Source: Candidatus Thiodiazotropha sp. (ex Epidulcina cf. delphinae) | Lineage (GTDB): Bacteria > Pseudomonadota > Gammaproteobacteria > Chromatiales > Chromatiaceae | Length of the DNA stretch: 36,294 bases | Assembly (NCBI GenBank): GCA_025656505.1 | Contig: JAHXHR010000023.1 | Span: forward strand, 1 to 36,294 | Direction of reading: 5' to 3' | Part shown: in pieces, positions 1-36,294 of the stretch | Layout: each line of letters opens with the position of its first letter | Position numbering within the stretch: position 1 is the first letter of the stretch | The notes under the pieces: generated by a model | Seen by the model: only the letters and a program-made list of their open reading frames with translations | Databases searched by the model: none | What the model was told of the DNA's origin: nothing | Made by a program: the position numbers and the translations under genes

Positions 1-102
1 CTGTTTGGAATATTAAATTTACTTCAATGCTTGAAGGTTACTCTTGAATTTCATAATTATCAAGCAGTTAAGGGTGACAAAGTAGAACTAAAGGAGGGCT
101 AC

Positions 103-504
103 ATGCTCCACGACGCCAAGCGCTACAAACCGGTCCGGCCGCCCAAGGAGCTGCCGCCCGAGGTCATGTTGCGGCATGCGCAGGAGTATTTTCAGGAGTG
201 GATGGAGAGTGCCGATCACTTTATGCGAGGCGCAGAATTTCAGCTATCCGGCGGTGGATTAAAGATCGCAGCATTCGATCTTCACCAATCCGCCGAACGC
301 CACATCACCAGCCTCCTCCTCGTGCATACCGGCTATCGGGCTAAGGAATACGACATGGAAAAGCTGATCCAGCAGGCCGTCGGTTTCGGCCACCCCTTCG
401 CCGGCTATTTTCCCCAACGACGGCAAACAGGAGCACAACCCAGCATGGTGCGGCAGAGCCGCACCCTACGCTCTGTTCAACTGCAGTTTTTAGGTTCAAG
501 GTGA
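103..504 (+). pseudogene. Truncated HEPN-domain protein
   Basis: The N-terminal two thirds resemble HEPN proteins that usually pair with a minimal nucleotidyltransferase. A helical stretch with an ExxxxAEF-like segment is followed by FDLHQSAERH and LLLVHTGYRAKEYDMEKL, typical of the second HEPN helix pair. I chose the ATG at 103 because AAGGAGG lies 5 nt upstream; the frame is open back to base 1. After GYFPQ (about residue 104) the similarity stops. Dropping one C from the CCCC run at 412-415 restores a more family-like FPNDGKQEHN, so a frameshift is likely. The rest of the frame runs into a repeat end (475-494) and stops there. A normal HEPN protein continues about 50 residues further. The catalytic R-x4-6-H motif of toxin HEPNs is not clearly visible. 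No nucleotidyltransferase partner is seen; it could lie left of the window. HEPN assignment is by eye. Confidence 0.6.
475..494 (+). repeat. Family A solo end (remnant)
   Basis: This stretch reads like the right terminus of the family A elements (TCAACTGCAGTTTTTAGG, with one change from the intact copies). No matching left end or target duplication is visible. Just upstream, 447-465 forms a small perfect hairpin (GGTGCGG, loop CAGAG, CCGCACC). The remnant supplies the last codons and stop region of the broken HEPN gene and ends about 20 bp from the pilU stop codon. Confidence 0.55.
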
Positions 505-515
505 TATGGTCGGAT

Positions 516-1640
516 TCAGTGCTTACCGTCTACCAATGAAATGCCGTCAAGACCATCCACCAATGCATCGCCGGTCTGATTGGCCCCCAATTTGATCATC
601 AGACGGACATCATTGGCGGAATCGGCATAGGCCAGAGCGTTTTCGTAGCTGATGACACCCTCTTCGTAGAGCTGATAGAGGTGCTGATCGAAGGTTATCA
701 TCCCATGCTCGGTTGAGCGCTTCATCAACTCCTTGAGCTTATGAATCTCACCCTTACGGATAAGCTCGGCGGCCAAGGGGGTGTTCAGCATGACCTCGAT
801 AGTCGCTCGCCGACCAATCCCGTCCACCTTGGGAATCAACTGCTGGGCGACCACGGCCTTGAGATTGAGCGAAAGATCCATGAAGATCTGATCGCGCGCA
901 TCCGCAGGAAAGAAGTGGATGATTCGATCCAGGGCCTGATTGGCGTTGTTGGCATGCAGGGTCGACAAACAAAGATGACCGGTCTCGGCAAAGGTGATGG
1001 CATGCTCCATCGTCTGACGGGTGCGGATTTCACCGATCAGGATCACGTCCGGCGCCTGACGCAGGGTATTCTTCAGCGCGACTTGGTAGGATTCCGTATC
1101 GATGCCGACCTCGCGCTGGGTGATGATGCAACTATTGTGATCATGCAGGTACTCGATCGGATCCTCGATACTGATGATATGTCCGTCACCCCGGGTGTTC
1201 CGATAACCGATCATCGCCGCCAGCGAGGTCGATTTACCCGTGCCGGTGGCGCCGACGAAGATCACCAGGCCACGCTTCACCATGGAGAGATCCTGCAGTA
1301 TCGACGGCAGATAGAGTGATTCAAGGGTGGGGATCCGGGTCTCGATGCGGCGTAGCACCATGCCGACGGCGTCCCGCTGTATAAAGGCGCTGACGCGAAA
1401 ACGGCCTATACTCTTCGCACTGATGGCGAAGTTGCACTCCTTGGTCTCATCGAACTCCCTTTGCTGGGCATCGGTCATGATACTGTAGGCCAATACCTTG
1501 GTCTGCCTGGCCGTCAATGCCGTTTTGTTCGCCGGATGTATCTTTCCGTCCACCTTAATGGAGGGTTCCCGTCCGGCTGTGACGAACAGATCGGACGCCT
1601 TGTTTTTAACCATCATGGATAACAGTGAATTCAGTTCCAT
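516..1640 (-). CDS. pilU: Twitching motility ATPase PilU
   Basis: PilU is a PilT-family hexameric ATPase at the cytoplasmic base of the type IV pilus; it supports PilT-driven retraction, especially under load. The 374-residue product has the N-terminal PAS-like half, Walker A GATGTGKST at residues 130-138, the Asp box with IEDPIEYLHD, Walker B PDVILIGEIR, and a C-terminal LIRKGEIHKLKELM segment in place of PilT's AIRNLIRE. The ATG at 1640 was chosen over an upstream in-frame start at 1751 because MELNSLL matches the usual PilU N-terminus and a GAGGAC ribosome site lies about 9 nt upstream. It follows pilT by 119 bp on the same strand, the usual pilT-pilU order. Its stop lies close to the end of the convergent broken HEPN gene. 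Confidence 0.95.
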   Translation of the reverse strand: MELNSLLSMMVKNKASDLFVTAGREPSIKVDGKIHPANKTALTARQTKVLAYSIMTDAQQREFDETKECNFAISAKSIGRFRVSAFIQRDAVGMVLRRIETRIPTLESLYLPSILQDLSMVKRGLVIFVGATGTGKSTSLAAMIGYRNTRGDGHIISIEDPIEYLHDHNSCIITQREVGIDTESYQVALKNTLRQAPDVILIGEIRTRQTMEHAITFAETGHLCLSTLHANNANQALDRIIHFFPADARDQIFMDLSLNLKAVVAQQLIPKVDGIGRRATIEVMLNTPLAAELIRKGEIHKLKELMKRSTEHGMITFDQHLYQLYEEGVISYENALAYADSANDVRLMIKLGANQTGDALVDGLDGISLVDGKH

Positions 1641-1759
1641 AATATTGTCCTCTTCGCAATCGATCTCACGCAACACCCCCACTTCGTTCGACCTCGGGGA
1701 GTATGCGCTGTTGCAATATGAGCCGGCGCCATAACGACCACACCAGAGCAAATTCCTGA

Positions 1760-2794
1760 TTAGAACTGATCCTTGTTCTGTGCCTTGGTCTTGGCGTCCA
1801 AACGACTCACGATACCCCGCTGCACCAACTCTTTCAGCGCCTGGTCCATGGTCTGCATACCTGTCGCCTGCCCGGTCTGGATGGCGGAATACATCTGCGC
1901 CACCTTATCTTCGCGGATCAGGTTACGGATGGCAGGCGTGCCAACCATGATCTCCCAGGCGGCGATTCTCCCACCACCGATCTTTTTCAGCAGAGTCTGA
2001 GCGATGACCGAGCGCAGCGATTCGGAGAGCATCGAACGTACCATAGCCTTTTCACCCGCGGGAAAGACATCGATAATCCGGTCGATGGTCTTGGCTGCGG
2101 AACTGGTATGCAGGGTGCCGAATACCAGATGGCCGGTCTCGGCGGCGGTCAATGCCAAACGGATGGTCTCCAGGTCACGCAATTCGCCGACCAGGATGAT
2201 GTCCGGATCCTCACGCAGGGCCGAACGCAACGCCTCGGAGAATCCCAAGGTGTCGCGATGCACCTCGCGCTGATTGATAAGACACTTCTTGCTGCTGTGG
2301 ACGAATTCGATCGGGTCCTCGATGGTGAGAATATGGGAATAGTCATTGTCATTCTTATAGTCCATCATCGCAGCCAGGGTGGTCGACTTGCCCGAACCCG
2401 TGGGTCCGGTGACCAGCACCAGACCGCGAGGCACGTCCACGATCTCCCTGAATGTGGGTGGACAGCCGAGGTCATCCAGGGTCAACACCTTGGAGGGGAT
2501 GGTGCGAAACACCGCCGAGGCGCCGCGCGCCTGATTGAAGGCATTGACACGAAACCGTGCCAGGCCGGGTATCTCGAAGGAAAAGTCGTTCTCGAGAAAC
2601 TCCTCGAAATCCTTGCGCTGCTTATCGTTCATGATGTCATACACCAGGGCATGCACCACCTTGTGTTCCAGCGCGGGAACATTGATGCGCCGAATATCGC
2701 CATCCACACGAATCATCGGCGGCAGACCGGCAGAGAGATGCAAATCTGAGGCGTTATGCTTGACACTGAAGGCCAAAAGTTCAGCGATATCCAT
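1760..2794 (-). CDS. pilT: Type IV pilus retraction ATPase PilT
   Basis: PilT is the hexameric ATPase that depolymerises the type IV pilus and powers twitching motility. The 344-residue product has the usual family length, with MDIAELLAFSVKHNASDLHL at the N-terminus, Walker A GPTGSGKST at residues 130-138, ILTIEDPIEFVH, Walker B PDIILVGELR, the HLVFGTLHT His box, and the retraction signature AIRNLIRE near the C-terminus. A G-rich ribosome site (GGGGGA) precedes the ATG. It is divergent from yggS, as in Pseudomonas, but the shared upstream region here is filled with small mobile elements, so its promoter must lie in the first 160 bp upstream (2795-2953) or within those elements. Confidence 0.97.
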   Translation of the reverse strand: MDIAELLAFSVKHNASDLHLSAGLPPMIRVDGDIRRINVPALEHKVVHALVYDIMNDKQRKDFEEFLENDFSFEIPGLARFRVNAFNQARGASAVFRTIPSKVLTLDDLGCPPTFREIVDVPRGLVLVTGPTGSGKSTTLAAMMDYKNDNDYSHILTIEDPIEFVHSSKKCLINQREVHRDTLGFSEALRSALREDPDIILVGELRDLETIRLALTAAETGHLVFGTLHTSSAAKTIDRIIDVFPAGEKAMVRSMLSESLRSVIAQTLLKKIGGGRIAAWEIMVGTPAIRNLIREDKVAQMYSAIQTGQATGMQTMDQALKELVQRGIVSRLDAKTKAQNKDQF

Positions 2795-2953
2795 TCATTC
2801 CCCCGTTTTGAAAGGCCAAAGGCGCTCGATCAAGCGTGCTGCGCATTGTCTCGCCAACCTGTCATCACTCATGAGACAATACCCGGTTATCGACCTGAAA
2901 ACCGATAAGTTTAGATTGTAAAAACTTAAGATTGACTTGAAATGGCGCTAACC

Positions 2954-3100
2954 CTGCCCATTACCCATAAGTCTGAAATATGGGAACAGACATGACATAA
3001 CCTGTTGTTTTCGTTAGGTTCATATTTTTGTTGGCTGTTAGGGGCATGGTTTGTAACTCGTTGTTTTTAAAGGGTGGAAATATTTGTGGGTAATGGGCAG
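2954..3100. mobile_element. Family E MITE, 147 bp, with 8-bp target duplication
   Basis: Perfect 14-bp terminal inverted repeats (CTGCCCATTACCCA at 2954-2967, its complement at 3087-3100) are flanked by direct copies of CGCTAACC at 2946-2953 and 3101-3108. This is the footprint of a clean transposition. The interior is AT-rich with no convincing reading frame, so it is a non-autonomous element. The 8-bp duplication restricts the parent transposase to families with that spacing, but I do not recognise the ends. It lies in the pilT/yggS divergent intergenic region. Confidence 0.75.
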
Positions 3101-3122
3101 CGCTAACCTGACCGCATCTCCA

Positions 3123-3236
3123 GCGCACCTCATCACAGATTCTGTAACATTCAGAGCCACCCGCATGCGCCGGAACAAGGCACGGCCAACCTCTTCCAGA
3201 CTCGCTTAATGTTACAGAATCTGTGGCGAGACGCAC
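3123..3236. mobile_element. Family C MITE, short copy (114 bp)
   Basis: Imperfect inverted arms at 3123-3156 and about 3203-3236 share the perfect core CACAGATTCTGTAACATT. The subterminal sequence (GTAACATTCAG, CACCCG, CGCCGGAA, AAGGCA) matches the longer copy at 4288-4481, so both belong to one family. The outermost TAGTGTA end found in the longer copy has decayed here, and no target duplication can be recognised. Confidence 0.6.
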
Positions 3237-3295
3237 CAGCAGACTAATATACTAGCACTCTGAAAAAAAAACCGCTCTTAATGCAAAACCGTTCA

Positions 3296-3552
3296 GTGTA
3301 CTGTCTCATACTAGGGGGTGTTCTCAATCATCGTTCGCGGCGTGATTCCGGCCCTTTTCCGCGCTGGCGGCGTTGCGATTCGTTGCAATAGAATGACTAT
3401 TGCGCCTCATCGCGCCTTGCCGGCACGAAAAATGACTCAGAATCACGCTCACTCAGGTAATTGAGAACGCCCCCTAATTACGTGATATCAGAGTGACGCC
3501 GAGCCATCGGCCGCGCCCGGAGGGAGGCACGCATTAGTATGAGACAGTACAC
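3296..3552. mobile_element. Family D MITE, interrupted by a family B element
   Basis: Perfect 18-bp inverted ends GTGTACTGTCTCATACTA (3296-3313) and its complement (3535-3552) bracket this element. The left arm continues on the far side of the inserted family B copy: reading across the insertion gives CATACTAATTACGTG, against CATACTAATGCGTG from the right arm. Without the insert it would be about 94 bp. The right end has a flanking TA (3553-3554 region); the left reads CA. It ends about 11 bp before the yggS start codon. Confidence 0.7.
3312..3476. mobile_element. Family B MITE, copy 1, nested in family D
   Basis: A 161-bp element (3314-3474) begins GGGGGTGTTCTCAAT, ends ATTGAGAACGCCCCC, and is flanked by TA on both sides. 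It is nearly identical to the copy at 8290-8454. The interior is one long imperfect palindrome centred on GCAATAGAATGACTATTGC. It contains no protein-coding frame. TA duplication is typical of IS630/Tc1-like transposases and of some IS5-family groups; the parent element is not in the window. Confidence 0.8.
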
Positions 3553-3563
3553 TAGGGACCAAC

Positions 3564-4274
3564 GTGACCGATAGCACCTTACAGACCCCTGACAGCCTGC
3601 ATCGGCGTTACAATCAAGTACGAGATCGCATCCGTCAGGCGGAAGCCCACTGTCGCCGCGAACCCGGCAGTGTGCAACTCCTGGCAGTCAGCAAGACCCG
3701 AAGTGTCGACGAAATTCGTGCTTTGGCGGCTCTTGGGCAACGCCTGTTCGGCGAGAATTATCTTCAGGAGGCGGTGAGCAAGATGGCCCAACTGGAAGAT
3801 TTGAACCTGGAATGGCATTTCATCGGTCGAATCCAAGGCAACAAGACCCGCCGAATTGCCGAACACTTCCACTGGGTCCACAGTATCGCCAGTCTCAAGC
3901 ACGCCACGCGGCTGAGCGAACAGCGGCCCGCCCATCTCCCGCCGCTCAATACCTGCCTCCAGATCAACACCAGCGGAGAAAACGCCAAAGATGGCTACAG
4001 CGGAAATGAATTAATGGAACGCCTAGCCGCCTATGCGGTGCTACCCAATATCCGTGTGAGGGGGCTGATGACCATTCCCGCACCAGCCGGGAACGAATCC
4101 GCAAGGCGTCAGCCCTTTCACCAGCTACGCACCCTTCGCGACCGTTTGCGCACTGAACGCTTACCCCTGGACACCCTGTCCATGGGCATGTCCGATGATC
4201 TCGAAGCGGCTATCACCGAAGGCGCCACAATGGTGCGTATCGGCGCTGCAATTTTCGGCCCCCGGCAGTATTAA
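3564..4274 (+). CDS. yggS: YggS family PLP homeostasis protein
   Basis: YggS/PLPBP binds pyridoxal phosphate without known catalysis and helps keep PLP and amino-acid pools balanced in the cytoplasm. The 236-residue product has the family length and the fold-III barrel motifs: LLAVSKT with the PLP-binding Lys at residue 44, LFGENYLQEA, WHFIGRIQGNK, QINTSGENAKDG, RGLMTIP and SMGMSDDLEAAI. The start is GTG at 3564. The only upstream purine-rich site (AGGGAC) lies at the very edge of the family D element, so that element may have altered its translation signal. It begins a plus-strand run with proC, yggT and yggU, the standard neighbourhood next to pilT, although a family C element now separates it from proC. 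Confidence 0.95.
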   Translation: MTDSTLQTPDSLHRRYNQVRDRIRQAEAHCRREPGSVQLLAVSKTRSVDEIRALAALGQRLFGENYLQEAVSKMAQLEDLNLEWHFIGRIQGNKTRRIAEHFHWVHSIASLKHATRLSEQRPAHLPPLNTCLQINTSGENAKDGYSGNELMERLAAYAVLPNIRVRGLMTIPAPAGNESARRQPFHQLRTLRDRLRTERLPLDTLSMGMSDDLEAAITEGATMVRIGAAIFGPRQY

Positions 4275-4287
4275 TCAATGAAGTCAC

Positions 4288-4481
4288 TAGTGTACCTCGT
4301 CCTGGATGCTGTAACATTCAGCGTCACCCGAATACGCCGGAATAAGGCATCGCGCCGGGAAGGGGGCATCCACGGTGTTATGTCTCTTGGCAAGAGCCGG
4401 ACCATTCCCGGCGAGGCATGCCTTGTGGTCAACCCCTTCCTGACTCGCTGAATGTTACTGCATCCATGACGAGATACACTA
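4288..4481. mobile_element. Family C MITE, long copy (194 bp)
   Basis: Terminal inverted repeats of 36 bp with three mismatches lie at 4288-4323 and 4446-4481. They begin TAGTGTA and include GTAACATTCAGCG. Terminal TA on both sides fits TA-targeting transposition. No coding capacity. It occupies almost the whole yggS-proC gap, so a transcript from yggS to proC must read through it. Its TAGTGTAC start also resembles the family D ends. Confidence 0.72.
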
Positions 4482-4501
4482 ACCTCCACACAAAAGACAG
4501 C

Positions 4502-5329
4502 ATGAAAAACAGCAACATCACCTTCATCGGCGGCGGCAATATGGCCACCAGTCTAATCAGCGGCCTGATTGCCGACGGTTATGACAAGGCAAGCATCACG
4601 GTCAGTGACCCTGACAGCGAAAAGCTGGCGCAACTGGCTGCCCGCTGCAGCGTACATACCGAGTCTGACAATAACCAGGCCGTCGCCGAGGCCGGTGTAG
4701 TGGTATTGGCGGTCAAACCGCAAGTCCTGGAGCAGGTGGCCAGGAGATTAGCCGAGACCATCCAACAGACCAGGCCGCTGGTGATCTCCATCGCCGCCGG
4801 GGTGAAGGAGACCGCCCTGCGCGAATGGCTCGGCGGTGATGTGGCGTTGGTGCGTAGCATGCCGAATACTCCGGCTATGATTCAATCCGGCGCCACCGGC
4901 CTGCATGCCGGACCCGGCGTCAACCAGACGCAGCGGGATCAGGCGGAGAGCATCTTGCGGTCAGTCGGTCTCACGCGCTGGGTCGATGATGAGTCGCAAA
5001 TGGATGCGGTAACCGCCGTCTCCGGCAGTGGCCCGGCCTATTTCTTTCTGATCATGGAACTGATCGAGGAAGTAGCCGGGAACATGGGACTGGACGAAGA
5101 AACCGCCCGCCTGTTAACCCTCCAGACCGCCCTTGGGGCAGCCCGCATGGCCATGGAGAGCAGTGATTCCCCTGCCGTGCTGAGGCAGAAAGTCACTTCC
5201 CGCGGCGGCACCACCGAACGCGCCCTGGGCATCCTGGAGGCGGGCAAGCTACGCGAACTCTTCAGCGAGGCCCTGCGGGGGGCGGAGGAACGCTCCCGTG
5301 AACTCTCCGATATGCTGGGACATCAATAG
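4502..5329 (+). CDS. proC: Pyrroline-5-carboxylate reductase
   Basis: ProC reduces 1-pyrroline-5-carboxylate to L-proline using NAD(P)H, the last step of proline synthesis in the cytoplasm. The 275-residue product shows the Rossmann motif ITFIGGGNMATSLISGL at the N-terminus, VVVLAVKPQ, the substrate-site RSMPNTPA, the dimer-forming GSGPAYFFLIMEL helix and the family signature TSRGGTTERAL near the C-terminus. I used the ATG at 4502 because the frame upstream runs into the family C element. The upstream AAAGACAG is only a weak ribosome site. The stop lies 2 nt before yggT, which implies co-translation. Confidence 0.96.
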   Translation: MKNSNITFIGGGNMATSLISGLIADGYDKASITVSDPDSEKLAQLAARCSVHTESDNNQAVAEAGVVVLAVKPQVLEQVARRLAETIQQTRPLVISIAAGVKETALREWLGGDVALVRSMPNTPAMIQSGATGLHAGPGVNQTQRDQAESILRSVGLTRWVDDESQMDAVTAVSGSGPAYFFLIMELIEEVAGNMGLDEETARLLTLQTALGAARMAMESSDSPAVLRQKVTSRGGTTERALGILEAGKLRELFSEALRGAEERSRELSDMLGHQ

Positions 5330-5331
5330 CC

Positions 5332-5910
5332 ATGGGCAGCAGTTACCTCACCAATCCGCTGGTATTTCTTGTTCAGACCCTGTTCGGCCTGTATATCCTT
5401 GCGGTCCTGTTGCGATTTCTGCTGCAACTGTTCCGGGCGGACTTTTACAATCCGATTTCGCAGTTTCTGGTGAAAGCGACCAACCCGCCGCTCAAGCTCC
5501 TGCGCCGAATCATCCCGGGACTTGGCGGGATCGACCTCTCGTCACTGATCCTTGTCTGGCTCCTCAAGAGCATTGAGCTGCTGCTGGTGATCAGCATCTC
5601 CGGCAATGCCGTGAGCCTGCTCGGACCGGTTGTCTGGGCGATACCCGAATTGGTTGAACTGCTGATCAATATCTTCCTGTTCGGCGTACTGATCCAAGTT
5701 ATCCTGAGCTGGATCAATCCCGGCAGCTACAACCCGGCCACCGCACTGCTTTACAGCCTCACCGATCCGGTGATGCGCCCCGCTCAGAAGATCCTCCCCC
5801 CCATGGGCGGACTCGATCTCTCACCCATGCTGGTGATGATCGGCCTGGTACTGCTGAAAATGCTCCTGCTGCCTCCGCTGCGGCAGATAACCGGCAGCCC
5901 CTTTCTGTGA
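5332..5910 (+). CDS. yggT: YggT family integral membrane protein
   Basis: The 192-residue hydrophobic protein contains two YggT domains in tandem, each with paired membrane helices and a central amphipathic LRRIIPGLGGIDLSSL or AQKILPPMGGLDLSPM segment. YggT proteins are linked to osmotic or potassium stress tolerance and, in plastid relatives, to membrane organisation; the molecular role is not settled. It is packed tightly between proC (2 nt gap) and yggU (4-nt ATGA-type overlap), which supports one operon. It has no good ribosome site of its own, consistent with translational coupling to proC. Confidence 0.93.
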   Translation: MGSSYLTNPLVFLVQTLFGLYILAVLLRFLLQLFRADFYNPISQFLVKATNPPLKLLRRIIPGLGGIDLSSLILVWLLKSIELLLVISISGNAVSLLGPVVWAIPELVELLINIFLFGVLIQVILSWINPGSYNPATALLYSLTDPVMRPAQKILPPMGGLDLSPMLVMIGLVLLKMLLLPPLRQITGSPFL

Positions 5911-6191
5911 GTTGGCATCGCTGGGAACAGGATGACCTGATCCTGCATCTGCGCATTCAACCCAAGGCATCCAGGGACAGGTTTGTCGGTCCCTATGGCG
6001 AAGACGAGTATAAAGTCACCATCACCGCTCCACCGGTGGACGGCAAGGCGAATGCCGGGTTAATAAAATTCATCGCCAAATCGTTCCGCCTCCCCCGCTC
6101 CCGTGTTTTATTGATCTCCGGCGATGCCTCCCGCAGCAAGTGTCTGCGATTAAAGTCCCCCCGGCATCTGCCGATACCGATGGGGAGCTGA
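5907..6191 (+). CDS. yggU: YggU/DUF167 family protein
   Basis: This 94-residue protein belongs to the DUF167/YggU family, small mixed alpha/beta proteins of unknown molecular function, commonly encoded after yggT. Recognisable parts are LHLRIQPKASRDRFVGPYG, the strongly conserved APPVDGKAN, FIAKSF and VLLISGDASRSK. It starts with GTG at 5907, overlapping the yggT stop codon. After it the standard Pseudomonas-type order is broken: no metX or metW follows. Confidence 0.9.
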   Translation: MSWHRWEQDDLILHLRIQPKASRDRFVGPYGEDEYKVTITAPPVDGKANAGLIKFIAKSFRLPRSRVLLISGDASRSKCLRLKSPRHLPIPMGS

Positions 6192-6295
6192 ACAGCAGGA
6201 TATGGCGTCTGCGCCTCTCCTCGCGTAACATTCCGACTAACCTCGACCTGAGCGGATAGGGTTTGTTCCGGTTAACAAAACAGTAGGTCTTGCAC

Positions 6296-8272
6296 GTGGA
6301 AAAAGTACGATTTCAAGAACAGTTACTGGCTTACGAACAGTGGAAAAAGGATGTCATCAACACCATCGAAGAGTATGCCCCCTGGCTGGAGGAGAACGGC
6401 TTGTCCTCTCCGGATATCCAACACCGCATCGAGCATACCTTGAACAGCCTCAAGAGCGACAAACTGACTATCGCCTTTGTCGCCGAGTTCTCCCGCGGTA
6501 AGACGGAACTGATCAACGCAATCTTCTTTGCTGACCACGGCCGGCGCCTGTTACCGTCAGATGCAGGCCGCACCACCATGTGCCCCACCGAAATCTTCTA
6601 TGACAACGAGCGGGAGGAAGCCTATGTGCGCCTTCTGCCGATCGAGACCCGCCTGCAGGATGTCACGCTCACCCGGTTGCGGCAGGACACCAAGCAATGG
6701 GTCCATTATCCCCTGGAAACGGAGTCTGCGGAACAGATGCAGGCCGCGCTGAGCGAGGTAACCCAGACCAAGACAGTCACCCTCAAGGAGGCGAAACGCC
6801 TCAGCCTCTATAGTTCAGACCTGCATCCGCACCAATCCCGTCCGCCGGAGACGATCGAAATCCCCAAGTGGCGCCATGCCCTGATCAGCTTTCCGCATCA
6901 AATGCTGAAAAAGGGACTGACCATTCTCGACACCCCTGGTTTGAACGCCCTGGGCACGGAGCCGGAATTGACCCTGAATATGCTGCCGGCCGCCCAAGCG
7001 GTGCTCTTCGTGCTCGGCGCCGACACCGGCGTGACCCGTAGCGATATGGAGATCTGGCAACACCACATCAAAGGTTTCCAGAGTGGCCGTCAACGCGGGC
7101 TGATGGTTGTGCTGAACAAGATCGATACCCTCTGGGACGATTTGCGCGAACACGCGGATATTCATGACGCGATACGAAATCAGCAGGTTTCCACCGCAGA
7201 GATGCTGGGCATTAATCCCAAGACGGTATTCCCGATCTCTGCACAGAAAGGCCTTTTGGCCAAGATCAGGAATGAAATGCCACTCCTGGACAAAAGCGGA
7301 TTGTTGGACCTGGAAAACTACCTGGGCCAGGATGTCCTGAATATCAAACAACAGATCGTCCTCGACACAGTCAGTTCCGATGTCGGACAAATGCTGGATA
7401 ACAGTCGCAGCCTGTTGTCGGGCAAGCTCAAGGATACCAAGTATCAACTCGAAGAGCTGGAGGAATTGAGCGACAAGAGCGATGACGTGATCACCAACCT
7501 GATGGAAAAGACCCGCAACGAGCAGACGCAGTATCTACGCGATGTGGAGACCTTCCAGCAGAGTCGCAAGCAATTGAAGCAACAGGCGGATCAGCTTACC
7601 GAAACCCTTAGCCTGGACGCCCTGGACGTCGTCATCGAAGGTTGCAGGAAGGAGATGACCAACAGTTGGACCACCAACGGCATGAAAGGCTCGATGAAGA
7701 ACCTGTTTGAAGAGACCCGCCGCACCATGCTCAAGGTCGTGTCCCAAAGTGAGCAGACCCGCAAGCTTATTCGCTCCATCTATCGCAAATTCCAGAACGA
7801 ACACGGATTCGCCGTCGTACAACCCAAGATGTTTTCTATCGTAAAATATCGGGTGGAGCTGGAACTGCTGCACCAGGAGGCCGAGATTTTCCGCAACAGC
7901 CCCGTGACCGCCATGATGGAACAAAATTTTGTGGTGAAGCGTTTCTTCTCCGCACTGGTAAAACGCGCCCGGGAAATTTTCCAGCGCGCCGATGAAGAGA
8001 TCAATAGCTGGCTCAGCACCACCCTCGAACCGCTGGTCATGCAGATCAAGGATCACAAGGAGATGATGGAGAAGCGATTGAACAATCTGCAGAAAATCGG
8101 GCAATCCCGCAATACCCTACAGTATCGCATCCTCGAACTGCAGGAACAGTACACCGAATCGGCCAGGCAGTTGACCGCATTGCGCAACATGTCCAACCGC
8201 CTCAGCAACAACCGTCCGTTGCATCGCAGCCAACGGCAAAAACCGACGCTAGTGAAACAAAACGCCTCCTGA
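6296..8272 (+). CDS. Dynamin-like GTPase
   Basis: The 658-residue protein has a dynamin-family GTPase domain: G1 AEFSRGKT at residues 63-70, a G2 region around TTMCPTE (about 95-102), G3 DTPGLNALG starting at D212 and G4 LNKIDTLW with N274-D277. The C-terminal half is mainly helical with coiled-coil segments (about 385-440 and 580-640) and no membrane-spanning segment, so it is probably cytosolic or peripheral on membranes. Bacterial dynamins remodel or protect membranes, for example during stress or phage attack; which role applies here cannot be told. I prefer GTG at 6296 to TTG at 6290 because TAGG lies 8 nt upstream. About 100 bp separate it from yggU, and it occupies the place of metX-metW in related loci. 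It carries the full set of GTPase motifs and appears intact. Confidence 0.88.
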   Translation: MEKVRFQEQLLAYEQWKKDVINTIEEYAPWLEENGLSSPDIQHRIEHTLNSLKSDKLTIAFVAEFSRGKTELINAIFFADHGRRLLPSDAGRTTMCPTEIFYDNEREEAYVRLLPIETRLQDVTLTRLRQDTKQWVHYPLETESAEQMQAALSEVTQTKTVTLKEAKRLSLYSSDLHPHQSRPPETIEIPKWRHALISFPHQMLKKGLTILDTPGLNALGTEPELTLNMLPAAQAVLFVLGADTGVTRSDMEIWQHHIKGFQSGRQRGLMVVLNKIDTLWDDLREHADIHDAIRNQQVSTAEMLGINPKTVFPISAQKGLLAKIRNEMPLLDKSGLLDLENYLGQDVLNIKQQIVLDTVSSDVGQMLDNSRSLLSGKLKDTKYQLEELEELSDKSDDVITNLMEKTRNEQTQYLRDVETFQQSRKQLKQQADQLTETLSLDALDVVIEGCRKEMTNSWTTNGMKGSMKNLFEETRRTMLKVVSQSEQTRKLIRSIYRKFQNEHGFAVVQPKMFSIVKYRVELELLHQEAEIFRNSPVTAMMEQNFVVKRFFSALVKRAREIFQRADEEINSWLSTTLEPLVMQIKDHKEMMEKRLNNLQKIGQSRNTLQYRILELQEQYTESARQLTALRNMSNRLSNNRPLHRSQRQKPTLVKQNAS

Positions 8273-8289
8273 AAACCTATATCCTCTAC

Positions 8290-8454
8290 TAGGGGGCGTT
8301 CTCAATCATCGTTCGCGGCGTGATTCCGGCCCTTTTCCGCGCTGGCGGCGTTGCGATTCGTTGCAATAGAATGACTATTACGCCTCATCGCGCCTTGCCG
8401 GCACGAAAAATGACTCAGAATCACGCTCACTCAGCTAATTGAGAACGCCCCCTA
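8290..8454. mobile_element. Family B MITE, copy 2
   Basis: This intact 161-bp element (8292-8452) is flanked by TA. With the TA included, 18-bp ends CTAGGGGGCGTTCTCAAT and complement match perfectly. It differs from copy 1 at only a few positions, including the central palindrome (ATTACG instead of ATTGCG). It lies between the dynamin stop codon and the DUF4426 promoter region. Confidence 0.82.
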
Positions 8455-8460
8455 GGTAAC

Positions 8461-8489
8461 TTCACCCTCCGGTTCCGATCGGCTACACT
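8461..8489 (+). promoter_or_regulatory. Possible sigma-70 promoter for the DUF4426 gene
   Basis: TTCACC (8461-8466) and TACACT (8484-8489) are spaced by 17 bp and each match four of six consensus positions. It starts 6 bp after the family B element, so that insertion defines its upstream border. Weak match only. Confidence 0.35.
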
Positions 8490-8541
8490 AGCAGCGCAAC
8501 CATGACCGGCCTCACAGGCCGGCATCGCCTGGAGGAAATCC

Positions 8542-8985
8542 ATGTCTTTTATCAAATCCCTTATCAGCTTGCTGTCACTGGTCCTCTTCTCCTTTCCCGT
8601 GTTGGCGGAAAACAGCACCACTATTCCCGGCTTTACCATTCATCACAACGCCATACCGACCGCCTCCCTGGAACCATCCATCGCAAAACAATACGGTATT
8701 CAACGCAGTAAATACCGAGGCATGCTCAACGTCAGTGTCATCAAGTCGGTCAAAGGCACCACCGGCGAACCGTCGGAGGCCGTGGTAATGGCCAAGGCAA
8801 ACAACATGCTCGGTCAATTGATCAGCATACCCATGCGTAAAATCACCGAAGGCGATGCCGTCTACTATATCGGCGAGTTCCGTATCGCCGACCGGGAGAC
8901 ACTCAATTTCGAGATTCAGGTTAAACCCAAGGGTGAAACCCGTTTCCACACCGCAAAGTTGAGCCAAGAATTCTATATCGAATAA
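8542..8985 (+). CDS. DUF4426 family secreted protein
   Basis: The 147-residue product has a clear signal peptide (MSFIKSLISLLSLVLFSFPVLA, cleavage near residue 22), followed by a beta-rich periplasmic domain typical of DUF4426, including the YGIQRSKYRGMLNVSV segment and EFRIADRETLNFEIQVKP. The function of the family is unknown. A strong ribosome site (GGAGGAAA) lies 4 nt before the ATG. In pseudomonads a DUF4426 gene closes the pilT-yggS-proC-yggT-metXW neighbourhood, so this gene marks the far end of the same block although metXW is absent. A hairpin follows directly after the stop. Confidence 0.85.
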   Translation: MSFIKSLISLLSLVLFSFPVLAENSTTIPGFTIHHNAIPTASLEPSIAKQYGIQRSKYRGMLNVSVIKSVKGTTGEPSEAVVMAKANNMLGQLISIPMRKITEGDAVYYIGEFRIADRETLNFEIQVKPKGETRFHTAKLSQEFYIE

Positions 8986-9014
8986 ATATCCCCAGACAAA
9001 GCAAGGGGATATTT
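8984..9014 (+). terminator. Hairpin after the DUF4426 gene
   Basis: AAATATCCCC (8984-8993) and GGGGATATTT (9005-9014) form a perfect 10-bp stem with an 11-nt loop, starting within the stop codon. The downstream run is only TACTATTT, so termination may be moderate. Confidence 0.55.
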
Positions 9015-9017
9015 ACT

Positions 9018-9072
9018 ATTTGCCTATCAGTAGTTTAGTATCAGGATGGAGCGGTCAACTGCGGTTTTCAGG
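9018..9072 (+). repeat. Family A right-end fragment
   Basis: About 55 bp match the right end of the full family A copy at 9795-10083, including GGAGCGGTCAACTGCGG and a mutated terminus TTTTCAGG. No left end, core or target duplication is present, so this is a decayed or one-ended remnant in the convergent gap between the DUF4426 and TauE-like genes. Confidence 0.65.
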
Positions 9073-9113
9073 GTGAACCACGGGGCCTTGCATGGCGAGA
9101 TAGGAATGCGCAA

Positions 9114-9794
9114 TCAGAAGGCCCGCACAAGGGTCACCACACCGAACAGGATAACCATCATACCCACCGCCCGGCGCACCCGGATATCCTTTAGCCAACG
9201 GGCAAGACCACCCGCCACGACACCCATGGCGAAAAGATTCGGCAGGGTCCCCAGACCAAAGGCCAACATCAAACCGGCCCCTTTGACCACACCGCCGGCC
9301 GAGACTGTCCACACCAGCATGCTGTAGACCAGGCCACAGGGGATCCAACCCCAGGCCAGACCCAGCATCCAAGCCTGGCCTGGGGTATTGACCGGCAGCA
9401 GCTTTCGCGCAAAGGGTTCGATGTGTGTCCACAGTGCGCTGCCCAGGCGCTCGATCCTGGACAACCCCATCCACCAGCCCCCCAGATAGAGCCCTAACAA
9501 GATCATGAAGATTCCGGCAATCGCCAACAAAATCCGCTGCGCCATGTAGATCGGCACCATCTGCGCCAATAACAGGCCGAGGCCGCCCATGATGCCGCCC
9601 GCCACCACATAGCTGGTGATGCGCCCCAGGTTGTAACCCAACTGATACGGCAGGGTGCTGCTCAGTCGGTTGCGGATCGTTTCCGGAAGACCGAACGTCA
9701 ATGCCCCAATGATACCGCCGCACATACCGGCACAGTGTCCGCCGCCGAGCAGGCCGACTACAAAAGCGGCAAGATAACTTCCCTGCTCAATCAT
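9114..9794 (-). CDS. Sulfite exporter TauE/SafE-like membrane protein
   Basis: The 226-residue protein has about six membrane helices and resembles the DsbD_2-like TauE/SafE group (COG2836), which in proteobacteria often accompanies cytochrome oxidase or copper genes. Diagnostic motifs are GLLGGGHCAGMCGG near residue 18, with paired cysteines, GWIPCGLVYS in the middle and FGLGTLPNLF. Transport of a metal or sulfur compound is plausible but unproven. The ATG at 9794 is fixed by the family-like start MIEQGSYLAAF. That start codon lies in the 5-bp target duplication of a family A element, so the gene has no normal ribosome site: AGG directly abuts the ATG. Before the insertion the start overlapped the ampG stop. 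Confidence 0.82.
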   Translation of the reverse strand: MIEQGSYLAAFVVGLLGGGHCAGMCGGIIGALTFGLPETIRNRLSSTLPYQLGYNLGRITSYVVAGGIMGGLGLLLAQMVPIYMAQRILLAIAGIFMILLGLYLGGWWMGLSRIERLGSALWTHIEPFARKLLPVNTPGQAWMLGLAWGWIPCGLVYSMLVWTVSAGGVVKGAGLMLAFGLGTLPNLFAMGVVAGGLARWLKDIRVRRAVGMMVILFGVVTLVRAF

Positions 9795-10083
9795 CCTAAA
9801 AACCGCAGTTGGACGGGGTGAAGTGTGCGCTTGCGGCGGCGCAGGGCAAGGGGCGTTCCTGCGCATCCCTGCGCTTGCGACACTTGTGCATCTCTGCACG
9901 GCGCGCAACGACGCGGAATAGTCATGCTATTCCAAGGCGTTGCAACGCAGCCATGCGCCGCCGCAAGCGTGCAATTCACCTCGTAGCGTGGTTCACCCAG
10001 CAGGTGAATAGGCAACTCGAAGTCAATAGTTTGCATATCAGTAGGTTAGTATCATGATGGAGCGGTCAACTGCGGTTTTTAGG
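9795..10083. mobile_element. Family A MITE, full-length copy (289 bp)
   Basis: Perfect 17-bp ends CCTAAAAACCGCAGTTG and complement lie at 9795-9811 and 10067-10083. They are flanked by direct 5-bp repeats ATCAT at 9790-9794 and 10084-10088. Nested inside are a second stem (CGCTTGCGGCGGCGCA with its complement) and a central stem around GGAATAG-TCATG-CTATTCC, so the element can fold nearly end to end. The CCTA...TAGG ends and 5-bp duplication match the IS1380 family; from memory ISEcp1 begins CCTAGATTCTACGT. No transposase is encoded. It sits exactly between ampG and the TauE-like gene and supplies the last codons of ampG. Confidence 0.87.
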
Positions 10084-11472
10084 ATCATTGTCAGGACTCC
10101 CGGTTGAGGGGAGATAGCGCATTGCCAGGAGAATCAGGATTAAAACGGGCACCCCCATGGAGGCGGTGATGAGAAAGAAGCCGGCATAACCAAGGCCGTC
10201 CACCATGACGCCGGAGAAACCACCGACGAATTTGGGCAACAACAGCATCACGGAACTGAATAGCGCATACTGGGTGGCCGAATAGGAGACATTCGTCAGA
10301 CTGGAGAGATAGGCCACGAAAGCCGCCGTCGCCAGACCGGCGCTGAGGTTGTCCGCCACGATCACCAGCGTCAGCATCGCAATATTGTGACCGACACCGG
10401 CCAGCCAGGCGAAAAGCAGATTGGTCGAGGCCGCCAGCACGCCTCCCAACAGTAACACCCGCATCACCCCCAACCGGGAAACCAACAAACCACCGACGAC
10501 AGCGCCCAGCAGGGTCATCACCACACCGAGGGTATTGATGATCAGCGCCACCTCGCGCTTGCTGAACCCCATGTCGACGTAAAAGACGTTGGATATGACC
10601 CCCAACACCACATCCGAAATCCGATAGGTGGCGATCAACGCCAGTATCAACAGTGCTTGCCAACGATAACGACCGATGAAATCGGCAAACGGGCTGATGA
10701 CGGCGCCGAAGAACCATTCCGACAGGGTGCGCAGCCCGCCCGGCAACCAACCCTGCCGCTCAATAATCCGGTCCACCGCCGCCTCTTTCTCCAGGGTGGC
10801 CGGATCAGGGTGTACATCGGGTTCGGTGATGAATAAAACGGTAATCACACCCACCAACATCAGGCACGCCATGATCAGGTATGCAGCCGTCCAGGCGGCG
10901 AGATGATACCCACTCTCAGTCGGACTCACCCAGTGGGCCACACCCAGGGCGCCTCCGCCGCTGACGATCATGGCCAATCGGTAGCCGATCATGTAACCGG
11001 CGGCCATGGCGCCTTGCAACCCGACATCCGCCCTTTCGATCCGATAGGCGTCAATGGCGATATCCTGGGTCGCCGAGGAGAAGGCCACTAACAGCGCCAG
11101 CAGGGCAAACGGCCGCAGACCCTGCTGGGGATCGGAGAATGCCAGCCCGCATAGACCGGCAATCACCGATAGCTGAGCCAGCAACATCCAGGCGCGACGC
11201 CTACCCAGTCTGCGGGTCAGCAAAGGCAGCTTCAGCCGATCGACCAGCGGCGCCCAAACCCACTTGAAACCGTAAGCAAGCGCCACCCAACTGATAAACC
11301 CGATGACCGAACGGTCGATACCCGCCTCTCGCAACCAGAACGAAAGTGTGCCGAAAACCAGTAACAGGGGCAGACCCGCGGAAAAACCCAGAAAAAGCAT
11401 GCTCCGAACACCCGGCTGCCAATACACAGCCAGCGCCTGGAGCCAGTCGGCAGACCTCCCGGCTGAAATCAC
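10066..11472 (-). CDS. ampG: AmpG-like muropeptide MFS transporter
   Basis: AmpG imports cell-wall anhydro-muropeptides for recycling across the inner membrane. The 468-residue product has about 12-14 membrane helices and AmpG-type segments: LFLGFSAGLPLLLVFGTLSFWL, the FKWVWAPLVDR loop, SATQDIAIDAYRIE and YSATQYALFSS near the C-terminus. I prefer GTG at 11472 to GTG at 11478, because AGAGG lies 5 nt upstream of it. The final codons (PKNRS and the stop) come from the family A element inserted at 10083; without it, the protein would have ended SPDND and overlapped the TauE-like start codon. The membrane core is unaffected, so it is probably functional. Confidence 0.88.
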   Translation of the reverse strand: MISAGRSADWLQALAVYWQPGVRSMLFLGFSAGLPLLLVFGTLSFWLREAGIDRSVIGFISWVALAYGFKWVWAPLVDRLKLPLLTRRLGRRRAWMLLAQLSVIAGLCGLAFSDPQQGLRPFALLALLVAFSSATQDIAIDAYRIERADVGLQGAMAAGYMIGYRLAMIVSGGGALGVAHWVSPTESGYHLAAWTAAYLIMACLMLVGVITVLFITEPDVHPDPATLEKEAAVDRIIERQGWLPGGLRTLSEWFFGAVISPFADFIGRYRWQALLILALIATYRISDVVLGVISNVFYVDMGFSKREVALIINTLGVVMTLLGAVVGGLLVSRLGVMRVLLLGGVLAASTNLLFAWLAGVGHNIAMLTLVIVADNLSAGLATAAFVAYLSSLTNVSYSATQYALFSSVMLLLPKFVGGFSGVMVDGLGYAGFFLITASMGVPVLILILLAMRYLPSTGSPDNDPKNRS

Positions 11473-11507
11473 GAACACCTCTGAATCAAAAACCGTCGCC
11501 GCATTAT

Positions 11508-11799
11508 CCTAGAATCCTCAGTTGAACACCGTGAAGGGTACGCTTGTGGCGGTGCAGGGCAAGGGTCGCTCCTGCACATCTCTGTGCTTGCAACACTTGT
11601 GCATCCCTGCACGGCGCACAACGACGCGGAATAATTATTCTATTGCAAGGCGTTGTAACGCGGCCATGCGCTGCCACAAGCGTGCCATTCGCGGTGTAGC
11701 GCTGCTCACCCAATAAGTGAATATCTTCAAACCTGATAAAGCTCATATTTTCAAAGCGATTCGTATAGTAGTACATAGCGGTCTACTGAGGATTCTAGG
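11508..11799. mobile_element. Family A MITE, second full-length copy (292 bp)
   Basis: Perfect 15-bp ends CCTAGAATCCTCAGT and complement (11508-11522 and 11785-11799) are flanked by the 5-bp direct repeat ATTAT at 11503-11507 and 11800-11804. The body aligns over its length with the copy at 9795-10083, with the same inner stems and core. Both ends differ from that copy in the same way (GAATCCT for AAAACCG). It lies in the divergent ampG/pyrE region, only about 30 bp from the ampG start, so it probably displaced or replaced upstream signals of ampG. Confidence 0.87.
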
Positions 11800-11872
11800 A
11801 TTATAAGCGCCTAACCCCATCCATCTCCAGACGGGTTACAATGCGCGCCTCCACTCAATTAGGTATCGGATC

Positions 11873-12514
11873 ATGCAGGATTATCAACGCGATTTTCTCG
11901 ATTTCGCCCTCGATGTGGGGGTGCTGCGGTTCGGTGAGTTCACGCTCAAGTCCGGACGGGTCAGTCCCTACTTCTTCAACGCCGGCCTTTTTAACAGCGG
12001 CGCCGGTCTGGCTCGCCTGGGTCGTTACTATGCCCAGGCCGTCGTCGACTCAGGCATCCCGTTCGACGTACTGTACGGCCCCGCCTACAAAGGCATACCC
12101 CTGGCCGCTGTAACGGCCGCCGCCCTCTACGATCAACACGGCATCGATATCCCCTATGCCTTCAATCGTAAAGAGGCCAAAGACCATGGCGAGGGCGGCG
12201 TCATTGTCGGCCATGCACTGCAGGGCCGGATACTGATCATTGATGATGTCATCTCCGCCGGTACATCGGTACGGGAATCGGTGGAGATCATCCAGGCCCA
12301 ACAGGCGACGCCCGCCGGGGTGGTGATAGCCCTGGACCGCCAGGAGCGGGGCCGGGGAGAGCGTTCGGCCATCCAGGAAGTCGAGCATGACTACGGCATG
12401 CCTGTCAGCGCCATTGTGCATCTCGAACAGCTCGTCGAGTACCTGCGGGGGGGTAAGGATACGGGTGAATCACTACAGCGCATCCAAGCCTACCGGGAGG
12501 CGTACGGCGCGTGA
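11873..12514 (+). CDS. pyrE: Orotate phosphoribosyltransferase
   Basis: PyrE joins orotate with PRPP to make orotidine 5'-phosphate in pyrimidine synthesis. The 213-residue product has the family length, with [21 protein letters not shown] at the N-terminus, [13 protein letters not shown], the flexible-loop [15 protein letters not shown] and the PRPP-binding [17 protein letters not shown]. The start is ATG at 11873, about 70 bp after the family A element and its duplication. A TACAAT at 11837-11842 could be a -10 box, but no good -35 is seen. It stands alone, with a strong terminator after it. Confidence 0.96.
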
Positions 12515-12540
12515 ACGGACGCGCTGGAAAGCAGGATTTC

Positions 12541-12608
12541 TCTCGCAAAGACGCAAAGGGAAATGCCGTCGGACCAAGGGCCTTTGCGTCTTTGCGAGAT
12601 TTTCTTTA
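12541..12608 (+). terminator. Strong intrinsic terminator after pyrE
   Basis: A perfect 19-bp stem (12541-12559 with 12581-12599, including CGCAAAGACGCAAAGG) encloses a 21-nt loop and is followed by TTTTCTTT. It starts 26 bp after the pyrE stop. The tail is only on the plus strand, so it serves pyrE. Confidence 0.85.
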
Positions 12609-12663
12609 GTCCACATGCTCTCAGTGAAATATCAGCATCGCGCTCTGTAAGAAAACCGGTCAC

Positions 12664-13002
12664 TCACCCCAGCACCAGCTTACTCCCCACAAGCAGGGTA
12701 ACCGCTTCGAATCCTCTCTTGATCCAGCGGTTACCTTGGCGATCGAGAGATGCGCACCGAGATATCCCCCAAGCAGGGAGCCCAACAGCAGTACCGGTAT
12801 CCAATCCTCCTTCGCGCAAGTGGCGAACGGTGGCACCCACACCCAAGGCTACGGAAGCGACCTTGTGCGTCGCCAACGCCATGCCGAACGGCAAGCCAAG
12901 GAAGATCAATGCCGGCAACCGGACCAATCCGGCGCCACCCCCGGAAAAGGCGGAAAAGAGGTTGGCCGGGAGAGAAATAACGAAAAGGGTGAACTGTTCC
13001 AC
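12664..13002 (-). pseudogene. Decayed TSUP family sulfite/anion permease
   Basis: The first 68 residues match the N-terminal part of TSUP permeases: SAFSGGGAGLVRLPALIFLG, ATHKVASVALGVGAT and RHLREGGLD. The remaining ORF ends with a typical C-terminal WIKRGFEAVTLLVGSKL. The segment between is wrong in this frame. In a second minus-strand frame (around 12740-12810) the expected late motif VLLLGSLLGGYLGAHLSIAK appears, so two frameshifts plus an internal deletion of more than 100 residues are needed to explain it. An intact family member has about 250 residues. It starts with GTG at 13002 and no clear ribosome site. I regard it as a non-functional remnant. Confidence 0.75.
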
Positions 13003-13034
13003 AAAGCGGCTATCTCATGAGGTAAGCCACGAAG

Positions 13035-13040
13035 TATAAT
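13035..13040 (+). promoter_or_regulatory. Possible -10 element for the DUF4124 gene
   Basis: A perfect TATAAT occurs 48 bp before the DUF4124 start codon. The -35 position (ATCTCA, 17 bp upstream) is poor, so only the -10 is supported. Confidence 0.3.
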
Positions 13041-13087
13041 TAATCTCCGGTAGCATTCAACATACAAAGAACAGAGCATTGGCAGGC

Positions 13088-14065
13088 ATGTGTTTGAGAC
13101 TCACCCTTTTCGCAATCCTTTCGTTCCTGTTGCCCCTCACCGGTCAGGCAGGCAAACTTTACAAGTGGGTGGACGACGAGGGACAAATACACTATACCCA
13201 AACCCTTCCACCCACTGACGCCCATCGCGCCCGTTCGCACCTGGACGAGCATGGCATTACTGTCAGGCAGGTGGATGCCGCCAAGACCCCCGAACAGCTT
13301 CGACTGGAGGCTGAACAGGAGCGACTGCGCCAGGAACAACAAAGATTGGTCGAAAAGCAGCAGGCGCAAGACCGGGTTCTGCTGCGCACCTTCCGCACCG
13401 AGGATGACATCCTGATGACCCGTAACGGTCAGCTCCAGGCCGTCGACACCACCATCCGGGTGACCCAATCCAACATCAAGCGTCTCAAATCGACCCTGGA
13501 TGCGATGCAGCAGGATGCGGCACAGCTCGAATTGAGCGGCCGCCGCGTCACCAAGAACATGCTGCGGGACATCGAATCGAAACGCCAGGCCCTAGAGGAT
13601 GCCTACCTGTCGATTATCGACCGGGAACACGACAAGCACCGCATCCACCAATCCTTTGCCCGGGATCAACAGCGCTTTCGCGAGTTGAAAAAGCTGGCTA
13701 AGGACGGCAACCCTGTCGTCGAGGCCAAGGCATCTTTCGATGACGCCCTGCAGAACGTCTATGACTGCCGGGGTAATTCAGCCTGCGACGGCCCATGGCA
13801 GCGGGCCAAGGCCTATCTCAGAACCCATAGCACCACCCCGATCAAGATGGAAGGCGACAATATCGTCATCACCGGAGAACCGCTCGAAGACGGCGACATC
13901 AGTATCTCCGTCTCGCGCATTCCTGACCCGAAGAAGGGGAGTACGGTGATATTCATGGATCTGCAGTGCAAGCTGGAATCCATACAAAGCAACAGGTGCA
14001 AGAATGATTCCGCCGCCAACCGAATCAAGCAGGGTTTTCGAACCGCTCTCGGAAAACCGTTATGA
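13088..14065 (+). CDS. DUF4124 domain secreted protein
   Basis: This 325-residue protein begins with a signal peptide (MCLRLTLFAILSFLLPLTGQA, cleavage after residue 21) followed directly by the DUF4124 motif KLYKWVDDEGQIHYTQTLP, a small envelope domain of unknown function. Residues about 60-110 are charged and Gln-rich, probably a coiled coil (EQLRLEAEQERLRQEQ). The remaining part is helical with a few cysteines and a short beta-rich tail. I used ATG at 13088; an alternative TTG at 13079 would add three residues. The stop overlaps that of chpC by 6 nt, tail to tail, so there is no room for a terminator between these convergent genes. Confidence 0.75.
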   Translation: MCLRLTLFAILSFLLPLTGQAGKLYKWVDDEGQIHYTQTLPPTDAHRARSHLDEHGITVRQVDAAKTPEQLRLEAEQERLRQEQQRLVEKQQAQDRVLLRTFRTEDDILMTRNGQLQAVDTTIRVTQSNIKRLKSTLDAMQQDAAQLELSGRRVTKNMLRDIESKRQALEDAYLSIIDREHDKHRIHQSFARDQQRFRELKKLAKDGNPVVEAKASFDDALQNVYDCRGNSACDGPWQRAKAYLRTHSTTPIKMEGDNIVITGEPLEDGDISISVSRIPDPKKGSTVIFMDLQCKLESIQSNRCKNDSAANRIKQGFRTALGKPL

Positions 14066-14539
14066 CGGCTTGACGACGACTTCCAATACCCGGCGCTCGA
14101 TCTCATCCAGATCAGGAATGATGGCGGGACTGAGATCCAGTTCCACCTGCTGTTTGACCAATGGATCCTGATCGCCTTCCTCCGGGTTCACCGGCAGGAC
14201 ATTCTCGGCGCTGACTCTGGCCAACTTGGGAATCGATTGCACCACCAGACCGATATGGGAAAGGCGTTCATGTCCGCCAAGGGCGTTGAGGATCAGGATC
14301 CTACCCCGTTGTCCCGGGATGGCTACTTGATCGCCCCGCATCCCTTCGAAGGATACCACCGGCATCATCATGCCTCGCCATGCAAGATATCCGAGAAACC
14401 AAGTTGGCGAGGCATTGCCGGCGGGCTCAGGCTGTAGGTAGTCCATCACCTCGGCCACCACTGCATTGGGCAGCAGCAACCGGCACTCGTGCAACGGGAT
14501 GAGTACACTTCTGACCTCCTCGACAACGGCTTGATTCAT
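14060..14539 (-). CDS. chpC: CheW-like protein ChpC
   Basis: The 159-residue CheW-domain protein is probably ChpC, an accessory coupling protein of the Pil-Chp system that links additional receptors to the ChpA kinase. It shows VRSVLIPLHECRLLLPNAVVAEV, GYLAWRGMMMPVVSFE and RILILNALGGHERLSHIGLVVQ, the beta-strand pattern of CheW. The ATG at 14539 overlaps the chpA stop codon (ATGA), so translation is coupled to chpA. In Pseudomonas chpB lies between chpA and chpC; here it does not. Confidence 0.85.
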   Translation of the reverse strand: MNQAVVEEVRSVLIPLHECRLLLPNAVVAEVMDYLQPEPAGNASPTWFLGYLAWRGMMMPVVSFEGMRGDQVAIPGQRGRILILNALGGHERLSHIGLVVQSIPKLARVSAENVLPVNPEEGDQDPLVKQQVELDLSPAIIPDLDEIERRVLEVVVKPS

Positions 14540-17500
14540 TGCTTGCTTTCCGCCAGGACCTCGTTGATGTTTTCCAATAACTCCGCCTCCTGATAGGGCT
14601 TGCCCAGACAACGCTTAACCCCCAGATCCAGGGCTCGTTGGCGGTGTTTGTCACCCACTCGTGAGGAGATCATGATGATCGGCAATCCATAGTATTCGAC
14701 CGAATTGTTGATGTGGCGCGCCAACTCGAATCCGTCCATGCGCGGCATCTCAATATCCAACAACATAATATCCGGCACCTGCTCTTGCAGCAACGTCACG
14801 GCCTCGACGCCATCCTTTGCCGTCACCACATCCATATCATGACGCTCCAGCAAGCGGGTGGTGACTTTTCGCACAGTGATCGAGTCGTCCACTACCATCA
14901 CACGCCGGCGATCCTCAAGGCGTTTTTGCGGCGCCTCGTCAAAAACAGGCGCCGGTGTGGTACGGGTGGCGTCCATGCGCACCAGCGAAGCGAGATCGAG
15001 AATCAATGCGACATGACCGTCCGCAAGGATGGTGCCGCCGGTAATCCAACGTACGCTACCGACCTGTTTGCCGAGGGATTTGACCACTACCTGACGGCTG
15101 CCCAACAACTCATCCACCTGTAATGCGGCTTGGTGCTCGCCAGTCTGTAACAACAGCAGGGGATACCAACGCGTGGCTTCGTGGATTTCATGCCGCCCGG
15201 TGCCCATCATGCGGCCCAGGTAATCGACCTTATAGCGCTTTCCGCCATAGTCAAAGCCACTCTCTTGCCCGCTGTAGCAGGCCTGAAGCGCCTGACGACG
15301 GATCCTGACCACACCACTGATGCTGCCGTGAGGAACGGCGTAAATCTCTTCACCCACACGCATCAGCAGGGCATCGGTAATCGCCAATGTGAGCGGCAAG
15401 CGAATGGTGAACCTGGTCCCGCCCCCCGGATGGGAATCGATCTCCAGCGAACCGCCCAGTTGCTTGACTTCACTGGTCACCACATCCAAACCAACCCCCC
15501 GTCCGGAGATCTGAGTGACCTCCTTGGCGGTGCTGAATCCAGGCAGCAATACACATTGGATCAGGTCATCGTCACTGATCTCCGCATCTGCATCGATCAT
15601 GCCCTGATCCAGGGCGCGCTTACGGATCGCTTCGATATCCAGACCCCAGCCGTCATCGGATAGTGTGATAAGAACGTCGGTGGCTTCACGATCGACATGC
15701 AGAGAGATCCGACCGGTCTCTTTTTTGCCTGCCGAGACACGTTCCTGCGGAAACTCGATGCCATGGGAAACCGCGTTGCGCAGCAGATGTTCGAGCACCG
15801 GCACCATGCGATTGAGGATACTGCGATCGAGTTCACCCTCGATACCGAAACACTCCAGATTGGCCTTCTTGCTCAATTGGCCGGCGGTCTGTCTGACCAG
15901 CCTTTGCAATCTGGGCACCAACTGGGCGAATGGCACCATTCTAGTGCGCAACAGGCCGTCCTGCAGATCGGTGGAGATGCGTGACTGCTGCAAAAGCAGG
16001 GTGTCTGTCTCCCGCTGCAGGTCTCCCAACACCTCGTTGATGTTGCCCAGGTCATTGACTGTCTCAACCAGCCCGCGGGAGAGCTGCTGCATAGTGGAGA
16101 AACGATCCAGCTCGAGGGGATCGAACTCCGCCCTCTCCCGATCATCCTTTTCGTGTTCGCGCTCCCAGCGGTAGATAATCTGCGCTTCGGTCTCGATCTC
16201 AAGGTTGCGCAACTGGATAAACAGACGGGAAACGGTCTGCTCCAGCTCTGAGAGGTTGAATCCGAACACACTGTTCTGTTGCTCCAGACGGGAGCGATAG
16301 ATACTCACCTCACCGGCGTGGTTGACCAGCCGATCCATCAGATCCGCATTGATCCGCACCTGCTCCTTGTTGGGTTTGAAACTTGCCTTGTCCCCATCTT
16401 TCTCAGGATTGAGGAGTTTTGCGATCTCATCATTGAGGGGCAGAACCTTAGCCGACGGCGAAGCCTCAACCGCTTCCTTGGCGGGCTCCCTATCGGGTTC
16501 CCGGATGGTCTCAACCAGTTCGGAATAGGAGGGAGGGATATCGCCTCCGAGCAGATTGTGCAGTTGCTCCACCTGGGTATCCGATGCGGGCACCTTGCCG
16601 GTTTTGGCCATGGTGTCGATCTGAAAGGACAGATGGTCGATGGTATGCCGGGCCGCATCGGTGACCGTGATGATCGGGTCGATCTCCTTTTCCGCGACTG
16701 CCGTCATCAGCGATTCGATGGCGTGGCTGAGATCTCCCACCGGCATGATGCCGGCAAGCCGGGCGCTGCCCTTCAGGGTATGCAGGTTACGCTGGATGCT
16801 TTCTATCGATGAATGATCCTCAAGGTCTTCAAGCCAGTGTTGGAAATTGTTCTCGATCTGCTCGATGAACTCCCTGGCCTCTTCGATGAAGATCTGCACC
16901 AGTTCCTCATCCTCACCCACATCCAGCAGCACCTCATCGCGCAGCAGCATGAAGGAGTCATCGCCCTGTTCCAGGGCTTCCTCGGCAACACCCTCGAGAT
17001 CAAAGCTCTCAACGGGAATCTCGGGTACCACCGCCTCGCCATCAGGCTCCTCCACACCCTCTTCGGATGCCCCTTCAGCGACCGTCTCGAAAGTCTCAAG
17101 CTCCTCCTGCAAATCCGGGTCGACGAGATCGTCTCGCTCGTGTTCCTGAGCAATGGAGCGGTTGATGATCGATTGTAGCTCTTCGATCATGGCATCCGCC
17201 CGACGCACCTTGCCGGTGGCGTAGATATCCTCCGTCTGGGTAGCCAGATGATCGAGGGCCTGGCGGGAGATATTCAGCACCGATTCATTTGCCTCAATCC
17301 GGCCTCTGATCACTCTGTTCAGCAGCGACTCCATGACGTGGCTCAAATCGCCAATCGGCTCGACACCGGCCAAGCGTGAACTGCCTTTGATGGTGTGCAA
17401 TGCACGCAGCATCCCATCCATTGCATGGTGATCCGACGGGCTGTCGCTCCAATGCCGAAAACGCTCCTCCAGGGATTCGAGCAATTCCCGCGACTCCTCG

Positions 17501-20500
17501 ACAAAGATTTCGACCAGTTCGCGCTCTTCGCTCACCGCGAAGAGATCCTCATCATCACGAAGAAAGCTCGTCGGCTCTTCATTGTAGGAAGCGGCATCCA
17601 GGATAGAGGTTTCATCTCCCTCGGCACATGCCTCTTGCGTTTGCGGCTCCTGTTGCAGGCCTTCATCCGGCGACGCCACAACCTCGGCCGGCACCTCAGC
17701 ACCATTCGTCAGGCGGATCGGGTTCTCCAGATCGGACAGCAGCCGAGTCGATCGATGCACCTTCCCGGTAGTGGCCGCATCCTCGAGTTGAACCCCGAGA
17801 ATATCCAGCGCTTGACGGATCAGCATGCGGATCGTCGGTTCGGGAGCGATATCATCGCCCAGGATCCGATCGAACAAGTTCTCCAGGCCATGGCTCAGGT
17901 CACCGATCGGGTTAACGCCCGCCAATCTTGAACTCCCCTTGAGGGTGTGCAGGGTGCGTTTGATCTCATCGATGACAGCGATATCGTCGGGGAATTCCCG
18001 CCATCTGCGGTGGTTCTGTTCGAGGACACCGAGCAGTTCCAGCCCCTCTTCGACAAAGATCTCCACCAACTCCGCATCTTCGCCTACCTCGAACAGATCT
18101 TCTTCCTGTAAGTAGCTGACCGTTGCTTCTGAATCGGCCTGATCCTGTTGCCCGATCGGCTGGTCTAACGGTTCGATCCGCTCTGAGACAACCGCTTCGG
18201 TCGTCTCAATCGAATCAGCCGGAAACGGGGATTCCTCCGCCTCATCCACTGCGAACTCGATTGCCGTCTCTTCCGTAGCAGGGGGCGTCGTCTCCTCGAA
18301 TATCTCGAGGTGTCGCTCCTGCTCGGCCGGCTCTTCCACTCCCGCGAACTGTGACACCTCTACCGACTGCTCCGCCGTTTCGGATGGTTGCGAATCCACC
18401 TCGGCAAGCCCCTCTTCATCGACCTGCAACTGCTCCAAGGCATGGTTCAGGCGGGTGAGATAGGTATCAATATGGGGTTCGGGCAACATCTCCTCGGGCA
18501 GCCAGTTGAGTAGCTTGCGAATATAACCCACACTGTCGTCCAGGAGATCGATGACCGGCGCATCGGCAATCAGTTGACGCTCAAACAATACCCTGGCGTA
18601 GTCTTCCATGGCTTTGCTGAGCATGGCGATCGGGGTGATGCCCGCCATATGTGAGCTACCGTGCAGCGTATGACAGGCACGCACGACCTCATCCGGCACC
18701 GGCACGGCGGAATCGGCGTCCGCCGCCAGTCGGAGGAATTGTTCAATCTCCTGCAGGTGCTCCTCCGACTCTTCGGCAAAGACCTCCAGCAGCTCGGTAT
18801 CGACTTCGATCTGCAGATCGGAGTCCGTGTACTCCTCCAGCAGACTATCTTCCTCCTCGTCATCGAGGGTGAATTCATCGCTCGGCGGCGCTGTTTCCGT
18901 CTCCAGGGACTCCGTGTCTATGGAGAGATCCGATTCCGACGCCGGGAGTTCGGGGAAATCCGTGTCGACCTCCGGTTGCGACTCATGCTCAACCGATTCC
19001 TCTACGAACTGCGCGGGCTCGACCTCGGCGGCGGGGACGACGCTCGACAGCGGTTTGCCATCCGCCAGGGCATACGCCTGATGCTGCAAGAACTCGACAT
19101 CGGTATTGAGGGGGTATTCTCCCCGCTCCTGGCAATCGATCAATGTCGGCAATGTCTCAACCACCCGGTTCAGCAGATCCATCATCCCGGGACTGACCTT
19201 GATGGTCTCGTCGATCAGCCGGTTAAGCATGTTCTCCACCGACCAGGCGAGTTCACCGATCACCTTGGCGCCGACCAACCGGCCGCTGCCTTTCAAGGTA
19301 TGAAATGAACGCCGAAAGGTATTCAACGCATCCCCATCACCCTGGTTGCGCTGCCATTTAGGCAGATACTCCTGAATGGTCTCCAGTTCTTCGCGGGCTT
19401 CTTCGATGAAGATCTCCAGGATCTCAGGATCGATACCCTCCAGCATCGGTTTGTCGGCAGAAGCGATTTCCGCGTCAGGCTCCGATTCCCTTCCCCCACC
19501 GGCCGGGAGCAGCTCCGAGACCTCTCCCGAGAGAATATCGACTTCCGGACGGGGCGGTTCGATCTGCAGGCTGCTGGCGCCCAGTTCCAGATCCGAAATA
19601 TCCTCCTCCTCCAGTTCATAGCCTTCGATATGGTCGGCGCTTTCCACCAGGTCGATATTCTCAGCAGGCTCGGCGTATTCGGAGATCTCCACACCGCCTT
19701 CGCTCACCAGGTCATTCAAGGATGCCTGAGCGATCGCCAGAATCTCACGCCGATCACCCGCCCCATCCACCAGGGTTTCGAGATAGTACTCGATACTGCT
19801 GACCACATCCGCTAGGGAGTTGAGTTGCCGGCGTTGAGGCTGTAAACCGGAATCGATGAGGCTGGCTTGGATAAATTCCCCGGTCTGCGACATGATCTGC
19901 GCCGCATCGCGCAGGTTGAGCATATTCAACGCACCCTCGACCCGCTTGAAACCCTGATGCACACTACTCAATACCGAGCTATCGTCCGTCGCTTCGGCAA
20001 AACTGATAATCGCCTCCTTAGCCCTGGCAATCTCCACTTTCGCTTCGCGTACGGTCTGTTTGATCAGGTTCTGATATTCGCCTTCCGGCATATCCAGTCC
20101 AAGATCGGCCTCGCTCGAATCCTCATCGGCGCCGGGTGGAAAGGTATGCAGGGTACTCAGCGATGATTCGACATAGAGGATATCCCCCGCCATCTCCATC
20201 AGTTCGAACTCTTCGGGCAGCACCCCTTGTTCGACGAAGGTCTTCACCTTGTCCGCCTGACGATTGAGTCTCGAGCGCAACCCCCCCTGCCCGATCATTC
20301 CCAGGGTATCGGCCAGTTTCCGGATCGGCGCTTCGAGGTGGCCCAGCATCTCCATATCGGCCTGCTCGTCCCGCATGAAGAGATCGAGAATGTCCTTGAT
20401 ACGGGTCAGTTCACTGCTGACCGCATCCTTGATCGACTCCGCCAGCTCTGCGTTGGAGCCCGTCAGGCCCAATCGACCCTCGGTCAGTTGCGCCTCGCTC

Positions 20501-21369
20501 GGCATCACCGAATCCAGGTTATAGACCGCTTTGATCTCGCTGATCAGAGGATCTTCCGATTGCGTCCGTGCAATGTAGTAGAGCAGGTTTTTCAGTAACG
20601 CAGACGGCGGGTTGTCCAGCAATGCCTGCTCACCGCCGTCGATGATCAATTTCATCTTGCGGTCGATGCGGCTGAACAACTGCTTGACGGCTATTCCCGG
20701 CGCAACGACACCCTCTATCAACCCGCGCATCAGGCCTTCGGCGACCCGGAACAGATAGCGAACGGTTTCCGTACCCGCATGCTGATGGACTGTAGCGAAT
20801 ACGTCCCGCAGCAGAGGCCATCCATGCACGGTATCGCGTTTGCGATACCAGCTAAGGAGTCCCAAATGAAACTTCTGCCTGATCCGCTTGACCAACAGAG
20901 GCAGTTCGATGTTGGCTGCGCCGCCGGTTCGGCCGGTGTCGATCTTGGGTTTGAACAGGGCGGCTTCCGACAACAAAGGAGCGTCCCGTACGGCGCGCAG
21001 GTCATTCAGCATGGGAAGAATGATCAGCGGGATGTCGGCATCCCCACCCTGCAGCTTTTCCAGATAGTCCGGTAGCTGAATGAGGGCCAGCATGAGAGCC
21101 TCGGCGGCATCCTCTTCTTGTCTTACCGATCCGTCCGCCATCTTACGGACCACCAACTCCATCTCTTCCGCGAGCATGCTGGGGCCATACACCTGCACCA
21201 TTTGCAGGACCCGGGCAATCTGGTGCAGATGATCGCCGCAACCGGCGAGGGAATCGCCTTTCTCCGGAGATTCCACATGGGTCTCGAGGGCTTGCCGGGC
21301 ATGACGAATGGAAACATCCAACTCATCCTTTACCCAATTCAGAGCGCCGAAATCTTGCGTGTTACTCAT
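14536..21369 (-). CDS. chpA: Pil-Chp hybrid histidine kinase ChpA (PilL)
   Basis: This giant CheA-type kinase (2277 residues) controls type IV pilus activity. Five Hpt domains carry candidate phospho-histidines H690, H900, H1141, H1325 and H1530, in motifs such as HTLKGSGRL, HTLHGSSHM, HTLKGSSRL, HTIKGSSRL and HTLKGSARL. The H900 domain has His where the Lys of HxLKG is expected. The first ~600 residues look like degenerate Hpt helices. The CheA dimerisation helices (LMDRLVNHAGEVSIYRSRLE) are at about 1650-1720, the ATP-binding N-box (LRNAVSHG) and G-box (DDGWGLD) at about 1860-1910, a CheW-like domain at about 2000-2140, and a receiver at the end (VMVVDDSITVRK, D2205 in LLDIEMPRMDG). Long acidic linkers join the Hpt domains. 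Pseudomonas ChpA is somewhat larger. It follows pilJ by 93 bp and overlaps chpC. Confidence 0.94.
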   Translation of the reverse strand: MSNTQDFGALNWVKDELDVSIRHARQALETHVESPEKGDSLAGCGDHLHQIARVLQMVQVYGPSMLAEEMELVVRKMADGSVRQEEDAAEALMLALIQLPDYLEKLQGGDADIPLIILPMLNDLRAVRDAPLLSEAALFKPKIDTGRTGGAANIELPLLVKRIRQKFHLGLLSWYRKRDTVHGWPLLRDVFATVHQHAGTETVRYLFRVAEGLMRGLIEGVVAPGIAVKQLFSRIDRKMKLIIDGGEQALLDNPPSALLKNLLYYIARTQSEDPLISEIKAVYNLDSVMPSEAQLTEGRLGLTGSNAELAESIKDAVSSELTRIKDILDLFMRDEQADMEMLGHLEAPIRKLADTLGMIGQGGLRSRLNRQADKVKTFVEQGVLPEEFELMEMAGDILYVESSLSTLHTFPPGADEDSSEADLGLDMPEGEYQNLIKQTVREAKVEIARAKEAIISFAEATDDSSVLSSVHQGFKRVEGALNMLNLRDAAQIMSQTGEFIQASLIDSGLQPQRRQLNSLADVVSSIEYYLETLVDGAGDRREILAIAQASLNDLVSEGGVEISEYAEPAENIDLVESADHIEGYELEEEDISDLELGASSLQIEPPRPEVDILSGEVSELLPAGGGRESEPDAEIASADKPMLEGIDPEILEIFIEEAREELETIQEYLPKWQRNQGDGDALNTFRRSFHTLKGSGRLVGAKVIGELAWSVENMLNRLIDETIKVSPGMMDLLNRVVETLPTLIDCQERGEYPLNTDVEFLQHQAYALADGKPLSSVVPAAEVEPAQFVEESVEHESQPEVDTDFPELPASESDLSIDTESLETETAPPSDEFTLDDEEEDSLLEEYTDSDLQIEVDTELLEVFAEESEEHLQEIEQFLRLAADADSAVPVPDEVVRACHTLHGSSHMAGITPIAMLSKAMEDYARVLFERQLIADAPVIDLLDDSVGYIRKLLNWLPEEMLPEPHIDTYLTRLNHALEQLQVDEEGLAEVDSQPSETAEQSVEVSQFAGVEEPAEQERHLEIFEETTPPATEETAIEFAVDEAEESPFPADSIETTEAVVSERIEPLDQPIGQQDQADSEATVSYLQEEDLFEVGEDAELVEIFVEEGLELLGVLEQNHRRWREFPDDIAVIDEIKRTLHTLKGSSRLAGVNPIGDLSHGLENLFDRILGDDIAPEPTIRMLIRQALDILGVQLEDAATTGKVHRSTRLLSDLENPIRLTNGAEVPAEVVASPDEGLQQEPQTQEACAEGDETSILDAASYNEEPTSFLRDDEDLFAVSEERELVEIFVEESRELLESLEERFRHWSDSPSDHHAMDGMLRALHTIKGSSRLAGVEPIGDLSHVMESLLNRVIRGRIEANESVLNISRQALDHLATQTEDIYATGKVRRADAMIEELQSIINRSIAQEHERDDLVDPDLQEELETFETVAEGASEEGVEEPDGEAVVPEIPVESFDLEGVAEEALEQGDDSFMLLRDEVLLDVGEDEELVQIFIEEAREFIEQIENNFQHWLEDLEDHSSIESIQRNLHTLKGSARLAGIMPVGDLSHAIESLMTAVAEKEIDPIITVTDAARHTIDHLSFQIDTMAKTGKVPASDTQVEQLHNLLGGDIPPSYSELVETIREPDREPAKEAVEASPSAKVLPLNDEIAKLLNPEKDGDKASFKPNKEQVRINADLMDRLVNHAGEVSIYRSRLEQQNSVFGFNLSELEQTVSRLFIQLRNLEIETEAQIIYRWEREHEKDDRERAEFDPLELDRFSTMQQLSRGLVETVNDLGNINEVLGDLQRETDTLLLQQSRISTDLQDGLLRTRMVPFAQLVPRLQRLVRQTAGQLSKKANLECFGIEGELDRSILNRMVPVLEHLLRNAVSHGIEFPQERVSAGKKETGRISLHVDREATDVLITLSDDGWGLDIEAIRKRALDQGMIDADAEISDDDLIQCVLLPGFSTAKEVTQISGRGVGLDVVTSEVKQLGGSLEIDSHPGGGTRFTIRLPLTLAITDALLMRVGEEIYAVPHGSISGVVRIRRQALQACYSGQESGFDYGGKRYKVDYLGRMMGTGRHEIHEATRWYPLLLLQTGEHQAALQVDELLGSRQVVVKSLGKQVGSVRWITGGTILADGHVALILDLASLVRMDATRTTPAPVFDEAPQKRLEDRRRVMVVDDSITVRKVTTRLLERHDMDVVTAKDGVEAVTLLQEQVPDIMLLDIEMPRMDGFELARHINNSVEYYGLPIIMISSRVGDKHRQRALDLGVKRCLGKPYQEAELLENINEVLAESKQ

Positions 21370-21462
21370 ACAGGCACAACCCCACAGTCAGGATAGAGGG
21401 AGGGGGCTCCATGCATGGCCGTTCGCATCCGCTCACTCATTTTAGGTAAAAGGTCTCCGTTA

Positions 21463-23505
21463 TCAGGAGGACGGCAAGCGGAAACCGGCGACCGACTTCT
21501 GCAATTGATCTGAGAGTTCCGCCAACATACCGATGGAGTTCGCAGTCTGGTGGGTGCCCTCCGATGTCTGGTTGGTAATCTCCTGAATGACGCTCATGGT
21601 GTCCTTGACGTTCACCGCCTGACTGGACTGTCCTTGCGCCGACTGGGCTATCTTGCCGGTAAGATCGGCGATGTATTGAGAGACGCTTTCGATCTCTTTC
21701 AGGGCCTCGCCGGCATCCTCCGCCAGTGTCGCGCCCTTTACCACGCCCGAGGTGCTCGCTTCCATCGAGGTAACCGCTTCGTTGGTATCGGCCTGAATGG
21801 TCTTGACCAGCGCCTCGATCTGTTTGGTGGCGTTGATGGAGCGTTCAGCCAGACGTTGCACTTCGTCGGCCACCACCGCAAAGCCACGGCCCGCTTCACC
21901 GGCCATGGCCGCCTGCATGGCGGCGTTCAGGGCGAGGATGTTGGTCTGGTCCGCGATATCATCGATCAATTCCACAATATCGCCGATCTCCTGCGAACTC
22001 TCGCCCAGGCGTTTGATCCGTTTCGAGGTCTCTTGGATCTGCTCACGGATGTTATCCATACCCTGAATGGTGTTGCGCACCGTTTCAGTACCGGTGCCGG
22101 CGATCTTCACGGAACGTTTGGCGACCTCAGCGGACTCGGCGGCGTCCTGGGACATCTGATTGATCGCCTGGGTCATGTCCTTGATCGAACCGTTGGCCTG
22201 GGTAATCTGTTCCGCCTGGTGTTCGCTGGCCTCGGCGAGATGCATGGCAGTGGCGCGACTCTCCTGGGTGGCGCCGGAAACCTGTTCCGAGGTCTGGTTG
22301 ATAGTGGTAACCAGTTCGCGCAGCGCCTCAATAGCGTAGTTGATCGAATCCGCAATGGCGCCGGTAATATCTTCGGTCACACTGGCGGTTACCGTAAGAT
22401 CACCGTCCGCCAGATCACCCATCTCGTCGAGCAGTTGCAGAATGGCCCTCTGGTTACTTTCGTTCTGTTGTTTGCTCGCCAACTCCCGGCGCTGCGCATC
22501 CAGCACCAACTGCACCCCTAAAAGCACCAGAAACAGGGCCGCGCCGATGCCGAACACAGCGATCATTCCCGGACCCGCCTTGATACCGAGCAGGGAGAAA
22601 CGGCCGGGTGATTCGCCATAGACGGCGATCAACTCTTCCGCCGCGCTACTGGCCTGGTCGGAAACGACATTGACCACTGAAGCGGCCTCGAGGGCCGGTA
22701 GGACATCGGGGATATTTTGGATGATTTCCGCTGTGTTGTCCTGAATGGTGGAGAACAGGGCGGCGACACCCGCGAGCTGTTTCCGGGCGATCTTTTCGCT
22801 CACTTTCGCGACACCCAGATCACGATCGCCACTCAGCAAACCCTCCAGTATGCGTCCGAAAAGATCGGCGTCACGGCTGAATTGATCTATCGCGGCGGCC
22901 GTCTCCTGACCACCGGCAAGAACCTGGTTGACATTGGAGTTGATGCGCTGCATCAACATCTCCTGTTCCGAGGCGATGTAGATTTGCCGCCTCGGCACAT
23001 TGCTGCTGATCAACACCTCCATCAACCCTTCGGACAGCTCCTGCAATTGCGGTACGAAATCGGAAATCACCGCCGAGAACTCCTCGATGGCGAGGATGCT
23101 CTCCTTGGCTTTGAGGATCTCGTCAATGTTCCCGCGTAACTCGAGCCATTTACTATCCAGATGCCTCACCGCGGGCATCGCATCCGCCGGAGAGGCCGGC
23201 AAATCTTCATTCGCGGAGCCGCTCTTCAACTCATGCATAATGCTTTCATAGCGGTCGCGGCTCTGCTGCAAGGGCGAAAAGGACTGCAACTCGCCGCGGG
23301 CCGCGGATATCGCGTATTTGGCGATCCGCTGGGCTAAGACCTGCTGTTCGGCGGCGCGGATCAGATACTGCTCGTCATAGGACTCTCGCCGGGCCGTGTG
23401 CAGGAAGGTCACGAGCGCCAGGATAAGACTCACCAGCACCAACACGGCCAATGTAGTGATGACCTTATTTGAGGGCAATGTGTTGCCCACGCGTTTGCCT
23501 TTCAT
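21463..23505 (-). CDS. pilJ: Type IV pilus chemoreceptor PilJ
   Basis: PilJ is the membrane receptor that feeds the Pil-Chp kinase. The 680-residue protein has a first membrane helix at about 14-34, a helical periplasmic region with two PilJ-type modules ([18 protein letters not shown] and [20 protein letters not shown]), a second membrane helix near 310-330, a HAMP-like stretch and a methyl-accepting signalling domain whose hairpin tip [20 protein letters not shown] lies near residue 525. A GGGAGA ribosome site lies 7 nt before the ATG. A CheR-like PilK usually follows but is absent: only 93 bp separate it from chpA. Confidence 0.95.
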
Positions 23506-23560
23506 TCTTCTTTCTCCCGAAAGCTAAAGCCTAAGTCGTTATCCGGTGTTCCCGATTGTA

Positions 23561-24130
23561 TCAGGTCGCGGCGATCTGAAAGGCCGTATCTTCCGCCAAA
23601 GCGGATAGACTGAAAACCGGCCAAGTCATACCGTCCTGATCAAATTCAAGCCGAACGTATTTGGAGAATCTGTTGTTGCCCGGCTGCATCTCCCTTACCG
23701 TCTCTCTGGCAAAGTGGCGCATGCCGACCATCTCACCCACCAGAACGCCGGTGAAGCCACTGCCCATGGTGAATACCAGCACCCGGCTCCTGCGACTGCG
23801 GCGGGTCTTTCCACCGATGAGAAAGAGTTGCAGATCGATGACCGGAATCAATGTGCCGCGAACGTTGGCCACCCCCAGCACCCAGGGTTTGGATCCAGGC
23901 ACCGGCGTCAGCGAGGACGGATAATTGAGAATCTCCTTGACGCCGCTCAACGGTGCGATGAAACGGCTCTCGCCCACATAGAACATCACCCCTTCCCAGT
24001 AGCTCTGTATCAGCTCCTGTTGCGGCAGGCCTTTCGCATGGACCCTGCTGCGTCGCCCAAGCTCCGCCAATAGCTGCACCACTGTCTGCGATGATTCGAG
24101 CGCCGTGGGCTCCATGGTACCGTTAGGCAT
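23561..24130 (-). CDS. pilI: CheW-like protein PilI
   Basis: PilI couples PilJ to the ChpA kinase. The 189-residue product is a single CheW domain with ESRFIAPLSGVKEILNYP, TPVPGSKPWVLGVANVRGTL and IPVIDLQLFL. The conserved VANVRG loop that contacts the receptor is present. The ATG at 24130 overlaps the pilH stop by 8 nt; an internal ATG at 24115 is a possible alternative. It lies between pilH and pilJ, as in Pseudomonas. Confidence 0.93.
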   Translation of the reverse strand: MPNGTMEPTALESSQTVVQLLAELGRRSRVHAKGLPQQELIQSYWEGVMFYVGESRFIAPLSGVKEILNYPSSLTPVPGSKPWVLGVANVRGTLIPVIDLQLFLIGGKTRRSRRSRVLVFTMGSGFTGVLVGEMVGMRHFARETVREMQPGNNRFSKYVRLEFDQDGMTWPVFSLSALAEDTAFQIAAT

Positions 24131-24560
24131 TGAGCAATGACCTTATCTTACTGAGCAGTTCGGCGGGAGCGACCGGCTTTACCAGGTACTCGGTGGCGCC
24201 CTGACGCATACCCCAGTTGATATCCGTCTGCTGATCCTTGGTGGTCACCATAATAACCGGGATCTTGGATGTCGCCTCATGATTTTTCAGTTGCCGCGTC
24301 GCCTGGAAGCCATTCAACACCGGCATCACCACATCCATCAAAATCAGATCGGGCAGATGCCGCTTAGCAGTCTCGACCCCCTCCTGCCCATCCTTGGCGG
24401 CAAGTATCTGATAACCCTGTCTTTCCAGGATTTTCTTGAAGACGTGGACCTCTGTCGCTGAATCATCGACTACTAAGATCGTTCCCGTGGCCTCGCCGGG
24501 CGCAGGCGCGCTGCTCTCGACTGACTCTTCGCGGCCCTTGCGGAATAAGTTTTTGATCAT
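24123..24560 (-). CDS. pilH: Response regulator PilH
   Basis: PilH is a single-domain CheY-like regulator of pilus retraction. The 145-residue product has an unusual basic and acidic N-terminal extension of about 26 residues, then a receiver domain: ILVVDDSATEV, phospho-acceptor D76 in LILMDVVMP, VIMVTTKDQQ and YLVKPVAP. The T/K switch residues are present. The gap to pilG is 96 bp, so it may be co-transcribed with a leader, although the end of pilG leaves room for another signal. Confidence 0.93.
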   Translation of the reverse strand: MIKNLFRKGREESVESSAPAPGEATGTILVVDDSATEVHVFKKILERQGYQILAAKDGQEGVETAKRHLPDLILMDVVMPVLNGFQATRQLKNHEATSKIPVIMVTTKDQQTDINWGMRQGATEYLVKPVAPAELLSKIRSLLNA

Positions 24561-24656
24561 CGATTTTCTCTGCCCGGTGGTTTTTTGCCTTATCGGCTGA
24601 TGTCGGATTGTCTTTAAACCTTGTTCCCGGCCCGGTCAATATGTAATCGCATATTC

Positions 24657-25061
24657 CTAGGCCGCCCGCCTGACATAGCGCCTGATCGCCCCAAGCAACT
24701 CATCTTTGGTAAAGGGCTTGGTCAGATACTGTTCAGAGCCGACGATACGGCCGCGGGCCCGATCGAACAGGCCGTCTTTACTCGAGAGCATAATCACCGG
24801 GATATTTTTAAAAACGTCGTTGTGCTTTATCAGGGCGCAGGTCTGATAACCATCGAGACGCGGCATCATGATATCGACGAATATCACCTCCGGATGGTGA
24901 TCCGCTATCATCGCCAGCGCTTCGAAACCGTCGGTTGCCGTGGTCACTTCGCATCCGGCCTTTCTCAAAAGGCTTTCAGCGGTGCGTCTTATGGTCTTAC
25001 TGTCGTCGATGACCATGACCTTTACACCTGAGATGCCCATTTCAGTATCATCACCACTCAC
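24657..25061 (-). CDS. pilG: Response regulator PilG
   Basis: PilG is the first CheY-like regulator of the Pil-Chp system and promotes pilus extension and cAMP signalling in Pseudomonas. The 134-residue protein is a receiver domain: VKVMVIDDSKTIRRTAESLL, D63 in IIFVDIMMPRLDGYQTCALI-type context, PVIMLSSKDGLFDRARGRIVG and QYLTKPFTKDELLGAI. Start choice: GTG at 25061 has a GGGGG ribosome site 7 nt upstream; ATG at 25040 is an alternative with a weaker site that would shorten the N-terminus by seven residues. It follows the rhodanese gene by 50 bp on the same strand. Confidence 0.94.
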   Translation of the reverse strand: MSGDDTEMGISGVKVMVIDDSKTIRRTAESLLRKAGCEVTTATDGFEALAMIADHHPEVIFVDIMMPRLDGYQTCALIKHNDVFKNIPVIMLSSKDGLFDRARGRIVGSEQYLTKPFTKDELLGAIRRYVRRAA

Positions 25062-25111
25062 ATTGAAACCCCCATGTAACGGACATATATTCATCAAGTG
25101 TAACAAACCGG

Positions 25112-25834
25112 CTACTCTCCCGGAATGACTGTCGTCAATCCCCAAAGCCGCCACAATTGCATACCGCCCCGATAATAGGAGATTTTGTCAGCGGGATATC
25201 CCGCTTTCAATAACCCTTTGATTGCCCTGGAGGATTGGCCGTATTCCGGCCCGTTACACCAGAGCGCCAGATCTTTGGCCTGGGTAAAATCCCACTTTTC
25301 CGTTTTATCGTCGCTTCGCAGCAGTCCCATTGCTTCAAGCTTGCGCGAAACCGTGCCGACGTCGGCCCTCCGCACGGCTCCGAACAACCGCAGGGCCGCT
25401 TCCGACTCCGGCGTCCCTGCCTTGCTTAAGGAAGTATGCGAGACATGGATCGAACCCGGAATGGTGCCGCGTTCAAACCACTCAGGGGTGCGGACGTCGA
25501 TCAGTAAACCGTTGTTGTCACGCAACTTCGTCTCCATGAACTCGAACAGTTCGATTTCACCGATGGTAACGATCCCCGGAGCCGCTTGCATGGGCTGTAG
25601 GCAAAATGGAGGGCATTCACGCGAGGATTCGGCATAGTAGTGCTTGAGGTCATATTCCGGATACTGTACCCGTTGGACCTTAACGGAACGACCTTCATGC
25701 ATCACGTGGATATAAGGTTTCCCGGCTGACAACCCCATCTGCATTTCACCACCGACCGCCGACTCATTCGCCAACGCCTGACCCGGCAACGCAAGAGAAA
25801 GTAAAAAAAACAACTCACGATAAAGACTCTTCAT
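25112..25834 (-). CDS. Exported rhodanese-like protein
   Basis: The 240-residue product has a signal peptide (cleavage near ALA at residue 22), a Cys-containing linker (ECPPFCLQPMQ) and a rhodanese domain. The domain shows GLLIDVRTPEWFERGTIPGS and the catalytic cysteine in LALWCNGPEYGQSSRAIKGL, then YYRGGMQLWRLWG. The CNGPxxGQS active-site loop is longer than the CxxxxR loop of ordinary rhodaneses and is typical of a group of periplasmic rhodanese-like proteins, so sulfur transfer is possible but the substrate is unknown. It lies upstream of pilG on the same strand with 50 bp between, so read-through into the pil operon is possible. Confidence 0.78.
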   Translation of the reverse strand: MKSLYRELFFLLSLALPGQALANESAVGGEMQMGLSAGKPYIHVMHEGRSVKVQRVQYPEYDLKHYYAESSRECPPFCLQPMQAAPGIVTIGEIELFEFMETKLRDNNGLLIDVRTPEWFERGTIPGSIHVSHTSLSKAGTPESEAALRLFGAVRRADVGTVSRKLEAMGLLRSDDKTEKWDFTQAKDLALWCNGPEYGQSSRAIKGLLKAGYPADKISYYRGGMQLWRLWGLTTVIPGE

Positions 25835-26287
25835 TCCCGTATCCGCCTATATCAGGTCCGCCCTACGTCTGACAATAGCTTAACATCATCCATCTGTTTT
25901 GCGATTGCCCACCGAGCTGGAAAAAGCATTATACTTCAACAAGATGCAAAGCGCGGCATTGAAACGGACAGTTTCCGCCGACACGGCAACACACCGCTTG
26001 TTTCTCAAAGCAAATACCTGTCCACGTATTTGCTACAGGGCATGTCCGCAGTGTTTCCATCCCTCCCCGGCCAGCTCCATTGACCGCATATGGCTCCCCA
26101 CAAAATAGCAAGACAGTCAGCCCGCATCAAGAATATACTGTTCAGTTCATCGTCTGTAAGCGTCGATTTCAGTGAATCCGGCCCACATATTACACCGAGC
26201 CGAACGTTGGTTAGCACAAATCGTCATAGCGGCAACCCTTCATAAATACTTAACTCAGTTTTTTATCACAAGGTAAGATGCCCCACT
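25835..26287. other. Gene-free divergent region between rhodanese and gshB
   Basis: About 450 bp without a convincing gene. It holds a perfect 9-bp inverted repeat AGCAAATAC / GTATTTGCT (26009-26017 and 26026-26034, 8-nt loop), which could be an operator or a small hairpin but lacks a U-run. A short open frame at 25899-26108 has no ribosome site or recognisable sequence. The promoters of the rhodanese/pil and gshB transcripts must lie here. Confidence 0.5.
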
Positions 26288-27238
26288 ATGACTATTCGCA
26301 TCGGCATGGTGATGGACCCGATCGATTCCATCAAGATCGATAAAGACAGCACATTCGCCATGCTGCTGGCCGCTCAGGCCAGGGGCTGGCGCATTCATTA
26401 CATGGAACAGCGGGATCTCTCGCTGGAGGATGGCGAATGCTGGGCCGAGACCAGGGAACTGCAGGTGCGGGACGAAAAATCCGCCTGGTTCGAACTCGGC
26501 GCCGGCCGAAAACTGCCGTTGCACCGGCTGGATATCGTGTTGATGCGCAAGGATCCACCCTTTGACATGGAGTATATCTACACCACTTATCTGCTGGAGC
26601 AAGCCGAATCGAAGGGCTGTCTGGTCGTCAACCGGCCGAATAGCCTGCGTGACGCCAACGAGAAGCTCTTTACCGGCCTGTTCCCTCAATGTGCCCCTCC
26701 CACGCTGGTCAGCCGCCGCGAGGAGGCGATCCGCGAATTCCATCGCCGACATGGCGATATCATTCTGAAGCCCCTAGGCGGCATGGGCGGCGCCTCTGTG
26801 TTTCGCCTGCCCCGCAACGATCCCAACCTCGGCGTGATCATCGAAACCCTGACCCGGCACGGCAACCGGTTCACCATGGCGCAGCGTTTCATCCCGGAGA
26901 TCACCCAGGGCGACAAACGGATACTCATGATCGACGGCAAGCCTGTACCTTACGCCCTTGCCAGAATCCCCGCAGAGGGTGAGACCCGAGGCAATCTTGC
27001 CGCCGGCGGTCGCGGGGAGGGCGTCCCGCTCTCCGAGCGCGACATCTGGATTGCCGGCCAGGTCGGCGCGGAACTCAAGGCCCGCGGCATCCTGTTTGCG
27101 GGACTCGATGTGATCGGCGACTATCTTACCGAGATAAATGTCACCAGCCCCACCTGTATTCGGGAACTGGACAGGCAATACGGTCTTGACATCGCCGGCG
27201 AGCTGATGGATGTGATTGCCGCAAGACTGCCGGCATGA
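26288..27238 (+). CDS. gshB: Glutathione synthetase
   Basis: GshB joins gamma-glutamylcysteine and glycine using ATP to make glutathione. The 316-residue ATP-grasp enzyme begins MTIRIGMVMDPIDSIKIDKD, matching the family start, and shows DIVLMRKDPPFDMEYIYTTYLL, ILKPLGGMGGASVFRL, QRFIPEITQGDKRILMIDG and the C-terminal EINVTSPTCIRELDR. The nearest purine-rich site (AAGGTAAG) is rather far from the ATG. The stop overlaps the tonB start by 4 nt (ATGA). Confidence 0.96.
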   Translation: MTIRIGMVMDPIDSIKIDKDSTFAMLLAAQARGWRIHYMEQRDLSLEDGECWAETRELQVRDEKSAWFELGAGRKLPLHRLDIVLMRKDPPFDMEYIYTTYLLEQAESKGCLVVNRPNSLRDANEKLFTGLFPQCAPPTLVSRREEAIREFHRRHGDIILKPLGGMGGASVFRLPRNDPNLGVIIETLTRHGNRFTMAQRFIPEITQGDKRILMIDGKPVPYALARIPAEGETRGNLAAGGRGEGVPLSERDIWIAGQVGAELKARGILFAGLDVIGDYLTEINVTSPTCIRELDRQYGLDIAGELMDVIAARLPA

Positions 27239-28098
27239 TATCAACCCACAAAAAAACTGATCTGCTGGGGGTAAGCCTGTTCATCGCCGCCGGCATCCAC
27301 GCCTTCATCATTCTCGGCATTGCCTTCAAGCCGTTCGACGAGACTAAGCCTGAATATCGGCAACAGAGTCTTGAGGTCATGATCGTCAAACGCCCCGTGG
27401 AGCCGCTGCAAGCGGATGAAGAAGCGGACTTCCTCGCCCAGACGAGCCAGCGCGGCGGCGGGGAGGAGACCGATCCGGTCAAACCGCAAACAGCGGAAAC
27501 TCCCACCTCCTTACCTCTCCCACAACCCACCCAGGCAAGGCAGATCGAACCGGAGCGTATGCAACGGTCGAAAGATCGTCCGCTGTCCGCCGTGACCTCC
27601 CCTCTACAGGTGCAAGCAGAACCACCTCCCAAAGCAACGCCGCCAATGCCCTCCGCCAAGCAACTGCTGACCAGCAAGCGGATGGAGATCGCCAGGCTCA
27701 CGGCTGAACTGGAACGCAAGACCCTGGCATATGCGAAGATGCCCAGGCACAAGGCGATCAGCGCCAGCACCAAGGAGTATAAATACGCCGCATACCTGGA
27801 CGCCTGGCGGCGTAAAGTGGAACGTATCGGTAATCTCAACTATCCGGATCAGGCCAAACGAAGCAAGCTCTACGGTAATCTGGTGCTGCACGTAGCGGTA
27901 AAAACCGACGGCAGCGTCGAGCATATCGGCGTGCTACACTCATCCGGCCACAAGATTCTCGACGATGCTGCGGTGCGCATCGTACGCCTGGCCGCACCTT
28001 TCTCACCTTTTCCGAACGAGATCCGTAAAGAGACGGACATTCTCGATATCACCCGCACCTGGCAGTTCCTGCGTAGCGGTAAACTAGACTCGGAATAG
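27235..28098 (+). CDS. TonB family energy transducer
   Basis: The 287-residue protein has an N-terminal membrane anchor (LLGVSLFIAAGIHAFIILGI, about residues 9-28), a Pro/Gln-rich periplasmic stretch (about 80-150) and a C-terminal TonB domain (YLDAWRRKVERIGNLNYPDQ through DILDITRTWQF). TonB-type proteins transmit inner-membrane force to outer-membrane receptors. No exbB or exbD is nearby. In Pseudomonas a tonB homologue with a role in twitching lies in the same place next to gshB and pilG, so a pilus link is possible. It overlaps gshB by 4 nt and precedes yqgE by about 32 bp. Confidence 0.9.
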   Translation: MISTHKKTDLLGVSLFIAAGIHAFIILGIAFKPFDETKPEYRQQSLEVMIVKRPVEPLQADEEADFLAQTSQRGGGEETDPVKPQTAETPTSLPLPQPTQARQIEPERMQRSKDRPLSAVTSPLQVQAEPPPKATPPMPSAKQLLTSKRMEIARLTAELERKTLAYAKMPRHKAISASTKEYKYAAYLDAWRRKVERIGNLNYPDQAKRSKLYGNLVLHVAVKTDGSVEHIGVLHSSGHKILDDAAVRIVRLAAPFSPFPNEIRKETDILDITRTWQFLRSGKLDSE

Positions 28099-28130
28099 CT
28101 ATTGCAGCCGCCTGCCTGCGATTGGATACT

Positions 28131-28700
28131 ATGCACATGCGCCCAAACACAAATCTGACCGATCACTTTCTCATCGCCATGCCGCGTCTTGAGGATCCCA
28201 ACTTCTTTCACACGGTGACCTACATTTGCGAACACACCAGTGAAGGCGCCATGGGGATCGTCATCAACCGACCGATGGAGCTTCATCTGGCGGACATATT
28301 CGAACAACTGGAGATCCGCATCAGCTCCACCAAGGTCGCGGAACAGGCTGTTTACATCGGCGGCCCGGTGCAGAGTGATCGCGGCTTCGTACTACACGAT
28401 GCGACTACCGAATGGACCTCGACCTTGCAGGTAACCCAAGAGATCAGCGTCACGACCTCGTTGGACGTCCTTGAGGCCATCGCCTGCGGAAAGGGGCCTC
28501 ATCATAGCTTGGTCGCTCTCGGTTATGCCGGATGGGGCGCCGGACAGATAGAAAGCGAATTGGCGCAGAATGCCTGGCTGAGCGGGCCGGCGCAGAGCGA
28601 TATCATCTTCAACAGGGCCAGCCGGGAGCGCTGGCAGGCGGCGGCCGACCTGCTGGGGGTGGACCTGAATCTGTTGAGTGGCGATACAGGCCATGCCTAG
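28131..28700 (+). CDS. yqgE: YqgE/AlgH family protein
   Basis: The 189-residue product matches the YqgE/AlgH family (UPF0301), whose role is unclear, though AlgH is linked to alginate regulation in Pseudomonas. Diagnostic parts are LTDHFLIAMPRLEDPNFFHTV, the strong EGAMGIVINRPM, VYIGGPVQSDRGFVLH and ALGYAGWGAGQIESEL. I used ATG at 28131, which has GGA 4 nt upstream; TTG at 28122 or ATG at 28137 are alternatives. It lies next to ruvX and pyrR, a conserved order in this clade. Confidence 0.93.
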   Translation: MHMRPNTNLTDHFLIAMPRLEDPNFFHTVTYICEHTSEGAMGIVINRPMELHLADIFEQLEIRISSTKVAEQAVYIGGPVQSDRGFVLHDATTEWTSTLQVTQEISVTTSLDVLEAIACGKGPHHSLVALGYAGWGAGQIESELAQNAWLSGPAQSDIIFNRASRERWQAAADLLGVDLNLLSGDTGHA

Positions 28701-28718
28701 TGTTTTTTCAAGATAACG

Positions 28719-29123
28719 ATGATGGGCACCCTGTTGGGCTTCGACTACGGCACCCGCAAAATCGGTGTCGCCGTGGGACAATCGCTGACAGGAACGGCGA
28801 CCCCCCTGGAGACGCTGCAACTGGTGAATCATCGGCCCGATTGGACACGAATAGGACAACTCATCGAAGAGTGGCGACCGCAAGCACTGGTCGTCGGCCT
28901 GCCCCTCGATGTGGACGACAGCGAGACCGACGCCACTCAGCCGGCGCTGCGTTTTTCGCGGCAGCTCGAGGGGCGTTTCCGCCTCAAGGTCCACTTGGCC
29001 GATGAGCGGTTCACCTCTTTCGAGGCCAGGGACAGGCTGGGACACAAGGCGAAGCGGATGGAGGAATACGATGCCGTGGCGGCCAAACTAATTCTGGAAA
29101 CCTGGTTAAATGAGCAACAATAA
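28719..29123 (+). CDS. ruvX: Holliday junction resolvase-like YqgF/RuvX
   Basis: RuvX (YqgF) is an RNase H-like nuclease implicated in 16S rRNA processing and possibly Holliday junction resolution. The 134-residue product shows LLGFDYGTRKIGVAVG with the first catalytic Asp, ALVVGLPLDVDDSE, and ADERFTSFEARDRL with the second acidic site. The final YDAVAAKLILETWL carries the third. The start may be ATG 28719 or 28722. Its end overlaps pyrR by 14 nt. Confidence 0.93.
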   Translation: MMGTLLGFDYGTRKIGVAVGQSLTGTATPLETLQLVNHRPDWTRIGQLIEEWRPQALVVGLPLDVDDSETDATQPALRFSRQLEGRFRLKVHLADERFTSFEARDRLGHKAKRMEEYDAVAAKLILETWLNEQQ

Positions 29124-29673
29124 AGCCTTCATGGATGCCGATGGCGTGGAATCCCTGGCGGATGAAATGGCAGGCAAAATCCAGGTCCTGTTGAATGAAA
29201 GACAAATCAACGATCCGTTGATGATCGGCATACGCACCGGCGGTGTCTGGCTGGCAAAGCTGCTGCATCGTAAATTGGGTCTGAAGGAGCCCCTAGGCAC
29301 CCTGGATATCTCCTTCTATCGTGACGACTTCACCCGCATCGGCATGAATCCCGAGGTCCACCCCTCCGACCTGCCCATCCCGGTGGATGATCGCCATATC
29401 GTGCTGATCGATGATGTGCTGCAGACCGGCCGCACCATTCGCGCCGCACTCAACGAGATCTTCGATTACGGCCGTCCCGCCTCGATCATACTCGCCACCC
29501 TGGTCAATCGCAGCGGACGGGAGTTGCCGATCCAACCGGATATAGTCGGCCTGCATCCGGAACTGGAACAGGACCAGCACATCACCCTGATCGGCCCGGA
29601 CCCGCTCGGCCTGGTGATCGGCAGCGAGACTAATCGCCGTTCCCGTACTGATGAACAAGGAACGGATGGATGA
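29110..29673 (+). CDS. pyrR: Pyrimidine regulatory protein PyrR
   Basis: PyrR is a PRTase-fold protein that acts as uracil phosphoribosyltransferase and, in some bacteria, as RNA-binding regulator. The 187-residue product has [20 protein letters not shown], the PRPP loop [20 protein letters not shown] and [16 protein letters not shown]. No PyrR-binding attenuator is evident upstream, where the gene overlaps ruvX. Its stop overlaps the pyrB start (ATGA), so it is translationally coupled to pyrB. Confidence 0.94.
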
Positions 29674-30659
29674 GCCTGAGTAATAAAGCCCTGCAACTGG
29701 ACGAGGCGGGACGGCTGCTCCATTTCCTCACGGTCGACGGTCTCGGCAGGGAGATGCTGACTGAGATCCTGGATGCCGCTGAGGGTTTCACGGGCGTCTC
29801 CGAAAGAACCATCAAGAAGGTTCCGCTGTGCCGCGGTAAAGTGGTGGCCAACCTCTTTTTCGAGACCAGCACACGAACCCGCACCACCTTCGAGTTAGCC
29901 GCCAAACGGCTCTCCGCCGATGTGCTCAATCTCAACATCAGCGCTTCCTCCACCTCCAAGGGGGAGACCCTGCTGGATACCCTGCGCAACCTGGAGGCGA
30001 TGCATGTCGATATGTTCATCGCCCGCCATGCCAGCAGCGGCGCGGCACACTTTATCGCCCAGCATGCCGACCGGGGCGTGGGGGTGATCAACGCGGGTGA
30101 CGGCCGCCATGCCCACCCCACCCAGGCGATGCTCGATATGTTCACTATTCGCCGCCACAAGGGGGATTTCGTCGGCCTGAGGGTGGCGATTGTCGGCGAC
30201 ATCCTCCATTCCCGTGTAGCCCGCTCACAGATCCTGGCATTGAACTCCCTGGGGGTCTCGGAGGTTCGCGTGGTGGCGCCCCGCACCCTACTGCCCTCGG
30301 ATGCCCGCAGTCTGGGGGTCCATGTCTATCACGACATGGAGGAAGGCATACGCGACGTGGATGTCATCATCATGCTTCGCCTGCAGAAAGAGCGCATGCA
30401 GGGCGCTCTACTCCCTTCCGAGCACGAATACTTCCGCCTCTTCGGTCTCACGGAGCAGCGGCTCGCACTGGCCGACTCGCAAGCCATCGTCATGCATCCC
30501 GGCCCCATCAACCGCGGCGTGGAGATGGAGTCACAGGTGGCCGATGGTTCAAAATCGGTAATCCTGCAACAGGTCAGTTACGGCATCGCGATCCGCATGG
30601 CGGTGATCTCGATGGTCATCGGCGCCCAGAACCTGCGGATGCAGGAGATGGCCCGATGA
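29670..30659 (+). CDS. pyrB: Aspartate carbamoyltransferase catalytic chain
   Basis: PyrB condenses carbamoyl phosphate with aspartate, the first committed step of pyrimidine synthesis. The 329-residue product has the carbamoyl-phosphate motif STRTR at residues 67-71 ([13 protein letters not shown]), [17 protein letters not shown] at 149-152 and a C-terminal [13 protein letters not shown]. In pseudomonads this enzyme forms a dodecamer with a non-catalytic PyrC', and the next gene here is such a PyrC'. No pyrI regulatory chain is present. It overlaps pyrR and pyrC' by 4 nt each. Confidence 0.96.
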
Positions 30660-31948
30660 ACAGGAAAAAAAGGAGTGTCAGCATCGTCAACGGCCGGATT
30701 ATCGATCCGGCCAACGCCGTTGACCGGGTCACCGACCTGCACATCGCCGGCGGCAAGATCCTCTGCCTGGGCGAGGCGCCCGCGGATTTTCAGCCCTACC
30801 AGACCATCGACGCCAGTGATCAGGTGGTCTGTCCCGGACTGATCGATCTCTGCGCCAATCTGCGGGAACCCGGCGCCGAGCACAAGGCCACCATCGCCAG
30901 CGAAACCGCAGCCGCCGCCAGCGGGGGCATCACCACGATTTGCTGCTCACCGGATACCTATCCGGTCATCGATACCCCGGCAGTCGTCGGACAGATCCGC
31001 CACAAGGCGCGCAAGGCGCGATTTTCCCGCCTGCTGCCCCTAGGCGCCCTGACCCAGGCCCTGGAAGGCGAGCGGCTGAGCGAAATGGCGGCCCTCAAGA
31101 CCGCCGGCTGTATCGCCGTCACCAATGCCTACACACCGCTGGCCAACACCCTCGTACAGCGGCGCGCCATGGAGTACGCCTCGACCTTCGACTTGTTGAC
31201 GATCATCCGCCCGGAAGACCGTCATCTATGCAACAACGGCTGCGCCCACGAGGGCAAGCTAGCCGACCGCATGGGCCTGCCGGGGATTCCTGAAGCGGCG
31301 GAGACGGTGGCGGTGGCCCGCGACCTGGCCCTGGCCGAAACCACTGGCGCAGTGATCCATTTTCACGCCCTCTCCAGCGCCAGCGCCGCGCGCACCATAG
31401 CCTGGGCCAAGCGCGAGGGACGCCGGGTGAGCGCCGACGTGGCAATCCACCAGTTGCATCTGACCGAACTGGATATGGAGGGATTTGACAGTAATTTCCA
31501 CCTCAGACCACCCTTGCGCACCGACGGTGATCGGGACGGCCTTCGGGACGCCGTGGCGAAGGATGTCATTCAGGCGATCTGTTCCGACCATCAGCCCCAC
31601 GAAGCGGATGCCAAGTCGTCGCCTTTTCCCGATACCGAACCAGGCATCTCCGGACTCGAGACACTGCTGCCGCTGGCCCTCAAACTGGTGGAACAGGGGG
31701 TGACGGACCTTAGTGGCGTCATCGCACGCCTCACCTGCGGACCGGCCGATATCCTCGGCCTGCCGCTGGGTCGGCTGACGCCGAACCATGCCGCCGATAT
31801 CTGTATTTTCGATCCCCGGCAACACTGGCGGGTAACCAAGGAGAAACTACGCAGCGCCGGCAAGAATACTCCCTTCGTGGGTTGGGAGATGCCCGGTCGG
31901 GTCACCCACACCCTGCTGAAGGGCCGAGTCGTCTACGCCGAACAATAA
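30656..31948 (+). CDS. pyrC': Non-catalytic dihydroorotase-like PyrC'
   Basis: The 430-residue amidohydrolase-fold protein aligns with dihydroorotase but lacks the zinc-binding HxH. Where active enzymes read D-x-H-x-H-x-R, this has D64-L-C66-A-N68-L-R70 ([13 protein letters not shown]). Other segments such as [11 protein letters not shown] and [16 protein letters not shown] remain. PyrC' of this type stabilises aspartate carbamoyltransferase and does not make dihydroorotate, so an active dihydroorotase must lie elsewhere. It overlaps pyrB by 4 nt and precedes pyrK by 2 nt. Confidence 0.9.
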
Positions 31949-31950
31949 CG

Positions 31951-32832
31951 ATGAGCAAACCCCACCGCAACACCATTTTCCTTGAGGATGCAGAAATCCT
32001 CGCGCATCAGCCATTCGCCGGTGAGCAGTTCGTGCTGCGACTGCTGGCGCCCCATTGCGCCGCCAAAGCCCTGCCCGGCAGCTTCGCGCATATCACCTGC
32101 GATCCCCAACTGCCGATGCGACGTCCCATCTCCATCATGCGCACATCGGCCAAAGAGGGGTGGATCGAGTTGCTCTATAAACGCGTAGGAAAAGGCACCG
32201 GATTGTTGGCGCAACGCCGGCCGGGTGAAAAGATCAGCCTCATGGGTCCCATCGGAAAGCCCTTTCAACCCGCCCCTGACCGTAGCAAACCCCTGTTGAT
32301 CGGTGGTGGCGTCGGCATGCCCCCCATGCTATTCCTGGCGGATGCCTTGCGTCTGGACAAGGGGAAGCAGCCGTTTGTCATCCTCGGCTCCGAAGCACCC
32401 TTCCCTTTCCGCCCCACACCTTCGCAGATCATGATCCCAGGGCTGCCCGACGGGGTGATCGCCGGCATGCCGCTATTGGATGATTGGGGAATCGGCAACC
32501 GGCTTGCCAGCCTGGAGGGGTTTCCCGGCTGTTTTCAGGGCTATGTCACCGAGCTTGCCCAGCAATGGCTCAATGCCTTGGATAGAGAGACCCATGCACA
32601 GGTTGAGATCTTCGCCTGCGGACCGCATCCGATGTTGCAGGCGGTGGCTGAACTGGCGGCTGGGCACGACATCCCTTGCCAGGTCTCCTTGGAGGCGTTC
32701 ATGGCCTGTGGCGTCGGCGGTTGCGCCGGCTGTGTGGTGGAGGTGCAAACCCCGGACGGGCCTGCCATGAAGCGAGTCTGTGTCGACGGGCCGGTATTCG
32801 ATTCCCGGAGCGTGTTCAACCGAGGATTCTAG
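31951..32832 (+). CDS. pyrK: PyrK-like dihydroorotate dehydrogenase electron-transfer subunit
   Basis: PyrK carries FAD and a [2Fe-2S] cluster and passes electrons from a type 1B dihydroorotate dehydrogenase to NAD. The 293-residue product has the FAD motif RRPISIM, the NAD-site GGGVGMPPMLFLA, EIFACGPHPMLQAV and a cluster motif C253-G-V-G-G-C258-A-G-C261, with C277 as likely fourth ligand. The ATG at 31951 follows the pyrC' stop by 2 nt. No pyrD is in the window, although a type 1B enzyme is the usual partner; most gammaproteobacteria rely on quinone-linked PyrD. The final RGF and stop coincide with GAGGATTCTAG, which matches a family A end. Confidence 0.88.
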   Translation: MSKPHRNTIFLEDAEILAHQPFAGEQFVLRLLAPHCAAKALPGSFAHITCDPQLPMRRPISIMRTSAKEGWIELLYKRVGKGTGLLAQRRPGEKISLMGPIGKPFQPAPDRSKPLLIGGGVGMPPMLFLADALRLDKGKQPFVILGSEAPFPFRPTPSQIMIPGLPDGVIAGMPLLDDWGIGNRLASLEGFPGCFQGYVTELAQQWLNALDRETHAQVEIFACGPHPMLQAVAELAAGHDIPCQVSLEAFMACGVGGCAGCVVEVQTPDGPAMKRVCVDGPVFDSRSVFNRGF

Positions 32833-32839
32833 TGTCGTC

Positions 32840-32949
32840 CCTACTACTGATAAGCAAACTATTGACTTCGATTTGCCTGTTCACCTGCCGGGTGAAGCAG
32901 GCTACGGGGTGAATTGCACGCTTCACCCCGTCCAACTTCGGTTTTTAGG
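32840..32949 (+). repeat. Family A deletion derivative (about 110 bp)
   Basis: This stretch matches the outer part of family A in reverse orientation to 9795-10083 (ACTGATAAGCAAACTATTGA, TTCACCTGCCGGGTGAA). It then jumps over the central core to the other end (TTCACCCCGTCCAAC, TTTTTAGG). The join leaves a perfect 9-bp hairpin CGGGGTGAA / TTCACCCCG (32905-32913 and 32922-32930). The left terminus is lost, and no target duplication is visible. Lying after pyrK, the hairpin could end the pyr transcript. Confidence 0.65.
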
Positions 32950-33008
32950 TGGAAGGGGTTTGGCAAACAATGCCGCCGCCGCCACACGGATAGCGTCAAG
33001 TTATTCAA

Positions 33009-33560
33009 TCAGAAACGGTGCAGGTAGCCGATGTTGATCGACTCGACCTTGTAGTCGACACTGTGAATATCACCATCCGCATAGCGCAGCCACTCCAAGG
33101 TTATGGCATTGCGCTCATTGCCATAGAGTTCGAGGCCCAAACCATAGCCCAGGGCAGTGTCATTCACCCCCCTGAAACCCGGCACATCCCCGGAAAGCCG
33201 CGTGATGCCGCCAAGCGCATAGACCCGAGCCCGTGAATCGAAGAGATAGAGATTGCCTCTGGCAAAGATACTCGCCATGTAGTCGATCTGATAGTCGTTG
33301 CCATTCACCGTATCCCCGGAAAACACACCGAAATGGCCCTCGACGGCAAAATATTTGAAAAATTCCCGCCCCCCGCGAGCGGTCAGCCCCGCACCCCGGA
33401 AGTCGACGCTGGAGTCATCCTCTTTGTACTGAGGTGAGGCAACAATCACACCGAAATAGTTGTTCCCTTCGATTCCTGAACTTTCCGCGAACCATTCAGC
33501 ATGTCCGAACGAGGATACGAACAGGAAACCGATGCCAACTGCAATACTCGTAACTCTCAT
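33009..33560 (-). CDS. Outer-membrane beta-barrel protein
   Basis: The 183-residue protein begins with a signal peptide (MRVTSIAVGIGFLFVSSFGHA), followed by alternating beta strands rich in aromatic residues. The last residue is Phe after INIGYLHRF, the usual barrel-assembly signal. This suggests an eight-stranded OmpW/OmpX-like or PF13505-type barrel of unknown substrate. ATG at 33560 is preceded by GGAGA with a 7-nt gap. It stands alone between pyrK and the pgsA-like gene. Confidence 0.78.
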   Translation of the reverse strand: MRVTSIAVGIGFLFVSSFGHAEWFAESSGIEGNNYFGVIVASPQYKEDDSSVDFRGAGLTARGGREFFKYFAVEGHFGVFSGDTVNGNDYQIDYMASIFARGNLYLFDSRARVYALGGITRLSGDVPGFRGVNDTALGYGLGLELYGNERNAITLEWLRYADGDIHSVDYKVESINIGYLHRF

Positions 33561-33601
33561 CAACTTGTCTCCGTAAGTCGTATAGATACTTATTTTTTCC
33601 A

Positions 33602-33629
33602 ACTATAGTCTAGCTGCTTGACAGCACAA
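33602..33629 (-). promoter_or_regulatory. Possible promoter of the beta-barrel gene
   Basis: On the minus strand TTGTGC (33624-33629) and TATAGT (33602-33607) are spaced by 16 bp, about 40 bp before the start codon. The -10 matches five of six; the -35 is weak. Confidence 0.35.
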
Positions 33630-33703
33630 GCGCCATCGCCTGAAAACGCATCAACCTGAGAAGCCGGTCAGACTTCAAGCTCGTGTAGTGTCCTCTCGGA
33701 AGC

Positions 33704-34258
33704 TCAGACATGCCGCCCTTTGTTGCGGGCCTTGATAGTCCAGATCCACACATAGGCGGCGCCGCTTACCAGGGTTGTGAAGCCGGTGGCCCAGACCAGG
33801 GTCTGCAGCAACTGAGAGGGAAGCGGAAAGGGACCGGCATCGGTCACCACCAACAGCACCAACAGGATCTGCAGCAGGGTGTTGAGCTTACTGATCAGGC
33901 TGGGATCGGCATCCACCTCCTCAACACTGAAATGGTAATAGAGGGCGCCGCCCATGATGGTCAGATCACGGAAAATCACCAGAATCACCAACCAGATCGG
34001 TATCAGCCCCAGACCCCCCAGCACCAGAAACGAACTCATCAGCAGGGCCTTGTCTGCCAATGGATCGAGCATGCCTCCCAAGTGACTCTGCCAAACGAAA
34101 CGTTTGGCGAGATAACCGTCCAGCCCATCGGAAAACCCCGCCACCGCAAACAATATCAGGGCATACGAGAACTCGTGCTCGAACAGCAGCCAGACAGTCG
34201 GTAGGGTCAACAGGATACGCAGCACACTGATTAGATTGGGGATATCTTTGGCTTGCAT
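33704..34258 (-). CDS. PgsA-like CDP-alcohol phosphatidyltransferase
   Basis: The 184-residue membrane protein carries the CDP-alcohol transferase motif (consensus D-x2-D-G-x2-A-R, then G-x3-D-x3-D), here as DGLDGYLAKR followed by GGMLDPLADKALL. Several membrane helices follow. Its family includes PgsA (phosphatidylglycerophosphate synthase) and relatives such as cardiolipin-type enzymes. The Arg of the AR pair is preceded by a Lys (AKR), so a variant is possible. It starts 2 bp from the target duplication of a short family A element, whose TTTTTAGG end provides the only SD-like bases 7 nt upstream of the ATG. Confidence 0.8.
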   Translation of the reverse strand: MQAKDIPNLISVLRILLTLPTVWLLFEHEFSYALILFAVAGFSDGLDGYLAKRFVWQSHLGGMLDPLADKALLMSSFLVLGGLGLIPIWLVILVIFRDLTIMGGALYYHFSVEEVDADPSLISKLNTLLQILLVLLVVTDAGPFPLPSQLLQTLVWATGFTTLVSGAAYVWIWTIKARNKGRHV

Positions 34259-34265
34259 ATTTCAA

Positions 34266-34388
34266 CCTAAAAACCGCAGTTGGCTGCTCCATTCTGATAC
34301 TAATCTACTGATAGGCAAACTATTAACTTCGATTTGCCTATTCACCGATTGGGTGAACCACGCTACGGGGCGAATTGCAGTTTTTAGG
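34266..34388. mobile_element. Family A short element (123 bp) with target duplication
   Basis: Family A ends CCTAAAAACCGCAGTTG and TTGCAGTTTTTAGG are flanked by the 5-bp repeat TTCAA at 34261-34265 and 34389-34393. It retains one outer arm (GATACTAATCTACTGATAG, GGGTGAACCACGCTACGGGG) but lacks the core and most of the other arm. The intact duplication shows that this is a real insertion. It lies between the pgsA-like start codon and the DUF2066 stop. Confidence 0.82.
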
Positions 34389-34405
34389 TTCAATATCCTG
34401 TACCG

Positions 34406-35518
34406 CTATCGCAGTCGATAATCGAGGCTTTCACCGACCAGCCGCTCTGATGGTCCGGTCTCATCCGTTACAATGTATTCATGCGCTGCAACCGGCTCCA
34501 ATACAGCACCCAGTTGAATCCCCCGCTCCAGCGCCTCCCTGCCACCATGGACCCTCGCCGTGAAACTCACCTTTTCCGGGCCTGCCGAGAGCAGATCCAG
34601 TTGTTCGATAATGGCCAGGGAGCGCAGATAATCCTTGACCAACACATAGTCAGCCAGCTGCGAGAGTCCGTGGATGCGAATCCTCAGATCAGTCACCCCC
34701 AGACTCACCTGTTGCGGAGCAAACCTGAGCGCCAAGGCATCTGCGGCCTGATTCAATCCCTCACCGGCCAGTGCCGTTTTGTTATCGGCAACGGTCTGCC
34801 AACGATTGACTTTGTCCGGCAGATAGAGAAGCCACTCGCCCCGCCAGCTATCGGCCCCCCGCCGGGTCATCCGGCCCACCAGAATGACATCCGGCAGATA
34901 ACGGTCCGAGGCCTGGCGGATATTCTCTTCAAAGCCTCCCCACAGATCGCTTACCCGGATGGCGTTTCGATCCTCGATATCCATCAACGGCCACATAAAC
35001 GGCAGGCCTCTGGCATCCGCAACACCATTCAGCCGGTGTTTCAGAAGCCGTTCGCGCTCGGGCGAAACCAAACCTCGTCTGGTCCCCTCCTCCACACCGA
35101 GCCAGATGAGAATGGACGGGCGGGTCTCACCCCACACCGGCACACCGGTTTCCCGCAATAGACGATTCACAGCCCGCTCATCGAAACGCACCCAGAGCAA
35201 CCGGTCCGGCGATGCCGGCGCGGTGTCGTCAAGTGGATATTCCAGCGCCTTGTAGCGGTATTGCTGGACAAAACCGGACGCCTTGTTCAACAGCCGGTCC
35301 AGATCCGGTTGGTTGGGCAGACTCCGGTCACCGCTGACCTTGACCAACACCTTGGCGAAGGCGTTGCGTAACCCTGTCGCCCTGGCATCCGCGCTTTGCC
35401 CCGAGACCGGCGTCTCCGCCTCATAGAGGTTGTCCACCGGCTCGGCGGAAACCGGAACCGATAGGGCGACAGCAAGCAATAGCCCACAGAAACCGGGCAA
35501 GAGTCGAGAATGGTTCAT
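34406..35518 (-). CDS. DUF2066 family exported protein
   Basis: This 370-residue protein has a signal peptide (MNHSRLLPGFCGLLLAVALS, cleavage near VSA at residue 25) and the DUF2066 domain, commonly encoded beside purM and pgsA-like or hda genes in gammaproteobacteria. Visible features are a first domain (NAFAKVLVKVSGDRSLPNQP) and repeated beta-alpha segments such as LLWVRFDERAVNRLL. Its role is unknown. ATG at 35518 fits the signal peptide; a start further upstream would lose it. It is divergent from purM with 203 bp between. Confidence 0.82.
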   Translation of the reverse strand: MNHSRLLPGFCGLLLAVALSVPVSAEPVDNLYEAETPVSGQSADARATGLRNAFAKVLVKVSGDRSLPNQPDLDRLLNKASGFVQQYRYKALEYPLDDTAPASPDRLLWVRFDERAVNRLLRETGVPVWGETRPSILIWLGVEEGTRRGLVSPERERLLKHRLNGVADARGLPFMWPLMDIEDRNAIRVSDLWGGFEENIRQASDRYLPDVILVGRMTRRGADSWRGEWLLYLPDKVNRWQTVADNKTALAGEGLNQAADALALRFAPQQVSLGVTDLRIRIHGLSQLADYVLVKDYLRSLAIIEQLDLLSAGPEKVSFTARVHGGREALERGIQLGAVLEPVAAHEYIVTDETGPSERLVGESLDYRLR

Positions 35519-35672
35519 ATTAGGTCGCCGGGTTAATAAAACGCCACATAACAAATGAATAGAGGGAAATCTTAGCGCGCCTGGGAAAAAGATGAAAATA
35601 CCACTCTCTATCCCGGATGTTTCACCCGGATTAACCAGCATCATTCCTCCTCTCGACCGGCACTTCTTCTGT

Positions 35673-35678
35673 TAGAAT
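35673..35678 (+). promoter_or_regulatory. Possible -10 element for purM
   Basis: TAGAAT matches five of six positions of the consensus -10 and lies 43 bp before the purM start, in the 203-bp divergent region. No clear -35 or PurR operator is visible. Confidence 0.35.
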
Positions 35679-35721
35679 CGCAATTTTGAATATTTCCAGC
35701 CTGAAATCGGAGTGTCTTCCC

Positions 35722-36294
35722 GTGGAGCAAGAGTCCAAACCCAGCCATCCAGCCTCACTCAGCTACCGGGACGCCGGCGTGGATATCGACGCAGGCAATG
35801 AACTGGTCGAGCGCATCAAACCGATCGTGAAACAAACCTTCCGCCCCGGCGTGCTCACCGAACTCGGTGGTTTCGGCGCCCTGTTCGAACTCCCCCTGGA
35901 ACGCTACCGCGAACCGGTCTTGGTCTCCGGCACCGACGGGGTCGGCACCAAGCTGAAACTCGCCCTGGAACTCAATCGTCACGATACCATCGGCATCGAC
36001 CTGGTGGCCATGTGCGCTAACGACATCGTGGTGGCAGGGGCTGAACCCCTGTTTTTCCTCGACTATTACGCCACCGGCCGGCTGGATGTGGAGGTCGCCA
36101 CCGATGTGGTGCGCGGCATCGCCAAGGGATGCAAGCTGGCCGGCGCCGCCCTGACCGGGGGCGAAACGGCGGAGATGCCCGGCATGTACGGCGAAGGTGA
36201 CTATGACCTGGCCGGATTCTGCGTCGGTATCGCGGAGAAACGTCGGCTGATCCTGCCGGAACGGGTACGGGCCGGCGATGCGCTGATCGGCATC
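35722..36294 (+). CDS. purM: Phosphoribosylformylglycinamidine cyclo-ligase (partial)
   Basis: PurM makes aminoimidazole ribonucleotide from FGAM with ATP in purine synthesis. The 191 residues present run to the right edge without a stop. They include [20 protein letters not shown], the ATP-binding [36 protein letters not shown] and [21 protein letters not shown]. The start is GTG at 35722, with GGAG 9 nt upstream. The remaining C-terminal domain is outside the window. Gene order purM beside DUF2066 is as in pseudomonads. Confidence 0.96.

Follow-up and report, generated by a model that had tools for sequence, protein, structure and literature searches.

The palindromic core shared by two families of small mobile elements in a contig of Candidatus Thiodiazotropha sp. 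is best read as one structured-strand module on which a range of MITE-like elements with exchangeable ends is built, its biochemical role being inferred. The window, that is the whole stretch of 36,294 nucleotides that was analysed, holds two copies of each family. Those of family B lie on the + strand. The first, a single-core element, spans 3314-3474 with TA at 3312-3313 and 3475-3476 (sequence read directly), and the second spans 8292-8452 with TA at 8290-8291 and 8453-8454; both have the ends GGGGG(C/T)GTTCTCAAT and a duplicated TA. Their cores, at 3364-3425 and 8342-8403 (+), match the covariance model R1 with 73.2 bits (E 9.2e-16) and 73.4 bits (E 8.5e-16). The copies of family A, on the - strand, end in CCTAAAA / CCTAGAA..CAGTTG. 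One, with IS1380-type ends, occupies 9795-10083 between duplications of ATCAT (9790-9794 and 10084-10088), and the other occupies 11508-11799 between duplications of ATTAT (11503-11507 and 11800-11804); their cores were located at 9891-9954 (62.9 bits, E 2.6e-13) and 11609-11667 (53.9 bits, E 3.6e-11), both on the - strand. It should be emphasized that R1 includes B- and A-type rows, so that the E-values obtained in the window (8.5e-16 to 3.6e-11) are partly due to its construction. The initial annotation had described different ends and different duplications for the two families (TA for B, 5 bp for A), and these are seen at both window copies of each.

Two further elements surround or accompany these copies. 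An element overlooked by the initial annotation (4288-4481, +) has TA-type ends, TAGTGTAYCTCGTC.., and 36-nt arms that are 92% complementary; its diverged core (4369-4431, +) is only weakly matched by R1 (16.9 bits, E 0.023). Furthermore, B copy 1 sits inside an older element that served as its insertion site. This fourth element, with ends AGTGTACTGTCTCATAC.., persists as a relic at 3295-3553 (no strand assigned), and a relative without interruption, in which both ends match and a core is present, was found at locus L038.

The similarity of A and B is confirmed to exceed that of shuffled palindromes. Local alignment gives a score of 36 for copy 1 and of 31 for copy 2; in each case, none of 3,000 palindrome-preserving shuffles scored higher than 24. 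The control with randomised palindromes, named at the outset as a possible refutation, therefore leaves the shared core standing, and ordinary chance likeness of palindromes is ruled out, as the shuffles never reach the A-B scores. Ungapped identity between A and B is 75% across 51 nt. When up to 3 mismatches are allowed, a core pattern of 23 bases is found 4 times in the window (shuffle mean 0.00) and 141 times in the window's own genome, where the reversed pattern gives 0. The core common to both families is thus real and more extensive than had been noted: the shared stretch of about 48 bp is present, but the conserved unit is larger and comprises the core plus about 50 bp up to the end of the element.

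This arrangement recurs elsewhere. Among the 183 model matches in the loci examined, 147 are enclosed by an inverted repeat and 36 are not, several of the latter lying at locus ends. In 128 of the 147 inverted-repeat-bounded matches, 46-54 nt separate the 3' side of the core from the right outer end, a count made without any distance filter. The matches fitting fixed left and right distance classes (129 rows corresponding to 119 distinct elements, some being present twice) form 21 end clusters, 10 of which hold at least two distinct elements and 11 a single element each; a recount gave one row more for cluster 0, because loci with two same-strand matches share an identifier. The check proposed initially was to model the core and to look for several unrelated ends beside it; it has turned out positively, as the model finds the core in these 21 clusters. 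Single-core elements measure about 160-170 bp and those of family A about 246 bp, whereas double-core elements (about 265-273 bp) carry two cores in inverted orientation, separated by about 107 bp; clusters 1 and 4 contain both single- and double-core forms. In the own-genome loci examined, TA..TA was read at all 43 distinct B sites, and at none of them are the flanks identical over 4 or 5 bp. An exact 5-bp duplication borders 34 of 58 A-type elements from other genomes, and TA is found close to both ends in 52 of 86 elements of the remaining types. Two criteria that define MITEs, terminal inverted repeats and target-site duplication, are both met; a third, ends common to a transposase-bearing autonomous element, is met for A and for cluster 8.

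Among 299 genomes sampled from the phylum, 45, belonging to 31 of 154 genera, are matched by the covariance model. It also matches three MAGs titled Planctomycetota or Planctomycetales, these species titles being unverified. The contigs that bear the title Bordetella parapertussis come from environmental MAGs, and by its coordinates the one titled Polarisedimenticolaceae is the same genome as G034, which belongs to the window's own family. With the B core, a plasmid search gave 5 weak records and a phage search no match; one viral contig has two core matches, and the short core pattern was not found in the viral search.

The core folds into a hairpin of about 52 nt whose stems vary freely yet stay complementary, while unpaired pieces (GCGTT, CTTG and GCCTTGC) are kept across clusters. 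Stem covariation reaches 0.468 in 17 cores (0.130 when shuffled) and 0.643 in 67 real matches (0.165 when shuffled); in the latter, whose alignment was fitted to the model, 241 cells show double changes against 75 in shuffles. Of 17 informative clusters, 16 have more A.C than G.T mismatches on the core strand (p 0.0003), which makes the arm mismatches wobbles on one strand. Selection is shown to act on the fold of one strand. Because stems covary and mismatches are strand-specific, the initial proposal of a selected cassette and not transposon debris is supported. A column test for strand asymmetry restricted to single-core elements was not significant (7 vs 4, p 0.55). Two of the double-core elements adopt a fold with a three-way junction that is near-perfect.

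Tolerance of G-U on one strand, together with covariation around conserved internal loops, would also be expected if the elements were transcribed and the core RNA were bound by a protein or processed, as in other palindromic repeats. A-type elements in tandem gene contexts do favour one orientation, 25 vs 10 (19 vs 9 in other genomes and 6 vs 1 in the own genome), but transcription in this direction would read out the core strand, whereas wobbles are tolerated on the opposite one. The other types give 7 vs 5 for B, 6 vs 6 for other single-core elements and 4 vs 2 for double-core elements, all these counts resting on a simple ORF finder. Furthermore, double-core elements bear the core on both strands. 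In the window no Rfam 15 model reached its gathering threshold, and in 8 loci the best match, to an unrelated miRNA model, stayed under the cut-off (E 0.0032), only sub-threshold matches of this kind being obtained; a known RNA family is excluded to this extent. Read-through RNA is ruled out by the inconsistent orientation, and an RNA role in general appears improbable.

A strand-specific fold could also serve an HUH (Y1, REP-associated) transposase as its hairpin substrate, in the way that REPs serve RAYTs, the core having been captured in DDE-type MITEs. Y1/RAYT matches (E<=0.001) are indeed more frequent in core-bearing genomes (39 of 45) than in the remainder (132 of 254), with an odds ratio of 6.0 and p 7e-6, the IS110 control giving 19 of 45 and 78 of 254 (p 0.17); neither statistic takes genome relatedness into account. 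Yet 6 of the 45 core-bearing genomes have no Y1 match, a separate search found none in the draft assembly of the core-bearing Novosphingobium aerophilum, and RAYTs at curated level are present in just 18 of 45 (47 of 254 for the others). In the same way, the 30 Y1 loci examined yielded 4 weak core-like matches in 3 loci, two of which overlap, and the conserved feet are neither GTAG nor CGTC. This substrate was rejected despite the enrichment, since some core-bearing genomes lack Y1 and cores do not flank Y1 genes; we regard it as very unlikely.

The ends themselves lead to different transposases. A-type ends lie on both sides of an IS1380-group transposon in a Polaromonas plasmid, with a TTTAA duplication, and of others at loci L350, L351 and L365; an initial check of 15 NF033539 loci had found none flanking a transposase. 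The protein encoded between these ends matches NF033539 below the cut-off of 180 (155.5 bits, E 1.6e-45) and PF13701 above its cut-off. By eye, the left extension of A may come from its insertion sequence. Cluster-8-type ends flank the IS5-family ISKpn12 on both sides: at L348, an ISKpn12 family transposase (by annotation, 2568-3328) has matching ends at 2500 and 3326, with at most 4 mismatches, and no core match was found in this stretch. A transposase parent was not found for B; the own genome has 5 DDE_Tnp_1 matches, and the only locus among them with flanking B ends itself holds a B copy. No match among plasmids was obtained for a parent of cluster 1 (TA-type). The involvement of different transposition machineries, inferred at first from the ends and target duplications, is now supported by real transposase-bearing elements of the IS1380 group for A and of IS5 for cluster 8. 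Elements using different transposases keep the same fold at a near-fixed distance from the end; this suggests that the core has a job of its own, although the job is not shown.

One exchange of ends can be followed between two strains of Novosphingobium, whose elements share one interior (106 of 122 positions alike) but have different ends (10 of 22 terminal positions alike). The terminal 22 nt slightly exceed the shuffles (10 vs a mean of 5.6, p 0.037), so that the two ends may be distantly related. The claim that the module has moved between elements thus rests on one clear recombination of interior and ends.

It could also be supposed that all these elements descend from one ancient foldback element, whose partnerless core is a hairpin kept for surviving replication and repair, the ends having changed by drift or been exchanged through recombination with insertion sequences already resident. 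The graded series that some TA-type end clusters resemble, the mixture of single- and double-core forms in clusters 1 and 4 and the slight similarity of the Novosphingobium ends fit such a history. A mere hairpin, however, needs neither the unpaired GCGTT, CTTG and GCCTTGC conserved across clusters nor strand-specific mismatches. Ancestral drift, listed initially as a possible refutation, could cover some TA-type clusters but cannot easily link IS1380 ends, with their 5-bp duplication, to IS5 ends with TA. A foldback origin remains conceivable, without being a likely one.

Exchangeable ends around a folded-strand module, of which the core would be the conserved part, remain the best explanation. 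A widespread trans-acting factor, distinct from the borrowed transposase, would recognise the folded core strand; this is inferred, no factor having been identified. From the fixed place of the core beside the end, it could aid the movement or multiplication of the element (no activity was measured), and the only role of the ends would be to determine which of the resident transposases the element borrows. The module would then act as a helper site that does not depend on the transposase, and the elements would be parasites capable of switching host transposon. This explanation, with its inferred biochemical role, is held tentatively, at slightly less than an even chance, and the same reserve applies jointly to the proposal that the core is the defining feature of a superfamily of transposable elements, non-autonomous and MITE-like. 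Several points count against the helper site: 11 of the 21 clusters are represented by one element only, no B transposase was found, the spacing between core and end could be inherited and not selected, the Novosphingobium ends are slightly alike and the single-core column test is not significant. It is possible, but rather doubtful, that a transposase-independent, strand-specific folded DNA module acts as a selfish unit. It would pair with ends for the transposases resident in a host, of IS5 type, IS1380 type or other types, and a single unknown factor of wide distribution would read it, unrelated parasites across Proteobacteria and Planctomycetota sharing an amplification mechanism.

Several known systems share part of these features. 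The functional form of integron attC sites is a folded single strand with a covarying stem and conserved unpaired bases; by analogy the core would be alike in these respects, but the conserved bases differ (by eye). As far as the accessible part of one source describes them (PMC3733652), REP, BIME and REPIN sequences of the GTAG and CGTC super-families also combine conserved unpaired bases with a variable complementary stem, and occur as inverted pairs in high copy in many phyla, including Planctomycetes. The core differs from them by its length of about 52 nt and by a foot without the GTAG/CGTC tag; the feet being GCGTT and GCCTTGC or their complements, the REP tag criterion is not met. Furthermore, the core was sought only within longer inverted repeats flanked by target duplications, and of 30 Y1 loci only 3, all of them weak cases, have it beside a RAYT gene. 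Palindromic MITEs such as ERIC, RU and QMITE also form long whole-element hairpins between genes, but each is described as a single family, and an interior found across unrelated ends is not described in the available portions of the sources (PMC10969869, PMC2759123). Intrastrand triplex repeats, as partially accessible (PMC4666352), have a different motif. No earlier description of the module was found in the literature, subscription journals being mostly outside the search, and a search for core stretches as text gave no paper on bacterial repeats among the matches listed.

The closest comparison is with MITEs of IS5- and IS1380-type, which are likewise short and non-coding, with inverted ends, target duplications and high copy number. 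Bacterial MITEs are mostly seen as deletion remnants whose interior is irrelevant. Here the situation is reversed: the interior is conserved and the ends change, this structured interior being apparently no remnant of an insertion sequence and recurring with the ends of different transposases. If the module aids spread with different transposases, it would offer a clue as to why some MITE families exceed a hundred copies, and a single covariance model detects such elements across genera without knowledge of their ends.

Family B and family A, two MITE-like families with a common folded core, are each represented in the window by two copies. Their positions had been correctly placed by the initial annotation: 3314-3474 and 8292-8452 for B, with TA duplications, and 9795-10083 and 11508-11799 for A, with 5-bp duplications. 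The likeness that it had claimed between the cores, which share 75% identity across 51 ungapped nt, does exceed chance, with A-B local alignments scoring 36 and 31 versus at most 24 in 3,000 shuffles keeping the palindrome and the composition. In the source assembly (GCA_025656505.1; 3.43 Mb, 159 contigs), the core pattern with up to 3 mismatches has 141 matches versus none for the backwards-read pattern. The B copies of this genome are almost identical (98-100%, 40 of 129 candidates scored); the best full-length A copies are 79-91% identical (40 of 202 candidates scored). The A copies are older than the B copies.

The window also carries fragments of the ends and left parts of family A at 9019-9077, 32844-32949 and 34261-34379 (87-94% identity to 9795-10083 over 34-114 nt), and, at 3117-3236, a degenerate relative (79% identity over 66 nt) of a third element with TA-type ends (4288-4481). 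No match to R1, a covariance model of the core built with B- and A-type rows, was found in these fragments or in the degenerate relative. The third element terminates within the start of the ORF 4418-5329 (P5CR_dimer domain), and the true start of this gene is probably further downstream. An unidentified ORF of 2277 codons (14536-21369, minus strand) contains internal repeats of families D3 and D8 at 16863, 17478, 18030 and 19391.

The fold of the core is demonstrably conserved. Among 17 aligned cores, paired cells amount to 89.1% versus 70.8% after shuffling, and double-change cells to 42 versus 12.3. For 67 matches from 55 loci, whose alignment was fitted to R1 itself, covariation reaches 0.643 versus 0.165 and double-change cells 241 versus 75.2, neither value being attained in any of 500 shuffles; double changes occur at all 13 pairs (shuffle mean 9.9). 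The clearest single examples of covariation are two A-type cores (L346 3136 and L350 3774), in which all inner stem letters differ yet remain complementary. Some unpaired stretches are conserved as well: the foot carries GCGTT and GCCTTGC, and the inner loop carries CTTG.

Conservation also concerns one strand. In the arms beside the core, read on the core strand, A.C mismatches outnumber G.T ones by 426 to 88 over all elements, which are not independent. Counted by columns, the ratio is 28 to 8 in family A (p 0.0012), 21 to 9 in double-core elements (p 0.043) and 7 to 4 in single-core ones (p 0.55); by end clusters, i.e., groups of elements with similar outer ends, it is 16 to 1, four further clusters being tied (p 0.0003, elements with less than 60% paired arms excluded). 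Because each A.C mismatch becomes a G.T wobble when the complement is read, the fold is preserved on the strand GCAAGGC..CAACGC. This asymmetry fits RNA or single-stranded DNA alike. That the core acts as an RNA carried in mRNA is weakened by the inconsistent orientation of the elements relative to neighbouring genes.

The spacing is conserved too. R1 has 183 matches on 165 loci, 147 of them enclosed by an inverted repeat (outer span of at least 130 nt); many of the other 36 lie near a locus end. Without any distance filter, the right outer end lies 46-54 nt from the model end in 128 of the 147. To the left, 32 matches lie 44-60 nt from the outer end (in elements of about 160-170 bp) and 71, chiefly in family A with its roughly 246 bp, lie at 125-152 nt. 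Another 33, at 153-180 nt, belong to elements of about 265-273 bp whose second core is inverted and about 107 bp off, and 11 fit none of these classes. In double-core elements, each core has the same facing when seen from its nearer end. Single-core elements, as folded for B and A, form a single extended hairpin whose tip is the core (RNA, core strand: z -7.8; DNA, other strand, for B: z -6.5). L251 and L289, the double-core elements chosen for folding, form three-way junctions with near-perfect stems (z -17.3 and -20.5). The family A consensus has a second conserved internal loop further out in the stem, TTGCACG opposite CGCACAC, and a loop of this type is visible by eye in end cluster 3.

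The ends, for their part, are diverse. Clustering of the 129 rows fitting the geometry classes (119 distinct elements, 70 of family A), at a threshold of 12 versus a maximum of 11 in 4,000 shuffles, gives 21 clusters, ten with at least two distinct elements and eleven with one. Cluster 8 ends are present at both sides of ISKpn12, an annotated IS5-family element of an E. coli plasmid. Family A ends are borne by IS1380-group elements, including one on a Polaromonas plasmid with TTTAA on either side, whose transposase matches NF033539 under its curated cut-off (E 1.6e-45) and PF13701 over its cut-off, and by related elements at three other loci (L350, L351 and L365); in Polaromonas and in L350, the transposon is adjoined by an A-type element whose core is a variant. 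The transposases concerned thus belong to at least two families, none being identified for B. An exchange of ends is seen in Novosphingobium: elements of Novosphingobium aerophilum and Novosphingobium sp. 32-60-15 are identical at 106 of 122 positions of the right interior half; their last 22 nt agree at 10 positions versus 5.6 in shuffles (p 0.037), and their ends fall in clusters 9 and 8. In 11 of the 129 rows, the closest core is one from a different end cluster (margin above 0.05); in the other 118 it is not.

Of 96 genomes from the bacterial family, 17 carry a related 23-base pattern (up to 2 mismatches); its reversed control has a single match, in one other genome. At E<=1e-4, R1 has matches in 45 of the 299 genomes sampled from the phylum and in 31 of 154 genera. 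A long gapped pattern retrieves at least 104 stretches among genome contigs, the matches listed being titled Nitrosomonas, Nitrosospira, Gallionella, Sulfurimicrobium, Thioalkalivibrio, Novosphingobium, Mariprofundaceae, Planctomycetota and others. Ten genomes, selected for an existing locus match and not sampled at random, have 7 to 93 R1 matches each (E<=0.001; 150 candidates scored per genome), with 20, 20 and 24 in the three titled Planctomycetota or Planctomycetales. Two A-type elements lie within a 25.7-kb contig filed as viral (IMG/VR UViG_2671180042_000002).

A link with Y1/RAYT proteins, HUH transposases tied to REP palindromes, could be considered, as such proteins are commoner in core-bearing genomes than expected from the IS110 control: they occur in 39 of 45 core-bearing genomes versus 132 of 254 others (IS110 control, 19 of 45 versus 78 of 254; counts made by hand from listings, uncorrected for relatedness). 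However, they are absent from six of these 45 genomes, none was found in the core-bearing N. aerophilum, and in the 30 loci examined Y1 genes are not flanked by cores, weak matches at three loci aside. A Y1 transposase remnant of the source genome (match 1501-1797) has a double-core element (L390 1933-2101; 26.4 and 25.1 bits) some 140-300 nt away. Considering these Y1-less carriers, the unflanked Y1 genes and the inconsistent orientation, we infer that some other factor, not yet named, reads the core. It would do so from a fixed site beside the element end, and this reading would aid the spread of the element via whichever transposase its ends suit; the effect on movement and the benefit of switching ends are likewise inferred.

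No Rfam family matches the core elements at its threshold in the window and loci searched, and the module is not described in the available portions of the open-licence literature searched, including PMC3733652, PMC4666352 and PMC10969869. Membership of the REP sequences was rejected on the tag, which is absent, and on the RAYT neighbourhood, which only weak matches at 3 of 30 Y1 loci would suggest. By their features, the core elements are MITEs.
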